Assembly: GCA_024640045.1 (NCBI GenBank) | Contig: JAHEFS010000228.1 | Location: 1 to 60,138, forward strand | Origin: Chromatiales bacterium | GTDB lineage: Bacteria; Pseudomonadota; Gammaproteobacteria; Xanthomonadales; SZUA-36 | DNA: 60,138 bases | Direction of reading: 5' to 3' | Part shown: piece after piece, positions 1-60,138 of the stretch | Layout: each line of letters starts with the position of its first letter | How positions within the stretch are numbered: the stretch's first letter is position 1 | The notes under the pieces: model-generated | What the model was told of the DNA's origin: nothing | What the model saw: only the letters and a program-made list of their open reading frames with translations | The model's database searches: none | Program-made: the position numbers and the translations under genes

Positions 1-1
1 C

Positions 2-103
2 AAAGCGCTGGCCTACGCGGCCTGGGGGCCGCTGATGATCAAGAACCACTATTACTTCGACAAGTCTTCACCGACGTCCAGCCAGAACATCAACCTGCCC
101 TGA
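2..103 (+). CDS. C-terminal fragment of an unidentified protein
   Basis: An open frame enters from the left edge and ends at a TGA at 101-103. The last 33 residues are visible, including the stretch AAWGPLMIKNHYYFDKSS and the ending INLP. I do not recognise the family. The tail is polar with an aromatic patch and lacks the terminal aromatic residue of an outer-membrane barrel. The stop is followed by a non-coding gap holding the pdh promoter, so this gene is probably a separate transcription unit. The fragment is too short to assign a function. Confidence 0.5.
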   Translation, partial: KALAYAAWGPLMIKNHYYFDKSSPTSSQNINLP

Positions 104-135
104 GCGCTTGTCAGGTCAGGCCAAATTTCAAACGG

Positions 136-165
136 TTTATCTGGCTGCTATCGGACACGTATAAT
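136..165 (+). promoter_or_regulatory. Putative sigma70 promoter of pdhABC
   Basis: A perfect -10 hexamer TATAAT lies at 160-165. A weak -35 TTTATC lies at 136-141 with an 18-bp spacer. Transcription from here would give a leader of about 95 nt before pdhA. That leader holds GTCCGG and a distant complement CCGGAC, which could pair. The -35 is poor, so activation by a regulator is possible. This is a sequence-based prediction only. Confidence 0.45.
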
Positions 166-262
166 ATGCGGCCTTGTCCGGGGAGCCCGCTACGGCCCGC
201 CAGTCAAAGATGCGCAGATCTGAAGGCGCACCGGACACCCTTGAACTGAACAGGACCCGCTC

Positions 263-1339
263 ATGCCGGCCACCATCGCTTCTTTCAAAATCGACTACTA
301 CCAGTTCCTGTCACCGGACGGGCGCCTGATTTCCGAAGAAGACACCCCGGAGCTGGCCCGGGATTTTGACGAATTGCTGAAGCTTTACCGCGTGATGGTC
401 ACCACGCGTGCCTTCGACAAGAAAGCAGTAGCCCTGCAGCGCACGGGCAAACTGGGCACCTATGCCTCCTGTCTCGGTCACGAAGCGGCCCACGTCGGCA
501 TTGGCAGCGCCATGGATGAAGCTGATTGCTTTGCGCCCATGTACCGCGAGTATGGCGCCCAATTCTGCCGCGGCGTCCGCATGTCCGAGGTGCTCCTTTA
601 CTGGGGCGGAGACGAGCGCGGCAATGACTTCTCCGGGCCAGCACATGACTTTGCCTGGTGCGTGCCCATTGCCACCCAGTGCCTGCACGCGGCCGGCGCG
701 GCCCTGGCATTCAAATTGCGCGGCGAAAAACGGGCCGCTGTCACCGTGGTCGGCGATGGCGGCAGTTCCAAGGGCGATGCCATGGAAGCCATCAATGCAG
801 CCAGTGCGTTCGAATTGCCTTTGGTATTGGTCATCGTCAACAACCAGTGGGCCATTTCTGTGCCGCGCAGCAAGCAGAACCACGCCAAGACCCTCGCCCA
901 GAAAGGTATTGCAGCAGGGGTGCCCTCCGTACAGGTGGACGGCAACGACCTGATCGCATGTCGCTGGGCCATGGAACAGGCGCTGGAACGGGCACACGCC
1001 GGTAAGGGCGCGACCGTTATCGAAATGATTACCTATCGCCTGTCTGATCATACGACCGCCGACGATGCCACCCGCTATCGCGACGCCGAAGAAGTCGAGG
1101 CCGCGTGGCAGCGAGAGCCGATCGGGCGGTTGCGCAAATACCTGATCGACCAGGGCGCCTGGAGCGATGCGCAGGACCAGGAATTACTCGACGAGGCCGC
1201 CCGTCAGGTCGAGGAAGAAGTAGCCGTCTACATGGCAACGGGCAAGCCCGGCATCGAATCCATGTTCGATTACATGTACGCCGAACTCCCCGCCGATCTC
1301 GCCGCCCAGCGTGATCGCGCTCTGGAAGAGCTGCAATAA
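263..1339 (+). CDS. pdhA: 2-oxoacid (pyruvate) dehydrogenase E1 component, alpha subunit
   Basis: This is the alpha subunit of a heterotetrameric thiamine-diphosphate E1 that decarboxylates pyruvate, or possibly branched-chain 2-oxoacids, and passes the acyl group to the E2 lipoyl arm. The ThDP/Mg motif starts with GDG at residues 164-166 (GDGGSSKGDAMEAIN) and closes with NN at 193-194. The 358-residue length fits the family. Its TAA overlaps the pdhB ATG by one base, so the two E1 chains are translationally coupled. The start is ATG, preceded by AGGA. Pyruvate specificity is inferred; alpha/beta E1 families cannot be separated safely by eye. No E3 (lpd) gene is in the window. Confidence 0.85.
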   Translation: MPATIASFKIDYYQFLSPDGRLISEEDTPELARDFDELLKLYRVMVTTRAFDKKAVALQRTGKLGTYASCLGHEAAHVGIGSAMDEADCFAPMYREYGAQFCRGVRMSEVLLYWGGDERGNDFSGPAHDFAWCVPIATQCLHAAGAALAFKLRGEKRAAVTVVGDGGSSKGDAMEAINAASAFELPLVLVIVNNQWAISVPRSKQNHAKTLAQKGIAAGVPSVQVDGNDLIACRWAMEQALERAHAGKGATVIEMITYRLSDHTTADDATRYRDAEEVEAAWQREPIGRLRKYLIDQGAWSDAQDQELLDEAARQVEEEVAVYMATGKPGIESMFDYMYAELPADLAAQRDRALEELQ

Positions 1340-2319
1340 TGGCTCGCGTCACTCTGGTGGAAGCCGTCACCATGGCCCTGGCTTGGGAAATGGAACAAGA
1401 CGGCCGGGTCGTCGTCCTGGGCGAAGACGTCGGCATCAATGGCGGTGTATTCAGGGCCACGGCCGGGTTGGCGGAACGCTTCGGCGAAGAACGCGTTATC
1501 GACACGCCGCTGGCGGAAGTCATGATCGCAGGCTTGACGGTTGGCATGGCAGCACAGGGCATGCGGCCAGTGGCCGAGGCCCAGTTCATGGGTTTCATTT
1601 TGCCCATGCTCGATCACATCATGTGCCACGCGGGCCGCATGCGCCACCGTACCCGCGGGCGCTTGAGCTGCCCCATGGTGCTGCGCGCACCTTTCGGCGG
1701 CGGCATTCATGCACCCGAGCACCACTCAGAAAGCACCGAAGCCCTGTTCGCCCACATGCCAGGTATCCGGGTCGTGATTCCTTCTTCTCCATCCCGCGCT
1801 TACGGCCTGTTACTGGCCGCCATTCGCGACCCTGACCCGGTCGTGTTCCTGGAACCCAAGCGCATTTACCGGCTGAACAAGGAAGAGGTGGAAGACAACG
1901 GCGAGGAGTTGCCACTGGACGTGTGCTACGTCCTGCGTGACGGCAGCGACGTGACCCTGGTGACCTGGGGCGCCATGGTCAAGGAAACGCTCGAGGCGGC
2001 CGACCAGTTGGCTGAGCGGGGCATCAGCGCCGAGGTCATCGACATCGCCACCATCAGTCCGCTCGACATGGACACGATCGTCGAGTCCGTGGAAAAAACC
2101 GGCCGCTGCGTCATCGTGCATGAAGCCGCGCGTAACTGCGGTGTGGGCGCGGAAATCGCCGCGAACTTGGCCGACTCCGGCATCTGGCATCTGCAGGCGC
2201 CGGTCAAGCGCGTGACGGGCTATGATTCAGTCATGCCTCTGTACAAAATGGAAATGAAATACATGCCCAGCGTCAAGCGCATACTGAACGCCGTCAACGA
2301 GGTCCTGGAGGTCTCATGA
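1339..2319 (+). CDS. pdhB: 2-oxoacid (pyruvate) dehydrogenase E1 component, beta subunit
   Basis: This is the beta partner of the E1 heterotetramer. The 326-residue length and the whole architecture match the transketolase-like pyrimidine-binding domain plus C-terminal domain of E1-beta. Family hallmarks include GEDVGINGGVFRAT near residue 30, the central HHSES segment, and the C-terminal VIDIATISPLD region. The ribosome-binding site GGAAGAG lies in the end of pdhA. The gene overlaps pdhC by the four bases ATGA, so all three subunits come from one coupled mRNA. Pyruvate versus branched-chain substrate is not settled by the sequence. Confidence 0.85.
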   Translation: MARVTLVEAVTMALAWEMEQDGRVVVLGEDVGINGGVFRATAGLAERFGEERVIDTPLAEVMIAGLTVGMAAQGMRPVAEAQFMGFILPMLDHIMCHAGRMRHRTRGRLSCPMVLRAPFGGGIHAPEHHSESTEALFAHMPGIRVVIPSSPSRAYGLLLAAIRDPDPVVFLEPKRIYRLNKEEVEDNGEELPLDVCYVLRDGSDVTLVTWGAMVKETLEAADQLAERGISAEVIDIATISPLDMDTIVESVEKTGRCVIVHEAARNCGVGAEIAANLADSGIWHLQAPVKRVTGYDSVMPLYKMEMKYMPSVKRILNAVNEVLEVS

Positions 2320-3548
2320 AAATCTTCAAACTGCCAGACCTGGGTGAGGGATTGCCTGACGCCGAAATCGTGGAATGGCTGGTCGCAGAGGGTGACGAAA
2401 TCAAGACGGACGACCCACTGGTCTCCATGGAAACCGCCAAGGCCGTCGTGGAGGTGCCCAGCCCGTATACCGGCAAGGTCGCAAAACTCTATGGCCAGGC
2501 AGGTGACGTGATAGAAACCGGCAAGCCCCTGGCCGGGTTCGAGGTTGAAGGTGAGCCAGCGCAGGACACGCCTCAAGCATCGGCGCCAACGGAAAAACCG
2601 GCGGAAAATGCCAGTCGCTCCGACTCCGGCACCGTGGTGGGTGAAATGGAGTCCTCTGACAGACTGGTCACTGAATCCGTAGCGACCGTCGGCGGTGTCA
2701 AGGTGACGCCCGCAGTGCGTGCATTGGCACGTAAACTGAAAGTCAATCTCACCGACGTAAAGGCAAGCGGTAAAGATGGCGTGGTGACTCGCGCCGATGT
2801 CGAGGAAGCGGCCCGCAATCCCCAGCCGACTGAATCCAAGGCAACACCCAAGGCAGCCCCGGTACCCGCACCGACCCGGGTGGCACAACCCGTGCGTCAG
2901 GCCACGCCCAGCGGCGAGTGGGAGCAAATCCGCGGCACCCGGAGAACCATGGCCCGAATCATGTCAGAGTCACAGCGACAAGTCGTGGCGACCTCGATTA
3001 TGGATGACGCCGATATCCAGGCCTGGACTTATGGCCAGGACATCACGGTACGGCTGTTGCGAAGCCTGTGGGCAGGCGCCAGGGTGGAACCGGGCCTGAA
3101 TGCCTGGTACGACGGCGAACAAAATATGCGGATGCTGCACAAGGGCATGGACGTCGGTATGGCGGTTGATACCGAAGACGGCCTGTTCGTCGCCGCCTTG
3201 AGAAATGTGCACAATTCCAGCGCCGCAGACATTCGCGGCGCCATCAACCGGTTGCGGCAAAATGTCGTCAATCGCTCGATCCCTGCCGAAGACCTGAAAG
3301 ACTACACCATCATGTTGTCCAATTTTGGTGTGTTCGCGGGACGCTACGCGACTCCGATCATCGCCCCGCCCTGCGTGGCCATCGTCGCGGCCGGCAAACT
3401 GCGCAACGAGGTGGTGCCGGTACTCGGCGGTTTCGAGGTACACCGCGTGATCCCGCTATCACTGACCTTTGACCACCGTGCCGTGACCGGCGGCGAAGCC
3501 GCGCGATTCCTGAAAGCGATGCTGGAAGACCTGGCGCTCCCCGAGTAG
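2316..3548 (+). CDS. pdhC: Dihydrolipoamide acyltransferase (E2)
   Basis: This is the E2 core that accepts the acyl group on lipoyl-lysine and transfers it to CoA. One N-terminal lipoyl domain carries the lipoylation lysine K42 (METAKA). An Ala/Pro/Glu-rich linker follows, then a peripheral subunit-binding domain at about 129-165 (TPAVRALARKL), a second linker, and the acyltransferase domain from about residue 205. The catalytic histidine is H387 in DHRAVTGG, so the usual H-x-x-x-D-G aspartate is Thr391. GGAGG precedes the ATG. With one lipoyl domain and 410 residues it resembles alpha/beta-type pyruvate or branched-chain E2s rather than the three-lipoyl E. coli AceF. Confidence 0.85.
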   Translation: MKIFKLPDLGEGLPDAEIVEWLVAEGDEIKTDDPLVSMETAKAVVEVPSPYTGKVAKLYGQAGDVIETGKPLAGFEVEGEPAQDTPQASAPTEKPAENASRSDSGTVVGEMESSDRLVTESVATVGGVKVTPAVRALARKLKVNLTDVKASGKDGVVTRADVEEAARNPQPTESKATPKAAPVPAPTRVAQPVRQATPSGEWEQIRGTRRTMARIMSESQRQVVATSIMDDADIQAWTYGQDITVRLLRSLWAGARVEPGLNAWYDGEQNMRMLHKGMDVGMAVDTEDGLFVAALRNVHNSSAADIRGAINRLRQNVVNRSIPAEDLKDYTIMLSNFGVFAGRYATPIIAPPCVAIVAAGKLRNEVVPVLGGFEVHRVIPLSLTFDHRAVTGGEAARFLKAMLEDLALPE

Positions 3549-3563
3549 TCCCGTTAGCCTCAG

Positions 3564-3580
3564 AGCCCGGCCGGGGCTTT
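3564..3580 (+). terminator. Weak terminator-like hairpin after pdhC
   Basis: AGCCC at 3564-3568 can pair with GGGCT at 3574-3578 across a five-base loop, followed by only a short run of T. It lies 16 bases after the pdhC stop, where a terminator would be expected. The T-tract is poor, so it may terminate only partly. Confidence 0.3.
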
Positions 3581-3668
3581 GGATCGCTCCACGGCGCCAA
3601 TGTCGGGGTCGAAATGGAACGCCTCTACGGTGTTTGCGGCTGGTGCCACGCAACAAACAGGAGAATAG

Positions 3669-4409
3669 ATGGGTTCTGTATCACCTTTTTGGGTTTACCT
3701 GATCCAGGTGTTGCTGGTGATCCATGTGCTGGCGACCGGCCGCAACCGTTACTGGATTTTATTGCTGATCTTCGTACCGCTGATCGGCGGGCTGGCTTAC
3801 CTGGTGATGGAAGTCCTGCCGGAACTGACAGGCAGCATCCGCGGCCAGCGAGCCCGGCGCGGTTTCGCCACGATGGTCAACCCCAGCGGGCAACTCAAGC
3901 GCCTCGCGGACGCCTGGGAACAAACCCCCAACGCCGACAACGCCAGGCATTACGGGACAGCCTTGTTGGATGCCGGGCGCTTCGAGGAAGCGGAAACCAT
4001 CGTTGACCAGGCCCTATCCGGCCTTTTCAGCACCGAACCAAGCCTCATGTCGATCAAAGCGCGCCTCAGGTTCGAACGCGATGATGCTGCGGGCGCGGTC
4101 AAAGTGCTCGAATCCCTCCAACGGGCCAACCCAGAGTTTCGCTCACCTGACGGTCACCTTTTGCTGGCCCGGGCGCTGGCAGACGCCGGCGAGGTATCAA
4201 GGTCGCTGGAGGAATACCGCTCGGTCGTCAGCTACTACCCGGGGGTCGAAGCCCGGTACCGCTACGCGATGGCTCTGGATGAGGCCAACCGAAGCGACGA
4301 GGCCCGGCTGGAACTGGAGCAGATTCTGCAGGATGCACGCCTGGCGCCGGCCCACTTTCGTAAGGCACAGGCGAAGTGGCTGGGCAAGGTCAGGGCGGCG
4401 CTCAAATAG
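3669..4409 (+). CDS. Inner-membrane protein with PLD-nuclease-N-like region and TPR repeats
   Basis: The protein has 246 residues. Two hydrophobic helices lie at about residues 6-20 and 27-45, with the NRYWILLLIFVPLIGGLAYL pattern of the short phospholipase-D-nuclease N-terminal domain. The rest is soluble and helical, with TPR-like periodicity (ARHYGTALLDAGRFEEAETI and similar blocks). It probably acts as a membrane-anchored scaffold; no catalytic residues are visible. The start is ATG after AGGAG. It stands between the pdh operon and the rpsB promoter and appears to be its own unit. The exact function is unknown. Confidence 0.7.
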   Translation: MGSVSPFWVYLIQVLLVIHVLATGRNRYWILLLIFVPLIGGLAYLVMEVLPELTGSIRGQRARRGFATMVNPSGQLKRLADAWEQTPNADNARHYGTALLDAGRFEEAETIVDQALSGLFSTEPSLMSIKARLRFERDDAAGAVKVLESLQRANPEFRSPDGHLLLARALADAGEVSRSLEEYRSVVSYYPGVEARYRYAMALDEANRSDEARLELEQILQDARLAPAHFRKAQAKWLGKVRAALK

Positions 4410-4431
4410 CCGCCCGGGCCTTGCGGATTCA

Positions 4432-4460
4432 TTGCTTTAAGGGGGTGATTCTGGTATAAA
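4432..4460 (+). promoter_or_regulatory. Putative sigma70 promoter of rpsB-tsf
   Basis: A -35 TTGCTT at 4432-4437 and a -10 TATAAA at 4455-4460 are separated by exactly 17 bp. Each hexamer is close to consensus. Transcription would start near 4467 and leave a leader of about 207 nt before rpsB, a length typical of autoregulated ribosomal-protein operons. Confidence 0.6.
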
Positions 4461-4466
4461 GCCGTG

Positions 4467-4673
4467 CCCGTTCGGCAGGAGCCGGGGCAACGAAGCGCGA
4501 TGAAACGGAAAGACTTCCGCTTCCGATTGCGCAAATACGCACACGCACCGCAACCGTCCGGTTGGGTGCCTCGCCGGCAAGGCGGGGTTTCCGGACAGGG
4601 TACGTGGAGGATTAACCCGGGAATTCAGCGTTTGTAAAAAGCGCTGCGTTCCTTATGTTTAAAGGTATTCAAC
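4467..4673 (+). promoter_or_regulatory. Structured 5' leader of rpsB, possible S2 autoregulatory region
   Basis: The space between the predicted start site and the rpsB ATG contains no convincing ORF. It holds a 7-bp stem, CCTCGCC at 4569-4575 pairing with GGCGGGG at 4581-4587 across a five-base loop, and a purine-rich segment GGAGGATTAACCCGG just after it. In E. coli, S2 represses its own operon through the rpsB leader. Equivalent control here is an inference from the position, length and structure of this leader; I cannot fold it or compare it with the known motif. Confidence 0.35.
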
Positions 4674-5843
4674 ATGGCAAACGTTACCATGCGCCAGATG
4701 CTCGAAGCTGGCGTGCACTTCGGCCACCAGACCCGTTACTGGAACCCCAAGATGGAACCGTTCATTTTCGGTTCTCGTGGCAAGATTCACATCATCAATC
4801 TGGAGCGCACACTGCCGCTCATGATCGATGCCCTCAATTACACAAGCAGCCTGGCCGCCAGGCGTGGCACGATCATTTTCGTGGGCACCAAGCGGGCCGC
4901 CGGCAAAGCGATCGCCGAAGAAGCCCAGCGTTGCAGCATGCCTTTCGTATCCCACCGCTGGCTGGGCGGCATGCTGACCAATTTCCGCACCATCCGGCAG
5001 TCTATCAAGCGCCTGAAAAGCCTTGAGAGCATGCAGGAAGATGGTGGCTTCCAGCACCTGGTGAAAAAGGAAGTACTGCAGCTGACACGTGAGCAGGAAA
5101 AGCTGGAACGCAGCCTTGGCGGCATCAAGGACATGAAGGGCTTGCCCGATGCCATGTTCGTGGTCGATGTCGATCACGAAGATATCGCCGTCAAGGAAGC
5201 CCGCAAGCTGGGTATTCCCGTGATTGCAGTCGTCGACACGAATTGTTCACCGGAAGGTATCGACTATGTCATCCCCGGCAACGACGACGCGATTCGCTCT
5301 ATTCGCCTGTACGCGCAGCTGATGGCCGATGCGGTCCTCGAAGGCCGTGCGTCCGCCCCCCATGTTGATGTGACCGATGACGAGTTCGTGGAACTCGACG
5401 CCGACGGCAACCCGATCAAGAAGTCCGCGCGCAAGGCCGACAAGGACACCCGAAAGGCGGCCAAGAAGAAAGTCGCGCGCAAGGTCGTGGTGAAGAAGGC
5501 AGCACCGAAGGCGGTCGAGGCTGAAAAGGCCGACGCGGCTGAAACCAAAGCGGCAGCAGCCAAAGACGCAGCCTCCGTTGAGCCAGTGGCGGTCGAACCA
5601 GCAGCCGAGGAAGCCCCGGTAACTAAGGAAGCCCCGGTAACCGAGGAACCTGCAGCCCAGGCAGAAACCGCGACGAAGGCAGCGGCCGAAGCAGACGCGG
5701 AGCCTGAAGCGCCGGCCGAAAAGGCAGAAGCGGCTCCAGCGAAAAAGAAAGCAGCCAAGAAAAAGGCCGCCAAGAAAAAGGCCGCCAAGAAAAAGGCCGC
5801 CAAGAAAAAGGTCGCCAAGAAAAAGGCAGACGGAGAAGAGTAA
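4674..5843 (+). CDS. rpsB: 30S ribosomal protein S2 with long Lys/Ala-rich tail
   Basis: The first ~230 residues are a normal S2: [20 protein letters not shown] at the N-terminus, then [12 protein letters not shown] and the C-terminal [20 protein letters not shown] region. S2 binds the head/platform of the 30S subunit and is needed for S1 attachment. The usual bacterial length is about 240 residues; this one has 389. The extra ~160 residues are low complexity: an acidic Ala/Glu/Pro segment, then five tandem five-residue units (AAKKK) close to the C-terminus. The tail is in frame with the stop just before tsf, so it is not a frameshift product. The operon continues with tsf. Confidence 0.95.
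5751..5825 (+). repeat. Five tandem 15-bp units in the rpsB 3' end
   Basis: A 15-bp unit (GCCGCCAAGAAAAAG with small changes) is repeated five times without gaps, at 5751, 5766, 5781, 5796 and 5811. It encodes four AAKKK and one VAKKK. The middle three units are identical in DNA, which points to recent slippage or unequal exchange. Because the unit is a multiple of three, copy-number changes would stay in frame. Confidence 0.9.
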
Positions 5844-5917
5844 GTCTTCCTGAACCAATGAAATACGGGCCTCGGAACGACGGGGCCCCGCACATGAAAC
5901 AGTAGAGGTATATGCAC

Positions 5918-6793
5918 ATGGCAGTCACAGCTGCAATGGTGAAAGAACTGCGCGAGCGCACCGGCGCTGGCATGATGGAATGCAAAAAGGCCCTGGTGGA
6001 AGCTGGCGGCGACATGGAAACTGCAGTGGAAAATCTGCGCAAATCCGGCCTGGCCCAGGCAGACAAGAAAGCCAGCCGCGTGGCCGCGGAAGGCAAAATT
6101 GTCATGGCCTCGACGGGCGACGGCAGCGAAGCGGTCATGGTCGAGGTCAACTGCGAGACTGATTTCGTGGCGAAGGACGACAGCTTCAACGCCTTCGCCG
6201 ATGCCGTTACCGCCAATGCCCTGTCCATGGGCGGGACCGATGTCGACACGTTGATGACTTCCGCGGTAGAGGGCGGCACGGTGGAACAGGCGCGCCAGGC
6301 GCTGGTGGCCAAGATTGGTGAAAACATCCAGGTGCGACGCGTCGTCCGGGTCAACGCCAACGGCACCTTGGGCCAGTATTTGCACGGCGGTCGGATTGGC
6401 GTAATCGTCGATCTCGAAGGAGGTGACGAGGAACTGGCCAAGGACCTGGCCATGCACGTGGCCGCGCTCAATCCCGAATTCGTTTCTCCGGACGACGTCC
6501 CGGCTGAGGTCGTGTCCAAAGAGAAGGCGATCCTGGTAGCCCAGGCCGCCGAGTCCGGCAAACCGCCCGAAATCGTCGAAAAGATGGTCAGCGGCCGGTT
6601 GAACAAGCACCTGTCTGAAATCACGCTCATGGGACAGCCCTTCGTCAAGGATTCCGACGTCACCGTTGGTAAGCTTCTGGGCAGCCGCAAGGCGCGGGTA
6701 CTGGCTTTCTACCGCCTCGCGGTGGGCGAAGGCATCGAAAAGAAACAGGAAAATTTCGCCGACGAGGTTATGCAACAGGTTACGGGCGGTTAA
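5918..6793 (+). CDS. tsf: Translation elongation factor Ts
   Basis: EF-Ts is the guanine-nucleotide exchange factor for EF-Tu. The UBA-like N-terminus [20 protein letters not shown] is followed by the [11 protein letters not shown] signature of the core domain. The 291-residue length is typical. I chose ATG 5918 over the in-frame ATG 5912 because AGAGGT at 5904-5909 then has an 8-base spacing and the N-terminus matches the family. The 74-bp gap after rpsB contains a GC-rich pair (GGGCC/GGCCC) that might act as a partial terminator between S2 and EF-Ts, a known place for attenuation. Confidence 0.95.
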
Positions 6794-6803
6794 ACTACCC
6801 CCC

Positions 6804-7517
6804 GTGGATGAGCCCCGTTTCCGAAGAATTCTCCTGAAGCTCAGCGGCGAGGCGCTGCTGGGCGATGAAGACTATGGTATCGATCCGCGCATCATCGCGC
6901 GGATCGCCTCTGAAATAGCCGAAGTGACGCGCAATGGCGTCGAAATCGCCGTGGTCATTGGCGGTGGCAATATTTTTCGGGGTGCGGGACTCGCCCAATC
7001 TGGAATCGATCGCGTGACCGGCGATCACATGGGCATGCTGGCCACCGTGATGAACGCCCTGGCACTGCAGGACGCACTGGAACACGCAGACTGCAACGCC
7101 CGGGTCATGTCCGCGATCAGCATCCACGACGTGTGTGAAGACTACATCCGCCGCCGCGCCATCCGGCACCTGCAAAAAGGCCGGGTCGTCATCTGCGCAG
7201 GCGGAACAGGAAACCCCTTTTTCACCACCGACACCGCCGCGGCCCTCCGGGCCATCGAAATCGGCGCGGACGTACTGCTCAAGGCGACCAAGGTCGATGG
7301 TATTTATTCCGCCGACCCCAAGCTGGACGCATCGGCGGAGTTTTTCGACCAGGTCAGCTACGACGAAGTGATCGAAAAGAAACTCAAGGTCATGGATGCC
7401 AATGCCATCGTGCTCTGCCGCGACCAGGGGATGTCCATCCGCGTGTTTAACGTCTTCAATGAGGGCAACCTGCTGGGCCTGGTCAGGGGCGAATCGATCG
7501 GCTCAAAGGTCGGATAG
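6804..7517 (+). CDS. pyrH: UMP kinase
   Basis: This hexameric kinase phosphorylates UMP to UDP in pyrimidine synthesis. The N-terminus [15 protein letters not shown] and the glycine-rich [13 protein letters not shown] loop are diagnostic of PyrH, and LMDANA/CRDQ-type C-terminal segments follow. I chose a GTG start at 6804, which gives 237 residues, the usual length. The longer in-frame extension would overlap tsf and has no family similarity. It follows tsf by ten bases and belongs to the same transcription unit. Confidence 0.93.
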
Positions 7518-7631
7518 CACCTTCACGCACCACGACCGCAGTCCGGCTCTCGGATTGCTGGTAGAATTCCCGGTTGTTTCCAAGTGCAAGAAAAACGGCT
7601 GCTGAGCGGCTGTTCCCATCAGGAGATTCAA

Positions 7632-8189
7632 ATGCTGGAAGACATTAAAAGGGACACGCGGGTCAGGATGAGCAAGAGCCTCGAGGCACTTACGCGCGAA
7701 CTAGCCAAGATCCGCACCGGGCGGGCCCACCCTAGCCTGCTGGAACACGTTCAGGTCGAATATTACGGTAGCATGGTTCCGATTTCGCAGGCCGCGAACG
7801 TAACGGTCGAAGATGCCCGCACCCTGGCCGTGACCGCCTGGGACAAGAACATGGTGCCCATCATCGAGAAGGCCATTCTCACTTCGGACCTCGGCCTGAA
7901 TCCAAACACGGCGGGCAACGTAATCCGAATTCCACTGCCGCCCCTGACCGAGGAACGGCGCGTTGAGCTGGGCAAGATCGTTCACCACGAGGGTGAGAAC
8001 GCCAAGATCGCCATCCGCAACATCCGCCGCGACGCCAACCATAACGTCAAGGAGTTGCTCAAGGAAAAGGAAATCTCCGAGGACGAAGATCGCCGTACTG
8101 AGCAGGATATTCAGCAAATTACGAATACCAACATTGAAAAGGTCGACGAAATCGTCGCAGTCAAAGAGCAAGAGCTCCTGGAGTTTTGA
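7632..8189 (+). CDS. frr: Ribosome recycling factor
   Basis: RRF splits post-termination ribosomes together with EF-G. From ATG 7632 the product has 185 residues, the standard RRF length. The sequence shows the RMSKSLEAL helix, the [13 protein letters not shown] motif, and the terminal long helix ending in KEQELLEF. A strong AGGAGA lies seven bases before the ATG; the upstream in-frame extension has no such site and no similarity. The TGA overlaps the uppS ATG (TGATG). Confidence 0.95.
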
Positions 8190-8920
8190 TGCCCACTGTT
8201 CCGCATCACATTGCCATCGTCATGGATGGCAATGGGCGCTGGGCGGAGCAACGCAAGCGCCCCCGGAATATGGGACACAAGGCGGGCGTCAAGGCACTGA
8301 AAAGTACGGTCGAGCACTCCGCCAAGGCGGGCGTCAAAATCCTGACCGTTTTCGCCTTTTCCAGCGAAAACTGGCAACGGCCGCGGCAGGAAGTCACGCG
8401 CCTCATGGACCTGTTTCTTCGCGCGCTCGAAAAAGAAGTCAAGGCGCTGCACGAAAACGGTTTTCGTATCTGCTTTATCGGTGATCAGACCGCTTTTGCC
8501 GAAGAACTGCAAAACCGGATGCAAGAGGCCGCAGACATGACCGCTGACAACAAACGCGTGACGCTGAACGTGGCGGTCAACTACGGCGGGCGCTGGGACA
8601 TCGTGCAAGCAGCCCGACGCCTCGCGGTAGCGGCCCAGGCCGGGCAATTCGATCCGACCGAACTCAGCGATGAAGTTTTTGCCGCACACCTGGCGACGGC
8701 AGGCCAGCCCGACCCCGATCTGCTGATTCGGACCGGCGGAGAGATGCGCATCAGCAACTTCCTGCTGTGGCAATCTGCCTATACCGAGTTTTACTTTACC
8801 CCGGTACTGTGGCCTGATTTCGACGCTGCCGAACTGGATCGGGCCATCGCCGCCTACCAGGTCCGCGAGCGGCGGTTTGGACGCACTGGCAGGCAACTCA
8901 GGGCCCCCAACGTTGCTTAA
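8189..8920 (+). CDS. uppS: Undecaprenyl diphosphate synthase (cis-prenyltransferase)
   Basis: The enzyme condenses isopentenyl diphosphate onto farnesyl diphosphate to make the C55 carrier for peptidoglycan and LPS. HIAIVMDGNGRWA at the N-terminus contains the catalytic Asp13 and the phosphate loop. The C-terminal region has the LLIRTGGEMRISNFLLWQ block that binds the second substrate. Its 243 residues fit the family. The ATG at 8189 shares its A with the frr stop codon. Immediate neighbours dxr (precursor supply) and cdsA reflect the usual envelope-lipid cluster. Confidence 0.95.
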   Translation: MPTVPHHIAIVMDGNGRWAEQRKRPRNMGHKAGVKALKSTVEHSAKAGVKILTVFAFSSENWQRPRQEVTRLMDLFLRALEKEVKALHENGFRICFIGDQTAFAEELQNRMQEAADMTADNKRVTLNVAVNYGGRWDIVQAARRLAVAAQAGQFDPTELSDEVFAAHLATAGQPDPDLLIRTGGEMRISNFLLWQSAYTEFYFTPVLWPDFDAAELDRAIAAYQVRERRFGRTGRQLRAPNVA

Positions 8921-9737
8921 GACCCGCATCATCACGGCGCTGTGGCTGGCACCGCTGGCGTTCGCTCTCGTTTTCCTGTTGCCGGCCAGGGGGTTTTCGT
9001 TCGCGCTTGCCGGCTTGCTGCTGGTAGGCGCCTGGGAATTCCGACGCCTGGCGGGCCTGGGGCAAAGCCCGGCCGGCTGGGCGCTTCTGCTGGTGCAGGC
9101 TGGAATTTTCACCTGGCTGCAGATCGAACATGCCGCCTGGATGACTTCGGCCGGCCCCGTTCTCGGTTTCTTCTGCGGCGCCTGGCTGCTGATGTTCCTG
9201 CGTATGCCGGGTTACCGCGGCGAAGCCCGGCCGGATACCCTCTACCGGGTACTGAGTTTTGTCTGCGCGCTCATCGCATTGAGCGGTGCCTGGGTGGCAC
9301 TGACCTGGCTGCGGCAACAGGAACAGGGATCATGGTGGATTCTTTCACTGCTGCTGATTATCTGGGCTGCCGATATCAGTGCCTACTTCACGGGCCGCGC
9401 CTTCGGGAAACGCAAACTCGCCCCTCACCTTAGCCCTGGCAAGACCGTTGCTGGCCTGGCTGGCGGACTGATGGCGGCAGCCATCGTGGGCTGGCTGGCG
9501 GTGACGTCCTTGCCAACGAACGCCTCCGGCGGCGCAAAATGGATTGCCATTTCTGCCCTGGTCGCGCTCGTTTCGGTCGGTGGTGATCTGTTTATCAGCC
9601 TGCATAAGCGCACCAGTGGATTCAAGGACTCCGGACATATATTTCCCGGTCACGGCGGCGTCCTCGACCGACTGGACAGCTTGCTGGCCGGCGCACCCTT
9701 TTTTGCGGCAGGCCTGCTTTGGCTGGCGGGAGCCTGA
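8913..9737 (+). CDS. cdsA: Phosphatidate cytidylyltransferase (CDP-DAG synthase)
   Basis: This inner-membrane enzyme makes CDP-diacylglycerol from phosphatidate and CTP, the branch point of phospholipid synthesis. Several hydrophobic helices are followed by the C-terminal CDP-DAG synthase signature (HKRTSGFKDSGHIFPGHGG then LDR). I chose TTG 8913 because it yields LKTRIITALWLAPLAF, matching the common family N-terminus. That start overlaps uppS by eight bases. A longer form from TTG 8877 is possible. The length is 274 residues from this start. Confidence 0.9.
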   Translation: MLKTRIITALWLAPLAFALVFLLPARGFSFALAGLLLVGAWEFRRLAGLGQSPAGWALLLVQAGIFTWLQIEHAAWMTSAGPVLGFFCGAWLLMFLRMPGYRGEARPDTLYRVLSFVCALIALSGAWVALTWLRQQEQGSWWILSLLLIIWAADISAYFTGRAFGKRKLAPHLSPGKTVAGLAGGLMAAAIVGWLAVTSLPTNASGGAKWIAISALVALVSVGGDLFISLHKRTSGFKDSGHIFPGHGGVLDRLDSLLAGAPFFAAGLLWLAGA

Positions 9738-9740
9738 GCC

Positions 9741-10931
9741 TTGCCAGTCACCCGGCAGGGCATCACGATTCTCGGAGCGACCGGCTCAATCGGCCGCAGC
9801 ACCCTTGACGTCGTCGATCGGCACCCCGATCGCTTCAAAGTCATCGCTCTGACCGCACACCGCAATGCAGAGTTGCTGGCAAAGCAATGCGCTCACCACG
9901 GCGCTCGTTTCGCTGTCATCTCGGACGCCTCCCGGCTCGAGAGCTTGCGCAAAGCGCTGGACTTACACGGATGCAAGGCACAACCAATGGCTGGCGAGGC
10001 GGCCCTGGAAGAGGTCGTGGCGCTCGAAGAGACCGAAACCGTCATGGCTGCCATTGTCGGGGCCGCCGGTTTGCGCCCTTCACTGAAAGCCGCACAAACC
10101 GGTAAACGCCTGCTACTGGCCAACAAGGAGTCCATGGTAATAGCGGGTGAACTGTTCGCCGCTGCTGCACAGGCATCGGGCACCCACGTGATCCCGGTCG
10201 ACTCGGAGCACAACGCCCTGTTTCAGGCCTTGCCGGATGACTGCAAGCACGATCTGGACGGGGCTGGCGTCGAACGCCTGATCCTGACCGCCTCTGGCGG
10301 ACCATTCCGGGAAGCCGGTATTGACGTGCTGGAACGGGTGACGCCCGAACAGGCCTGCGCCCACCCGAACTGGGACATGGGCCGCAAGATTTCGGTCGAC
10401 TCCGCAACGCTCATGAACAAGGGACTGGAAGTGATCGAGGCCAGCTGGTTGTTCCGCGCGCGTCCCGACCAGATCGGGGTAGTCGTGCATCCACAGAGCA
10501 TCGTGCACTCGCTGGTCGCCTATCGTGATGGCTCGGTGCTGGCGCAATTGGGTATGCCAGACATGCGCACACCCATCGCGCACGCCCTGGCCTGGCCGGA
10601 CAGGATTGAATCAGGCGTGGAGCGACTCGATCTTGGCAAGATGCATCGACTTGAATTCTTCGAACCGGATCTGCAGCGGTTCCCGTGTCTGGACCTGGCC
10701 TTCTCAGCCCTGCGCGCGGGTGGCAGTGCAGCAGTCACATTGAACGCTGCCAATGAAGTTGCGGTCGAAGCCTTTTTGGCCGGGCAGATCCGGTTCATGG
10801 ACATACCACGAGTGATTTCCGAAACGCTCGAAAAGGCGCCACGCGGAGCCGTGGTGGACCTCGAAGCGGTACTGAATTTCGACCAGGAGGCCAGAAGACT
10901 GGCCCGCAAGGAACTGGAAAAACATGATTGA
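9741..10931 (+). CDS. dxr: 1-deoxy-D-xylulose 5-phosphate reductoisomerase
   Basis: Dxr makes 2-C-methyl-D-erythritol 4-phosphate with NADPH, the committed step of the MEP isoprenoid pathway that feeds UppS. The NADPH-binding loop GATGSIG is at residues 12-18. The metal/substrate region VDSEHNALFQAL, LTASGGPFRE and the WDMGRKISVDSATLMNKGLE block are all present. Its 396 residues fit. The start is TTG, three bases after the cdsA stop. It overlaps rseP by eight bases. Confidence 0.95.
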   Translation: MPVTRQGITILGATGSIGRSTLDVVDRHPDRFKVIALTAHRNAELLAKQCAHHGARFAVISDASRLESLRKALDLHGCKAQPMAGEAALEEVVALEETETVMAAIVGAAGLRPSLKAAQTGKRLLLANKESMVIAGELFAAAAQASGTHVIPVDSEHNALFQALPDDCKHDLDGAGVERLILTASGGPFREAGIDVLERVTPEQACAHPNWDMGRKISVDSATLMNKGLEVIEASWLFRARPDQIGVVVHPQSIVHSLVAYRDGSVLAQLGMPDMRTPIAHALAWPDRIESGVERLDLGKMHRLEFFEPDLQRFPCLDLAFSALRAGGSAAVTLNAANEVAVEAFLAGQIRFMDIPRVISETLEKAPRGAVVDLEAVLNFDQEARRLARKELEKHD

Positions 10932-12300
10932 ATTTTTGGGATCCATCTGGTGGCTGCTCGTTGCACTGGGCTTGCTGATTACGTTTCACGAGTTTGGCCA
11001 CTTCTGGGTCGCTCGCCGCCTCGGCGTCAAGGTGCTCAGGTTTTCGGTGGGTTTTGGCAGTGCCTTGTGGTCCCGTAAAGCAAAGGACGGAACGGAATAC
11101 ATGGTCGCCGCCATTCCCCTGGGCGGTTACGTCAAGATGCTGGACGAGCGCGAAGATGAAGTCGCGGCTGACGAAGTTGGGCAGGCCTTCAACCGCAAGC
11201 CGGTCACACACCGCATCGCGATCGTTGCCGCCGGGCCACTCTTCAACCTGGTGTTTGCGGTCGCCGCTTTCTGGTTGATGTTTATGTTCGGCATTCCGGA
11301 ATCCCGGCCAATCGTGGGCGAAGTCAGCGGCATCGCGGCGGCGGCTGGCATCCACCCGGAAGATGAAATCATTTCGCTGGATGGCGAGCGGACCCTGACC
11401 TGGTCACACGCAACCCTGGCATTGGTGACCCATGCCCTGGACCGTGACCAGGTCCGCGTCCTGCTGGAGGATGCGGACGGGCGCCAGAAAGATATACTGC
11501 TCGATCTTCGCCAACTGGACCCGGCATTCTCCGAAGAGCGCACTCTGGAGTTCATCGGGCTCGAACGCTGGCGCGCGATCATTCCGGCCATCGTCGCACA
11601 AGTCACCGACGACAGCCCCGCTCAACGGGCCGGCCTGCAACCCGGCGATCGCTTTCTGAGCATCAATGGCGAGGAGATACCGGACTGGTCCTGGGTCGGT
11701 TTCCTGGTGCAGAAACACGGCGCAGACGGCCAGACCATCAGGCTGACCATGGACCGCAACGGCGAGGCCCTGGAGTTCGAGATCACCCCGGCCGAAGAGA
11801 AGACAGGAACCTTCAGCACGCGGCTGGTGCTGGGAGTGAGCAATGCAGGCGCTGATGACAAGACCCGGGCAGCCATCGAACGGGCCTACATGGTCCTGCG
11901 GCACGGCCCGGTTGAAAGCGTTAGCGCGGCATTTGGCGAAACCTGGAGGCTGGCCAGCTCGACACTGGGAATGCTCGGACGGATGCTCACCGGCAGCGCC
12001 TCGGTGAAAAACCTCTCGGGACCAATTTCCATCGCCCAGTTTGCCAATGACTCGGCCAACGCCGGCCTGTCCTATTTTCTGTTCTTCCTGGGACTGATCA
12101 GCCTGAGCCTGGGAATTTTGAACCTGCTGCCCATTCCGGTACTGGATGGCGGTCACCTGCTCTATTACCTGATAGAATTGGTCAAAGGCAGCCCGGTCTC
12201 CGATAAGGTACAGCTTACCGGCCAATATGTTGGCCTGGCGGCCTTGTTCGGCCTGATGAGCCTGGCGATGATTAACGACATTTTACGGCTGGTCGGGTAG
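10924..12300 (+). CDS. rseP: RseP site-2 intramembrane zinc metalloprotease
   Basis: RseP cleaves the anti-sigma factor RseA and clears signal-peptide remnants in the inner membrane. The zinc motif HEFGH occupies residues 22-26 in the first membrane helix, and the second half of the site, LDG, is at 407-409 (PIPVLDGGHLLYY). Two PDZ domains lie between, each carrying a GD-x-hydrophobic loop (HPEDEIISLDGE and LQPGDRFLSINGE). The 458-residue length is normal. It sits directly before bamA, as in many gammaproteobacteria. Confidence 0.95.
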   Translation: MIEFLGSIWWLLVALGLLITFHEFGHFWVARRLGVKVLRFSVGFGSALWSRKAKDGTEYMVAAIPLGGYVKMLDEREDEVAADEVGQAFNRKPVTHRIAIVAAGPLFNLVFAVAAFWLMFMFGIPESRPIVGEVSGIAAAAGIHPEDEIISLDGERTLTWSHATLALVTHALDRDQVRVLLEDADGRQKDILLDLRQLDPAFSEERTLEFIGLERWRAIIPAIVAQVTDDSPAQRAGLQPGDRFLSINGEEIPDWSWVGFLVQKHGADGQTIRLTMDRNGEALEFEITPAEEKTGTFSTRLVLGVSNAGADDKTRAAIERAYMVLRHGPVESVSAAFGETWRLASSTLGMLGRMLTGSASVKNLSGPISIAQFANDSANAGLSYFLFFLGLISLSLGILNLLPIPVLDGGHLLYYLIELVKGSPVSDKVQLTGQYVGLAALFGLMSLAMINDILRLVG

Positions 12301-12341
12301 ACTGCGGGCCCCGAAAAAGCCAACGAAAGAAACGGACCCTG

Positions 12342-14834
12342 ATGACAAGATTTCTGGCCATCCTCCTGGGCTGCATGGTTTCAGGCGCCACTCTGGCGCT
12401 GGAGCCGTTTACCATTTCCGACATCCGTATCGAGGGCTTGCAACGCATTTCAGAAGGCACGGTGTACAGCTACCTGCCCCTGGACACGGGCGACGTGCTG
12501 ACCTCGACCAATGCCCGCTCCGCGATCCGGGAGTTGCACAGAACAGGTTTCTTCGACGACATCAGTCTGAGTCGTGAAGGTTCGATCCTGGTCATCACGA
12601 TTCGCGAGCGGCCCGCCATCGCGACCGTGTCGTTGAGCGGCAACAAGGCCATCAAGGACGACGACATGCTGGCCGTGCTGGCCGACATCGGCCTTGCCGA
12701 GGGCGAAGTCTACGCGCCCCAGGCACTGGACCGAATTAAGCAGGAACTCATTAATCAGTACTACAACCAGGGGCGATACGCGGTGACGGTCGACACCCGC
12801 GTGACGCAACTCGATCGGAACCGGGTGCGCATCGCCATCGTCATCGACGAAGGCAAAACGGCCAAGATCAAGCACATCAATGTCGTCGGCAATACCCTGT
12901 TCACGGACAAGGAAATTCGTGAAGATTTCGAATCCGGAATTCCACCATTCTGGAAGTTCTGGGCCAAGGACGACCAGTATTCACGTGAGAAACTCTCGGG
13001 CGATCTCGAGAAAATTCGTTCCTATTACCAGGACCGCGGCTACATCGATGCCAGCGTCGAATCGACCCAGGTATCCATCAGCCCCGACAAGCAGAGCATA
13101 TTCATTACCGCCAACGTGACCGAAGGCGAGCAGTTCAGCATCAACGAGGTGCAAGTCACCGGCGATCTGGTTGTCAGCGAGGCAACCCTGCGACGCCTGA
13201 TCCTGGTGCAACCGGAAGAAGTGTTTTCGCGCAAGAAAATGGAACAGAGCGTGGAGAACATCACCGCACTGCTGGCCAACATTGGCTACGCCTTCGCCAA
13301 CGTCAACCCCATTCCGCAGATCAACCGCGATAACCTGACCGTTGACCTCAATTTCTACGTTGATCCAGGCAAACGCGTCTACATCCGCCGCATCGCCTTC
13401 GTTGGCAACACCTCGAGCAAGGATGAGGTGCTGCGTCGTGAAATGCGCCAGTTCGAAGGCGCCTGGTTCTCACAGGCTGCCATCGACCGATCCAAGGTTC
13501 GTATGCAGCGTCTGACTTACTTCGACACGGTGGAGATCGAGACTCCTCCCGTGCCGGGCACCGATGACCAGGTCGACGTGGTGGTCACGGTGGTGGAACG
13601 GCCCGCCGGTAGTTTCTCGGTCGGACTGGGTTATTCGGGCATTCAGGGCCTGATCTACTCGATGAGCCTGCAGCAGGACAACTTCCTGGGCACCGGTAAA
13701 CGGGTCGGTGTCGGTATCTCCTACAGTGACATCATCAAAAGCATCAACCTGTCCTACGAGAACCCCTACTGGACCGACGACGGCGTCAGCCGCGGCTTCT
13801 ACCTGCGCTACCAGGAGTATGACCAGGGCGCCGCCAACATTTCAGCCTTCACCAGTAGCGAAGCAGCCGGCGGCATGAGTATCGGCGCCCCGATAACGGA
13901 ACTCGATTACGTGCGTGGCTCACTTGGTGTGCGGTTCACCGATCTCAACATCGGCCAGTTCGTAGTCGAACGCGAGTTCCCCAACCCGGAACCGCCACCG
14001 GATACGATTTGTACGGACTTCAACGGGAACGGAATCTGCCCGGAAGCACCGTATTTCATTCCCACCGCCTTCGATCCGCTGTCGCACTCGCTGGACTTCA
14101 ACGGTGACGGTGTCATCAGCAACGATGAGCGGGAGTTCAACACTTTCGACATTTCCCTGAGCTGGTCCCGTGACAGCCGCAACCATTTTCTCAACCCGAC
14201 CATCGGTTCCAGGCAGACCCTGTCGCTCGAAGCGTCTCTACCCGGAAGTACGCGGCAGTTCTACAAGCTGAACTACCGTTACGCCAAGTACGTCCCGATC
14301 TGGCGCGACCTGACCTTCTCGTACCATGGCAACATCGGGTACGGCGATGCCTACGACAGCTACGACAAGGATTCGCTGGCCACGCCCGTCGATACGGAAA
14401 TCCAGCCTGGTGCACGGACCTCCTGCCTGCAGGAAGAAATCATGGACCTGGACCGGGGGCTGCCATTTTACGAGCACTTCTATGGCGGCGGCGTTCGTGA
14501 CATCCGTGGTTTCGACGACAATACACTAGGCCCCAAGGACCCCTATTGCCGCTCACTGGGTGGTGACCTGAAAGTGTCCGGCGGCGTGGAAGTGGCCATA
14601 CCCACACCCTTCACAGAAGGTTCAGGCTCACGAATCGCGCTGTTCGTCGATGTCGGCAACGTCTATCGCGACCTGAATTCGTTCGATGCCAGCCTGTTTC
14701 GCGCCTCGGCCGGCGTTTCGGTGACCTGGCAGGCACCGGTTGGCCCCATCATCATGAACTTCGCTTACCCGCTGAAAGAGTTCAAGGGTGATCGCACCGA
14801 GACGATCCAATTCTCCTTCGGAACGACGTTTTAA
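12342..14834 (+). CDS. bamA: Outer-membrane protein assembly factor BamA
   Basis: BamA folds and inserts outer-membrane barrels. A signal peptide (MTRFLAILLGCMVSGATLAL) is followed by five POTRA-type repeats (FTISDIRIEGLQRISEGTVY onward) to about residue 430 and an Omp85 barrel ending in aromatic FSFGTTF. The 830-residue length is slightly above the usual 790-810. Within the barrel region, residues 585-596 form DFNGDGVISNDE, a canonical EF-hand-like loop. Residues 559-570 hold a degenerate copy (DFNGNGICPEAP). Two cysteines flank the region. No strong ribosome-binding site is visible; coupling to rseP over 41 bp is likely. Confidence 0.95.
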   Translation: MTRFLAILLGCMVSGATLALEPFTISDIRIEGLQRISEGTVYSYLPLDTGDVLTSTNARSAIRELHRTGFFDDISLSREGSILVITIRERPAIATVSLSGNKAIKDDDMLAVLADIGLAEGEVYAPQALDRIKQELINQYYNQGRYAVTVDTRVTQLDRNRVRIAIVIDEGKTAKIKHINVVGNTLFTDKEIREDFESGIPPFWKFWAKDDQYSREKLSGDLEKIRSYYQDRGYIDASVESTQVSISPDKQSIFITANVTEGEQFSINEVQVTGDLVVSEATLRRLILVQPEEVFSRKKMEQSVENITALLANIGYAFANVNPIPQINRDNLTVDLNFYVDPGKRVYIRRIAFVGNTSSKDEVLRREMRQFEGAWFSQAAIDRSKVRMQRLTYFDTVEIETPPVPGTDDQVDVVVTVVERPAGSFSVGLGYSGIQGLIYSMSLQQDNFLGTGKRVGVGISYSDIIKSINLSYENPYWTDDGVSRGFYLRYQEYDQGAANISAFTSSEAAGGMSIGAPITELDYVRGSLGVRFTDLNIGQFVVEREFPNPEPPPDTICTDFNGNGICPEAPYFIPTAFDPLSHSLDFNGDGVISNDEREFNTFDISLSWSRDSRNHFLNPTIGSRQTLSLEASLPGSTRQFYKLNYRYAKYVPIWRDLTFSYHGNIGYGDAYDSYDKDSLATPVDTEIQPGARTSCLQEEIMDLDRGLPFYEHFYGGGVRDIRGFDDNTLGPKDPYCRSLGGDLKVSGGVEVAIPTPFTEGSGSRIALFVDVGNVYRDLNSFDASLFRASAGVSVTWQAPVGPIIMNFAYPLKEFKGDRTETIQFSFGTTF

Positions 14835-14961
14835 GGTTACCGGGGACGGTCAAAATCCTCCCCGGCAACCGAAAATCCAACCTGCAAAGCAGCGCGTAAA
14901 TATCAGAAATATTGGCTGATTCACTTCATCCGACAGCCAACCTGAGTGTACAATTAGCCCC

Positions 14962-15495
14962 ATGCCCCTGATCATGCGCACATTGCTGCTCCTGGTCCTG
15001 ATCGCTGTCGCCTCGACGTCGGTCAGTGCTCAGCAATTGCGTATCGGTTATGTCGATATGAAGCAGGTGCTCGACAACGCCCCGCAAGTCCTGGCAGGGC
15101 GTGAAAAACTGGATCAGGAATTCCGGCCACGAAACGATGCGATCATGGTCGAGGAAGAGCGCGCCAATACTCTGGAACAGCGCCTGGCCCAGGGCGATCT
15201 CGATGAAGAAGCCAAGTTCCGTCTGGAGCGCGAAGTCCGGGAATTGCAGCGCAGCGTCAACCGCCAGCGCGAGGACCTCCGGGATGAGCTGTCTTTCCGC
15301 CGCACCGAGGAGGTTCAGCGGCTGGAAGACCAGATCAATATTGCAGTGCAGGAGATCGCCCGCAACAACGGCTATGACCTGATCTTGTCCAGCCCGGTCG
15401 TCTATGCCGACCAGTCCCTGGATATCACCAGTCTCATCCTGCAGCAGTTGCAAATCGAATTCGAAGCCGATCAACAGGAACTGTTGTTACCTTGA
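14962..15495 (+). CDS. skp: Periplasmic chaperone Skp/OmpH
   Basis: Skp is a trimeric chaperone that carries unfolded barrels to the BAM complex. A signal peptide ending ASTSVSAQ is followed by the OmpH start LRIGYVDMKQVLDNAP and a long charged coiled-coil tentacle (EREVRELQRSVNRQREDLRD). The second ATG at 14974 gives an equally good signal peptide and may be the true start. A TACAAT hexamer at 14949-14954 could be a -10 for near-leaderless expression, although read-through from bamA is also possible. The gene follows bamA, its functional partner. Confidence 0.9.
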   Translation: MPLIMRTLLLLVLIAVASTSVSAQQLRIGYVDMKQVLDNAPQVLAGREKLDQEFRPRNDAIMVEEERANTLEQRLAQGDLDEEAKFRLEREVRELQRSVNRQREDLRDELSFRRTEEVQRLEDQINIAVQEIARNNGYDLILSSPVVYADQSLDITSLILQQLQIEFEADQQELLLP

Positions 15496-15518
15496 GCCGT
15501 TCACGGCCGAAGTAACGG

Positions 15519-16580
15519 ATGGGGATGATCGACAAGACGCCCACTCACCGCTTCACGCTCGCGGACCTGGCCCAGCGTTTTGGCCTGGAACTTCATGGCG
15601 ACGGCGCACAGGAAGTCCACAGTGTCGGCACCCTGGTCTCGGCTGATCCGAGCCAGGTCAGCTTCCTGGCCAACCCCGCGTATCAAAAACAACTGATAAC
15701 GACCCGCGCCGGTGCGGTGATCCTTCGGGAAGATGAACGGGAGAACTGCCCGGTTAATAGCCTGGTGGCGGCCGACCCCTATCTCGCCTACGCCCGGATA
15801 GCGGCCTTGTTCGATCTCCGCCCTGCGACTGCGAGTGGCATCCACCCCTCCGCCGTCATCGATCCCGAAGCGCAGATCGGTCAGGACGTCGCCATCGGGC
15901 CGAATGCCGTAATCGGTGCTCGTACCGTCATCGGTGACGCCTGCACCATCGGTCCCGGCTGCGTGATCGCCGCCGACGTCACGATCGGAGAAGCCTGCCA
16001 CCTGGGCGCGAATGTCACATTGATGGACGGCATCGAACTGGGTCGGCGCGTTACGATTCACCCAGGCGCCGTGATTGGCGCCGACGGCTTTGGTATCGCC
16101 TTTGCCGGGGATCACTGGGAAAAAGTCCCGCAACTCGGTAGCGTGGTGATCGGGGACGATTGCGAAATCGGCGCCAACACCACGATCGATCGTGGTGCGC
16201 TGGAAGACACCGTACTGGAAGAAGACGTGCGGGTGGATAACCTGGTGCAGATTGCGCATAACGTACGCATCGGAGCCCACACGGCCATTGCGGGCGCCAC
16301 CGGCATCGCCGGCAGTGCCCGCATCGGGCGGTACTGCCTGCTGGGTGGTTCGAGCGGCGTTTCCGGCCACGTGGAAATCGCCGACCGGGTGACAGTGGCG
16401 GCGTGCAGCACTGTTTTCCGGTCTATCAAGGAACCGGGCGGCACCTGGAGCGGTTCTATCCCGGCCCGTCCCATCCGTGACTGGCAACGAAGCCTGGCGC
16501 AACTCAACCGGATCGATCGTCTGCTCGATCGAATCCGGAGACTGGAAAACAAAAACAGGAAACTCTCAGAACATGAGTGA
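15519..16580 (+). CDS. lpxD: UDP-3-O-(3-hydroxyacyl)glucosamine N-acyltransferase
   Basis: LpxD adds the N-linked hydroxyacyl chain in lipid A synthesis. An N-terminal uridine-binding domain (VGTLVSADPSQVSFLANPAY) is followed by a left-handed beta-helix of hexapeptide repeats (IGPNAVIGARTVIGDACTIG). The conserved HPGAVIGADGFGIAF segment contains the region of the catalytic histidine. The tail has a short charged helix that closes the trimer. The length of 353 residues fits. It overlaps fabZ by eight bases, and an alternative ATG lies two codons in. Confidence 0.95.
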   Translation: MGMIDKTPTHRFTLADLAQRFGLELHGDGAQEVHSVGTLVSADPSQVSFLANPAYQKQLITTRAGAVILREDERENCPVNSLVAADPYLAYARIAALFDLRPATASGIHPSAVIDPEAQIGQDVAIGPNAVIGARTVIGDACTIGPGCVIAADVTIGEACHLGANVTLMDGIELGRRVTIHPGAVIGADGFGIAFAGDHWEKVPQLGSVVIGDDCEIGANTTIDRGALEDTVLEEDVRVDNLVQIAHNVRIGAHTAIAGATGIAGSARIGRYCLLGGSSGVSGHVEIADRVTVAACSTVFRSIKEPGGTWSGSIPARPIRDWQRSLAQLNRIDRLLDRIRRLENKNRKLSEHE

Positions 16581-17040
16581 TCAGCAACTCACGCCCATTG
16601 AAGTGCAGGACATCATGAAGATGCTGCCGCACAGGTATCCCTTTCAACTGATCGATCGGGTCGTGTCCTACCAATTGGAACCGGAAAAAACGCTCACGGC
16701 CATCAAGAACGTGACCATCAACGAGCCGTTCTTCCAGGGCCACTTCCCAGGCTCGCCGGTCATGCCCGGCGTCCTGATCATTGAGGCGCTGGCTCAGGCT
16801 TCCGGAGTACTGGCTTACCTGGCCAAGTCGGCCGACAAACTGGATTCGGGTTTGTACTACCTGGTCAAGATCGACAAGGCCCGCTTCAGCAAGACGGTCA
16901 CGCCAGGCGACCAGGTGATACTGGAAGTAAACCAGAAGCGCCTGCTGCGAAACATGGGACTGTACGAATGCCGGGCGCTGGTCGATGGCAAGGTCGTCGC
17001 CCGTGCCGAAATCCTCTGCGCAGGTAAGGCCGGAACGTGA
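16573..17040 (+). CDS. fabZ: 3-hydroxyacyl-ACP dehydratase FabZ
   Basis: FabZ dehydrates 3-hydroxyacyl-ACP in fatty-acid elongation, drawing on the same hydroxyacyl pool used by LpxA and LpxD. The hot-dog fold active site is H57 in [12 protein letters not shown] and E71 in LIIEALAQ. I chose ATG 16573, which overlaps the lpxD stop and gives the standard 155-residue protein starting [20 protein letters not shown]. The stop overlaps the lpxA GTG (GTGA), so the two are coupled. Confidence 0.95.
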
Positions 17041-17810
17041 GCATTCATTCCACGGCCCTGGTCGACCCCAAGGCCGAAGTGGCCGAAGGAGTCAGTATCG
17101 GCGCTTATTCCGTTGTCGGACCCCATGTAAAAGTCGGCGCCGGCACCAGCATCGGCCCGCATGTCGTTTTGACCGGGCACACGACCATCGGCAACGATAA
17201 CCGAATTTTTCAGTTCTCCTCGCTAGGCGAGATCCCGCAAGACAAAAAGTATGCCGGCGAGGATACACAACTGATTATTGGCGATGGCAACACCATCCGC
17301 GAATTCTGCACCTTCAATACCGGAACCATTCAGGCAGATGGTGTCACCCGCATCGGTGATGACAACTGGATCATGGCGTACGTGCACATTGCCCACGACT
17401 GCATCATCGGCAACCACACGATCATGGCCAACAATGCCGCCCTGGCCGGCCACGTCACCGTGGGCGATCACGCCATACTCGGCGGCTTCGCACTGATTCA
17501 CCAGTTTTGTGAAATCGGTGAACATGCCTTCGTATCATTCGCCAGCCATGTAAACCAGAGCATTCCACCGTACGTCACGGTGGCCGGCGAAAAAGCCAGC
17601 GTCAAGGGAATCAATACCGAGGGCTTGAAGCGGCGCGGATTCTCACCGGAACAGGTACAAAACGTTCGCCGTGCCTACCGCACGCTATACCGGTCGGGCC
17701 TGACCCTGGACGAGGCTCGCGACGCCCTGGGTGAAATGGCGGAACAGGCCAGTGAAATCCGGCTGCTGGTGGATTTCCTGAGTCATGTCGAGCGCGGCAT
17801 CATCCGCTGA
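17037..17810 (+). CDS. lpxA: UDP-N-acetylglucosamine O-acyltransferase
   Basis: LpxA performs the first step of lipid A synthesis, moving a 3-hydroxyacyl chain from ACP to UDP-GlcNAc. Hexapeptide repeats (AEGVSIGAYSVVGPHVKVG) form the beta-helix. HIAHDC at residues 117-122 contains the catalytic histidine, and GVNIEG-like GINTEGLKRRGFS marks the C-terminal helical domain. Its 257 residues fit. The start is GTG, overlapping the fabZ stop. Its own 3' end overlaps lpxB by 26 bases. Confidence 0.95.
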   Translation: MSIHSTALVDPKAEVAEGVSIGAYSVVGPHVKVGAGTSIGPHVVLTGHTTIGNDNRIFQFSSLGEIPQDKKYAGEDTQLIIGDGNTIREFCTFNTGTIQADGVTRIGDDNWIMAYVHIAHDCIIGNHTIMANNAALAGHVTVGDHAILGGFALIHQFCEIGEHAFVSFASHVNQSIPPYVTVAGEKASVKGINTEGLKRRGFSPEQVQNVRRAYRTLYRSGLTLDEARDALGEMAEQASEIRLLVDFLSHVERGIIR

Positions 17811-19017
17811 AACTACAGCACGTGCCCGGCCAGACCGGCCTGGGCCCGTGATTGCGCTGGTGGCTGGCGAAGCCTCCGGAGATCAACTCGGCGCGGCACT
17901 GATCAGCGCGCTCAAAAAACTGCACCCGGGGGCCCGTTTTGTGGGCATCGGCGGACCGAACATGGCCGCAGCCGGCATGGATTGCTGGCGCTCTTCGAAC
18001 GAACTGGCGGTCATGGGATTGTTCGAGGTCCTGGGCCACCTGCCCCGCTTGCTGAAACTGCGCCGTTGGCTGGTTGACCGCCTGCGGGCGGAAAGACCGG
18101 ATATTCTGGTCGGCATCGATGCCCCCGATTTCAACCTCGGTCTTGAAAAACGTCTGCGCGCGGCGGGCATCAAGGCCGTGCATTATGTCAGCCCTACTGT
18201 CTGGGCCTGGCGCAGCGGGCGCGTACGAAAAATCGCGCGCTCCACCGACATGGTGTTATGCCTGTTTCCTTTCGAGCCGGCCTTCTACGCCGAACACGGC
18301 GTCGCCGCCCACTACACGGGCCACCCGATGGCCGATGACATCCCCGACCACTGCGACAGGGCTTCGGCCAGGCGGGAGTTGGCATTGCCGGAGGACCGAA
18401 CATGCGTGGCGTTGCTCCCAGGCAGCCGGCAGGGCGAGGTCAGCCGGCTGGCGCAACCCATGATTGAAAGCGCCAGGCGGCTTCAGCAGCGGTTTCCCGA
18501 TGTCCATTTCGTAGCGCCGATGGCGAACCCGGCGGCGCGTGGCCAGTTCGAAATCGCCCTGGCGACAGTCCCCGACCTGCCCCTGACGCTGACCGACGGA
18601 CAAGCCCGTCAGGCCATCGCAGCGGCGGACGTCGTGGTCTGCGCTTCGGGTACTGCAGCCCTGGAAACGATGCTGGTCAATCGACCCATGGTGGTGGTCT
18701 ACCGGTTGAGCGCCATGACTTTCTGGGTCGGTAAGTTATTTCGACTATTGAAAAGCCGGTTTTTTTCCCTGCCCAATATCCTGGCGAACGAAGCCCTGGT
18801 GCCGGAATTGCTGCAGAATGAAGCAACACCGGATCGCATCGCCCGGGAGACGGCGCGATGGCTGGAGGAAAATGAGCGAACCCGGTCCGTGCTCGCCCGA
18901 TTCGCGGAGCTGCACACACAATTACGTCGCGATGCGGCGCAGTCGGCGGCGTCCTGCATCACTGGACTCGTCCAGTCACGTACAGATTCGAATAGCGGCA
19001 ACTTGCCTGAGGATTGA
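17785..19017 (+). CDS. lpxB: Lipid-A-disaccharide synthase
   Basis: LpxB joins UDP-diacylglucosamine and lipid X to form the lipid A disaccharide at the inner face of the cytoplasmic membrane. The GT-B N-terminus VIALVAGEASGDQLGA is diagnostic, as are VGIDAPDFNLGLEKRLR, HYVSPTVWAWR and LLPGSRQGEV. From ATG 17785 the length is 410 residues with a ~20-residue leader that is longer than usual; GTG 17848, right before IALVAGEASGD, is an alternative. Its stop is followed four bases later by the rnhB TTG. Confidence 0.93.
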   Translation: MSSAASSAETTARARPDRPGPVIALVAGEASGDQLGAALISALKKLHPGARFVGIGGPNMAAAGMDCWRSSNELAVMGLFEVLGHLPRLLKLRRWLVDRLRAERPDILVGIDAPDFNLGLEKRLRAAGIKAVHYVSPTVWAWRSGRVRKIARSTDMVLCLFPFEPAFYAEHGVAAHYTGHPMADDIPDHCDRASARRELALPEDRTCVALLPGSRQGEVSRLAQPMIESARRLQQRFPDVHFVAPMANPAARGQFEIALATVPDLPLTLTDGQARQAIAAADVVVCASGTAALETMLVNRPMVVVYRLSAMTFWVGKLFRLLKSRFFSLPNILANEALVPELLQNEATPDRIARETARWLEENERTRSVLARFAELHTQLRRDAAQSAASCITGLVQSRTDSNSGNLPED

Positions 19018-19021
19018 CAAC

Positions 19022-19624
19022 TTGAACCTGGCGCACATCACGGGCACTCACCACCTTGTTGCAGGCATCGATGAAGCCGGGCGGGGCCCATTGGCGGGCC
19101 CGGTGGTGGTAGCGGCCGTGATCTTGCCGCCGGACCATGGCCTGGCGGGCCTGGATGACTCCAAGCGTCTGAGCGCTGCGACCCGGGAAAGCTTCTTCGG
19201 GCGCATAGGCAAGGTGGCTGAGGCCTGGGCTATCGAAGTCGTCGAGGTTGAAGAGATCGACCGGATCAACATCCTGAGGGCAACCTTCAAGGGTATGCAG
19301 AGGGCGCTTTCCAGGCTGGAACCAGTGCCCACCCTGACTCTGATCGACGGCAACCGGGCCCCGGAGCTGCCGGGCGAAGTTCACACCATTGTGCAAGGCG
19401 ACCACTGGGTCCCGGCCATTTCGGCTGCATCCATCCTGGCCAAAGTCACACGCGATCGACTGATGCTCGACTACCACCGGGAATACCCGCATTACGGGTT
19501 TGATCGTCACAAGGGTTACCCGACGGCGGACCACTTGCGCTTGCTGAAAAAACATGGTCCCTGCCCGATTCACCGGCGCAGCTTCGCACCCGTGCGGGAA
19601 TTGTTGGAACCCAGCCTTTTCTGA
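19022..19624 (+). CDS. rnhB: Ribonuclease HII
   Basis: RNase HII removes ribonucleotides misincorporated in DNA. The GIDEAGRGPLAGPVV motif carries Asp17 and Glu18 of the DEDD site. The later DSKRLS and GDHWVPAISAASILAKVTRD blocks are typical. TTG 19022 was chosen because TGAGGA at 19008-19013 lies eight bases upstream and the 200-residue product has family length; the longer frame inside lpxB shows no similarity. In most relatives dnaE follows, but here the next genes are on the opposite strand. Confidence 0.93.
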   Translation: MNLAHITGTHHLVAGIDEAGRGPLAGPVVVAAVILPPDHGLAGLDDSKRLSAATRESFFGRIGKVAEAWAIEVVEVEEIDRINILRATFKGMQRALSRLEPVPTLTLIDGNRAPELPGEVHTIVQGDHWVPAISAASILAKVTRDRLMLDYHREYPHYGFDRHKGYPTADHLRLLKKHGPCPIHRRSFAPVRELLEPSLF

Positions 19625-19642
19625 GCCCGGTTACAGGCTGAA

Positions 19643-19912
19643 TCAACCCGTCGAAAACACCGCCGGGCAATCGTCCATCACTTCGCTCGCCGAGACCCGA
19701 CTCACCACCGCCATCGGCGGCCCTTTTTGTAGCCAGGCAGCCAGTTGGTCAATGGCCCGGGGCGCCCCAAAAGCGAGCACCTCCACACTGCCATCGGGGA
19801 GATTGAGCGCGTGACCTGTCAATCCCAGCCGCACCGCCTGCTGACGGGTCGACTCGCGAAACCAGACACCCTGCACCTTGCCCTCAATCCGAAAGCGGCG
19901 CCCTTCACTCAA
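19643..19912 (-). CDS. acyP: Acylphosphatase
   Basis: This small enzyme hydrolyses carboxyl-phosphate bonds such as acetyl phosphate. The protein has 89 residues and starts MSEGRRFRIEGKVQGVWFRE. The catalytic arginine is R19, in the GVWFRESTR phosphate loop, and the catalytic asparagine is N37 (GHALNLPDGSVEV). The TTG start overlaps the tlpA stop (TTGA), making it the last gene of a yihY-tlpA-acyP operon. It converges with rnhB over an 18-bp gap with no clear terminator. Confidence 0.9.
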   Translation of the reverse strand: MSEGRRFRIEGKVQGVWFRESTRQQAVRLGLTGHALNLPDGSVEVLAFGAPRAIDQLAAWLQKGPPMAVVSRVSASEVMDDCPAVFSTG

Positions 19913-20397
19913 GGTTGCACCGATGCTTCGATGAAAGCTTCCAAAGATGCCCGCGTCACCGGCCCAGCGAAACCCTTGAGCGCATGACCACGGGGATCCA
20001 GCACGATGGTGGTCGGCAAGACGCGCGGCGCGCCAAACGGCTGGGGTGGATTGAACACATCGACCAGCAATATCGGATAGCTGATGTGAAACTCCTCCAG
20101 GAACGTTTCGAAATCGGCTGGCTCAGCTTCTTCGTAAGCCAGTCCCAACACGATGACGTCGCTTCTGGAGTCATGCAGTTCGGACAATTCGGGAATTTCT
20201 TCCCGGCAGGGCGCACACCAGGTAGCCCAGTAATTGAGAATCACCCAGTGGCCGCGCAAGTCAGCAAGGCTGACCGACTCGCCCTTCAGGGCGGGCAAGC
20301 TCAAGTCCAGCGGGTAATCGGTCTCATAGGGCGATGCGAGAACGAGCGCGCTGGCAAGGCTGCACAGCAGACAGATTGTCCAGTGGGTGAACTTCAT
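19909..20397 (-). CDS. Secreted TlpA-like thioredoxin-fold protein
   Basis: A signal peptide (THWTICLLCSLASALVLASP) directs the protein to the periplasm. The thioredoxin fold carries the redox pair C61-x-x-C64 in NYWATWCAPCREEIPEL, typical of TlpA/ResA-type reductases and AhpC/TSA-like proteins. A cis-proline region (VLPTTIVLDPRG) follows. The 162-residue length fits a single-domain TlpA. The ATG overlaps the yihY stop as ATGA. Its partner protein is unknown; no cytochrome c maturation genes are in the window. Confidence 0.85.
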   Translation of the reverse strand: MKFTHWTICLLCSLASALVLASPYETDYPLDLSLPALKGESVSLADLRGHWVILNYWATWCAPCREEIPELSELHDSRSDVIVLGLAYEEAEPADFETFLEEFHISYPILLVDVFNPPQPFGAPRVLPTTIVLDPRGHALKGFAGPVTRASLEAFIEASVQP

Positions 20398-21617
20398 GAA
20401 CTTGCCTCGGCATACAGGCTCTTGAGCGAGCGGTTGAGATCCAGGCTATCCGAACCCAGCACGCGCAGAAACGCGGCGTCCCAATCACTGCTGGTGGGTA
20501 ATTCCGGCTGCCGCTGCAATGGCAGGTGAAAATGCCCGGCACGGTACAAATCCAGCAAGGTGAAGTGATCGAGATCCCTGGTCAGAAGCCAGTTTGACTG
20601 CTGGTCCTGGGTAACAATGTCTGCCTCGATGAAAATCTCCAGCAGGCGCTGCAGCAGGCTGCCCGGAACCCCTGACTCCGCCTCAGACAGTGCTTCAACA
20701 GACAAGGTCCCACCTCCCTGTTGCGCTTCCCACAAATGCCCCAGCAGGCGATAGGCCAGGAGCAGTTCCCACTCCCACGGCCAGCGCCAGTCACCACCCC
20801 GATCAAGAAAGGTGGTCAGCGAAGCAGCCAGGGATGCACCGAGCAGGGTCACCGCCCAGGCCAGGTACAGCCAGAGCAGAAAAATGGGGATGGTCGCCAG
20901 CGTGCCATAAATGACGTTGAAGCTGGCGCGCGCCACGAACCAGACGAAACCGGTCTTGGCGATCGTGAACAGCAGTGTCGACAGGAACGCGCCTGTTGCC
21001 GCATGCCGGAACCGTACCCGGCGATTGGGTACCAGGGTGAACACCAGGCAAAACGCCAGCCAGGTCAATACGAAAATACCGAATGAGTGCCACCCGCTAC
21101 CGCTCGCCTGACCGCCATCCACCCAATCGAACAATGGCTTGGCACTGAGCGCAGTGGCCACACCCAGTGTAATCGGGCCCAAGGTCAGGACCGCCCAGTA
21201 CATCACGATGCGGTTGATCAGGCTGCGCTGTACCGGAACCCGCCAGACGCGGTTGAAGGCCTGTTCGATGCGCATCATCAGCAACAGGGCCGAAAGAATC
21301 AGAAAAAATGTGCCGGGCAGGGTCAACCCGCTGACGCTGGCCAGGAAACCGCTCAGGTAAGCCTCGACCTGGGTTCCGGCTGCTGGGACGAAATTCTCGA
21401 ACACGAACGACTGCAGATCGTCAGCCCAGCGGTCGAATACGGGAAATGCAGAAGCCACGCCGAAAACCACAGCCAGCAACGGCACCAGCGACAACAAGCT
21501 GGTGTACCCCAATGAGGCAGCCTCCTCAAAACAGCGGTCCTGCTTGAAGTGGCGCCACATGTGGGCTGCCAGACGACGCGTTCGTTCCACTGAAGTTGGC
21601 ACGTCCAGAGCGTTCAA
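20394..21617 (-). CDS. YihY/BrkB-family inner-membrane protein
   Basis: This is a six-helix integral membrane protein of the YihY/virulence-factor BrkB family. The family was once labelled RNase BN, which is not supported. Diagnostic segments are the EEAASLGYTSLLSLVPLLAV helix 1 and MMRIEQAFNRVWRV. The C-terminal ~130 residues are soluble and winged-helix-like. I prefer TTG 21617 because GGGAGA lies just upstream and the product then starts NALDVPTSVERTRRL, giving 407 residues; an in-frame extension to 21695 is possible. It leads the operon with tlpA and acyP. Confidence 0.85.
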   Translation of the reverse strand: MNALDVPTSVERTRRLAAHMWRHFKQDRCFEEAASLGYTSLLSLVPLLAVVFGVASAFPVFDRWADDLQSFVFENFVPAAGTQVEAYLSGFLASVSGLTLPGTFFLILSALLLMMRIEQAFNRVWRVPVQRSLINRIVMYWAVLTLGPITLGVATALSAKPLFDWVDGGQASGSGWHSFGIFVLTWLAFCLVFTLVPNRRVRFRHAATGAFLSTLLFTIAKTGFVWFVARASFNVIYGTLATIPIFLLWLYLAWAVTLLGASLAASLTTFLDRGGDWRWPWEWELLLAYRLLGHLWEAQQGGGTLSVEALSEAESGVPGSLLQRLLEIFIEADIVTQDQQSNWLLTRDLDHFTLLDLYRAGHFHLPLQRQPELPTSSDWDAAFLRVLGSDSLDLNRSLKSLYAEASS

Positions 21618-21787
21618 GACTGTCTCCCATGAATGGTATTCACACTTTATCACGCTGCAAGGCATGCTTTTCATGCCCCAGGGGTTCCTGGCCAACCTGA
21701 TACTTTTAACAGTATGAAATCACTGCGCAACGAATTATCGTAGTAGATCATCGGGTTAACCAATCCAGTTCAACCCGATCGCGCCTT

Positions 21788-21812
21788 GTTCATTTTACTT
21801 CTAAAAATGAAC
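21788..21812. repeat. Inverted repeat in the 383-bp gap between yihY and the receiver gene
   Basis: GTTCATTTT at 21788-21796 is inverted exactly as AAAATGAAC at 21804-21812 around a seven-base centre. It lies in the non-coding gap 21618-22000 between divergent genes and could be an operator or a transcribed hairpin. The rest of the gap contains a 12-bp palindrome TGACGGCCGTCA followed by a run of seven T near 21908-21914, which looks like a weak plus-strand terminator or attenuator. I see no convincing ORF in the gap. Confidence 0.55.
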
Positions 21813-22000
21813 GTGCTTCGCACAATGGTTTCAGGGAACGGGACCCACACACGCACAGGGGACAGGTGTGCCGGGCTCAGTTCACTCTGACGGCCGTCAC
21901 ACTGATCTTTTTTTCCAGGGACACTCAGGCCAGGGCAGGAAGGCCCGCCGGAGCTTGCAGGTTCGCTGGAAAAAACCAACATGACGAGGGGATGAGAACA

Positions 22001-22363
22001 GTGGCAAAGATTCTGATCGTAGACGACTCGGCGTTCACCCGGAACCTGATCGGGCGAATCCTGCAGCGTGGCGGCCACGAGGTGATTGGCGCCGCCAGTG
22101 ATGGTTACGAGGCCCTGGACCTGTTCAAATCCCTGCGGCCCGAACTGGTCACGCTGGACTACCTGATGCCCGACATGAGTGGAGAAGCAGTACTGGGTGA
22201 AATCATGGACCTTGACCCCAAGGCGAGGGTCATCATGATTTCCGGCAGTGGAGATCACACCGTGGGTGAGCGGGCACTCGAAAAAGGTGCTCAGTTTTAC
22301 CTGGAGAAACCGGACGTCCAACGGGACATTTTGCGAGTAATAGATCAGGTGCTGGACGCCTGA
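22001..22363 (+). CDS. CheY-like single-domain response regulator
   Basis: This is a stand-alone receiver domain of 120 residues with no output domain. The acidic pair is D8-D9 (ILIVDDSAFTR), the phospho-acceptor is D53 (LVTLDYLMPDMSG), the switch serine is in MISGSG, and the conserved lysine is in FYLEKPD. I chose GTG 22001, nine bases after GAGGGG, because it gives exactly the CheY length; ATG 21992 would crowd the ribosome-binding site. The gene lies 47 bp before a CheC-like gene, suggesting a phospho-switch pair. The cognate kinase is not in the window. Confidence 0.88.
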   Translation: MAKILIVDDSAFTRNLIGRILQRGGHEVIGAASDGYEALDLFKSLRPELVTLDYLMPDMSGEAVLGEIMDLDPKARVIMISGSGDHTVGERALEKGAQFYLEKPDVQRDILRVIDQVLDA

Positions 22364-22410
22364 CAAGCGATCCCAACTCGCTGCCAGTTTACTTCACGAG
22401 GCTCACAATA

Positions 22411-23109
22411 ATGATCAATCAAGAACAAGGCCTGACCGAAAGACAGATCAACACATTCATCAGTTTCTTGCTGGATGGCACGGACAAGGCCATCGTCGCC
22501 CTCGAGAATGTTTTCGGGTTGGATATCGAAAGTTCGGATTCGGACATCGAAATTGCGCCGGCGGCAGGCAGCCAGTTCCTGCAGCGACTGGGCGCGAAAA
22601 AACTCTACGCGGTGACTTCGAACATGACGGGCGACTTTGAAGGCAGCATCACATTGCTGATGCGGTCCTCCGATTTCGATTACCTCGGCACTGCCATGAA
22701 GCCCATTTTGAACCTGTTGTTCCTGTCGGACCCGGACAGCGACCTCGCGTCGCTGGAACTTGAAAAGCCGGACTGGTTGCAGCCCGATGTGAACCCCACA
22801 CCGCAGGATGAGAAGTACCACTCGCAGATGATGGATCTGCTGGCCGAAATGGGCAACGTCCTGATCGGAATGTATATCAAGGCGATTTACCAGATTTTCC
22901 ATCTCACCATCGATCATACGATTCCACAGGCCAAGGAAGACCCCGAGCAGAAACTATTCAGCGATATCAGGTTTTCACCACCCACCGACGCACCGAACCT
23001 GGTGATCGAAAATGAGTTCTTCATCAACGAAAATCCGTTTAAAATCTGGTGCCTGATTTCTCCAAATCACCAGTCATTCCAGCAACTGCTGAACGTGACC
23101 CGGCACTGA
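22411..23109 (+). CDS. CheC/CheX-family chemotaxis phosphatase-like protein
   Basis: The protein has 232 residues. The second half contains LAEMGNVLIGMYIKAI with E146 and N149, the E-x-x-N pair that CheC and CheX use to dephosphorylate CheY-P. Only one such motif is seen, as in CheX, although the protein is longer than CheX. The preceding receiver gene is the obvious substrate. The pair may control motility, biofilm or another phospho-relay. No methyl-accepting protein, CheA or CheW is nearby. The start is ATG 22411; the upstream spacing from the receiver stop is 47 bp. Confidence 0.75.
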   Translation: MINQEQGLTERQINTFISFLLDGTDKAIVALENVFGLDIESSDSDIEIAPAAGSQFLQRLGAKKLYAVTSNMTGDFEGSITLLMRSSDFDYLGTAMKPILNLLFLSDPDSDLASLELEKPDWLQPDVNPTPQDEKYHSQMMDLLAEMGNVLIGMYIKAIYQIFHLTIDHTIPQAKEDPEQKLFSDIRFSPPTDAPNLVIENEFFINENPFKIWCLISPNHQSFQQLLNVTRH

Positions 23110-23138
23110 ATAATTCCATCAAACGGAGGTTATCACCC

Positions 23139-23486
23139 TTGGCCGTCAGTATTCTGCACAATCCACGATGCTCAAAGTCGCGCGCCACACTGCAGCTTCT
23201 GCAGGACCGCGGTGTAGAGCCCGAAATCATTCTTTACCTGGACAACCCGCCCGACGCCCATCAGCTTGAAAAGATCCTGGCAGCACTGGGCCTCAGCCCG
23301 AGGGAATTGATGCGGAAGGGCGAACAGGAGTACCGCGAGTTGGGTCTGGATAACCCCGCCCTGAAAAACTCGGACCTGGTCGCAGCCATGGTCGCCACCC
23401 CCAGGCTGATCGAGCGGCCCATCGTCATCGCCAACGGAAAGGCGGCAGTGGGCAGACCGCCGGAGTCGGTGCTGGACATTCTTTGA
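23139..23486 (+). CDS. ArsC-family (YfgD-like) glutaredoxin-dependent reductase
   Basis: The thioredoxin-fold protein has 115 residues. The active-site segment HNPRCSKSRATLQLL contains the single catalytic Cys11 typical of E. coli-type ArsC and YfgD. The RP..G-type C-terminal region (RLIERPIVIANGKAAVGRPPE) matches. GGAGGT at 23125-23130 is spaced eight bases from the TTG at 23139, which fixes the start. Real arsenate reductase activity is not certain: no arsenic resistance genes are nearby, and YfgD relatives have unclear roles. Its stop overlaps the next ATG. Confidence 0.85.
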   Translation: MAVSILHNPRCSKSRATLQLLQDRGVEPEIILYLDNPPDAHQLEKILAALGLSPRELMRKGEQEYRELGLDNPALKNSDLVAAMVATPRLIERPIVIANGKAAVGRPPESVLDIL

Positions 23487-23827
23487 TGCCGCGGTTTTTG
23501 CGTGGTGCCTACCTGGCCCTCACGGCCTGGCAGTTAGTCTGGTTCGCCCTGTTGCCGCCACCAACCGGCGCCCAGCTACCGTGGTTGGCCGCTGTGGCCA
23601 TCACACCGTTGCTGTTGACCCTGCGCGGTGTCTTGGCACTCCGGCCGCGCACCTTGGGCTGGATTCCTTACCTGCTGATCCCTTATTTCCTGGTGGCAGT
23701 CACAGAAGCCTGGAGTAATCCGCCGCAGCGGCTGCCAGCACTGGTACAACTGGTCCTGGTAACTTCATGCGTCGTGGCGATCGGGTCGCTCAACCGCTCT
23801 CCGACACAGAGGCGGAAGGCTCCGTAA
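23486..23827 (+). CDS. DUF2069 small integral membrane protein
   Basis: The protein has 113 residues and about four hydrophobic helices (LALTAWQLVWFALLPPP, PWLAAVAITPLLLTL, WIPYLLIPYFLVAVTEAW). The pattern, and the position directly after an ArsC-family gene, match DUF2069 proteins of gammaproteobacteria. The ATG shares its first base with the arsC-like stop (TGATG), so the two are coupled. Its last 38 bp overlap the 3' end of the convergent gene on the other strand. The function is unknown. Confidence 0.78.
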   Translation: MPRFLRGAYLALTAWQLVWFALLPPPTGAQLPWLAAVAITPLLLTLRGVLALRPRTLGWIPYLLIPYFLVAVTEAWSNPPQRLPALVQLVLVTSCVVAIGSLNRSPTQRRKAP

Positions 23828-26666
23828 GCTCCTGCAATGCTGGGGTCTCCAAAGTCTCTGGCGCCTCCGAGGGATCCCCTGTTTCCGGTGTCTCTGGTGC
23901 AGCCAGAAAATAAGTCCGGTAGACCTGATCCAGCCGCATCAGTGCATGTGCCAGGCCAATCGCCACGGACCCGGTCCGCAAACGGGCTTCGGGCTGCTCG
24001 CGCCACGCTGCCTGCAGGGACTCCAACCGCCTCAAACCTGTTTCACTGATACTGTTGACCGGCACGTTGTCCTGGCGGAAACGTGCCAGCACGTTTTCAT
24101 CCAATAACCCTGCCTGCCCGGCCACGGCGCTGCGAACGGCGTCGGAATCAAGCAGGGATTGCGGATAAAACAGCATCGCCAGCATCCGGATCAGTCCCTT
24201 TTGCGTGGAAAGGTCCTGCAGTTGCTGGTAAGCCGCAGCGGCACTGCCTTCCGCCCCGCCATGCATGAGGCCCTGGTACACGGACACCTGCTCCTGGCGG
24301 TATAACGACTGCAGGTGCTCAGTCACCGAGGGACCTATATCAGGCGGCGTAACCGGCCCCAGCGGCTCCACGCCCAGCCCTGTAATGAACCAGTCGCGCC
24401 ACTCGGCCCCTCGATCCCAATTAAGCGACAACAGCCGCGAGGGCAACATTCTCGGCGCCGCCAGGTAAGTCAACCGGTTGGGCACCACGCCACCACGCCG
24501 GTTTTTCATAGGAGTGACGATGCGCGACCCCACCCACTCCATGGGACAACTGTCTGACAGCACTTCTTCCTTGGCAGCGGCGAACAGGTAGTGGTATTCA
24601 TCCGGGCTGGTGAACCGAAAACCGAAAACATCGCTGGCTTGTCCATCCACCACGAACCGACCCTTGAGATCGAAGGCAAAACGGCCATGGTAATTGGCCA
24701 CATTGGTGTCATCGGGACGCACCGGCTCAGCACGCCGATCGACCCACTCCATGTGCTCATAGCACAACTGCACTTCGCCCATACCCGACTGGTCAGCCAC
24801 GAGATAGGTTTCCGGGAACAGCCCCAGCAGCGCCCGCGTCGTACTGAGCGAGCCCGTCATTTCACATGCCTGTTCCACGTCACAGGGCCCGATCATCAAA
24901 TCATCGGGACGATAGGTGGTCTCCTGGGCGCCATCTAATTCGAGTGCGATATCCGAACCCGGCGCCAGCGCCTGATCACGAAAGGCCTGTATGGATTCAC
25001 CGAGACTGTTCCTGAGGCCTGTCAACGCCGCACGATAATCGGCCAGGCTGCGTGACACCGGGTCGTTCAGACTGGCTCCGGAGCCCGAAAAACAGTCGAC
25101 CTGCGAAGACAGAGTCGCGAGCAGTTCCAGCCCGATCGCTTGCATCCTGACCAGGCGCGCTTCATTCGCTTCGGTCTGAAAATAAACCGGCGACTGCTCT
25201 GCGAGCCAGGTCAGCAGCGAGGCGAGCATCGACCACTCGAGCGGATTGGGCAACGGGCTGGCTGGCGGCGAACACGCCGTCGAATACCGTTCGTGCAAAT
25301 AACCCATTCCGTAATTGATCCGTTGCATGGAGGTCACCGACACCTCCCGCTGCAACTGGGCGGGGCCGAACGGGCCGCTGGGATCCCCGGCGAGGCCGGG
25401 CGCCACGGCCTCGGTTTCGGCCAGGCGGACCAGGCTGGATTGGCAATCATCGAACAATTCTCGGGTGATTGCCGGGTGGCCTTCCTCGCCGCTGCGCGCC
25501 ATCATGCCGATGCACGTCTCTATGCTTCCGGCGATGGTATCGCGGACTGGCAGATCGAAATAGTATTCAATATCGGGAACCAGCAAGGCCAGTTGGGCGA
25601 CGGCATCCGCCAGTTCCGCGACCAGTGGCGCTGCCGGGCTGGCCGGTGGTCCGGCGGCGCGGTTCAGAGCAACGTCATAGGCGGAAGCCAGAGCCGAATT
25701 GATGCGCGGATCGACCGCGGCAAATCTACGCGCGTAGGCTTCCGACAAGGCCGGCAGGTGGCCGGTCAGCCAAACAGCCACGGATGAAACCTGCTCTTCA
25801 TCAGCGGGAAGCAGGCTGGCCACCACGGCCAAAAGCCCCTCCACGAACGCCGTGTAGTGCTGCTCGTGAAGACCATCAATCAGGCTGGCCAAGCGCAGGT
25901 AGGCAGTGGCGTCACGCGCCTCATCGGCGCTAAGGCCGGGCAATCGTTCGAGCAGCAATGAGCGCACTACGAACAGACGCCGTGGGTCGGGCGGTCCGGT
26001 GCTGACAGCGTCTTCCGCCAGCGCGGACATCATTTCAGTGACTTCTCGCTGTTCCGCATCAACTGCGGGTGCCAACTCCAGTTCCGCGTTTTCCAGCCAC
26101 GGTTGAACGCGCGTCACCAGGGCATTTCGCAGTTTCTCATCTGATGCAGCCTGTTGCTGTAGAGCCGACCACCGCACAGTCGATTCGGCTTCTAGTCGCC
26201 ACAGCAACTCCGGCAAAACTGAGGCCGCCAGCCGTTCATCCTGGCGTTGAAAAACCGTGTGCAGCGTTGCCTCCAGGCTCGGGCCATCCGGCGCCAGCCA
26301 GTTTCCGACCGGCAACCCCTGCTGAACCAGTTTCTGGTTCATCTGCCAGGCGGCAGGATCGAGTACGCCACTGCGCGCCCGGACCGGGCCGATGTGTGTT
26401 TGCAGACGATCCAGCCAGGCCAGATCCTGCAGCATGCTCTCGGGCGCCAGGCTCCCCTCACCCATGATCACTCGTTGCTGGTAGCGCAGGATAACCGCCA
26501 ACTCCAGCAAGGTCTGGGTTCGGGTCTCGGGTATGGCCAGGCGAGCCGCCAGAACCGGAGTATCAGGCAGTTCTTCCTGCGCGGGCAAACCCGTCGGCAC
26601 GATCAACATGAATGTCAGAGCGGCGATCACATGAACCCTGGTGTACTGGAATGAGAAGTTTTGCAT
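23790..26666 (-). CDS. Large secreted protein of unknown function (958 residues)
   Basis: An N-terminal signal peptide (VIAALTFMLIVPTGLPAQ) points to export. The body is mostly helical and rich in Ala, Leu, Glu and Arg, with no motif I recognise. One region around residues 620-780 is different in texture: it has conserved-looking pieces such as CYEHMEWVDRR, GRFAFDLKGRFVVDG and SCPMEWVGSRIVTPMKNRRG, with cysteines that could form disulfides. The C-terminus is a Pro/Glu/Thr-rich repeat (PETPETGDPSEAPETLETP). Codon pattern and length make the frame real. It stands alone, convergent with the DUF2069 gene and divergent from the asparaginase-like gene. Confidence 0.75.
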   Translation of the reverse strand: MQNFSFQYTRVHVIAALTFMLIVPTGLPAQEELPDTPVLAARLAIPETRTQTLLELAVILRYQQRVIMGEGSLAPESMLQDLAWLDRLQTHIGPVRARSGVLDPAAWQMNQKLVQQGLPVGNWLAPDGPSLEATLHTVFQRQDERLAASVLPELLWRLEAESTVRWSALQQQAASDEKLRNALVTRVQPWLENAELELAPAVDAEQREVTEMMSALAEDAVSTGPPDPRRLFVVRSLLLERLPGLSADEARDATAYLRLASLIDGLHEQHYTAFVEGLLAVVASLLPADEEQVSSVAVWLTGHLPALSEAYARRFAAVDPRINSALASAYDVALNRAAGPPASPAAPLVAELADAVAQLALLVPDIEYYFDLPVRDTIAGSIETCIGMMARSGEEGHPAITRELFDDCQSSLVRLAETEAVAPGLAGDPSGPFGPAQLQREVSVTSMQRINYGMGYLHERYSTACSPPASPLPNPLEWSMLASLLTWLAEQSPVYFQTEANEARLVRMQAIGLELLATLSSQVDCFSGSGASLNDPVSRSLADYRAALTGLRNSLGESIQAFRDQALAPGSDIALELDGAQETTYRPDDLMIGPCDVEQACEMTGSLSTTRALLGLFPETYLVADQSGMGEVQLCYEHMEWVDRRAEPVRPDDTNVANYHGRFAFDLKGRFVVDGQASDVFGFRFTSPDEYHYLFAAAKEEVLSDSCPMEWVGSRIVTPMKNRRGGVVPNRLTYLAAPRMLPSRLLSLNWDRGAEWRDWFITGLGVEPLGPVTPPDIGPSVTEHLQSLYRQEQVSVYQGLMHGGAEGSAAAAYQQLQDLSTQKGLIRMLAMLFYPQSLLDSDAVRSAVAGQAGLLDENVLARFRQDNVPVNSISETGLRRLESLQAAWREQPEARLRTGSVAIGLAHALMRLDQVYRTYFLAAPETPETGDPSEAPETLETPALQELTEPSASVSESG

Positions 26667-26800
26667 CGGTTTGGATGACTGTCCCGGTCCTGAATTGAGT
26701 CTGGCAGGCTATACTAACCGACTGGTCATCAGGCTAAAACAAGTCGGCTCAGACGCCACGATGACCCTGACCGCTTCGCGACCACTCCGGGACACCTTGG

Positions 26801-27289
26801 ATGCTAGAAAAATTACTCATCATTAGCACCGGCGGCACCATCGACAAACTATATTTCGATGACAAAAGCGACTACCAGATTGGAGAACCGCAGATCGGCG
26901 AGACTCTGAAACAGATGGGTGTCGGTTTCGAGTTCGAGATTGACTCGTTGATGCGCAAGGACAGCCTGCACTTGACGGAAAAAGATCGGATCATGATCCG
27001 TGAGGCAGTGGTCCGTTCCACGGCCCGGCATATCATTATCACGCACGGCACCGACACCATGGTGGAAACAGCCCAGGAACTGAAGAACATCCCCGGCAAG
27101 ACCATAGTGCTTACCGGCGCGCTCAATCCGGCTCGATTTCGTGACTCGGATGCGGTTTTCAATATTGGCTGCGCGGTTGGCGCCGTCCAGGGCCTTCCCG
27201 AAGGTGTATGGATTGCCATGAACGGCCGAATCTGGGACCCAAGCCATGTGCGGAAGAACAGCGCTAAGAATCGCTTCGAAGCCTGTTGA
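26801..27289 (+). CDS. Single-domain asparaginase-like protein
   Basis: The 162 residues correspond only to the N-terminal domain of L-asparaginase. Both catalytic threonine motifs are present: STGGTID (T13 region) and THGTDTM at residues 81-87 with its Thr-Asp pair. The C-terminal domain that completes the type I/II enzyme is absent; the frame ends at a clean stop, so this looks like the known short family and not a broken gene. Activity on asparagine is uncertain. It starts at ATG 26801 with a weak ribosome-binding site. Confidence 0.8.
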   Translation: MLEKLLIISTGGTIDKLYFDDKSDYQIGEPQIGETLKQMGVGFEFEIDSLMRKDSLHLTEKDRIMIREAVVRSTARHIIITHGTDTMVETAQELKNIPGKTIVLTGALNPARFRDSDAVFNIGCAVGAVQGLPEGVWIAMNGRIWDPSHVRKNSAKNRFEAC

Positions 27290-27295
27290 ATACCT

Positions 27296-28540
27296 TCAGA
27301 CCAGGGTAACCGCGTGAATCAAAACGCCCACTAACCCGCCCACGAGTGTTCCATTGATACGGATGAACTGAAGGTCCCGGCCAATGGCGAGTTCGACCCG
27401 ACGGCTGGTATCCCTGCCGTCCCATGAACGCACCGTGTCACTGATCAGGCTGGCGATCTGCGTGCGATTTCGATCAACGAGCAATACCATGGTTTCTGTC
27501 AGCCATCCGTTGATCCAGGCCTGCATGGCCTCGTCACGGCCGAGTTCATCCGCCAGTCCATCCACCCACTGTCCCACTTGTGCACGGACGGCAGAATCCG
27601 GCTGATCAAGGTCGGTTTCCAGGCGCTGGGCCAGTTCCTGCCAGATGCCGTACAGGTAGTCCTGCAGAGCTTCGTTTTCAAGCAATTGCTGCTTCAGGCG
27701 GTGACCCATCCGCCGATGTTCCGGTGAGGTCCGCAAATTCCCGGCGAGGTTTTCCAGCCAGTCGTTGAACTGGCCGCGGAGCGGATGCTCACGGTCGAGC
27801 GACATCTGGAACAACTGGCCCTCGACGCGTTCCAACATCTGTTTCAGAATCCGATCATCGACGAACCCGGGCAGCCACCAGGGGCTGCCTTCCTTGACCC
27901 GCTCGCGGATTTGTTCCTGGTTGTCGTGGAGCACCACGATGGCGTACTGCAGGAGTTGAGTCAGAATATTTTGGTGACGATCATCCTTGATCAGCCAATC
28001 CAGTGTGTGGCCCACCAGGGGTGCCAGGCTCACGTTCTTCAGCTGTCGACGACTGAGTCGGGACAGGAATTCACGAACGCGTTGCTCATGTAGCGCCTCC
28101 AGGCTCCAGCTGAGCATGCCGCAGGCGAAATCCTGCACGCTGAGCCGGCCACGTTTGGACCGCAACCACTCGATGGTGACACCCGAAAGGTCTACTCGGG
28201 TCAGTTTTTCACGTACCACTTCCGTTTCGAGAAAGTGATCGGCGATGAAGCCGGCCATGGCCTCACCCAATTCATTCTTGCGTACCGGAATGATGGCAGT
28301 GTGCGGGATTGGGATACCAAGTGGATGCCTGAACAACGCCACCACGGCGAACCAGTCCGCAAGGGCACCAACCATGCCTGCCTCGGCGAAAGCATGAACC
28401 CAGGCGGCCCAGGGTGCCGGTTGGCGCAAAGTGAGTGCAAAAAGAATCACCATCAGCATCAGCAGCACCAAGGGGACCCGCTTCATCCGACGTAAGCGCC
28501 GCTCACGCTCCTGTTCGGTCAGTGGCAGGTCAATCGACAT
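27296..28540 (-). CDS. DUF445 (YjiN-type) inner-membrane protein
   Basis: The 414-residue protein has a hydrophobic N-terminal helix (VPLLVLLMLMVILFALTL-like), the GMVGALADWFAVVALFRHPLG segment typical of DUF445, a long soluble helical middle with heptad-like charged stretches, and a C-terminal hydrophobic helix (INGTLVGGLVGVLIHAVTLV). The family function is unknown. It lies six bases after the Mpo1-like gene and is probably cotranscribed with it. It converges with the asparaginase-like gene over six bases. Confidence 0.85.
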   Translation of the reverse strand: MSIDLPLTEQERERRLRRMKRVPLVLLMLMVILFALTLRQPAPWAAWVHAFAEAGMVGALADWFAVVALFRHPLGIPIPHTAIIPVRKNELGEAMAGFIADHFLETEVVREKLTRVDLSGVTIEWLRSKRGRLSVQDFACGMLSWSLEALHEQRVREFLSRLSRRQLKNVSLAPLVGHTLDWLIKDDRHQNILTQLLQYAIVVLHDNQEQIRERVKEGSPWWLPGFVDDRILKQMLERVEGQLFQMSLDREHPLRGQFNDWLENLAGNLRTSPEHRRMGHRLKQQLLENEALQDYLYGIWQELAQRLETDLDQPDSAVRAQVGQWVDGLADELGRDEAMQAWINGWLTETMVLLVDRNRTQIASLISDTVRSWDGRDTSRRVELAIGRDLQFIRINGTLVGGLVGVLIHAVTLV

Positions 28541-28546
28541 GAGTCT

Positions 28547-28852
28547 TCAGAGCTTGACCTTGCCCATCATGATGTCCTTCCACATCACCCAGTCCCCCGC
28601 GAGGCTGTAAAACGGGTATTTAAAGGTCGCCGGCTTGTTGTGTTCAAAGAAAAAATGGCCCACCCAGGCAAACCCATAACCCACCACAGGCATCAGCCAA
28701 AGCCAGATTGGCTCGTTTCGCACGAAAGAAAAGGCTAAGACAGCGACGACCAGCCAAGTGCCTATAAAATGCAACTTGCGACAGGTTCGGTTGCTGTGTT
28801 CCGCCAGGTAGAAGGGATAGAACTCGGCAAAGCTGGAAAACTTTTTGCCCAT
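28547..28852 (-). CDS. Mpo1-like (DUF962) membrane protein
   Basis: The 101-residue protein carries the family hallmarks FYPFYLAEHSNRTCRKLHFIG, then GYGFAWVGHFFFEHNKPATF and YSLAGDWVMWKDIM. In yeast, Mpo1 is an iron-dependent dioxygenase acting on 2-hydroxy fatty acids, and the histidines that would bind iron (H19, H28, H64 and H70 region) are present. Whether the bacterial protein does the same is inference. It heads a two-gene operon with DUF445. Confidence 0.85.
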   Translation of the reverse strand: MGKKFSSFAEFYPFYLAEHSNRTCRKLHFIGTWLVVAVLAFSFVRNEPIWLWLMPVVGYGFAWVGHFFFEHNKPATFKYPFYSLAGDWVMWKDIMMGKVKL

Positions 28853-28948
28853 GATGTGTTTCTGATACCGCCGCGATTAGAATTCATCATCCTGCCAGAG
28901 TCCCTGGTTCCCGGCAATTGGCACCATCGGGAAGGCTGACCTGAACAG

Positions 28949-28977
28949 TTGACGCTGGGGCACGGAATGGTTAACTT
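28949..28977 (+). promoter_or_regulatory. Putative promoter of tRNA-Val
   Basis: A strong -35 TTGACG at 28949-28954 is followed after 17 bp by TAACTT at 28972-28977. The discriminator is GC-rich, as in stable-RNA promoters. The mature tRNA starts 17 bases downstream of the -10. A short hairpin, CCCGC/GCGGG at 28985-28996, overlaps the tRNA 5' end. Confidence 0.5.
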
Positions 28978-28993
28978 ACCCACCCCCGCAAGC

Positions 28994-29069
28994 GGGCGAT
29001 TAGCTCAGTTGGGAGAGCGCTGCAGTCACATTGCAGAGGTCACTGGTTCGAGCCCAGTATCGCCCACCA
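28994..29069 (+). tRNA. tRNA-Val (anticodon CAC)
   Basis: The 76 nt fold as a complete cloverleaf: acceptor GGGCGAT pairs with ATCGCCC, the D stem is GCTC/GAGC, the anticodon stem is CTGCA/TGCAG with loop GTCACAT, the T stem is ACTGG/CCAGT with loop TTCGAGC, and A73 plus CCA is encoded. The anticodon at positions 34-36 reads CAC, decoding GUG valine codons. Position 32 is G, which is slightly unusual. The CCA end is followed at once by a large hairpin. Confidence 0.93.
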
Positions 29070-29099
29070 CCTCTTCCGGGCCTGCGGCCCAAAGAGGTG
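29068..29099 (+). terminator. Large hairpin right after tRNA-Val
   Basis: CACCTCTT at 29068-29075 pairs with AAGAGGTG at 29092-29099, and inside it GGGCC pairs with GGCCC across a TGC loop. There is no T-run afterwards, so it may be a processing or Rho-assisted 3' structure and not a classical intrinsic terminator. It begins inside the CCA end, so it competes with the acceptor only in the precursor. Confidence 0.5.
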
Positions 29100-29205
29100 A
29101 TCGACGACACCCGGCCCGCAGTGATACTTTCCAAGTGGTTCCCAAGCCACGCAAATGCTCGCGGAATTGATTACCGGCTCCGTCCAAATGCCAGTTGCCG
29201 CGCGC

Positions 29206-29230
29206 GGTTCGAGCCCAGTATCGCCCACCA
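29206..29230 (+). repeat. Exact 25-bp copy of the tRNA-Val 3' end (att-like)
   Basis: Bases 29206-29230 repeat exactly the last 25 bases of the tRNA (29045-29069), from the T-arm GGTTCGAGCCC through the encoded CCA. The 136 bp between the copies carry the hairpin but no gene. Tyrosine integrases often use tRNA 3' ends as attB, so this pair looks like an attL/attR scar, or a landing site, left after an element was lost. From here to 29383 I see nothing else; the stretch 29231-29383 is AT-richer and non-coding. Confidence 0.7.
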
Positions 29231-29383
29231 ATTCCTTCCCCTCACTCCTGGCAACTAGTGGTTCCTACTGCCGGCTGACACAATCGCCAAAATTTATGCG
29301 CCCTTGCGGCCAAATGCGAATCTTTTGTTAATAACTGAATCCGGTCCCATTACTATCATCTGCCATAGATGCAGATGTATTCC

Positions 29384-31600
29384 CTACTTCTCAGGCACTC
29401 TCTCCACATCCAGGGTTTCCCGTTGCACTGCAATTCTCCGTTGGTGCTCGGCCGATGCCGCCTGGAATCGGGGTTCGTGACGAATCAGGTCATACATTGG
29501 CATTTGGTGGACAATGTACCAGTCATTCAGGTGGTTGTGAGCCAGTTGGGTTTCGATGCTCTGCAAGGCTTTCTCCGTGTCGCCGGCAGCCAGGTAGCAT
29601 GCATCCGGAAAATACACGTCAGGGTGCTCGGTCAACAACGGCAGCGAGTCTTCCATGAAAGCTGTTGTTTGCTGTAACAATGCTTCACCAAGCTCATGAT
29701 TCCCGGTGTTCATGAACAACCAGGCAACGAAACAACCGATTGGCTTCCTGTAGCCAATCGATGTAAACAGATCTGGCCATTGATCAGGTTCGAGCCAGCG
29801 CGGTTCGATCGACAGAAATATTTCGCGTGAAAGTTGAATGTCGCCCTGGGCAAGTGCGATTGAACCCACGATCAGAGGCAGGAAACCAATATTCTGTATT
29901 TCCGGCAACAGCCATTGGATGGTTTCCCGGGTGCCGGCCTTGTTTCCTTTGCCATAACTGAGATGTACGTCAACAAGACCCGACATCCACTCCGGTGCGC
30001 CCAGATCGACTATTTTGTCGCGAACTTGTTGAACCGCTTCCAAATCCCCCAGGTTCATGAATATGCCGCCCGTATATAAATAGCTGTTGGGGCTCTCAGG
30101 GTCGAGCGCAATCATTTTGTTCATCAAGGCCAGCGCTTTGTCCAGTTGCCCCATGTCATGCCGGTACAAATCTGACAGCCCCCCATATCGCGGGGCGAAA
30201 TCCGGGTTGAGTTCAATCACTTTTTTATATTGGTTTTCTGCCAGCGTGTAGAGCCCCCTGGAGCGGTAAATCGTTGCCAGGCTGACGCCGATAATGCCTG
30301 ACCTTGGATCCAGTATGGCGGCCTTTTGCATCAGGTCAGTGCTTTCCTGAATCCGCAGTGGGTCAGTCAGGCCAATGTGTGATGAATACCATTGATAAGC
30401 GGTGGCATAGTTGGGACTTAATTCGATGGCTTTTTGATACGCTGCTTCTGCTTCATCATCCCGCCCGTGGTAGTAATGTATCCAGGCCAGCGAGGCATAC
30501 GCTTCGCCGAGGTCATTGTCGATGGCCATGGCGTTTTTCACGGCATCTTCAATGATGGGCCACGTTTCTTCGGCATCACCCCATTGCATTGAAAGGAAGA
30601 GGCTATCCGCCACACCCACCCATGCCAGCGCAAACGAAGGGTCGATCTCGGTCGCTTTCTTAAATTCCTCAACAGCCAGTTTCAACTTGGCCGTGTGTCG
30701 GGTCGCCATCAATTGCCGGCCTCGCATATAGGCTTCATAGGCCTGCAGATTGTCGGTTGGTCGTGCGTCAACGCGCAGTTGTTCACCTGGGGAAAGCTCG
30801 GCCTGTAAGGCATCGGCAATCATCCTGGTTATTTCGCTTTGCACGGCGAACAGGTTTTCCGCGGTCAACTCTCGATCGTAGATTTCTGCCCAAAGGTGTT
30901 CATCCGTGACCGCATCGATCAACTGCACATTGATCCGAACATGGTTGCCGGAACGCTGGATACCCCCTTCCAGAATGTTGGCAACGCCCAGCTCCTGTGC
31001 AATCTGCGGCAGCTTCTTGACGGTGTCCTTATATTCTATGACCGAGGTACGTGAGATCACCTTCATCGAGCCAATCTTGGCGATGGTGGTCAGGAGATCA
31101 TCATGGATGCCATCGGTGAAGAACTGGTCTTCCTCGCGATTGCTGCGGTTATCGAAAGGCAGTACCGCAATGGATTTGTCACCGCGTGATTCGAGTATGG
31201 CAGTAGTGAGTCCTTCCTGCCGCGCCGATTGGGCGATTTGCTCATCTTCGACAGGGTCGAGCACAAACTTGTCAAATGCGAAGTACCCCAGAGCCAGGGC
31301 CAGCACAACCAGGATGATGTGGTCCAGTTTCCTGCCGGTGGTTTGGCTTGTTGACTCGTCGGCGTCAACGTCCGCGTCTTTCTTCAATCCATCCGGAGTA
31401 ATCTCGAATACCCAGGAAAGAACCAGGCTTGGTATGAAACCAATGGCCAGCACAATGACGACCAGTCGGGCGGGTGTGTCGCCGAAGCCGAACAATGGAA
31501 ATATCGTTTCGGCGACCTGGATCAGCAGCCACGCGCCCACCACGTAGGCCGTACCGATACGAAGAACATTCCGGCGCTTCAGTTCGCTAAATAAGGACAA
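29384..31600 (-). CDS. Membrane-anchored TolB-N-like/TPR protein
   Basis: The protein has 738 residues. Three hydrophobic helices near the N-terminus (IGTAYVVGAWLLIQVAETIF, VVIVLAIGFIPSLVLSWVF, IILVVLALALGYFAFDKFVL) would place the remainder outside the cytoplasm. A domain at about residues 140-270 (SIAVLPFDNRS, FFTDGIHDDLLTTIAKI, EGGIQRSGNHVRINVQLID) resembles the TolB-N-like domain found with adenylate cyclases, but no cyclase domain is present. At least six TPRs follow (LGEAYASLAWIHYYHGRDDE). The start is TTG with a poor ribosome-binding site. It is divergent from the lipoprotein/TIR genes. It probably works as a periplasmic sensor or scaffold; this is inference. Confidence 0.8.
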   Translation of the reverse strand: MSLFSELKRRNVLRIGTAYVVGAWLLIQVAETIFPLFGFGDTPARLVVIVLAIGFIPSLVLSWVFEITPDGLKKDADVDADESTSQTTGRKLDHIILVVLALALGYFAFDKFVLDPVEDEQIAQSARQEGLTTAILESRGDKSIAVLPFDNRSNREEDQFFTDGIHDDLLTTIAKIGSMKVISRTSVIEYKDTVKKLPQIAQELGVANILEGGIQRSGNHVRINVQLIDAVTDEHLWAEIYDRELTAENLFAVQSEITRMIADALQAELSPGEQLRVDARPTDNLQAYEAYMRGRQLMATRHTAKLKLAVEEFKKATEIDPSFALAWVGVADSLFLSMQWGDAEETWPIIEDAVKNAMAIDNDLGEAYASLAWIHYYHGRDDEAEAAYQKAIELSPNYATAYQWYSSHIGLTDPLRIQESTDLMQKAAILDPRSGIIGVSLATIYRSRGLYTLAENQYKKVIELNPDFAPRYGGLSDLYRHDMGQLDKALALMNKMIALDPESPNSYLYTGGIFMNLGDLEAVQQVRDKIVDLGAPEWMSGLVDVHLSYGKGNKAGTRETIQWLLPEIQNIGFLPLIVGSIALAQGDIQLSREIFLSIEPRWLEPDQWPDLFTSIGYRKPIGCFVAWLFMNTGNHELGEALLQQTTAFMEDSLPLLTEHPDVYFPDACYLAAGDTEKALQSIETQLAHNHLNDWYIVHQMPMYDLIRHEPRFQAASAEHQRRIAVQRETLDVERVPEK

Positions 31601-31851
31601 GGTCTGGCTTCAAGGTGGCCGCAGTTACACCCAAGAGTAATGCTTGGTCGGAAGGATGCCAACAGTATGCGTTACGTTGGTGATCCATTTGGTCCGCTCC
31701 TGGTCGAAAGGGTAAGTCAAAAAGAAGTTGGGCTTTTGGTGATTGGAAACAACTCGAGGACCTGCGCGCGTGCCTGCCCCGTACGCCAGGGGCCGATTCA
31801 CTTGTCGGAGTAGTATCTACTTGGATATTCAGTAGAAAAATACGAAATCTG

Positions 31852-31867
31852 CTATGTTTAGACATAG
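31852..31867. repeat. Short inverted repeat in the 341-bp divergent gap
   Basis: CTATGT at 31852-31857 is inverted as ACATAG at 31862-31867 with a four-base centre. It lies in the gap 31601-31941 between the TolB/TPR gene and the lipoprotein gene. Around it the DNA is AT-rich and promoter-like, but I could not fix a convincing -35/-10 pair. It could be an operator or a leader hairpin. Confidence 0.4.
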
Positions 31868-31941
31868 TAGTGTGAAAAGATGCGAAGCACTCGGACATGG
31901 AAGACTGAGGCTGGAACCTGGTTGCGAGAGGAGGATTAACA

Positions 31942-32556
31942 ATGAAAATGGCCGCTTTGTTCGGTACATTGATTTCCGTCGCCTTGTTGACCGGCTGTGC
32001 CGCCAACAGGGACTACCAATTCGACATGTTCAAGTTAACGTCGACAGGGGTCAAACCATTCAAGGTCACGCTGAACATCGACAGCAGCACAAATGTGCTG
32101 ACCCCCAAGGATAAGGGAATAAGCCGTAATTGCAGCGACAAGTTTGATGACAAGCTGAAGAAAGCCTGTTTCGTGGCAGAAGTCGGGGAGATGCTCGAGA
32201 TGGAGTTCAGGTTGCAGCAACCCGGCGGCACAAACTGGCGATTCACCAAAGTCTGGATCTGCTCTGGAACTATCAAACCAAACCCCGAAAATATGGCTGA
32301 CTGCTCGCTGACACCCAGCGAACGGGCGGATTTCGTCGTTGAGGCCAACAACGAAGTCAGGCTGATGCCTGGTAATGGAACCATCGACCTAACTTCATTT
32401 TCGCAACAACTGCGAGTCTTCACGATCAGGGACTTCAACTGGCTCGAACAGAATTACATTTACGTTATCGAAGCCTGCGAGGAAGGGTCGACCGATGTAG
32501 ACGACTGCGCCCGGCTGGATCCGGGTGGCACCAACAAGGGCCGGGGTCTCGGCTGA
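31942..32556 (+). CDS. Predicted outer lipoprotein of unknown family
   Basis: A lipoprotein signal with lipobox LLTGC (Cys19) is clear: MKMAALFGTLISVALLTGC. The mature part of about 185 residues is beta-rich with pairs of cysteines (NCSDKFDDKLKKACF, WICSG and DCSL, EACEEG and DDCARL) that suggest disulfides. Position +2 after Cys is Ala, which fits outer-membrane sorting. GAGGAGGA precedes the ATG. It lies 60 bp upstream of the TIR gene on the same strand, so they are likely cotranscribed. I recognise no family. Confidence 0.75.
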   Translation: MKMAALFGTLISVALLTGCAANRDYQFDMFKLTSTGVKPFKVTLNIDSSTNVLTPKDKGISRNCSDKFDDKLKKACFVAEVGEMLEMEFRLQQPGGTNWRFTKVWICSGTIKPNPENMADCSLTPSERADFVVEANNEVRLMPGNGTIDLTSFSQQLRVFTIRDFNWLEQNYIYVIEACEEGSTDVDDCARLDPGGTNKGRGLG

Positions 32557-32616
32557 CCCAACGAACACAGTCTCGCGTTGACATGATTCGCGCTCCGGCT
32601 CGCCGGACGATGCCAC

Positions 32617-34674
32617 ATGCCTGAGCTACGATACAGGGCCTATATCAGCTACAGCCATGCCGACGAGCGCTGGGCGGCGTGGCTGCAGCGCGCCCTGGAA
32701 ACCTATCGGGTGCCGGCCCGGCTGGCAGCCGAACGGGAGTTGCCGCGGCGGCTTTCACCCATATTTCGCGACCGTGAAGATCTTTCTTCGGCCAGCAACC
32801 TGGCTGACAGCCTGGTCGCAGCCCTGAACGATTCAGATGCCATGATCGTAGTGTGTTCGCCCGCCGCGGCAAGATCACGATGGGTGAACAAGGAAATACG
32901 CCTGTTCAGGGAACTCGGCCGGGCCGGGCGAGTTTTTTGCATGATCGTCGACGGCGACCCGGGTTCGCAATCCATCGACGAGGGATGCTTTCCGCCGGCA
33001 CTCCTGGAATGCGGCAATGCAGGGGCAGAGCCCCTCGCTGCAGATGTCCGCGATTTCGCGGACGGCAAGCGGCTGGCGAAGCTAAAGCTCGTTGCCGCCC
33101 TGTTGGGGGTACGCCTCGATGAATTGCGTCAACGCGATCTCACGCGTCGCCGCAGATGGCGAGCCCTGGGTGCGCTCGCACTGGCGGCAGCGCTTGCGCT
33201 CGGCGTCATCACGGTTTCGTCTCTCGTTTCGGAGCAGCGGGAGCGCGACAAAGCCGAGCAAATGGCGGCTTTTGTCGTAGAGTTGGGCGAAGACCTGCAG
33301 TCGGACATCGATCTTGACACGCTTGGCAGGATCAGCGCGCGCGCCATGGGCTACTTGCAGGAACTGGATCCCAGGAACCTGACACCGGAAACCAACATCA
33401 AGGTTGGGCTTGCCTTGCGTCAATTGGGGCACGTGAACCTCGGCCAAGCCAAGCTGCCCGAGTCTCTGACCGCCTACCAGCAGTCGCTCGGGCTGTTCCG
33501 GGAGTTGGCGGATAAGTACCCTGATCGCACGAACATCCAGTTCGAGCTGGCGCAGGCAGAATTTTACGTGGGCAACTACCACTATGAGCAGGGTGAGATC
33601 CAGGCGGCCTGGAAACCATGGCAACAGTACCTGGCCATTGCCCGGAAATTGTATGAAGCGGAGCCGTCCAACCGACAGTGGATGCTGGAATTGTCTTACG
33701 GCAGGCTGAATGTTTTGTTGCTGCGCATCTCGTCCGGAAAGAGCGCAGACCAGTCGCTGCTCGATGCCGCCGACGAATCGGTCGACCTGTCTCGCCGGAC
33801 GCTGCAAGCCTGGCCGGACAACAACGAGGTGATCAGCCACTATTCCAATGTGCTGGCCTGGGCCGCCGATGCAGAACTAAGCGCCTGTCACCTGGACACA
33901 GCCAGCGAATATCGGCACGAGACACTCACAATGGCGTCCGAGGCCTCGCGTGGCGACCTTTCCAACAATGACCTTCGCGAACGCCTGGCTTACGCGCATT
34001 CCGGCATGGCCAAGGTTCACAACGATCTTGGAAAGACGACAGAAGCGGAACGGCACCTCCAGACGACCCTGCGGATTCTCGGCGAATTAGGCGCCAGAGA
34101 TCCCAGTAACCGAATGCTGGCCTCCGAGATCGCCGCGAACAAGCGCCTGCTGGCCAATCTCCTGATGAATACACACCGTTTGGGAATGGCAGTTCCCCTG
34201 TTGCAGGAAGTCAAATCACATTTTGAGCCTCTGCCAGCCATCAAGGATTTGACCGAATCCGAAATCGGCGACTACGCGAGATTCATGGAAGACTACGCTG
34301 ACCTGATGATCCGGACGGGTGACGAGGCGCAAGCCCGCCAGGCGCTGACGCGCTTGTCGGAGATCGTCAATCACCAGTTGTCCGAGCGTGATCATCAACT
34401 CAAAGTCAAATACTCGGCAGCACGTTTACGATACCTGGGTTTAGTATTGGACCAGCGCGACCCGGCGCTGGATCTCCCCGCACTCGCCGAGGCCAAACCC
34501 GAGGACGACAGTGAATTCCGCAGCTGTTACGACGCGGATTTGAGCGCCCGGCTGGCCATTGTCGAGGGAGATCGACCGGGCGCCGTGCGCCAGGCAGAAT
34601 ATCTCCAAGCCAGGAAGTATCGTAATCCGGGCTTCATTCGATTCTGTGAAAGCCACGCGTTGTGCACCGAATGA
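32617..34674 (+). CDS. TIR domain - transmembrane - TPR protein
   Basis: The first ~135 residues form a TIR fold: YRAYISYSHADERWAAWLQ (strand A), IFRDREDLSSASNLADSL (BB region) and SDAMIVVCSPAAARSRWVNK with W89 and E93, where E93 sits at the catalytic glutamate position of NAD-cleaving TIRs. After a basic stretch (TRRRRW, 176-181) comes one membrane helix at about 183-205, then about 470 residues of TPR-like helices. The basic residues suggest a cytoplasmic TIR and a periplasmic TPR domain. Bacterial TIRs act in antiphage and cell-death signalling or as scaffolds. The exact role here is unknown. Confidence 0.82.
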   Translation: MPELRYRAYISYSHADERWAAWLQRALETYRVPARLAAERELPRRLSPIFRDREDLSSASNLADSLVAALNDSDAMIVVCSPAAARSRWVNKEIRLFRELGRAGRVFCMIVDGDPGSQSIDEGCFPPALLECGNAGAEPLAADVRDFADGKRLAKLKLVAALLGVRLDELRQRDLTRRRRWRALGALALAAALALGVITVSSLVSEQRERDKAEQMAAFVVELGEDLQSDIDLDTLGRISARAMGYLQELDPRNLTPETNIKVGLALRQLGHVNLGQAKLPESLTAYQQSLGLFRELADKYPDRTNIQFELAQAEFYVGNYHYEQGEIQAAWKPWQQYLAIARKLYEAEPSNRQWMLELSYGRLNVLLLRISSGKSADQSLLDAADESVDLSRRTLQAWPDNNEVISHYSNVLAWAADAELSACHLDTASEYRHETLTMASEASRGDLSNNDLRERLAYAHSGMAKVHNDLGKTTEAERHLQTTLRILGELGARDPSNRMLASEIAANKRLLANLLMNTHRLGMAVPLLQEVKSHFEPLPAIKDLTESEIGDYARFMEDYADLMIRTGDEAQARQALTRLSEIVNHQLSERDHQLKVKYSAARLRYLGLVLDQRDPALDLPALAEAKPEDDSEFRSCYDADLSARLAIVEGDRPGAVRQAEYLQARKYRNPGFIRFCESHALCTE

Positions 34675-34781
34675 TTCGAACGAACGAAATCAGAGCAAAA
34701 GCTTTCGTGTGTCCCCAATTCAGCTTCTGGCCCGGAGCGGAAGTCGGGAAATATGGATGGTTTTGATCTGACCCCATTCGT

Positions 34782-35162
34782 TCAAGGACGCACAAGTTCG
34801 TAATTGAAGTCATATGCGTGGCTGTTTGCTTCCTGAATGATCATCATTGAGCCCTTGATACCCTCCAGTTCACCGCTTCCGGATCCCTCAAGTATCTCAA
34901 CCTCCAACGATTGAGATTCCTTGCTCATATAACCTCTGTGAATCAGCGTGAACGAGCCGCTTTTACCCCGAACCGAACCCGAGAATTCTTCAATCGCATA
35001 GTAAACAGCCGCGCCGCTTCCTGTTCTCTTGCTGATCATCTGGCCAATGCCCCTACCATCAAGATCTCCCTCGTACTTTTTGTCTATGAGCATTCTTCCT
35101 GCAGGGAAACCGTCATCAACCTGCGGGGTCAGGATTACCTGGAACGTTCCTTTTGCGGACAT
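34782..35162 (-). CDS. DUF3224 family protein
   Basis: The 126-residue protein fits the small beta-barrel DUF3224 family: MSAKGTFQVILTPQ at the start, then KKYEGDLDGRGIGQMIS, AAVYYAIEEFSGSVRGKSGSF and the closing GSGELEGIKGSMMI with a final HAYDFNYEL. The family function is unknown. The ribosome-binding site AAAGGTG is close to the ATG. The gene stands alone between the TIR gene and the MazG-like gene, and its base composition is more AT-rich than the core genes, so acquisition is possible. Confidence 0.85.
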   Translation of the reverse strand: MSAKGTFQVILTPQVDDGFPAGRMLIDKKYEGDLDGRGIGQMISKRTGSGAAVYYAIEEFSGSVRGKSGSFTLIHRGYMSKESQSLEVEILEGSGSGELEGIKGSMMIIQEANSHAYDFNYELVRP

Positions 35163-35279
35163 AGGGGCACCTTTAAAAAAACCTCTCCCATGAATGATAA
35201 ATCAGCGGTCCCGAACAAAAATCAATTCCGGAACTGAGCAGAACAGTAGAATAGCAGCAAGCTTCAAGAGGACTGATCA

Positions 35280-35636
35280 ATGAACCAGAGGGGTGCCCTG
35301 GCGGGGTTGTCCGCTGAGCTGCAGAACTTTGCAGATGAGCGCGACTGGCAGCAATTTCACACACCAAAAAACCTGGCGATGGCCCTGGCCGTTGAAGCAT
35401 CTGAAATTCTGGAATTATTTCAATGGATGACAGCGAAAGAAAGCCAAGAACTCAGTGATAGCAAGTGCCTGGAGTTGGCAGACGAATTGGCTGACACCTT
35501 CGTCTACCTGATCAGGCTGGCTGATATGACCGGAATCGACCTGTTACAGGCTACCCGGGACAAGATCGCTCGGAACCATGAAAAATACCCTGCCGACCTG
35601 GTCAAAGGTTCGGCTAAAAAATATTCCGAGTACTGA
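35280..35636 (+). CDS. MazG-like nucleotide pyrophosphohydrolase
   Basis: The protein has 118 residues and fits the all-alpha NTP pyrophosphatase superfamily (RS21-C6/YpjD type). The magnesium site is visible as E-x-x-E in ALAVEASEILELFQW and E-x-x-D in LADELADTFVYLIRLAD. The N-terminal FADERDWQQFHTPKNLAMAL is typical. Such enzymes clean up non-canonical dNTPs or control dCTP. AGAGGA precedes the ATG. It has no operon partner; the next gene converges. Confidence 0.88.
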   Translation: MNQRGALAGLSAELQNFADERDWQQFHTPKNLAMALAVEASEILELFQWMTAKESQELSDSKCLELADELADTFVYLIRLADMTGIDLLQATRDKIARNHEKYPADLVKGSAKKYSEY

Positions 35637-35741
35637 CATAAGTCTCATTCCGGCGACGCTGCCTGTCGCCAGGGAACCCCCAGGACGACTGACCGCTAAC
35701 CGTGCGCTGAGATTTAAATTGCGGAGGAAAAGACTTGAGGT

Positions 35742-35773
35742 AAAAAAAACGGCGGCGCCTTGGGCGCCGCCGT
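35742..35773 (-). terminator. Strong intrinsic terminator of katG
   Basis: Read on the minus strand, an 11-bp GC-rich perfect stem (ACGGCGGCGCC and its complement, 35749-35773) with a three-base loop is followed by eight T (35742-35749). It lies 47 bp after the katG stop. On the plus strand the A-tract precedes the stem and no T-run follows, so it is directional. Confidence 0.9.
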
Positions 35774-35819
35774 TCCGGGCATTACATGTTGAGAATACTC
35801 AGATAAAACTCAACACAAG

Positions 35820-38129
<2,310 letters not shown>

Positions 38130-38172
38130 TCAGTGCAGACATTAGAGCGTACCCGGGTCGCGAAATCGAATT

Positions 38173-38185
38173 GATAATTCTTATC
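38173..38185. promoter_or_regulatory. Inverted repeat upstream of katG, possible peroxide/iron-sensing operator
   Basis: GATAATTCTTATC consists of GATAA inverted as TTATC around three bases, 80 bp upstream of the katG start in a 406-bp intergenic region (38094-38499). A second AT-rich segment (ATTGATTCTATGAAT) follows about ten bases on. The arrangement recalls OxyR or Fur-type sites, but neither match is exact. The region 38210-38400 shows no ORF or clear structure. Confidence 0.4.
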
Positions 38186-38429
38186 CCAATCATTGATTCT
38201 ATGAATACCAAATACGTATTTAATTAATATTTCGTATGCTTTTCGATCGGCCAACGCGCTTCCTGTCGGCGGATTTTCTGGCCAGCAGGTTCAACCTCAC
38301 GGACCACTGGCAGCGTAACCTGCCAAGTGTACGGCCCTGAACCTTAACGGAACCTTAAATGTCACGCTTCGAGTGATCTGCTGATTTCGATTGCTGTCCA
38401 GGATTTCAGAAGCTTGAAGTAAATAAGAC

Positions 38430-38471
38430 TTTACATTTTGTAACCTAATACGTAATATATGTAAATGTTAC
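38430..38471 (+). promoter_or_regulatory. Promoter with two inverted-repeat operators for the membrane protein/XRE operon
   Basis: A -35 TTTACA (38430-38435) and a -10 TAATAT (38453-38458) are 17 bp apart in very AT-rich DNA. TTACATTTTGTAA (38431-38443) is a perfect inverted repeat covering the -35. GTAAATGTTAC (38461-38471) is another, just after the -10, and shares the GTAA/TTAC half-site. The centres are 29 bp apart, close to three helical turns. This fits autorepression by the XRE regulator encoded downstream. Confidence 0.6.
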
Positions 38472-38499
38472 TTTACTTTTAGACAAAGGAGATAGACAC

Positions 38500-38922
38500 A
38501 TGAACACTTCCACACCATCGGCCGGAGGCTGGGCCTCGAAAAACTCCCGAAACACACGCGTGCTCGCTTACTGGACCAGCGCGTGGGTCATTTCCCACGC
38601 ATTAGCCGTTTTTGGCCCGAAATTTCTCTGGATGGACAACACCCTGCTGACAGCTCTGGCGGTCGTTGCCAATGTGGCGCTGGGTACCGGCATGGTCCTG
38701 GCCAACCGGCGGCAATTGCGGGGCCTCGACGAACTGCAGCAGCAAATTCAGATGCAAGCCATGGGCCTGACTCTTGGCGTGGGGCTGGTGGCCGGTCTGG
38801 CCTACGCGACACTGGATACCACCAACCTGATTCCCGGGGATGCGGAAATTGGGCACCTGGTCATCCTGATGGGCCTGACCTATCTGTTGGGCACGATCAT
38901 GGGCGCGAGGAAATACCGGTGA
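38500..38922 (+). CDS. Small integral membrane protein of an XRE two-gene operon
   Basis: The 140-residue protein has about four hydrophobic helices (VLAYWTSAWVISHALAVFG, NTLLTALAVVANVALGTGMV, MGLTLGVGLVAGLAYATL, HLVILMGLTYLLGTIMGA) joined by a charged loop with NRRQLRGLDELQQQIQMQAM. Strong AAGGAG precedes the ATG. Similar membrane-protein plus YozG-type regulator pairs occur in other bacteria. It overlaps the regulator gene by the four bases GTGA. The function is unknown. Confidence 0.8.
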   Translation: MNTSTPSAGGWASKNSRNTRVLAYWTSAWVISHALAVFGPKFLWMDNTLLTALAVVANVALGTGMVLANRRQLRGLDELQQQIQMQAMGLTLGVGLVAGLAYATLDTTNLIPGDAEIGHLVILMGLTYLLGTIMGARKYR

Positions 38923-39119
38923 AAAATCGACTGAAAGTACTTCGCGCCGAACGCGACTGGACCCAGGCAGACCTGGCCTCAAGACTCGAGGTATCGCGGC
39001 AAACAATCAACGCCATCGAGAAGGGCAAATTCGACCCCAGTTTACCCCTGGCTTTCAAGGTTTCGCGGCTGTTCGAACTGTCGATCGAGGAGATTTTTCA
39101 GGATCAAGCGGAGGCTTGA
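38919..39119 (+). CDS. XRE-family (YozG-like) HTH regulator
   Basis: The 66-residue protein is a single Cro/CI helix-turn-helix domain: LKVLRAERDWTQADLASRLE, then VSRQTINAIEKGKFDPSLPL and the closing LFELSIEEIFQ. The GTG start at 38919 overlaps the stop of the upstream membrane-protein gene, so it is translationally coupled. It probably binds the two inverted repeats in the operon promoter. Its 3' end overlaps the convergent membrane gene by 16 bp. Confidence 0.87.
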   Translation: MKNRLKVLRAERDWTQADLASRLEVSRQTINAIEKGKFDPSLPLAFKVSRLFELSIEEIFQDQAEA

Positions 39120-39970
39120 GCCTCCCCTTCGCGGGCGTGCTCCTCTTCGGTCTCCTCCTGCCACTGGAAGATGTTCATTTCGATGAAGATGAAGGCCAGC
39201 AACCAGAGGAAGGCATCCCAGAAGTCGAGAAAGTCACCTTCTACTCCCCAGTAAGCCGCTGCCAGGAACAGGGTGCCGTAGAGTACTCCCTTGGCCCAGC
39301 GGCCGATCCGGATCATCTTCGTAGTCAGGCGTTCGCGGATCTGCAGGAAGACCTCGACCTCCAATAACACCACAATGACCAGCCAGTCGGCAGCATTGAT
39401 GATATCCACCCAGCCCATCCACAAGGCACCCTGCATCCCCGCTTCGGTTGCGATGATCGAAGTTCCTTCTATACGCAACAGGCTCTCTCCCTGCATGGCC
39501 AGGCAAGCGGCCTCGTCGATCGGCAGGTATTCATCCAGTCCTGAGACCCAGGTGAACTCGGTGCCGATCAGTGCGCAAAGGTCCGGGATTGAGAATGGCA
39601 CCAGGTTATTAATGACCGAATACTTGTAGCAATAGCCGTAAAACGCATAGAGGATGAAGAAATAGGACACACCCCTGATACCGGTAAACAACCACTTGAG
39701 ATTGCCTTTCAGTTTGTCGTCATCGATGACCGCCGTTTCCAGTTCAAACAGCAACAACAGGATGAGCCAGGCCGCCGTGTCGATGGTGGCCGAGTAGGCC
39801 TCCACCACGTTGCGCCATGAGACTGAATCGCCGAAGGTCTGGGCACTGGCCGCAAGATCTTCCTGGAAAAACAGGAACACGTTCCACAATAGCAACGTGT
39901 AAATGGTGTACTTGAAGGCCCGGAACACGGTGTGGGGCTTCAGCCCGGCCCTTCTCAACAAAGCCTGCAT
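39104..39970 (-). CDS. Six-helix membrane protein in the polyamine operon
   Basis: The 288-residue protein has hydrophobic helices at about residues 20-37, 62-80, 92-112, 185-205, 222-240 and 247-265, plus a periplasmic or cytoplasmic loop of about 70 residues between helices 3 and 4. Three helices repeat a motif: AAWLILLLLFELE, AADWLVIVVLLEVE and FLWLLAFIFIEMN, each ending in buried acidic residues. The tail is very acidic (EETEEEHAREGEAQ). It starts six bases after the PuuD-like stop, so it is the last gene of that operon. A link to polyamine handling is inferred from context. I recognise no family. Confidence 0.75.
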   Translation of the reverse strand: MQALLRRAGLKPHTVFRAFKYTIYTLLLWNVFLFFQEDLAASAQTFGDSVSWRNVVEAYSATIDTAAWLILLLLFELETAVIDDDKLKGNLKWLFTGIRGVSYFFILYAFYGYCYKYSVINNLVPFSIPDLCALIGTEFTWVSGLDEYLPIDEAACLAMQGESLLRIEGTSIIATEAGMQGALWMGWVDIINAADWLVIVVLLEVEVFLQIRERLTTKMIRIGRWAKGVLYGTLFLAAAYWGVEGDFLDFWDAFLWLLAFIFIEMNIFQWQEETEEEHAREGEAQASA

Positions 39971-39975
39971 CTTTC

Positions 39976-40752
39976 TTACCCGAAACTCCGGTCCAGGCCG
40001 CGAGAACGATAGCTGCGGCAGGCATCACCGAAGGCTTCGAAGATGGCCAGGGAAGCAGGATTTCCCCGCACCTGCCACTCTGGATGCCATTGCACAGCCA
40101 GGGTAAAACCGGGCGCGTCTTCAACCATGAACGCTTCGACCAGGCCATCATCGGCCCGGGCCTCGACCCGCAGACCTTCACCCAGCCGGTCAAGGCCCTG
40201 CGAGTGCAGCGAGTTAACTGCTGTGCCTTCAAGCCCGGTGATTTTCCGCAACAGGCCACCCGGGACGAACTCCACGTTGTGCGAGAGGCCATACTGAACC
40301 TCCAGCGGGTCGTCGGGGTTTTCCTTGTGCAGGTGGTAACCCGGGACTTCGTGGACTTTCTGATAAAGGCTGCCGCCAAATGCGACGTTGATTTCCTGAA
40401 AACCCCGGCAGACCGCGAATAAAGGTAAACCCAGCCGGATGGCGGCCGGGATCAACGCCAGTGCCGCCGTGTCTCGCTCCGGATCATGCCAGGTACCGGG
40501 TTCACTGGGGTCGCCAAAATAGTGCTGAGGTTCCACGTTAGACGGGCTCCCGGTCAGGAACAGACCGTCAAGCCGGCCCAGAATGTCCAGTACGTCGAAA
40601 TCATCGGCCAGCAGTGGCAGCCCTACCGGATAGGCTTCCGCTCCATCGGAAACCGCACGCAGGTATTTCTCCCCGACCATGTGGAAGGGGTGCGGGCCAA
40701 CCATACGGCGATCCGAGATCACCCCGATCAGTGGGCGATGACTCTTGCTCAT
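39976..40752 (-). CDS. puuD: PuuD-like gamma-glutamyl-GABA hydrolase (peptidase C26)
   Basis: This class I glutamine-amidotransferase-like hydrolase releases GABA from gamma-glutamyl-GABA in the Puu pathway. The nucleophile is in LFAVCRGFQEINVAFGG, and the His-Glu pair is in AVQWHPEW. RLDGLFLTGSPSNVEP is the conserved core strand. Its 258 residues match E. coli PuuD. The ATG overlaps the agmatinase stop (ATGA). No glutamylputrescine synthetase gene is in the window, so the substrate may differ from E. coli. Confidence 0.85.
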   Translation of the reverse strand: MSKSHRPLIGVISDRRMVGPHPFHMVGEKYLRAVSDGAEAYPVGLPLLADDFDVLDILGRLDGLFLTGSPSNVEPQHYFGDPSEPGTWHDPERDTAALALIPAAIRLGLPLFAVCRGFQEINVAFGGSLYQKVHEVPGYHLHKENPDDPLEVQYGLSHNVEFVPGGLLRKITGLEGTAVNSLHSQGLDRLGEGLRVEARADDGLVEAFMVEDAPGFTLAVQWHPEWQVRGNPASLAIFEAFGDACRSYRSRGLDRSFG

Positions 40753-41720
40753 GAACTACCGTCTTTTCCGCGGGCCGGGCTGGCCGCATACAGGCAGAGC
40801 AACTCGGCCGCCAGTGTTGCCCCGGCAAACGCAGTGATGTCACCCGAATCGTAAGCCGGCGCTACCTCTACCAGATCCATGCCCACCATCCTCATGCCTG
40901 CCAGTCCACGAATGATCTCCAGCGCCTGAAAGCTGGAAAGCCCACCGCACACCGGCGTACCGGTGCCGGGTGCGAAGGCCGGATCGAGACAGTCGATATC
41001 GAAAGTCAGGTAGACCTTACGGTCACCCACGATTTCCCGCACCCGCCGCGCTACCGCTGCAGCGCCATGTTCATGCACCCAACGCGCATCGAGAATATTG
41101 AAGCCAAGCGTATCGTCATTGGTCGTGCGCAGGCCGATCTGTACCGATCTGGCCGGGTCCACCAGCCCTTCTTTGGCCGCCCGGTAAAACATGGTCCCGT
41201 GATCGACACGATTTCCTTCATCCGGCCAGGTATCGGAATGAGCGTCGAAATGCACCAGGCTGAGTTCTCCGTGCACCTTGGCGTGCGCGCGCAGCAGCGG
41301 GTAGGAAACGAAGTGATCACCGCCCAGTGCGAGGCAGGCGGCACCGGCCTGGAGAATGCCTTCCACGTGTTTCTCGATAAAGGGCGGAATGGAAGCAGCA
41401 TCACCATAATCGAACTGGCAGTCGCCGTAATCGACGATGTTCAGTTCTTCCAATGGATCGATTTTCCAGGGATACGGCCGTGCCCACGCCATGCTCGAGG
41501 ATGCCATGCGAATCGCGCGCGGCCCGAAGCGGGCACCCGGCCGGTTACTGGTGGCCGTGTCCAGGGGAATGCCCGTAACTGCCACGTCCACGCCGGCCAG
41601 ATTACGGCTGAATTTTCGTCTCAGAAAACTCTGCGCACCGGCAAACGAAGGGCCATGCTCGATCTTGCCGCGCAGGCCTTCACCCGTAAACGCATTGTCC
41701 CAGTCTCTGTCCTGGTTCAA
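40749..41720 (-). CDS. speB: Agmatinase (ureohydrolase family)
   Basis: The enzyme hydrolyses agmatine to putrescine and urea using two Mn ions. The metal ligands appear in LALGGDHFVSYP, LVHFDAHSDTW and LTFDIDCLDPAFAPGTGTP. GIPLDTATSNRPGARFGPRA at the N-terminus is typical of agmatinase. The start is TTG 41720, eight bases after GGAGG. The length of 323 residues fits. It lies 31 bp after the aminotransferase and is coupled to puuD. A related guanidino-acid hydrolase is the main alternative. Confidence 0.88.
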   Translation of the reverse strand: MNQDRDWDNAFTGEGLRGKIEHGPSFAGAQSFLRRKFSRNLAGVDVAVTGIPLDTATSNRPGARFGPRAIRMASSSMAWARPYPWKIDPLEELNIVDYGDCQFDYGDAASIPPFIEKHVEGILQAGAACLALGGDHFVSYPLLRAHAKVHGELSLVHFDAHSDTWPDEGNRVDHGTMFYRAAKEGLVDPARSVQIGLRTTNDDTLGFNILDARWVHEHGAAAVARRVREIVGDRKVYLTFDIDCLDPAFAPGTGTPVCGGLSSFQALEIIRGLAGMRMVGMDLVEVAPAYDSGDITAFAGATLAAELLCLYAASPARGKDGSS

Positions 41721-41751
41721 GAAATTTCCTCCACCTTGGGTCCGGTGCGTT

Positions 41752-43110
41752 TCAGGCCAGCGCCGCCTCAGTCAGGTCAAGGCACTTCCAGGCTTTTTCC
41801 ACCAGTTCATCGATGTGTGCTTTCTCACACACCAGCGGCGGAGCGACAATCATGCCATCACCCACCGCCCGCATCACCAGGCCGTTCTGGAAACAGAAAT
41901 CCCGGCAGCGCATGCCGGCGTGCTGGTCCTTGTCGAACCGCTCGCGGCTGCTCTTGTCACGCACCAGCTCCAGCGCGCCGACCATACCGATGCTGCGTGC
42001 CTCACCGATAATCGGATGGTCGTCCAGCTTCGCCCAGGACTGGTTGAAGTAAGGTCCGATTTCGTTTTTCACACGTTCCACAATACCCTCGTCCCGCAGC
42101 GCCCGGATATTGGCCAGTGCCACGGCACAGGCTGCGGGGTGACCGGAGTAGGTGTAGCCATGGGCAAACTCACCGCCTTGGGCGGAAATTACCTCGCCGA
42201 CACGTTCACCAACCAACACCCCCCCCAGCGGGAGATAACCCGAGGTCACGCCCTTGGCGAAGGTGATCAGATCCGGTTCGATGCCCAGGCGGGTGGAACC
42301 GAACCACTCGCCCAAACGCCCGAACCCGGTGATTACTTCGTCGGCGATCAGCAGGATGTCGTATTTACGGCAGATGCGCTGGATTTCCGGCCAATAGGTG
42401 TCCGGGGGAATGATGACGCCACCCGCTCCCTGAACCGGCTCACCGATAAAGGCCGCTACGTTCTCGGGTCCGAGTTCCTTGATCTTTTCCTCCAGCAATC
42501 GCGCCTGGCGCAAGCCGAACTCTGCCGGTGAAAGATCGCCGCCCAGCCCGAAATGGTAGGGCTGTTCGATATGCACCACGTGATTGACCATGTCGCCAGT
42601 CTGTTCGTGCATCGCGCCCATTCCGCCGAGGGTGCCTGCGGCCACCGTGCTGCCGTGATAGGCGTTCTTGCGGCTGATGAATTTCTTGCGCTGAGGCTGC
42701 CCCACCAGGTCCCAGTAACGGCGCACCAGCTTGATATTGGTGTCGTTGGATTCAGAGCCCGAGCCGGTAAAGAAACTGAGCTTAAAACCTGGTGGGCTGA
42801 CTTCCGCAAGCAGTTGGGACAGTTCGATGGCCGGCGGGTGGGCGGTCTGGAAGAAGCTGTTGTAGTAGGGCAGTTCCTGCAATTGCCTGCAGCCGGCCTC
42901 GATCAGATCCTGCCGACCGTAACCCAGGTTGACGCACCACAGCCCTGACATGCCGTCCAGGATCTGGTTACCCTCTGAATCGTACACGTACACACCTTCG
43001 GCGCGGGTGATGATGCGCGCGCCTTTCTGTCCCAGATCATGGTGATCGGTAAAAGGGTGCAGGTAATGGTCACTGTCGGCTTTCTGCCAACTGCGGGTCT
43101 TGGAGCTCAT
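41752..43110 (-). CDS. spuC: Class III omega-aminotransferase, SpuC-like (putrescine/pyruvate)
   Basis: This PLP enzyme moves the terminal amino group of putrescine or a related diamine to pyruvate. The Schiff-base lysine is K286 in LITFAKGVTSGYLPLGG. LIADEVITGFGR holds the PLP-pyridine aspartate, and SFFTGSGSESNDTNIKL binds phosphate. Its 452 residues and the N-terminal HHDLGQKGARIITRAEGVYV match SpuC-type enzymes. It is the first gene of the operon spuC-speB-puuD-membrane protein. The substrate is inferred from this context; beta-alanine/pyruvate transaminases are close relatives. Confidence 0.87.
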   Translation of the reverse strand: MSSKTRSWQKADSDHYLHPFTDHHDLGQKGARIITRAEGVYVYDSEGNQILDGMSGLWCVNLGYGRQDLIEAGCRQLQELPYYNSFFQTAHPPAIELSQLLAEVSPPGFKLSFFTGSGSESNDTNIKLVRRYWDLVGQPQRKKFISRKNAYHGSTVAAGTLGGMGAMHEQTGDMVNHVVHIEQPYHFGLGGDLSPAEFGLRQARLLEEKIKELGPENVAAFIGEPVQGAGGVIIPPDTYWPEIQRICRKYDILLIADEVITGFGRLGEWFGSTRLGIEPDLITFAKGVTSGYLPLGGVLVGERVGEVISAQGGEFAHGYTYSGHPAACAVALANIRALRDEGIVERVKNEIGPYFNQSWAKLDDHPIIGEARSIGMVGALELVRDKSSRERFDKDQHAGMRCRDFCFQNGLVMRAVGDGMIVAPPLVCEKAHIDELVEKAWKCLDLTEAALA

Positions 43111-43163
43111 TCACTCATTTCCTTTGCCACGAGGCCGACTGGTGGTGCGGCCTGACCGGCCCT

Positions 43164-43280
43164 ATGATAACTGCAGGAGCGACCCTCGTCCTCTCCGCCG
43201 GCATCGAACATCGCCTCGAGAACTTCAGCGAGGACTTTGCCGCCTGGGTGGTATTTGTCGGACCCAGACAGCCCGTTTAA
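43164..43280 (+). pseudogene. C-terminal remnant of a cupin-domain gene
   Basis: A 38-codon frame from ATG 43164 to TAA 43278-43280 reads AGATLVLSAGIEHRLENF then FAAWVVFVGP. That is like the last beta strands of a small cupin (the common ending HRFENF..DFAVWVVFYGP). The upstream part of a cupin is missing: the frame continues only into antisense of the aminotransferase. It overlaps the MFS gene end by four bases. It is either a decayed remnant or a coincidental short ORF. Confidence 0.35.
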
Positions 43281-44563
43281 ACGCTGTCGAAACGCCGGTC
43301 AGCCCTGACCAGCAGCATCAGGGCCGCCCCCAGCAAAGCGAACCCTCCGCCCATGGCCATTGCAAAAGTCCAGCCTAGCGCCTGGGCAGTGGCTGGCACC
43401 AGCATGGCGTTGATGACACCCATGATATTGGCACCCGTGTTCATCACGCCCCCGGCTGCGCCGGCGTGTTCCCCGCCGACCGCGATGGTCGTCGCCCAGT
43501 AGGGTGCCTCGGTCATTTGATTGAAGAAGAAACAGATCACGAAGGCCGCCACGGCGAGTTGCGGTTGAGTGCTGAGCGTACCGTAGATCAGCAGTAAACC
43601 AGACACCGTCATGCCCACGACGACAGGCCAGCGGCAACCCCAGCGTAAACCGAGCCGGCGGCATAACCGGTCGCAGACCCAGCCACCCAGCGCTGCACCC
43701 ACTCCTCCGGCGATCCATTGGCTGGAAACCACCCAACCCACCGTCTGCTGGTCAAATTCACGGACGTTGGCGAGGTAATAGAAGAACCAGCTGAATACGT
43801 CGTAAAAGACGAAGTTCATGCACGAGTAGCTGAGCATCACCAACAGGACATCGCGGTTCTTCAGAATGCGACGCCAGGCGGGAGGAGCCGCTTCATCCTC
43901 AACGACATCGGGTCGACCGGCCTTGATCAGGGTGACCTCGGCCTGGTTCACGGCGGGGTGCATAGACGGCCTGTCACGCGCGTACCACCACCACAACACG
44001 GCCACCACCAATGCTGAAGGCGCTAACCACAGAAAGGCAGTGCGCCAGCCTGTTTCCAGAATCATCCAGGTGAGTACCGGGGCGGTGGCGGCAAACCCGA
44101 GTGTCAGGCCGGTACTGGACAAGCCGGTTGGAAAGGCCCACCCCCCAACGGGAAACCAGCGCTGAATAAAACTGTTGCAGATGGGAAACACCGGTGCATG
44201 CACCGCACCCACCAGGAAGCGGATCACGATCAGGCTGGTAATGATGACGACGGGTGAGGCCATTGCCGGCCCGGGCACTGCAGCGGTCACAACGGTGAGC
44301 ACAGCCCAGGCGATGGCAATCAGGGTCAGTGCCTTGCGCGGTCCCACACGATCCGCGAACAAACCGCCGGGGAACTGGAAAATTGCGTAGCCAGCCGGGA
44401 AGGCCGCCATCACCCAGCCCCACTGGACCTCGCTCAGGCCCAGGTCCTGCATCATGGTCTGCGGCGCAATGGAAAGATTGCCCCGCAGCACATAGGAAAC
44501 GAAGCTGGCGAAAATTAATATCGCCATGACGCGCCAGCGCACCGCTGTCGGGTGCTTGTTCAT
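43277..44563 (-). CDS. MFS transporter (anion:cation symporter-like)
   Basis: Twelve hydrophobic helices are visible in 428 residues. The loop 2-3 motif ADRVGPRKALTLIAIAWAV and the first helix RVMAILIFASFVSYVLRGNL resemble the ACS subgroup that moves organic acids such as hexuronates, glucarate or phthalate. ATG 44563 has GGAGAG seven bases upstream and is preferred to the longer frame. It follows the polyamine operon on the same strand after 166 bp, but is a separate unit. The substrate is unknown; an organic acid or amine metabolite is plausible. Confidence 0.85.
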   Translation of the reverse strand: MNKHPTAVRWRVMAILIFASFVSYVLRGNLSIAPQTMMQDLGLSEVQWGWVMAAFPAGYAIFQFPGGLFADRVGPRKALTLIAIAWAVLTVVTAAVPGPAMASPVVIITSLIVIRFLVGAVHAPVFPICNSFIQRWFPVGGWAFPTGLSSTGLTLGFAATAPVLTWMILETGWRTAFLWLAPSALVVAVLWWWYARDRPSMHPAVNQAEVTLIKAGRPDVVEDEAAPPAWRRILKNRDVLLVMLSYSCMNFVFYDVFSWFFYYLANVREFDQQTVGWVVSSQWIAGGVGAALGGWVCDRLCRRLGLRWGCRWPVVVGMTVSGLLLIYGTLSTQPQLAVAAFVICFFFNQMTEAPYWATTIAVGGEHAGAAGGVMNTGANIMGVINAMLVPATAQALGWTFAMAMGGGFALLGAALMLLVRADRRFDSV

Positions 44564-44668
44564 ATTTCGACTCTCCGCCTGGTAGCCGCCGTGGCCGCGG
44601 CCAGCATACCCTGCCGGCCCCAATGGACGCCAATCGAGGCGAATTTCCCCGGTTATACTCAGATCAAG

Positions 44669-45475
44669 ATGCGCACATTTGGCAAAATATGGCTGGGCCT
44701 GTTAACCGCGTGCTGGTGCCACTCAACCGCGTTAGCGGACGAGCATTCATCTTTAATTGAGCAGCTGGCCCGAACCCGGGTGAGCAATCTCGAGACCATC
44801 CTCGCTGCACAGTTCCAATCGCCGACGTCAGTGAAGGGATTTCTCACCGCTGACCCTTACCATGTGACAGCGGCGGCCACCGCGAACAAGTGGTTCAGCG
44901 ATGCAGAGACACGGCAGATGGTTTGCGCGATACGCTTCAGGGATGCTGACCGGGTCGGGTATGAACTGAGTGACTTCAATTCAGCTGCAGCGGCACTCAG
45001 CGCAGGTTTCATGGTCACCCACTATGGGCGCTGCGGGACGTGCTCACCGCTGGGGGACCTGGCGGTGTATCTCGCCACACCGGACCTGACCACACCGGCC
45101 AGGCAATGTGCCCGGAAGTTCGGCCTGGAGCGCAAGAAGCGGTGTTTCCAACAAACCATCGGCTTTAGTGAATACTGCGCCGAATCCTGGGCCTATAACG
45201 CCCAACATACGCGGCAACAGTGCCTGGGCGCCTGCATTTCCGACTACGGACTGATTAACCTGATCCTGAACCGGTACCCGGGTGGGAACACCGATGAGTC
45301 CGGCAAGCTGCGACCCTGCCTGCAGTGCGACGAGGACCACAGCGGACCCGGCTTTCAGTACAGCGCTGGCCGCACGCGCCGTAACTCAGGCATCGTATCG
45401 GCCATCCGGCGTAAGCCAGACGAAATTCGAATACTGGATCACACGGAATATTTCGGAAGCAAACCCCCGCAATAA
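44669..45475 (+). CDS. Secreted cysteine-rich protein of unknown function
   Basis: A signal peptide (MRTFGKIWLGLLTACWCHST then ALA) precedes a mature part of about 245 residues. It has at least nine cysteines, including C-x-x-C in YGRCGTCSPLGDLAVYLA and in LRPCLQCDEDHSG, and further pairs in KKRCFQQ, EYCAESW and CLGACISD. These could form disulfides or a metal site. ATG 44669 was chosen because the upstream in-frame part is not signal-like. It is divergent from the MFS gene. I recognise no characterised family. Confidence 0.72.
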   Translation: MRTFGKIWLGLLTACWCHSTALADEHSSLIEQLARTRVSNLETILAAQFQSPTSVKGFLTADPYHVTAAATANKWFSDAETRQMVCAIRFRDADRVGYELSDFNSAAAALSAGFMVTHYGRCGTCSPLGDLAVYLATPDLTTPARQCARKFGLERKKRCFQQTIGFSEYCAESWAYNAQHTRQQCLGACISDYGLINLILNRYPGGNTDESGKLRPCLQCDEDHSGPGFQYSAGRTRRNSGIVSAIRRKPDEIRILDHTEYFGSKPPQ

Positions 45476-45543
45476 TTACTTGGGGAGGCGTCAACCTGGC
45501 AATCGGCCGGTGACATCATGTGTTCGTAATGGGGTGTCCTTTA

Positions 45544-47637
45544 TTAATCCGGGTAGGCAGGACCGGGCGGCACGACACCAATCTGTATGTCCCGCAGATA
45601 ACCTGGATCATTCGGTTCATCCAGCAGGCGGGCGTGCAAGTGACCAGAATACACCGCGTGTACCAGCGCGCCTGGCGCCATGGCATCACCGATCCGGGAA
45701 ACTGAGCGGATTCCGGCATCCCTGAATTCCGCTTCTCTGGCCATCAAGGCCTGGTAGACCTCATCCTCGGGTTCGCGGTGGCCAACCAATACGACTGAGC
45801 GGGCCGCCACCTCGCGTGGGGCTCCGGAGAAGATATTTTCCAGCGTGGCGGTCTCGCCGGTGTGACGGGTCAACAAGCTGAGCGTGAACAATTCGATATT
45901 GAGATCGTGCAGCATGCGGTGAACGAAGGGTTGTTCATTGGTCATTACCGTCCAGGCGGATGCATGCCCCGCCGGCGTCGCGTAGCTGACCTGCAGCCCC
46001 TGCCGAGCCAGGAATTCGGCCACCACCCCACCCATGTAGAAATTATCGAAATCGTAAACCAGCACGGGGCCTTCGGGTACGATGCCAGCAGCGAGATTGT
46101 CCGGTGTATAGACCCCGGGCTGTTCCAGTCGACCGACCGGAATCTCCAGCGAAGAGTACAAGTGACGGGTCCAGCGCGAACCCGTGGCCAGCAATACATG
46201 GCCATGCTCCATAGCCAGCAGCTCATCGGCCTGCATCTCGCTGCCCGGGTAGATGTCGACATTGCCCATCTGCTGCAAAGCCTGCAAGCGATAATCACGC
46301 ACCCTGCCCCATGCGGACAGACCCGGTAGCCGGGTCTCGAACAGCAGCCGGCCACCCAGCTCTTCCTTGCGCTCGGCCAGGGTCACCTCGTAACCCCGGC
46401 GCGCAGCGGTGAGGGCAGCTTCCAGGCCCGCGGGGCCGGAACCCACGACCAGTACGCGGCAGTCGCTGCCGGCGGCAGGTACTTTCTCTGGATGCCAGCC
46501 CCGGCGCCATTCCTCACCCGCCGTGGGATTCTGCGTGCAGCGCACCGGAACTCCATCATGCCAGCTGGAAATACAGATGTTGCAGCCGATGCATTCCCGG
46601 ATTTCATCTTCCCTGCCCTCACGAATCTTGTTGGGCAGAAACGGGTCAGCAATCGAAGGCCGGGCGCCGCCAATCAGATCAAGCACACCCCGGTTGATTT
46701 GGGAGACCATGGTATCGGGTGAGGTGAATCGTCCTACCCCCACGACCGGACGGTCCGTGGCTTGCTTGACGAATTCGATGACCGGCTCGTGGGCGCCTTC
46801 CGGGCGAAACCGGGAAGCCCCGCAATCGGTGGGACTGGAATCCATTTTTACATCCCACAGGTCTGGCAGGTCCGCCATCAGGGCGACCACCTCGTGGGCC
46901 TCTGACGCGTAATGCTCGCTGGGCTTGGCTCGAAGCTCCTCCAGGCTGATACGCAGGGCCACGCCGCAATCCTCGCCGACCGCCTCCTTGGTGGCTTCCA
47001 GCAGTTCGCGCACGAAGCGCACGCGGTTGGCCACGGAGCCACCGTAGGCATCACTGCGCTGGTTGTATTCCTCGATCAGGAATTCATAACCGAGGTAACC
47101 CATACCGGCATAGACGTAAACGATATCGTACGAAGCGGCGCGAGCGCGCCGGGCTGCCTCGACCTGCCAGTGAATAACGTCACGGATGTCCTTCGCATCC
47201 ATGACGCGGGGGCGTTGGTGACCCATGAACCCCACGTGCGTCGCCGCCCAGGGAAGTCCGGAAGGCGAATAACCCACCAGGCGGGAGGTTCGGTTCATCA
47301 CCGAAGCACCGCCGTGCCAGAGTTCGATGGCCGCCAGCGAGCCGTGCTCGTGAATCACATCGGTAGCCAGGGTATGCGACTTGATGTCGTTGTCGTCCCA
47401 AAGTCGCCCGAACGGCAGAGGTGAATCGTCCGAGGAAGGATGAGTGGAAACGGCCCCGGTGCTGACAACCCCCCAGCCGCCTTCGGCCTTGGTGCCGCGA
47501 AACGCCGCCCGCACGCGCGGGTTGGCCTCGGTCATACCGCTGGCGTGGGGCACCTGGTAGAAACGGTTGGGCGCGGTGACCGGCCCGATCCGGACAGGTT
47601 CGAACAAAACAGAATACTTCGGATTCATCTGCGCCAT
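45544..47637 (-). CDS. Trimethylamine-dehydrogenase-like iron-sulfur flavoprotein
   Basis: The 697-residue protein has the three parts of the TMADH/dienoyl-CoA reductase family: an FMN TIM barrel, a [4Fe-4S] segment with C349, C352, C355 and C367 (ECIGCNICISSW), and an FAD/ADP-like domain starting at LVVGSGPAGLEAALTAA. The region after the cluster (CTQNPTAGEEWRRGWHPEK) is nearly that of TMADH. But at the covalent-FMN position TMADH Cys30 is Ala32 (FYQVPHASGM), and the TMADH Tyr60 and His172 positions are Ala and Met here. It is therefore a different amine or enone oxidoreductase. It is divergent from the beta-propeller gene. Confidence 0.88.
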   Translation of the reverse strand: MAQMNPKYSVLFEPVRIGPVTAPNRFYQVPHASGMTEANPRVRAAFRGTKAEGGWGVVSTGAVSTHPSSDDSPLPFGRLWDDNDIKSHTLATDVIHEHGSLAAIELWHGGASVMNRTSRLVGYSPSGLPWAATHVGFMGHQRPRVMDAKDIRDVIHWQVEAARRARAASYDIVYVYAGMGYLGYEFLIEEYNQRSDAYGGSVANRVRFVRELLEATKEAVGEDCGVALRISLEELRAKPSEHYASEAHEVVALMADLPDLWDVKMDSSPTDCGASRFRPEGAHEPVIEFVKQATDRPVVGVGRFTSPDTMVSQINRGVLDLIGGARPSIADPFLPNKIREGREDEIRECIGCNICISSWHDGVPVRCTQNPTAGEEWRRGWHPEKVPAAGSDCRVLVVGSGPAGLEAALTAARRGYEVTLAERKEELGGRLLFETRLPGLSAWGRVRDYRLQALQQMGNVDIYPGSEMQADELLAMEHGHVLLATGSRWTRHLYSSLEIPVGRLEQPGVYTPDNLAAGIVPEGPVLVYDFDNFYMGGVVAEFLARQGLQVSYATPAGHASAWTVMTNEQPFVHRMLHDLNIELFTLSLLTRHTGETATLENIFSGAPREVAARSVVLVGHREPEDEVYQALMAREAEFRDAGIRSVSRIGDAMAPGALVHAVYSGHLHARLLDEPNDPGYLRDIQIGVVPPGPAYPD

Positions 47638-47757
47638 GCTGCGGTTTTCCTGCGCGTGAGACCAGGGTCGCGAATCGCCAGATCATAGCCCATCGGCATT
47701 GAAATTGGAGCAGTCAGCGCCGAGAATGCCGTTCCGGTCCGCTGCGAATCAGACACC

Positions 47758-48717
47758 ATGAGCAAAATCGAATACAAGTTGCCCAAACTGATTACCACGT
47801 CCGTGGTACGCGGATCACAGCAGGGCGAAAGCCATGGCGGCGTCTACATCATTGACTTTGCCGGCCAGGAAGTCTCCCAGGTGGTGGACTGGAACACCGG
47901 TGAAATCGACTTCCAGGGCCGCGGCTGGGACCGGGGTTTGCGGGGCATTGCGTTCTTTGCTGGAGAAATTTACGTCGCCGCCAGTGATGAACTGTTCGTC
48001 TACGACCAGGACTTCAGAATCCAGCGCTCGTTCCGCAGCACATATTTCAAGCATGGCCATGAGATTTTCCAGTTCAACAACCACCTCTACCTGACCTCAA
48101 CCGGCCATGACAGTATTTTGGCCTTCGACCTGGAACGGCAACGATTTTTCTGGGCCTTACACCTCGCGCTCGGCGAAAAAGGCCCCGTGGGAACACCTTA
48201 TGACCCGAATGGGATCAGCGGGCCGGGCGGGGTGAATGGACCACCCGCCAGCAACCATTTGCATTTGAACAACGTCTTCGCCGACCGCACCGGCATGTAC
48301 GTTAGCGGTTTGCGCACCGGCGGGATTCTGCGCGTCGGCGATCACAATACGGTGGAAATGGTGGTGGAACTGCCCCGCGGAATCCACAACGCCAGGCCGT
48401 TCCAGGACGGCGTATTGTTCAACGACACGGCTGCCAATCACGTGCGCTTCGTCCGCCGTGACGGCAGCGAACACCGTTTCGCCATCCCGCAATACGTTGA
48501 TTCGGAACTGACGCACACCGAGTTGGGTGACGATCAACTGGCCCGCCAGGGATTCGGCCGCGGCTTGTGTGTCGTCGACGAACAGTACCTGGCCGCTGGA
48601 TCGTCCCCTTCAACCGTCACCCTGTACGATCTCAGTAGCGGCGAGCGCATGACCGGGGTGAATTTCTCCATGGATATTCGCAACGCCATCCATGGGCTCG
48701 AAGTCTGGCCTTATTAA
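47758..48717 (+). CDS. Beta-propeller-like protein (DUF4915/TIGR03032-like)
   Basis: The 319 residues show repeated short beta blades (GVYIIDFAGQEVSQVVDWNT, GIAFFAGEIYVAASDELFVY, ILRVGDHNTVEMVVELPRGI) and the closing NAIHGLEVWPY. Histidines recur at blade ends (FKHGHEIFQFN, NHLHLNN), which is common in propellers with a central active site. There is no signal peptide, so it is cytoplasmic. It is divergent from the TMADH-like gene and convergent with the TonB receptor, sharing a terminator with it. The family assignment is tentative. Confidence 0.7.
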   Translation: MSKIEYKLPKLITTSVVRGSQQGESHGGVYIIDFAGQEVSQVVDWNTGEIDFQGRGWDRGLRGIAFFAGEIYVAASDELFVYDQDFRIQRSFRSTYFKHGHEIFQFNNHLYLTSTGHDSILAFDLERQRFFWALHLALGEKGPVGTPYDPNGISGPGGVNGPPASNHLHLNNVFADRTGMYVSGLRTGGILRVGDHNTVEMVVELPRGIHNARPFQDGVLFNDTAANHVRFVRRDGSEHRFAIPQYVDSELTHTELGDDQLARQGFGRGLCVVDEQYLAAGSSPSTVTLYDLSSGERMTGVNFSMDIRNAIHGLEVWPY

Positions 48718-48721
48718 GAAA

Positions 48722-48743
48722 AAGCCCCGGCTGGCCGGGGCTT
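48722..48743. terminator. Bidirectional intrinsic terminator
   Basis: AAGCCCCGG (48722-48730) pairs with CCGGGGCTT (48735-48743) around a four-base loop. A-rich DNA on the left gives a T-run on the minus strand, serving the TonB receptor. On the plus strand, TTCTT follows and serves the propeller gene. It is placed right between the two convergent stop codons. Confidence 0.88.
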
Positions 48744-48763
48744 CTTGGTATTGCTGAACTGGG

Positions 48764-51265
48764 TTACTTGCCGAAGGACTTGATATAGCGAACACCATAT
48801 TCGCGAGGCCGATTGACCGTTTGGCGGCCACGACCCCAGAACCGGTCGAACTCGTTCGAGTTATCAAACAGCACAGCACGCTCATCAGTCATGTTGTTGA
48901 CAAATAACTGCACGCTCCAGTCGTCTCCATTCAACCCGAACTTGAGGTCCGAAATGGTGTATGAGGGCTGCACCAACTGCGGCGCAGGCACTTCGAACGG
49001 AACATATTCTGCTGATTCGACCTGGTTAAGCATGTCGCCCACGTAGCTGGTCTGGAAGCGGATGAATGCGCTACCGGCACTGAGAAAGTCCACTGGCCAT
49101 TCGTAAGTGGCATATAAGGATCCCTTGAACTCCGGCGACAACGGCAAGCGGGATCCGTTGATAACGATGTCGGAAATTATCTCGTCGACATTATCGATTT
49201 TCGCGTCCAGCCAGGTAGCGTTGACGCCAATGGTCAGGCGCTCGGTGGGCACGGTATCGACCTGCAATTCGAAGCCTCTGGACGAAGCGTCGCCCACGTT
49301 GGCTACGACCTTCTGCCAGGGCTGGCCGCAATTGGGCTCAGGCAAGGCGTCATCGTCCCCGCAGGGCGTGTAGCTGGGATCGACCAACTCCAGCTGGTAG
49401 TCCTTCCAGGACATATCGAAGTAAGTGGCATTCATCCGTACCTTGCCATTGGCCAAGTTCGACTTTGCGCCAAATTCGATGTTTTCCAGCGTGTCGGAAT
49501 CAAACAACCTCGGGAAGTAGGGAATTCCCCGCCCACGATTGGACCCGCCGGGCCGGAACCCCTCCGAGTACAGACCGTAAACCATCCAGTCATCATTGAT
49601 TTGGTACTTTAGGCTGACCTTCGGCACCCAGTCGCTGACATCGCTACTCGGTGTGAGCACACCCTCGCCGGAGATGTTATCGGTCGGCTGCTCCACCCAG
49701 TAAACCTTGTCCATGGTGCGATCGAACCAACGCGCACCCAGGTTAAGATCGACTTGATCGGTCAGGTGAAAGGTCACTTCGCCAAATATGGCTTTTTGTT
49801 CAAAATCGGTACGGTCGAATGACCCGAACCAGGAATTGTCACCATACGGTGCACTGGGTGTCGGCAATCCCGACCAGGCCAGCCGGCCGTCCAACATGTT
49901 GAGCATGGCCTGCGACTGGTCGTAGCCGTCGGCATAGCTGTGGAAGTCCCAGGTCTCGCGAGCTCTCTCGTAAAACACACCCGCTGTCCAGTCCATTCGT
50001 TCACCGGTCGAGGCCAGGCGGAATTCTTGTGAGAACTTGGTGTTGCGTTGGGTATTTATCAGCCAGCCAGTGGGTTCGTTATAGTAGTTGCCCACGCCAG
50101 CCGGTTGGAAACAGTAGCGGCTGTAGCCGCCAACGCCCGCCTGGTAGTAGCCCGCGGCATCATAGTGACCGGCGTAGCAGAAGGTGCCGAAGTAGGCAGC
50201 GTAGGTGGTCGTGTCCTGAGTGTATTCCCAGTCACGCTCGAAATAGGAGGTCGCCGACACGAAGTCGGCAAAACCGAAGTCCGCTTCCACGGTCAATTGA
50301 TACTGGGTCCAGTCCTGGTTGTCGTATTCCTTGTTCGGATACCAGCGCACTACTTGCAAGTCGCCGATGGTCGGGTCCATCTCTGGCCGACCGTCGGAGT
50401 CGGTTTTTTGGTAGATCACACCGGCGGTGATAGTCCAGTTGTCGTTGGGTAGCCAGCGTGCCGCGATCCGGCCGCCGCTGGTGTCCACCTGGTTAAAATC
50501 CGACTCTTCCGCGCCGGCATTGGTCTTGTAGCCGAAGCGGGGGCTGGTGCCCAATACATTGTCGATGAAGCCACCATCCTTGGCCGAGAAACCCACCAGG
50601 CGGATAGCGGCGTTATCGCCCAGCGGCACATTGACCATCGCGCTAGCGTCGTAACTAGAATCACCCTTGGACATCGACTTGTAGGTCAGGTCGACATTCG
50701 CATCGAAGGCCGCGGGATCGGGCTTATTGGTGATGATGCGAAGCGTGCCCGACTGGGCGCTGGCGCCGTACAGCGTTCCCTGCGGTCCGCTGAGCGCTTC
50801 GACCCGCTCGATATCGACCATCCGCGGATCCGGTGTAGCATTCAGGGTCAATGACTGCTCGTCGATATACACGGCAGCAGAAGGCTCCGCGATAAACGAG
50901 TTCTGCGCATCGGCAATACCGCGGAAGACCACCATCGAGGTCCCCGGGTTGACCTGGGCATAGGACATGCTCGGAATGAACCGAACGTAATCGTCCATAC
51001 TGGAGAAGCCGGCTTCCTTGATCTGGTTGGCACCAATTGCCTGGATACTTTGCGGAATGTCCTGCAGGCTTTCTTCACGCTTGCGCGCCGTGACCATCAC
51101 TTCTTCGACGGTGCGTGAATTGCCGCTACCTGCGTCATCCTGGGCCACGACCGTGCCGGCCGGTGCGGCGAGGACGGCAGAGATGGCTAAGGACAGTTTT
51201 TTGGGTTCGAGGATTTGCTGACGCGGGAATATGGGAGCCTGCCGGACATCTTCGTTGCTGGCCAT
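48764..51265 (-). CDS. TonB-dependent outer-membrane receptor
   Basis: The 833-residue protein has a signal peptide (KKLSLAISAVLAAPAGTVVAQ), a TonB-box-like segment near TVEEVMVTARKREESLQDIP, a plug domain (VERVEALSGPQGTLYGASAQ) and a 22-strand barrel ending in GVRYIKSFGK. ATG 51265 has AGAGGA upstream and is chosen over the 32-residue longer frame. The ligand is unknown; the plug resembles those of receptors for large organic substrates and not classical siderophores, but this is weak. It has its own promoter and shares a terminator with the propeller gene. Confidence 0.9.
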   Translation of the reverse strand: MASNEDVRQAPIFPRQQILEPKKLSLAISAVLAAPAGTVVAQDDAGSGNSRTVEEVMVTARKREESLQDIPQSIQAIGANQIKEAGFSSMDDYVRFIPSMSYAQVNPGTSMVVFRGIADAQNSFIAEPSAAVYIDEQSLTLNATPDPRMVDIERVEALSGPQGTLYGASAQSGTLRIITNKPDPAAFDANVDLTYKSMSKGDSSYDASAMVNVPLGDNAAIRLVGFSAKDGGFIDNVLGTSPRFGYKTNAGAEESDFNQVDTSGGRIAARWLPNDNWTITAGVIYQKTDSDGRPEMDPTIGDLQVVRWYPNKEYDNQDWTQYQLTVEADFGFADFVSATSYFERDWEYTQDTTTYAAYFGTFCYAGHYDAAGYYQAGVGGYSRYCFQPAGVGNYYNEPTGWLINTQRNTKFSQEFRLASTGERMDWTAGVFYERARETWDFHSYADGYDQSQAMLNMLDGRLAWSGLPTPSAPYGDNSWFGSFDRTDFEQKAIFGEVTFHLTDQVDLNLGARWFDRTMDKVYWVEQPTDNISGEGVLTPSSDVSDWVPKVSLKYQINDDWMVYGLYSEGFRPGGSNRGRGIPYFPRLFDSDTLENIEFGAKSNLANGKVRMNATYFDMSWKDYQLELVDPSYTPCGDDDALPEPNCGQPWQKVVANVGDASSRGFELQVDTVPTERLTIGVNATWLDAKIDNVDEIISDIVINGSRLPLSPEFKGSLYATYEWPVDFLSAGSAFIRFQTSYVGDMLNQVESAEYVPFEVPAPQLVQPSYTISDLKFGLNGDDWSVQLFVNNMTDERAVLFDNSNEFDRFWGRGRQTVNRPREYGVRYIKSFGK

Positions 51266-51332
51266 GCTGTTAGGTCCTCTATAATGCTTGTTTTTCACGG
51301 ATTTACACTGCTTATGATTGTTCTTGATTTCG

Positions 51333-51361
51333 ATCATAGTTTGACCTGCCGAAAAATACAA
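51333..51361 (-). promoter_or_regulatory. Putative promoter of the TonB receptor
   Basis: On the minus strand, -35 TTGTAT (51361-51356) and -10 TATGAT (51338-51333) are separated by 17 bp. The leader to ATG 51265 is about 60 nt and contains AGAGGA. On the other side, the plus-strand hydroxylase gene has a TATACT hexamer about 35 bp before its start with a poor -35. The rest of the 241-bp divergent gap shows no ORF that I can support, including no obvious precursor peptide. Confidence 0.55.
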
Positions 51362-51506
51362 ACTCTTATTGGCCGCGTGCCGCAGGCGATGTTTTAGCCG
51401 CCAAAAGGTTGCCTTGCCGTGTACTCTCCAGTTTATCGATTGCGGAAAAGGCGCTTAAACAGCCCTGTTTTCATCGCTATACTCAACACCATCTGCCGCC
51501 GGAATC

Positions 51507-52064
51507 ATGAGCCCGATGAACATTGATACCCCTCTTCGCGAACTGGGCCCGGTCAACTCCGGCGCCCTGATCGACACGGTCCTGGCCCAGGGCGATGCCG
51601 CCTGGCAGGCGCAGCAGTATCGGCAAAACGCGTATTCGGTGCATGAACACACTGAGTCACTGGTCATGGTCTTTTGCCAGGGCTGGCCGGAACTGAAGGT
51701 CACGCGGGAGCCATCCTGGGAAGCGCTCAAGGATGTCGCCGTTCCGCTCATGCATCAGCTGATCGAAAACTTTTACCCGCCTGGAGGCACGATCATCCGG
51801 GCCATGGCCGCCAAGCTGAAGTCGGGCGGAATCATTGCGCCACACAAGGACACGCACCAGTCCTTCGTCGCCAGCCACCGCATCCACGTGCCGATTACCA
51901 CCAATGCGGGCGTGCGCTTCATGATTGGCGGCCGCCCCTACCGCTTCGAGGTCGGCCAAGCCTACGAGATCAACAACCAGAAGCACCACAGCGTAATGAA
52001 CAACGGCAAGGAAGACCGCATCACGTTTATCTTCGACTATTTGCCGCCTGCGGTGGCCACCTAG
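51507..52064 (+). CDS. Aspartyl/asparaginyl beta-hydroxylase-like dioxygenase
   Basis: The 185-residue protein fits the 2-oxoglutarate/Fe(II) Asp_Arg_Hydrox family. The iron ligands are in IAPHKDTHQSF and in NNQKHHSVMNNG. The 2-oxoglutarate-binding arginine is probably in SHRIHVPITTNAGVRFMIGG or DRITFIFDYLP. It could hydroxylate Asp or Asn in a protein or peptide. It is divergent from the TonB receptor and convergent with the TPR-sulfotransferase, with a MITE-like repeat right after its stop. The substrate is unknown. Confidence 0.85.
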   Translation: MSPMNIDTPLRELGPVNSGALIDTVLAQGDAAWQAQQYRQNAYSVHEHTESLVMVFCQGWPELKVTREPSWEALKDVAVPLMHQLIENFYPPGGTIIRAMAAKLKSGGIIAPHKDTHQSFVASHRIHVPITTNAGVRFMIGGRPYRFEVGQAYEINNQKHHSVMNNGKEDRITFIFDYLPPAVAT

Positions 52065-52082
52065 CGCACCAAGAACAAGAGA

Positions 52083-52322
52083 AACCGCAAATTGCGCAAA
52101 TTGAGCAAATTACGCGAATTATTAAGATTGGTCTTTCGGCACACTGGAAAGCCCTGCCAGGAACGAGTTGTAGTCGAGAAATTCAAATCCCCGTCGCGAA
52201 ACTAGGCAAAGTCAGCCGGTTTGAGGCGCAAAATATGTCAATGGACTTTCATGGTTGCGAGGCAAAGCTCCGGTTCATCTTTTTTTTGCGTAATTTGCGT
52301 TTAATTTGCGTAATTTGCGGTT
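52083..52322. mobile_element. MITE-like element with ~35-bp imperfect inverted ends
   Basis: The left end (52083-52115) and the reverse complement of the right end (52288-52322) match over nearly 35 bases with few changes. Each end is itself three tandem copies of a CGCAAATTA-type unit. The 170-bp core carries no gene; an apparent plus-strand frame through it is an extension of hydroxylase overlap. It lies exactly between two convergent genes. No clear target duplication is seen. It could be a MITE, or a palindromic repeat that folds in RNA and ends both genes. Confidence 0.6.
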
Positions 52323-52328
52323 AATCCT

Positions 52329-54362
52329 CTAGCCCTGCAAAGATCGCGGCCGGTCGGCTTCAGGCAAGTCCTTCAGCAGGGGCTCCAGGATTTCGATCAG
52401 TTCCCCCAGGTGATCTTCATAGTGCCGCCAGTAATTCAGCGCCTTGGTATAAATCGGCTGGCGAACCTGCTCGGAACTGGCGGTGTTGATCGCTCGGTCG
52501 GTCTCGTAAAATCGCAGGCACTGGTCTTCCCAGGTGAGCCCGCAGTATTCGAGCAGGCGCCGGGTCTGGTTTTCCTGGTCAAGCACCATATCCTCGTACT
52601 GCAGGTCCAGCACCTTGCCCGGCAGCACTGCATGCCAGTGGTCCACAATGCGTTGATATTGCAAATAATACTGGCCCAATTCGAATTGATCGTAGGTAAA
52701 AGACTGGCCCTTGTAAAACAATTGCTTGTAACAACCCATGCAGCTGTCCAATGGGTGCCGCCGCGCGTTGATCACTTTTGCATTCGGCAAGATCAGGTGC
52801 AGAAACCCGATGCTGGCGAAGTTGTTAGGCATCTTGTCGACAAACCAGGCTTTACCTGTGCGGTAACGCTGGGTGGTTTCCAGATATTTCTGCCCGAGGC
52901 TGGCAAAATCCTGCTGGCTGAGCTGCGCCAATACTTCTGGGTACTCCTGACCGTCTTTACGGTTGCGGTTGATATCCCGAATCAGCCGGCTGAGATCGGG
53001 CAGTTCCATGGTGCCTTCGACCTGGCTGTGGCTGGCCAGAATTTGCTCGATCAGGGTGGATCCGGAGCGTGGCAACCCGACGATAAGGATAGGCCCGAAT
53101 GACGGGTCGCCGCAGTCAGCGCGATTCGCCAGGAACTCGGGGGTGAAGACTTCGATGATCCGGTCGTGAATGACCTGTGTCTGAACCGGGTCATAAGTCT
53201 CGTGTGTCCGCCGCAACTCGTTCCCCAGGCGATAGTGTTCGAATGCCCGGTCATAATCGCTGCAGTTTTCGAAGTGCTTGCCGAGCGAAAGATAGAAATT
53301 AACCTTCGGCTCGTCAGCTAGTTCATCATCCTCGACCATGTGCTGCATCACGCGGACTTCCTCATCGTCAAATTCGAAAGTCTTGAGGTTGGCCAGGCTC
53401 CAGTAGGCTTCGCCCAGGGCCGGGTGTGCCCGGATGCACTCCCGGTAGGCGGCTATCGACTCATCCTGCCGGCCGATGGTCTTCAACACGTGTCCGATGC
53501 CGGACAAGGCACCGCCGTGGCCCGGGCTCAGGTCCAGCGCCTCTCGGTAGGAGGCCAAAGCCTCTTCGTGGCGCTGGGCCTTGGACAGAACATTGCCGCG
53601 AATGACTTGGGCGAAAGGCAGCTTGGGATCCAACTGGATGGCGTGTTCTACGTGGTCCAGCGCTTTGTCGAAGACTTCCTGCTGCAAGTAGAGGGTTGCC
53701 AAGTCGTTCCAGGCAAGGATGAAATCAGGCGCCAGTTCCACCGCCCGCTGCAACAAGCGTTCCGCAGCGCCCCACTTGTTGGCTTCAGTGGCCAGGCTGC
53801 CCAGCATGCGCAGGGCTGTCACTTCATCAGGCTCACGCTTCAGAATCTCTCGGAGAATCTGCTCGGCTTCGACGATGTTGTTCTCTCTTTGAGCCTCAAA
53901 CGCCCGGGCCAGCGCGGCGCGTTTGGGATCCAGCTTGAACGCCCGCTCTACGGCCTGTTCAGCTTCGATCCCCTGCCCGGTCGCCGCCAAGGCCTTGCCG
54001 AGCAGGAACAGGGTCGATGGACGGTCCGGCATCGCCGCCAAGACCTGTTGCAGGTACTTGACTGCTTTTGCCGGCTTGCGGTCACGCAAATGCGCCCGGC
54101 CCATGCCTTCCAGCGCTCGCGGAAAATTGGGATAGAGCTTGAGTACACGGCCAAAGAAGGACTTGGCTTCCTGCGAACGGCGCTGCTTGAGAACAATTTC
54201 TCCCAGCAGGCACAGGATATTGGGGTCCCTGCCAAATTCTGGCAACGCTCGCCGGCAGATCAATTCCGCGCCGGCATCGTCACCCGCCCCTTCAGTCCGG
54301 CAAGCAAGGTCATACACCTGGCGAATGCGCTCGATTTGTTCGGGGCCGGGTTTCGGAGTCAT
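52329..54362 (-). CDS. TPR-repeat sulfotransferase
   Basis: The first ~400 residues hold about nine TPRs (for example AWNDLATLYLQQEVFDKALD, SYREALDLSPGHGGALSGIG). The C-terminal ~270 residues are a sulfotransferase: the PAPS 5'-phosphosulfate loop is LIVGLPRSGSTLIEQIL near residue 430, VDKMPNNF follows, and the 3'-phosphate region is NARRHPLDSCMG. It could sulfate tyrosine, glycan or lipid acceptors recognised by the TPRs. No signal peptide is visible. It is convergent with the hydroxylase gene. Confidence 0.87.
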   Translation of the reverse strand: MTPKPGPEQIERIRQVYDLACRTEGAGDDAGAELICRRALPEFGRDPNILCLLGEIVLKQRRSQEAKSFFGRVLKLYPNFPRALEGMGRAHLRDRKPAKAVKYLQQVLAAMPDRPSTLFLLGKALAATGQGIEAEQAVERAFKLDPKRAALARAFEAQRENNIVEAEQILREILKREPDEVTALRMLGSLATEANKWGAAERLLQRAVELAPDFILAWNDLATLYLQQEVFDKALDHVEHAIQLDPKLPFAQVIRGNVLSKAQRHEEALASYREALDLSPGHGGALSGIGHVLKTIGRQDESIAAYRECIRAHPALGEAYWSLANLKTFEFDDEEVRVMQHMVEDDELADEPKVNFYLSLGKHFENCSDYDRAFEHYRLGNELRRTHETYDPVQTQVIHDRIIEVFTPEFLANRADCGDPSFGPILIVGLPRSGSTLIEQILASHSQVEGTMELPDLSRLIRDINRNRKDGQEYPEVLAQLSQQDFASLGQKYLETTQRYRTGKAWFVDKMPNNFASIGFLHLILPNAKVINARRHPLDSCMGCYKQLFYKGQSFTYDQFELGQYYLQYQRIVDHWHAVLPGKVLDLQYEDMVLDQENQTRRLLEYCGLTWEDQCLRFYETDRAINTASSEQVRQPIYTKALNYWRHYEDHLGELIEILEPLLKDLPEADRPRSLQG

Positions 54363-54513
54363 GCGGTCAATATTTTATTCCAATGGGGCGGAGAGTTTGC
54401 CCGAGTGCCGGTCGTGCCACAAGCGGATCCGCTTAGTCTGAGTCGCTTCCCGGCTTGGCAATTGCACCCCTCGAACTCATACTAGACTCAGCGAAAACCC
54501 TCGGGAAAATGTC

Positions 54514-56007
54514 ATGCTGGAAAAGACCACCCAAAACTGGAAATCACAGGCTGAAGAGCTGGATATAGAGTCGCGAGCGTTCATCAACGGCCGTTTTGTC
54601 GATGCTGTCTCGGGAGAGACCCGCACCTGTTTCAACCCGGCGGATGGATCGCGGCTGGCAGAAGTTGCCTGCTGCGGGCCGGAGGACGCTGACGTGGCGG
54701 TCGCCGGCGCCCGGGCCGTCTTCGAACGCGGCGACTGGGCCAAAATGGCGCCTGCCGACCGCAAGCGAATACTTGTCCAGTGGGCGGAGTTGATCGAGCA
54801 AAATACCGAAGAGTTAGCCTTGCTGGAGTGTCTGGATGTAGGCAAACCCATTTCGGACACGGTCAACGTGGATGTGCCCTCAGCCGTACGAACGATCCGC
54901 TGGAGTGGTGAGGCGATCGATAAGGTTTATGACGAAATTCCACCGACTCCCGCAGATACGCTAGCGCTCATCCAACGCCTGCCGCTGGGGGTGGTGGCCG
55001 CCATCGTGCCGTGGAACTTCCCCCTGTCGACCACGGCCTGGAAGTTGGCGCCATCACTGGCCACTGGTAACTCGGTGGTGCTCAAGCCAGCTTCCGCCAC
55101 GCCACTGTCCGCACTCTATATTGCCCGGCTTGCAGCCGAGGCGGGACTGCCGGAAGGCGTGCTGCAAGTGCTGCCCGGGCCGGGCGGCAGCATGGGCAAG
55201 CACCTTGCCCTGCACATGGATATCGACGGCCTGACTTTTACCGGGTCGACACCGGTCGGCCAACTTTTGATGCAGTATTCGGGGAAGTCCAACCTCAAGC
55301 GGACTTTCCTCGAGTTGGGCGGCAAAAGCCCCAACATCGTCTTTGCCGACGCCAATCTTGACAAGGCCGCAGCCATGGCCGCGGCGGCGGTTTTCTATAA
55401 CGGGGGGCAGACCTGCACCGCCGGCACCCGCCTGATCGTGGAGGAGAAAATTCTGGACGCATTCATGGACAAGGTGACAGGCCATGCCGCGAAGTGGATG
55501 CCGGGCAACCCCCTCGATCCGGCAACCCGCATGGGCCCGATGATCGACGAAGCCCAGCACAACAACGTTGCGGAATACGTAAAAATCGGCCACGAAGAAG
55601 GCGCGGTGCTGACCTTCGGCGGCAATCGCGTTTTGGACGAGACCGGCGGCTACTATCATGAACCCACCATTTTCTGCCGCGTTAGCAACCAGATGCAAAT
55701 CGCCCAGGAAGAAATATTCGGCCCGGTGTTGTCAGTGATTCCTTTTGCTGATGTCGAGGAGGCCGTCAACATTGCCAATGATTCCATTTACGGTCTGGCT
55801 GGTGCCGTCTGGAGTAATGACATCAACACCGCGCATAGTGTCGCTGCGGCTGTGCGAGTCGGCACGATGGGCATCAACAACTATTTTGGCGGTGATATCA
55901 CGGTGCCTTTTGGCGGCTTCAAACAAAGCGGCAATGGCCGGGACAAGTCGATCCACGCTTTCCACGATTACACCGAACTGAAAACCACCTGGATCGAGTT
56001 CGAGTAA
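54514..56007 (+). CDS. puuC: PuuC-like NAD(P) aldehyde dehydrogenase
   Basis: The 497-residue enzyme oxidises aminobutyraldehyde-type aldehydes. The catalytic Cys301 is in NGGQTCTAGTRL and the general base Glu267 is in FLELGGKSPNIVFAD. The N-terminal pattern SRAFINGRFVDA, GVFERGDW-like AVFERGDWAKM, and EAIDKVYDEIPPT agree closely with E. coli PuuC, a gamma-glutamyl-gamma-aminobutyraldehyde dehydrogenase. It would complete the putrescine route begun by SpuC 12 kb away. It is followed 43 bp later by the MATE gene. Confidence 0.88.
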   Translation: MLEKTTQNWKSQAEELDIESRAFINGRFVDAVSGETRTCFNPADGSRLAEVACCGPEDADVAVAGARAVFERGDWAKMAPADRKRILVQWAELIEQNTEELALLECLDVGKPISDTVNVDVPSAVRTIRWSGEAIDKVYDEIPPTPADTLALIQRLPLGVVAAIVPWNFPLSTTAWKLAPSLATGNSVVLKPASATPLSALYIARLAAEAGLPEGVLQVLPGPGGSMGKHLALHMDIDGLTFTGSTPVGQLLMQYSGKSNLKRTFLELGGKSPNIVFADANLDKAAAMAAAAVFYNGGQTCTAGTRLIVEEKILDAFMDKVTGHAAKWMPGNPLDPATRMGPMIDEAQHNNVAEYVKIGHEEGAVLTFGGNRVLDETGGYYHEPTIFCRVSNQMQIAQEEIFGPVLSVIPFADVEEAVNIANDSIYGLAGAVWSNDINTAHSVAAAVRVGTMGINNYFGGDITVPFGGFKQSGNGRDKSIHAFHDYTELKTTWIEFE

Positions 56008-56049
56008 GGTCATCTCGTGACGATCCGGGCATGGCTTTAGCAGCCGGGC

Positions 56050-57396
56050 ATGACGGGTGACGCGCGCCACGATCTGACCCAGGGCCCTGTCGCGGGGCAT
56101 CTGCGACGCCAGGCCACACCGTTTGCATTGGGCCTGGTCGCGATTTTTTCGTTCGAGGCCGTCGATATGTTTTTCATCTCCCGTTTGGGGGATGCACCAT
56201 TGGCGGCTATCAGCTTCTGCTTCCCGGTGATCTGGCTGATCTACGCGATTGGAATCGGTTTCGAGGCGGGGGCCGCATCCTGCGTGTCTCGGGCAGTGGG
56301 TCGCGGCGATAATGCTCAGGCCCGGCGCCTCACCACCGACACCGCCGCGCTCGCCGGCGGCGTGGCACTGCTGATCTGCCTGGTCGGCCTGGCCAGCATC
56401 GAGCCGATTTTCACCCTGCTCGGGGCCACGCCCGACCTGATGCCGCTGATCCGCGTCTACATGACAACCTGGTACTGGGTGGCCCCGCTTGATGTGATCC
56501 TATGGTCTTCCCTGGCCGCGATGCGGGCCCGTGGCAACACGCTGCTGGAAAGCAAGATCATCACAGCCGCGGCACTGCTCAACCTGGCGCTCGACCCCAT
56601 ATTCATCTTCGGTCTGTTCGGCTTTCCCAGGCTGGAGATGCAGGGGGCCGCGCTGGCTACGGTGGTTTCCACCGGCATCATGCTCGCCTTCACCCTGCTC
56701 TATCTGCATGTGCGCTTGCGGGTCTACGCCCGACTGATCGCTCCGTTCCAGGACATCCTCGCTTCCTGGAAGCACATGCTGCATATCGGCATCCCGGCGA
56801 TCGCCACCAACGCCATCGTGCCGCTGTCCAGCGCCATCGTGGTATCCATGATTGCTCGCTTCGGGAGCGACGCCGTCGCCGGCTATGGGGTGGCCATGCG
56901 CGTGGAGCCGATATTCCTGATCCCGTTTTACGCCCTGTCCGCCGTTTCCAGCCCATTTTTTGGACAGAATTTCGGCGCCGGCCAGCTCGATCGCCTGGTC
57001 GAGGCCCGTCGCGTCGTGGCGCGTTTTTGCCTGGCCTTTGGCCTGGGCCTGGCCGCGCTTCTGTGGTTGCTGGCCCGACCACTGGCGGGCCTGTTCAGTG
57101 ACACGCCCCAGATACTGCAAGTCGCGGTTCAATACCTGTACCTCGTGCCTCTTTCCTACGGGGCGTACGGTCTCGTCATGTCGACCAATGCTTCTTTCAA
57201 CGGCATGGGCAAGCCTTTACCGGCGGTCATGATTTCGGCTTCGCGGGTGATCCTGCTGTTCCTGCCGCTGGCCCTGCTCGGGCGCTGGCTGTTTGGCCTG
57301 CCGGGTCTGTTTGCGGCCAGCACGGTGTCCAACCTGACCCTGGGCCTGATCGGCTTTCTGTGGCTGGGGCGCGTGGTCAGGAAGTCACGGGATTAA
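56050..57396 (+). CDS. MATE-family efflux transporter
   Basis: The 448-residue protein has about twelve membrane helices. The N-terminal ATPFALGLVAIFSFEAVDMF and the FFISRLGDAPLAAIS segment are typical of MATE/NorM-like Na+- or H+-driven exporters. GYGVAMRVEPIFLIPFYALS is the matching segment of the second half. It probably exports cationic compounds. It follows the aldehyde dehydrogenase on the same strand and may be cotranscribed. It overlaps the convergent TIM-barrel gene by four bases. Confidence 0.85.
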   Translation: MTGDARHDLTQGPVAGHLRRQATPFALGLVAIFSFEAVDMFFISRLGDAPLAAISFCFPVIWLIYAIGIGFEAGAASCVSRAVGRGDNAQARRLTTDTAALAGGVALLICLVGLASIEPIFTLLGATPDLMPLIRVYMTTWYWVAPLDVILWSSLAAMRARGNTLLESKIITAAALLNLALDPIFIFGLFGFPRLEMQGAALATVVSTGIMLAFTLLYLHVRLRVYARLIAPFQDILASWKHMLHIGIPAIATNAIVPLSSAIVVSMIARFGSDAVAGYGVAMRVEPIFLIPFYALSAVSSPFFGQNFGAGQLDRLVEARRVVARFCLAFGLGLAALLWLLARPLAGLFSDTPQILQVAVQYLYLVPLSYGAYGLVMSTNASFNGMGKPLPAVMISASRVILLFLPLALLGRWLFGLPGLFAASTVSNLTLGLIGFLWLGRVVRKSRD

Positions 57397-58238
57397 GACG
57401 CGAACGCGGTCTCGCTCCAGGTTTCTTCCACCCATTTGCGAATCTTGAGAGCTTCGACCCAGCGGTCGGAAAGCTCCCGACCCTGTGCATCGGTCATGGC
57501 ATAAGGCGGCGGCCCGAGCTCGCACAGAAAATGCAGGGTTGCTCCCTCCGCATTGCGTTCCCGCCACATCCCGATACCCTCCCGCCACCATTGCCGGAAC
57601 TGCGCCACCCAGTCGGCGTGCTGCGGAAAGTCAATCTGCACCTGGACCTGTTCGCGGTTGGCAATACGGCCCTGGAAACAGTCGGAACGGCGCAGAATAC
57701 GCTGCATGAATTCATGATCACGCGCGGACAGCGGCAGCCGCATCTCGCGGTCGATGACGTAATGTGACAAGTCGGCGCACAGGCGCATGTCCGGCACCTG
57801 CTCAATCAGTTGCAGCGTAAAGTAGAGGTCATTGAGGGTGCAGTCACGGTGTGTTTCGAACAGCACCGTCAGACCTGCCGCTTCGGCGTCCGCCATCCAC
57901 CGGCGAATGACCGGCACGGCTTCAGGCACGGTCAGTGGCATGACCTGGCCGATCACGTTCACCAGGCAGGCATCGAGTTCCAGCGCCAGGTCCAGCAGCG
58001 GCGTAAGTTCGTCCACGGTCGCGGGAAACGCGTTGACCATGCACTTGAGCCCGAATTGGCGATACAGCGGCGCGAGCTTGCGGCAGTCCTCGATCTCATG
58101 CACCGCGGGATCGATGCACAAGCCGTGGTAACCCGCCTCGGCCGCCATGCGGAAATTTTCTTCCATCGGGCGTTCCGGTCGGCCGGGCTGGCGCAACTCC
58201 ATCGCCCACAACGACTGGAAAATTTCGAGGTGTTGCAC
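57393..58238 (-). CDS. Sugar phosphate isomerase/epimerase-like TIM barrel
   Basis: The 281 residues fit the xylose-isomerase-like TIM barrel family (AP endonuclease family 2 fold). Visible pieces are EAGYHGLCIDPAVHEIEDC, VLFETHRDCTLNDLY with the metal glutamate and histidine, and LCADLSHYVIDREM with the metal aspartate and histidine. Real substrates of such proteins range widely, from keto-sugars to inositol. It starts four bases after the desaturase stop, so the two are one operon. The link between them is unknown. Confidence 0.82.
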   Translation of the reverse strand: MQHLEIFQSLWAMELRQPGRPERPMEENFRMAAEAGYHGLCIDPAVHEIEDCRKLAPLYRQFGLKCMVNAFPATVDELTPLLDLALELDACLVNVIGQVMPLTVPEAVPVIRRWMADAEAAGLTVLFETHRDCTLNDLYFTLQLIEQVPDMRLCADLSHYVIDREMRLPLSARDHEFMQRILRRSDCFQGRIANREQVQVQIDFPQHADWVAQFRQWWREGIGMWRERNAEGATLHFLCELGPPPYAMTDAQGRELSDRWVEALKIRKWVEETWSETAFAS

Positions 58239-58242
58239 GACC

Positions 58243-59280
58243 TCAGAAGCTCATCAGAAAGGAAACAGCGTTGCCACCGTAAACTTCACCGGCGCGTACC
58301 GCCTGCAGGTAGTCTTCCTGCATGGGCGAGGGCCGACCGTCGAGGTCGCCACCTTGGTGCAACACCCGCTGCACACGATACCTGTGGTAAATCTTCAGCT
58401 GGGTGCGGAACGGAATCACCCGGGCTGGATCACCGCTGATGTGTTCCTTGTGATAGGCCGGCAGGCGGTACCACGGCAAGGTCGGGCGGGCGTGATGCGC
58501 GTTGTGCCAGCCAAAATTCAGCGTCAGCCAGTTGAGCCATTCATGCTCGAATGACAAGGGATTGCTGAACGTGTGCAGCTGCTCGGTCGAGCGTCCGCCA
58601 AAACGCGACGGTGCGTTTTCAACGAACAGGATCGCATTGGCGCCGTAGTCATGCTGCAGGCTGTCCATAAAACGCAGCACGTGCATCATGAGCATATAAG
58701 CAACCATATAGAGAATTGCGGCTTTTGGCGCCAACAGCAGCACGGTGAAGAAAAGGCCACCACGAACCAGCAGGGTTAGTACGTTGCGGAGCCGGTGCAG
58801 TTCTCGGCCCGGAACGATGAAGGCATTGAACACCAGGATGAAATGCATCATCAGGTCATGCGCAGGGATATAGAACCACTCGAAAAACTGGATCATCCTT
58901 GCCAGCCACGGGTGACGGTGCAGGAATTCATCGTAGAGGAACCAGACCGAATCATCGTTATCCATGTGGTGGCGAAAATGCTTGTAACGGATGTCTTCGT
59001 AGGTGGTATAGAACGAGCCGCTGATCCAGTTCAGCAGCTCTCCCAGCACCGCGTTGGGGCGATTGCTGCGAAAAATGGTGTTGTGCCCGCACTCGTGGAT
59101 GAGATAGGCGGCAATGGTCATCGCATGCGCCAGCCACAAGGTGGCCAGGGCATTGACCCACCATGCTTCAGCAAACAGGCCCCGCAACCCCAGGACGTAT
59201 CCGCTCAAGGCATACAGCAGGGCGCCACCGTGATAAACGATGCCGGCCGGCTCGTGGAATTTCGTAACGATCGCTCTCAT
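58243..59280 (-). CDS. Fatty-acid desaturase/hydroxylase-like di-iron membrane protein
   Basis: Three histidine boxes define the family: HECGHN in the first helical pair, FRHHMDND after YKHFRHH, and HNAHHARP near the C-terminus. Hydrophobic helices lie at about residues 15-60 and 140-185. ATG 59280 gives 345 residues and starts MRAIVTKFHEPAGI; ATG 59331 is a close alternative, and the longer frame to 59451 is less likely because it runs through the divergent gene's start. It could act on acyl chains, alkanes or terpenoids. It is divergent from the FAD oxidase gene and heads an operon with the TIM-barrel gene. Confidence 0.83.
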   Translation of the reverse strand: MRAIVTKFHEPAGIVYHGGALLYALSGYVLGLRGLFAEAWWVNALATLWLAHAMTIAAYLIHECGHNTIFRSNRPNAVLGELLNWISGSFYTTYEDIRYKHFRHHMDNDDSVWFLYDEFLHRHPWLARMIQFFEWFYIPAHDLMMHFILVFNAFIVPGRELHRLRNVLTLLVRGGLFFTVLLLAPKAAILYMVAYMLMMHVLRFMDSLQHDYGANAILFVENAPSRFGGRSTEQLHTFSNPLSFEHEWLNWLTLNFGWHNAHHARPTLPWYRLPAYHKEHISGDPARVIPFRTQLKIYHRYRVQRVLHQGGDLDGRPSPMQEDYLQAVRAGEVYGGNAVSFLMSF

Positions 59281-59360
59281 GGCTCTTGGGTCAACTCCGC
59301 TGTCTGCACTATTATCAACTCGAGACCGCATAGCCGCCAGCCCCGACAAGCCAATCACCC

Positions 59361-60138
59361 ATGCATCAACCGACCTCAAGAGATGAAGCCTTCTATCGCG
59401 CCCAGAGTTACTGGCTGGACTCGCTCGAAAAAGACCTCGCACCTCGGGCACCCCTGACGCGTCGGCGTACGGCTGACGTCGTCATTATTGGCGCTGGTTT
59501 CACCGGCCTGTGGACAGCCTACTACCTGAAACGACACGCTCCGATGCTGGACGTCGTGGTCCTTGAAGCAGATATTGCCGGATTCGGCGCCTCGGGTCGT
59601 AATGGTGGCTGGGCCAGTGCCTACCTGGCGGGCATCGAGGCTATGGCGGCCGACCCCGTTCGGCGAGAAGGGGCGCTGCGACTGCAGCAGATGATGATCG
59701 AAACGGTGCCGGAAATCGCACAGGTGGCCAACACGGAAGGCATCAACTGCCATTTCGAGCAATCCGGGCACCTGGCGGCTGCGGTGTTGCCCGCGCAAGA
59801 CGTAAGGCTAAGGGAGCACGTGGACGAGTTGCTCCAACTGGGTTTCAGCACGGATGACTGTCATTATCTGAATGCGCGCGAACTCGACGAAAAAATTCAC
59901 ATCGATGGTGCACTTGGCGGAATGTTCATGGCCCATTGCGCGGCCATAGATCCAGCTCGCCTGGTGCGTGGCCTGGCATCCGCGGTCGAAAGGCAAGGCG
60001 TGGCTGTTTACGAAAACACGCCCGCCACACACTTCGGCCCGGGTGTGGTGAACACACCATATGGGCTGGTCTGCACCGAACACATACTGATCGCGACCGA
60101 GGGCTACAGCGGTTCACTGTCTCAGATGAGACGCAAGC
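59361..60138 (+). CDS. puuB: FAD-dependent amine oxidase, PuuB-like (3' truncated by the window edge)
   Basis: The first 259 residues are present; no stop is reached. The Rossmann motif VVIIGAGFTGLWTAYYLK (residues 40-57) binds FAD. FGASGRNGGWASAYLAG is the DAO-family segment after it, and E. coli PuuB (gamma-glutamylputrescine oxidase) shares this start layout (YRAQSYWLDSLE at residues 12-23). Glycine or dimethylglycine oxidase-like members are the main alternative. The context of PuuC, PuuD and SpuC-like genes supports a polyamine role. Confidence 0.83.
   Translation, partial: MHQPTSRDEAFYRAQSYWLDSLEKDLAPRAPLTRRRTADVVIIGAGFTGLWTAYYLKRHAPMLDVVVLEADIAGFGASGRNGGWASAYLAGIEAMAADPVRREGALRLQQMMIETVPEIAQVANTEGINCHFEQSGHLAAAVLPAQDVRLREHVDELLQLGFSTDDCHYLNARELDEKIHIDGALGGMFMAHCAAIDPARLVRGLASAVERQGVAVYENTPATHFGPGVVNTPYGLVCTEHILIATEGYSGSLSQMRRK

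What the first reader, a model, noticed from the sequence alone, without database searches (positions are those of the whole stretch)
29384..34674. Divergent pair of membrane TPR systems: TolB-N/TPR protein against lipoprotein plus TIR-TM-TPR protein
Seen in sequence: a three-helix TolB-N-like/TPR protein on the minus strand; on the plus strand a Cys-rich lipoprotein and, 60 bp later, a TIR domain with W89/E93, one membrane helix and a long TPR region. Predicted topology puts the TIR in the cytoplasm and both TPR regions on the periplasmic side. Inference: an envelope-sensing TIR signalling system, where the lipoprotein or TPRs detect a trigger and the TIR gives an enzymatic (for example NAD) output. 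I know of no described system with this layout.
Basis: partly seen in the sequence, partly recalled or inferred. Interest (0 to 1): 0.62.

Follow-up and report, generated by a model that had tools for sequence, protein, structure and literature searches.

The report
Self-cleaving-type lipoprotein paired with TIR receptor
The window holds one sensor cassette of an apparently undescribed bacterial alarm system: a small exported protein resembling a protein that cuts itself is encoded next to a membrane TIR receptor, and the likely membrane-damaging effector gene sits elsewhere in the same genome assembly.

Summary
The genes described are real, but the unit differs from the one proposed. The lipoprotein (31942-32556) and the TIR-TM-TPR protein (32617-34674) form a conserved cassette: all 34 confident partner-profile hits among 8,232 ORFs lie within 700 bp of a TIR-TM-TPR gene. 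The divergent TolB-N/TPR gene does not belong: its family has 75 matches in this genome and it is not a conserved neighbour.

Two things were missed. First, the lipoprotein is DP-EP (DUF1888)-like. Its predicted structure best matches SO1698, a Shewanella self-cleaving protein, and it keeps an invariant Asp-Pro (D193-P194) matching SO1698's C-terminal DPxIxN motif. Second, the cassette belongs with a SLOG-SLATT-SLATT gene. In this bacterial family 18 sampled genomes have both TIR receptor and SLOG-SLATT, 7 have neither. In the window's own assembly the complete operon is on another contig, so the window copy is a satellite sensor.

W89/E93 are invariant and the TIR is predicted cytoplasmic. 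TPR and partner co-diversify; TIR and SLOG-SLATT stay conserved. Best reading: an envelope sensor (DP protein plus TPR) drives a TIR-made NAD-derived signal to a SLOG-SLATT membrane effector. Function is untested.

The parts
31942..32556 (+). DP-EP-like lipoprotein, 204 aa; lipobox Cys at residue 19; predicted beta-rich fold; invariant Asp193-Pro194 near the C-terminus (candidate self-cleavage bond)
   Evidence: ORF; fold model pLDDT 84; Foldseek best hits SO1698 E 1.2e-4 to 5.1e-4; invariant D193, P194, N198, G200; C-terminal motif as in SO1698
32617..34674 (+). TIR-TM-TPR receptor, 685 aa: TIR about 1-175 with W89/E93, TM 186-204, TPR about 210-680 with Cys 424, 637, 677 and 683
   Evidence: Pfam TIR_2 6.3e-14 and TPR_12; model pLDDT 90; invariant residues; topology
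32518..32523 (+). codons of Asp193-Pro194 of the lipoprotein (predicted autocleavage site)
   Evidence: position computed from the ORF start; invariant in 19 relatives
32881..32895 (+). codons of W89 to E93 of the TIR domain (putative catalytic Glu)
   Evidence: translation; aligned with the W-x-x-x-E of plant TIR L6

Best explanation
The window carries a satellite sensor cassette of a three-component membrane alarm system. SHOWN by comparison: a small DP-EP-like protein and a TIR-TM-TPR receptor are encoded side by side, and a SLOG-SLATT-SLATT protein accompanies them, in the same operon or elsewhere in the genome. INFERRED: in the window's lineage the lipid-anchored DP protein and the TPR domain form the periplasmic sensor. 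A trigger, perhaps phage adsorption or injection or envelope damage, changes the contact of DP protein and TPR, possibly through autocleavage at Asp193-Pro194 and release of the C-terminal tail. The change passes through the single TM and brings the cytoplasmic TIR domains together, which use E93 to turn NAD+ into ADP-ribose or a cyclic derivative. The SLOG domain of the single genome-wide SLOG-SLATT protein binds that signal, and its 2TM SLATT units permeabilise or depolarise the inner membrane. Several sensor cassettes can feed one effector, as several ThsB sensors can feed one ThsA in Thoeris (family knowledge).
For: Adjacency of partner and receptor: every lipoprotein match lies 43-150 bp upstream of a receptor gene; all 34 profile hits below 1e-4 among 8,232 ORFs lie within 700 bp of a receptor gene; 23 of 27 genome-wide hits are receptor-adjacent. 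Third component: SLOG-SLATT and receptor co-occur 18/18 with 0/7 exceptions in the family; own genome contig C174 holds TIR, partner, SLOG-SLATT in a row; SLATT domains by NCBIfam. Enzyme site: S87, W89, E93 invariant, W-x-x-x-E aligned with plant TIR L6. Sensor side: TPR and partner mean identity 0.28 and 0.27 against 0.59 for TIR and 0.56 for SLOG-SLATT; partner distance follows TPR given TIR (partial r 0.37, 0/999) but not TIR given TPR (0.01). Location: 28/28 partners exported in the 4-Cys TPR clade, N-in topology 41/44. DP-EP-like fold and Asp-Pro motif. SLATT predicted as ADPr-derivative-regulated membrane effector: PMC9503650, PMC7159879.
Against: No functional data. Outside the window clade only about 5 of 48 partners have an export signal although the receptor keeps one N-in TM, so a purely periplasmic sensor cannot be general. 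SLATT scores are below curated cut-offs and SLOG is only weakly detected. Self-cleavage in this family is untested: SO1698's S114, two residues before the Asp, is not conserved, and D37 could not be mapped. The cassette is chromosomal, absent from phages and not found near full length on plasmids, often beside housekeeping genes, so a defence role is not shown. The assembly is 89% complete with 5.9% contamination, so contigs C172 and C174 may not come from one organism.
Confidence: 0.55

Rival explanations
1. Same architecture but a housekeeping role: a chromosomal envelope-stress or cell-fate signalling pathway in which DP protein and TPR report envelope state and SLOG-SLATT tunes membrane potential, not phage defence.
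For: No phage copies and no plasmid match covering most of the receptor; several loci sit beside housekeeping genes such as glmS/exbD, acs or a hydroxyacid dehydrogenase; no PADLOC system model matched above background.
Against: Patchy presence (7 of 25 family genomes lack it), several paralogous cassettes per genome, and fast-evolving sensor parts look more like a conflict system. SLATT is elsewhere linked to conflict systems (PMC7159879).
Confidence: 0.3
2. The DP protein is an inhibitor of the receptor (antitoxin- or guard-like): bound to the TPR it keeps the TIR off, and loss or cleavage of the DP protein releases the activity.
For: Obligate adjacency and TPR-partner co-diversification fit inhibitor pairs as well as ligand pairs.
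Against: A few receptors have no recognisable partner (for example L091). This differs from the best explanation only in the sign of the interaction, which sequence cannot show.
Confidence: 0.35
3. The TIR has no enzymatic role and only scaffolds other proteins.
For: Some TIR domains are scaffolds (PMC7075850, abstract); no activity was measured here.
Against: Invariant S87, W89, E93 and strict co-occurrence with a SLOG-SLATT protein.
Confidence: 0.12
4. One reading: the minus-strand TolB-N/TPR protein and the plus-strand cassette act as one system.
For: They lie head to head, 341 bp apart, in this window.
Against: 75 matches of that family in the same assembly; not conserved beside the TIR gene in relatives.
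Confidence: 0.03

Closest known systems
Thoeris (ThsB TIR signal maker plus SLOG-bearing ThsA effector)
   Same: TIR domain with conserved W-x-x-x-E, a SLOG-containing effector, possibly several sensors per effector; Pfam ThsB_TIR matches the TIR at 1.7e-7
   Different: The receptor is membrane-spanning with a TPR ectodomain and a DP-EP-like partner; the effector ends in SLATT domains instead of SIR2 or Macro; no Thoeris system model reaches its cut-off
SLOG/TIR with SLATT conflict systems predicted by Burroughs, Aravind and colleagues
   Same: TIR or other nucleotide-signal enzymes coupled to 2TM SLATT proteins (PMC9503650; PMC7159879)
   Different: I found no TIR-TM-TPR receptor and no DP-EP protein in the passages read; the 2015 source paper was not available
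DP-EP / DUF1888 family, SO1698 of Shewanella oneidensis
   Same: Beta fold, small size, C-terminal Asp-Pro in a DPxIxN tail
   Different: The window protein is a Cys-rich lipoprotein encoded beside a TIR receptor and does not reach the Pfam DP-EP model itself
Ser/Thr kinase-TM-TPR and winged helix/nSTAND1-TM-TPR proteins of Gammaproteobacteria
   Same: Related TM-TPR half, and a DP-motif gene next to it in most loci examined
   Different: The output domain is a kinase or STAND NTPase instead of a TIR

Membership tests
TIR domain (Pfam TIR_2) | match over the curated cut-off | tested here: met
   53.0 bits against 28; 54.7 bits in the genome search
TIR domain NADase | conserved catalytic glutamate (W-x-x-x-E) | tested here: met
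   W89/E93 invariant in 38 and 44 relatives; aligned with L6
TIR domain NADase | NAD+ cleavage | not testable with these tools
   needs biochemistry
DP-EP / DUF1888 | SO1698-like beta fold | tested here: met
   the only PDB matches at E <= 0.001 are four SO1698 structures, prob 1.00, TM-score 0.57-0.63 on the target but 0.36-0.40 on the query
DP-EP / DUF1888 | C-terminal Asp-Pro cleavage motif | tested here: met
   D193-P194 invariant in 19 relatives; SO1698 ends SPDPQIINRPQ
DP-EP / DUF1888 | Pfam PF08985 over the cut-off | tested here: not met
   window protein: no match; one related partner 25.5 bits against 25. So 'DP-EP-like', not filed as a member
DP-EP / DUF1888 | conserved active-site residues besides Asp-Pro (D37, S114 in SO1698) | tested here: inconclusive
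   the S114 position is not conserved in A3; D37 could not be mapped
DP-EP / DUF1888 | self-cleavage activity | not testable with these tools
   needs mass spectrometry of the purified protein
SLOG-SLATT protein (third component, outside the window) | SLATT 2TM domains | tested here: inconclusive
   SLATT_3 2.9e-5 and SLATT_1 3.6e-4 for the own-genome protein, significant but below curated cut-offs, repeated in relatives
SLOG-SLATT protein (third component, outside the window) | SLOG domain | tested here: inconclusive
   N-terminal VGVTGHR motif; only a weak YAcAr match (0.015) in one relative; SLOG assignment is partly recalled knowledge
Thoeris | ThsA-type effector (SIR2-SLOG or Macro) next to ThsB | tested here: not met
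   no such gene in the window neighbourhood; the linked effector carries SLATT domains; no PADLOC Thoeris hit

The most novel reading that the evidence does not exclude
A general, undescribed receptor design: a DP-EP-like (Asp-Pro self-cleaving) protein is the dedicated ligand or gatekeeper of a membrane TPR receptor whose cytoplasmic output is exchangeable (TIR feeding a SLOG-SLATT effector, Ser/Thr kinase, winged helix-nSTAND1). This would give DP-EP proteins a first biological role and bacterial TIR signalling an across-membrane, Toll-like mode of sensing.
Probability: 0.4. Interest if true: 0.87.

Novelty: new variant of a known kind. Interest (0 to 1): 0.68.

Why it matters
Characterised bacterial TIR systems such as Thoeris and CBASS sense infection inside the cell (own knowledge). 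A conserved TIR receptor with a predicted outside sensor, its own exported partner and a membrane effector would be a bacterial counterpart of a cell-surface Toll-like receptor. It would also give a context and a testable role to the orphan self-cleaving DP-EP family. Related operons occur in culturable Lysobacter, Rhodanobacter and Dyella, and the TIR plus DP pair in Caulobacter, so it can be tested now.

Tried and rejected
TolB-N/TPR gene as third partner: rejected. Single-protein scan of genome contigs with the TIR protein: no relatives; the alignment query worked. phmmer of the TIR protein against PDB: nothing; full-length profile and Foldseek hits are dominated by TPR proteins, so a TIR-only profile was used. 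PDB sequence search with the lipoprotein profile: nothing; Foldseek gave the answer. A single DP protein or a four-sequence DP profile against PDB: no useful hit; the mixed profile A6 gave SO1698 only at E 0.72, behind three unrelated chains, so only the position of the DP motif was taken from it. PF08985 across the class: no hit in 229 genomes, so that family's own neighbourhood could not be studied. Literature: no paper on this layout in the held library; the SO1698 paper is not held. The idea that every partner is periplasmic was dropped: most partners outside the window clade have no export signal.
Full report
CHECK OF THE OBSERVATION. The lipoprotein (31942-32556) has a clear lipobox and seven Cys and matches no family in Pfam, NCBIfam or PADLOC. 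The TIR-TM-TPR protein (32617-34674) begins 60 bp after its stop codon. It has TIR_2 at 6.3e-14, one TM at 186-204, and a confident model with an N-terminal TIR and a long helical repeat (pLDDT 90). W89 and E93 are present.

WHICH GENES BELONG TOGETHER. Searching 151 genomes of the order with the lipoprotein found matches in eight genomes, all of the same family, and in each the match lies just upstream of a TIR-TM-TPR gene on the same strand. A profile built from upstream lipoproteins then found diverged relatives directly downstream of other TIR-TM-TPR genes. Over 102 loci and 8,232 ORFs, all 34 hits below 1e-4 lie within 700 bp of a receptor gene; 15 profile members are among them by construction. 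Genome-wide, 23 of 27 profile hits are receptor-adjacent; of the other four, two adjoin a SLOG-type protein. The TolB-N/TPR gene is different: its family has 75 matches in this assembly and it is not a conserved neighbour.

WHAT THE LIPOPROTEIN IS. AlphaFold2 with 19 relatives gives a confident beta-rich fold (pLDDT 84, core above 90). The only four PDB matches at E <= 0.001 are structures of SO1698 of Shewanella oneidensis, labelled an aspartic peptidase, with D37A, S114A, D116A and P117A mutants deposited. From my own knowledge SO1698 is the DUF1888/DP-EP protein that cuts itself between Asp116 and Pro117; the paper (Osipiuk et al. 2012) is in the reference list of PMC11655445 but is not held. 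SO1698 ends SPDPQIINRPQ. The partner family has an invariant Asp-Pro (D193-P194 here) with N198 and G200. Even partners too diverged for the profile end in a PxIxN-type tail: 46 of 67 adjacent ORFs against 14 of 523 elsewhere, in loci outside the window clade, p 1.5e-39 (the motif was noticed in these same loci, so this describes the pattern and is not an independent test). One partner found beside a related TM-TPR protein passes the Pfam DP-EP cut-off. The window protein itself does not, so I call it DP-EP-like.

THE MISSING THIRD GENE. Many relatives have a further gene of about 570-600 aa with an N-terminal SLOG-like motif (VGVTGHR) and two SLATT domains. In the window's family its presence equals that of the TIR receptor: 18 genomes with both, 7 with neither (Fisher 2e-6, not corrected for relatedness). 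Common orders are TIR, partner, SLOG-SLATT and partner, TIR, SLOG-SLATT; at least one locus has two TIR genes with a partner at each end. Of 100 loci, 72 have an adjacent partner, 55 a SLOG-SLATT gene in the fetched stretch, and 45 both. In the window's own assembly, contig C174 carries the complete TIR, partner, SLOG-SLATT run, and this is the only SLOG-SLATT match. The window copy is therefore a satellite sensor cassette. A tree puts its TIR in a well-supported group of 11 whose partner is nearly always upstream, while the C174 TIR sits in the downstream-partner group.

HOW IT PROBABLY WORKS. Over 19 loci, TIR and SLOG-SLATT are conserved (mean identity 0.59 and 0.56) while TPR and partner are not (0.28 and 0.27). 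Partner divergence tracks TPR divergence after removing TIR (partial r 0.37, 0/999 permutations) and does not track TIR after removing TPR (0.01). That fits TPR plus DP protein as the sensing pair and TIR plus SLOG-SLATT as signal and effector. Published work describes TIR domains as producers of ADP-ribose-type signals and predicts SLATT to be an ADPr-derivative-regulated membrane effector (PMC9503650; PMC7159879). In the window's clade the TPR domain has four conserved cysteines and all 28 partners carry an export signal; 41 of 44 receptors have more positive charge on the TIR side of the TM. A periplasmic sensor is therefore well supported for this clade. The trigger, the role of Asp-Pro cleavage, and the phenotype are inferred.

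WHAT DOES NOT FIT. Outside the clade only about 5 of 48 partners have an export signal, though the receptor keeps one N-in TM. Either the partner acts on the cytoplasmic side there, or topology or export differs. I could not resolve this. There are no phage copies and no plasmid match covering most of the receptor, and many loci adjoin housekeeping genes, so a 'defence island' is not supported.

A WIDER PATTERN. The TM-TPR half also occurs with other N-terminal parts: Ser/Thr kinase, winged helix-nSTAND1, and nSTAND1 with another N-terminus. In about nine of twelve such loci a DP-motif gene lies next to it, one of them with a weaker motif. DP-EP-like proteins may thus be general partners of membrane TPR receptors.

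KNOWN AND NEW. TIR with SLOG or SLATT is a known kind of signalling, and Thoeris is its best-studied cousin, but the effector and receptor architectures differ and no Thoeris system model reaches its cut-off. I found no description of a TIR-TM-TPR receptor with a DP-EP partner in the held literature, which is open-licence only. Verdict: a real, conserved, apparently undescribed variant; the mechanism is plausible but untested.

Noticed in passing
L209, L210, L213, L215, L217-L220 (other genomes): DP-motif genes also lie next to Ser/Thr kinase-TM-TPR and winged helix/nSTAND1-TM-TPR genes, so the DP protein may be a general partner of TM-TPR receptors with exchangeable outputs.
   Followed up: partly
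29384-31600 and 75 matches across G000: The TolB-N/CadC-like TPR membrane protein belongs to a strikingly expanded family in this 3.2-Mb assembly, 75 matches, several in tandem runs, e.g. contigs C154 and C202.
   Followed up: no
partners outside the window clade, e.g. L105, L120, L151: The DP partner lacks an export signal in most other lineages although the receptor's predicted topology is unchanged: an unexplained change of compartment.
   Followed up: partly
L192 (G049:C124) and L194 (G042:C52): A DP partner is directly followed by a SLOG-SLATT gene without a TIR gene on the fetched stretch (a contig end in L192), beside an acetyl-CoA synthetase gene.
   Followed up: partly
L108:9054-10574 (Woeseiaceae): A 506-aa protein of unknown identity follows the TIR gene by 71 bp where SLOG-SLATT would be expected; possibly another effector.
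   Followed up: no
window 35820-38093: The catalase-peroxidase has an N-terminal stretch that looks like a signal peptide ([23 protein letters not shown]), suggesting a periplasmic enzyme.
   Followed up: no

Follow-up and report, generated by a model that had tools for sequence, protein, structure and literature searches.

A recurrent four-gene locus whose TPR-sulfotransferase and hydroxylase may modify a paired TonB-dependent receptor

In the window (the whole stretch of 60,138 nucleotides analysed here), four neighbouring genes encode a TonB-dependent receptor (TBDR), an AspH-like hydroxylase, a TPR-sulfotransferase (TPR-ST) and a beta-propeller-like protein (PROP), and probably form one unit whose enzymes chemically decorate the receptor. 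A modification module dedicated to the receptor is the best explanation of the data, at a probability of roughly 0.4. The sequence-only reading of this locus had proposed hydroxylation and sulfation of a secreted peptide or of the receptor itself, or the handling of sulfated ligands. For the sulfotransferase, the receptor is the best supported of these options, on the strength of paralogue-wide TPR-ST/TBDR pairing, correlated divergence, a domain resembling tyrosylprotein sulfotransferases (TPSTs) and the Tyr-rich loops that many paired receptors carry. The gaps of 20 loci offered nothing in favour of a secreted peptide, and sulfated ligands may be handled by the module.

The locus and its recurrence

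All four neighbours named by that reading are present (Table 1). The receptor matched the Pfam plug (PF07715, 4e-13) and barrel (PF00593, 1.5e-38) families, both above cut-off, and a simple scan for a signal peptide showed only a weakly hydrophobic stretch in its N-terminus (KD19 of 1.66 at residue 56). An alternative TTG start at 51361 appears in the open reading frame list (48764-51361), but 48764-51265 is the more likely extent. PROP and TBDR are convergent, as are AspH and TPR-ST, whereas TBDR and AspH are divergent; with a dispersed palindromic element between AspH and TPR-ST, the four genes thus do not make a single operon, although their grouping is real.

Table 1. Features of the four-gene locus (window positions).
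Feature	Position	Strand	Description
PROP	47758..48717	+	319 aa, beta-propeller-like; N-terminus without strong hydrophobicity; no known family
TBDR	48764..51265	-	TonB-dependent receptor of a mostly TPR-ST-paired clade; ATG start at 51265
Tyr-rich receptor loop	50021..50251	-	Residues 371-447 (numbered from the TTG), 12 Tyr; candidate sulfation target
TBDR plug signature Y165-x-D167-E168	50858..50869	-	From receptor sequence comparison
AspH-like	51507..52064	+	PF05118 2-oxoglutarate hydroxylase, 185 aa; presumed metal triad H113/D115/H161
TPR-ST	52329..54362	-	N-terminal TPR superhelix, C-terminal TPST-like sulfotransferase domain
Sulfotransferase domain of TPR-ST	52524..53093	-	Residues 424-613, containing P-loop 431-436, E453, K510 and R535; S629/S630 slightly past the domain end

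Across 61 genomes, 22 loci with an AspH orthologue were found, of which 21 carry a TPR-ST and 20 a TBDR within the fetched stretch. The complete set of four is also seen in four further taxonomic families (G040, G179, G225 and G787), and the module loci display seven gene orders in total. PROP itself was matched in 5 of 274 genomes of the class (two weakly) and 26 of 299 of the order (five weakly). The co-occurrence of the four genes is far above chance, and in relatives it is strong, in place of the random neighbourhoods that the sequence-only reading had named as the contrary outcome. DUF6445 is found in sister loci.

At 20 loci, 232 small open reading frames were counted in the gaps (31-2500 bp), and among the 20 most shared of these no precursor peptide conserved across module loci was found, in agreement with the earlier inspection of the gaps. 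These 20 all lie within the TBDR-PROP gap of three loci (L039, L041 and L042), at the site of an FAD oxidoreductase gene.

The sulfotransferase and its paired receptor

TPR-ST matched Sulfotransfer_3 (1e-51) in Pfam, plus TPRs. Among solved structures, TPSTs come closest to its sulfotransferase domain (E 6e-7 to 4e-6), with CurM (2e-4) and SULTs (from 0.04) ranking behind. P431, R432, G434, S435, T436, E453, K510, R535, S629 and S630 are each kept in no fewer than 33 of the 34 TPR-STs aligned, and E453, K510 and S629 align with TPST residues. By analogy with TPSTs, we take the P-loop to bind PAPS, R535 to be the 3'-phosphate Arg and the Glu, Lys and Ser to be catalytic. Its sequence predicts a tyrosylprotein-sulfotransferase-like enzyme that would sulfate Tyr in protein. 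TPR-sulfotransferases frequently lack an assigned substrate in genome annotation; their close association with a single receptor clade gives them a direct, testable candidate.

A TBDR lies within 5 kb of 40 of the 50 TPR-STs in 10 genomes (5.1 expected), and, for receptors outside the profile-building set, 8 of the 10 that scored at least 490 bits have a TPR-ST within 2 kb. Receptor and TPR-ST distances were strongly correlated over 41 pairs (Mantel r 0.89, reached by 0 of 2000 permutations) and between within-genome paralogues (r 0.90; 33 comparisons). Linkage alone can give rise to correlated divergence. The pairing is not strictly one-to-one: at no fewer than seven places, two of the 50 TPR-STs are near what seems to be one receptor, and the contig of one close relative by receptor profile (L222) has no TPR-ST, its receptor nevertheless reaching 7 Tyr per 50 residues (6 in the loop). 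A literature search of titles and the opening parts of abstracts found no report of TPR-ST/TBDR pairing or of such receptor modification.

Receptors were compared as set A (at PROP/AspH loci), set B and unpaired controls; L171, a duplicate of L055, was left out of the residue and Tyr counts and kept in the clade analysis, labelled unpaired, and set A in the clade and signature analysis also includes a stray low-scoring TBDR of L051. Most paired receptors fall into one clade with signature residues. D623 is found in 33 of 33 receptors of set A, 15 of 17 of set B and none of 28 unpaired ones; W652 and R208 are further signature residues, and at the plug Y165-x-D167-E168 of the window receptor, unpaired receptors mostly have D-G or D-D. 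Together with a Tyr-rich loop, YxDE, D623 and W652 can serve to pick such receptors out of other genomes.

The loop was initially defined by a regular expression that missed most receptors, and was replaced by Tyr counts per 50 residues and per loop. The median maximum per 50 residues was 11 in set A (n=32), 8 in set B (at least 400 bits; n=12) and 5 in the unpaired controls (n=36), which are mostly distant receptors. Tyr alone among residues gave P<0.01 in both A and B, with P values that are too small because the sequences are related. Two receptors (L149 and L156) that stand beside a TPR-ST but outside the clade have 12 and 13. Set A shows enrichment of Trp as well, which a ligand-binding loop would lead one to expect. 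TPSTs prefer acidic residues beside the target Tyr; [DE]Y shows no enrichment in set A, where its median number in the loop was 0, compared with 2 in set B and with 1 and 0, respectively, in linked and unlinked new receptors.

An advance prediction of at least 8 Tyr per 50 residues in paired receptors held in three of eight named new pairs (9, 8 and 8; the rest 7, 7, 6, 4 and 4), and ran against one named unpaired receptor with 8; L230, an unpaired receptor that the prediction had not named, also has 8. The statistics of this comparison include a value of 2 for L225 taken from an antisense frame, which the loop counts correct. Partners of short TPR-STs gave 4 (L224 and L227), 5 (L157, L165 and L168), 6 (L152, L158, L163, L167 and L170), 7 (L235) and 8 (L169), and since they mostly lack Tyr-rich loops, Tyr-richness cannot explain all pairing.

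In the proposed mechanism, a cytosolic TPR-ST would grip its cognate, still unfolded receptor via the TPR superhelix, and the TPST-like domain, with PAPS as donor, would sulfate receptor Tyr, chiefly in the Tyr-rich loops that would face outward after assembly (TBDR topology suggests an extracellular position). The receptor would then be exported and import a nutrient differing by locus, while in a subset of modules AspH would add a 2-oxoglutarate-dependent hydroxylation and PROP might help as a scaffold or substrate-binding factor. Only tentatively do we extend this to the whole receptor clade, each member sulfated on outward Tyr-rich loops by a dedicated adjacent TPR-ST, with the hydroxylase and propeller completing the modification in some lineages. 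If true, loop sulfation would bring bacterial transport into the range of protein tyrosine sulfation, and could alter the set of partners that the receptor binds on the outside of the cell.

Accessory proteins and competing explanations

The AspH-like protein matched PF05118 at 1.7e-12 (47.9 bits against a cut-off of 22.6), a family found once in the source genome, a MAG of 89% completeness. Its H-x-D...H triad is invariant in 20 of 20 aligned sequences, and H113 and H161 are, by family, the predicted two His iron ligands. Comparing 19 AspH-positive with 11 AspH-negative receptors in search of a target gave differing columns at D224, D238, P580 and R846, confounded by phylogeny.

Its closest folds include Cpz10 and L-proline cis-4-hydroxylase, both with small-molecule substrates, and one article (PMC9814697) also places small molecules among those of PF05118 enzymes. 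The enzymes might build a small molecule, sulfated and hydroxylated (siderophore-, signal- or toxin-like), which leaves the cell and returns through the paired receptor; several loci have a MATE exporter gene near the module, and receptor/enzyme pairing would likewise result. We consider this unlikely, given that no conserved peptide was seen among the 20 most shared small reading frames of the gaps, that the 26 neighbour proteins scanned with Pfam (most neighbours were left unannotated) included no NRPS, PKS or other gene for making a scaffold, and that catabolic functions prevail among the annotated flanking genes, which vary by locus.

Those catabolic genes raise another, still less likely, explanation, that the nutrient, once imported, is the substrate of the enzymes in the cytosol, for example through sulfo-conjugation or hydroxylation during its breakdown. 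Polyamine-type catabolic genes surround the module in the window, and other loci have Rieske-, GcvT-, MetF- or acyl-CoA-dehydrogenase-like proteins or glycoside hydrolases; however, the module stays constant while these neighbours change, as at the glycan locus of G787.

Sulfotransfer_3 enzymes have many acceptors and some paired receptors lack Tyr-rich loops, so TPR-ST might sulfate another surface component (LPS, capsule or another protein) and be merely co-regulated with the receptor. Pairing across many paralogues with correlated divergence makes this improbable, as does the absence of LPS or capsule genes from the 26 scanned neighbours. Spread by horizontal transfer without functional interaction would fit the patchy distribution of the cluster, but is very improbable for genes that stay linked across seven different orders and in numerous paralogous pairs.

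The window PROP has no Pfam or NCBIfam match at E 0.01, and other members gave scattered weak matches only (best 0.00089, PQQ_2). Its profile matches WD40 proteins and one designed propeller, and a predicted model, thin in that it draws on 3 sequences (mean pLDDT 74.5), shows an all-beta fold that an unspecific fold search matched to propellers, which suggests a beta-propeller-like protein. A suspected resemblance to TIGR03032/DUF4915 was supported by no scan.

Comparison with known systems

TPST1 and TPST2 (3ap1, 5wri and 8w5z) are the best solved sequence relatives, sharing with TPR-ST the P-loop PRSGxT and the aligned Glu, Lys, Arg and Ser. TPR-ST differs in being bacterial, fused to an N-terminal TPR region and encoded beside a TonB receptor, with a sulfotransferase activity predicted from sequence; unlike in TPST1/TPST2, no membrane anchor was seen in it. 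O-GlcNAc transferase also joins TPRs to a catalytic domain, and its TPR region matches that half of TPR-ST, suggesting a protein-substrate groove, whereas the catalytic half here is a sulfotransferase. RaxST of Xanthomonas, a bacterial cytosolic TPST-like enzyme, sulfates a Tyr of RaxX before export; RaxX is a small secreted peptide, of a kind that the gaps of the module did not yield. Human AspH, Cpz10 and L-proline cis-4-hydroxylase (PF05118) resemble the AspH-like protein by Pfam and by a modest fold match (TM 0.5-0.6), the present one being a stand-alone protein of 185 aa. Finally, clusters that join a TonB receptor to SapC, Trp halogenase or cupin-type genes may offer a parallel, as they too combine a receptor with unexplained modifying-enzyme genes, of enzyme families different from those of this module.

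Composition and recurrence of the four-gene module

The four grouped genes described in the sequence-only reading are present in the window: a propeller-like protein (PROP), a TonB-dependent receptor (TBDR), a PF05118 hydroxylase-like protein (AspH) and a TPR-sulfotransferase (TPR-ST). PROP and TBDR form a convergent pair, as do AspH and TPR-ST, while TBDR and AspH are divergent; the window module is thus not an operon. In the window's genome (a MAG, 89% complete), PF05118 was found once and TPR-ST gave three matches at E 1e-40 or better. A simple hydropathy scan found no strongly hydrophobic N-terminal segment in AspH, PROP or TPR-ST, and these three proteins are, judging from their sequences, most likely cytosolic.

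Features of the window and of related loci
Feature	Location	Description
Four-gene module	window 47758-54362	left to right: PROP (+), TBDR (-), AspH (+), TPR-ST (-)
Flanking genes	window 39976-43110 and 54514-60138	putative polyamine-catabolism-like set: genes for a class III aminotransferase, an arginase-family protein, a C26 hydrolase (Peptidase C26), a PuuC-like aldehyde dehydrogenase and a DAO-type oxidase; a MATE gene also accompanies the module
Repeat element	window 52083-52322	between AspH and TPR-ST; 20-nt inverted ends, with copies listed for nine further contigs of this genome; resembles a MITE or palindromic repeat
TIR/TPR protein	window 32617-34674	TIR domain (also matches ThsB_TIR) plus TPRs; possible defence or signalling protein
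Split TBDR	L041:7051-9271	receptor gene broken into two frames that overlap, by a frameshift or an assembly error
Distant PF05118-like protein	L061:9369-12568	lies in a 380-aa ORF whose matched part is 29% identical; adjoins TPR-ST and TBDR; perhaps an independent recruitment
DUF6445 (PF20043) gene	L040:11942-12676	adjoins TPR-ST; sister loci hold BLAST-cluster relatives, whereas the window leaves it no space next to TPR-ST

The AspH protein was used as query against 61 genomes (the window's own and relatives), 28 of which gave matches, with close orthologues (54% identity or more; a 72-residue match at the G016 locus) at 22 loci in 20 genomes. In the stretches fetched around these 22 loci, TPR-ST was found at 21 (the exception, L052, being a 3.2-kb contig) and TBDR at 20, of which the profile detected 19 and the last is a C-terminal piece, seen as L018, that shares the L052 contig; the two lacking TBDR are L053 and L057 (a 3.8-kb contig); PROP lay inside the stretch at 12 and just beyond its edge at a thirteenth (G019:C77). 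The co-occurrence of the families goes far beyond chance, and random neighbourhoods were not found. We conclude that the genes make up a genuine functional module. The order PROP-TBDR-AspH-TPR-ST is common to the window and seven relatives of its family (L038, L039, L040, L041, L042, L044 and L117), with seven four-gene orders counted by eye altogether, the L051 order drawing also on the PROP search of the order genomes.

PROP is uncommon, being found in 5 of 274 class genomes (two weak matches), 26 of 299 order genomes (five weak matches; the window's family accounts for all but two genomes) and 5 of 349 phylum genomes (three weak). Four strong carriers belong to other families, namely G040, G179, G225 and G787, and each of them has the four genes within about 14 kb. 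At L114, L123, L124, L125, L126, L128 and L129 the fetched stretch has PROP but neither TBDR nor TPR-ST, and several of these PROP genes lie near aminotransferase, arginase-like or MFS cluster genes, so that PROP may also act independently of the receptor module.

Pairing of TPR-sulfotransferases with receptors

Ten genomes picked for carrying PROP or AspH yielded 50 TPR-ST matches at E 1e-40 or better, and all 50 were used. A TBDR lay within 1, 2 and 5 kb of 25, 33 and 40 of them, respectively, against 2.3, 3.0 and 5.1 expected from TBDR density; by Pfam, a further TBDR, missed by the receptor profile, is 2.5 kb from the TPR-ST at G787:2825252. The pairing is not strictly one-to-one, and no fewer than seven sites have a pair of TPR-STs near what seems one receptor. 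Among 274 class genomes (scoring confined to the three or four best candidates of each), a TPR-ST lay within 1.8 kb of each of the ten top-scoring receptors (at least 716.8 bits; four used in the profile), and 15 of the 22 receptors listed had one nearby (14 in the first scan). In eight genomes searched more deeply, ten receptors that had not gone into the profile scored at least 490 bits; 8 of these 10 had a TPR-ST within 2 kb, against 3 of the 19 fetched receptors that scored lower. No description of this pairing was found in the open-access papers searched.

Receptor and TPR-ST distance matrices were correlated over 41 neighbouring pairs (r = 0.887, reached by none of 2000 permutations) and over 33 within-genome paralogue comparisons (r = 0.902). 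Linkage alone would give the same correlation, which therefore shows that receptor and TPR-ST are inherited together, not that they touch.

Receptors were grouped into set A (loci with PROP and/or AspH, plus L061), set B (other TPR-ST-near receptors of stretches L143-L170) and set C (receptors from those ten genomes whose fetched stretch has no TPR-ST). C came from 40 stretches at the top of a 317-match list (38 with a profile match, none with TPR-ST) and is therefore mostly distant from A. In a tree of 73 sequences (32 A, 17 B and 24 C; four poorly aligned B rows omitted, including the weakly profile-matching ones of L157, L165 and L168), one clade (support 0.94) holds all 32 A, 15 of 17 B, one unpaired receptor (L195) and L171 (the same as L055). 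L149 and L156, both beside short TPR-STs, fall outside it.

Signature residues (numbered from the TTG start) and tyrosine content of the receptor sets
Measure	A	B	C
D623	33/33	15/17	0/28
W652	32/33	14/17	2/28
R208	32/33	15/20	2/35
E168 of YxDE	28/32	13/19	2/34
Highest Tyr per 50 residues, median (range)	11 (6-13), n=32	400 bits or more: 8 (6-14), n=12; seven remaining: 6 (5-13)	5 (3-8), n=36
Tyr cluster significant at p ≤ 0.01 by within-protein shuffling	23/32	2/12	0/36
Tyr in aligned loop, window residues 371-447, median (n)	10 (32)	6.5 (16)	one receptor alignable

Tyrosine-rich loops

When the twenty amino acids were tested alike, Tyr separated the sets best and was the sole residue with p < 0.01 in both A and B, Trp being raised in A but not in B; the Tyr p-values throughout ignore relatedness of sequences. 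The out-of-clade L149 and L156 receptors reach 12 and 13 Tyr per 50, and receptors paired with short TPR-STs are mostly without Tyr-richness. In the aligned loop, newly collected linked receptors had a median of 7 Tyr (11 receptors) and unlinked ones 2 (9 of 18 alignable).

A prediction fixed beforehand gave at least 8 Tyr per 50 to eight named new paired receptors and at most 7 to eight named unpaired ones. It held for three of the eight paired receptors (9, 8, 8, 7, 7, 6, 4 and 4) and for five unpaired ones (7, 4, 3, 3 and 4), and failed for G314:C1:350174 with 8; G076:C7, named as unpaired, has a TPR-ST 114 bp off after all (Tyr count 8), and G179:C81 was misread. L230, unpaired and not named beforehand, also had 8. 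Linked (12, one from set A) and unlinked (18) receptors differ in Tyr (p = 0.004). Taken together, the set counts and this outcome indicate that Tyr-richness is strong in PROP/AspH-bearing modules and moderate or absent elsewhere.

Proposed mechanism and resemblance to known enzymes

Enzymes modifying the receptor itself had been one option of the sequence-only reading. In a narrower form, sulfation of the receptor by its own TPR-ST, it is the best mechanism at hand, tentatively put at roughly 40%: the TPR-ST/TBDR pairing, the TPST-like domain and the Tyr-rich loops of PROP/AspH modules point to it, and the paired Tyr prediction, correct in three of eight, weighs against it. AspH and PROP would act as further helpers. 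Small-molecule and catabolic explanations are less probable alternatives. Paralogous modules lie near Rieske-, GcvT- and MetF-like proteins (by eye) or an acyl-CoA-dehydrogenase-like protein (by Pfam), and that of G787 near GH20, GH2, esterase and X-Pro peptidase genes, a minority of neighbours being annotated; what is constant across loci is the receptor and its enzymes, not a nutrient pathway.

Among solved structures, TPST1/2 match the sulfotransferase domain first (6e-7 to 4e-6), followed by CurM (2e-4), another polyketide-synthase domain and SULTs (from 0.04). The P-loop residues P431, R432, G434, S435 and T436, as well as E453, K510, R535, S629 and S630, are kept in no fewer than 33 of the 34 TPR-STs aligned; from the alignment with TPSTs and the TPST literature, we take E453, K510 and S629 to be the probable counterparts of the TPST catalytic residues. 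The TPR half resembles the TPR region of OGT. PROP is predicted, from a modest model, to be a propeller. In AspH, H113, D115 and H161 are kept in all 20 aligned sequences; Cpz10, L-proline cis-4-hydroxylase and human AspH come closest to it in fold, so that a protein and a small-molecule substrate are both possible.
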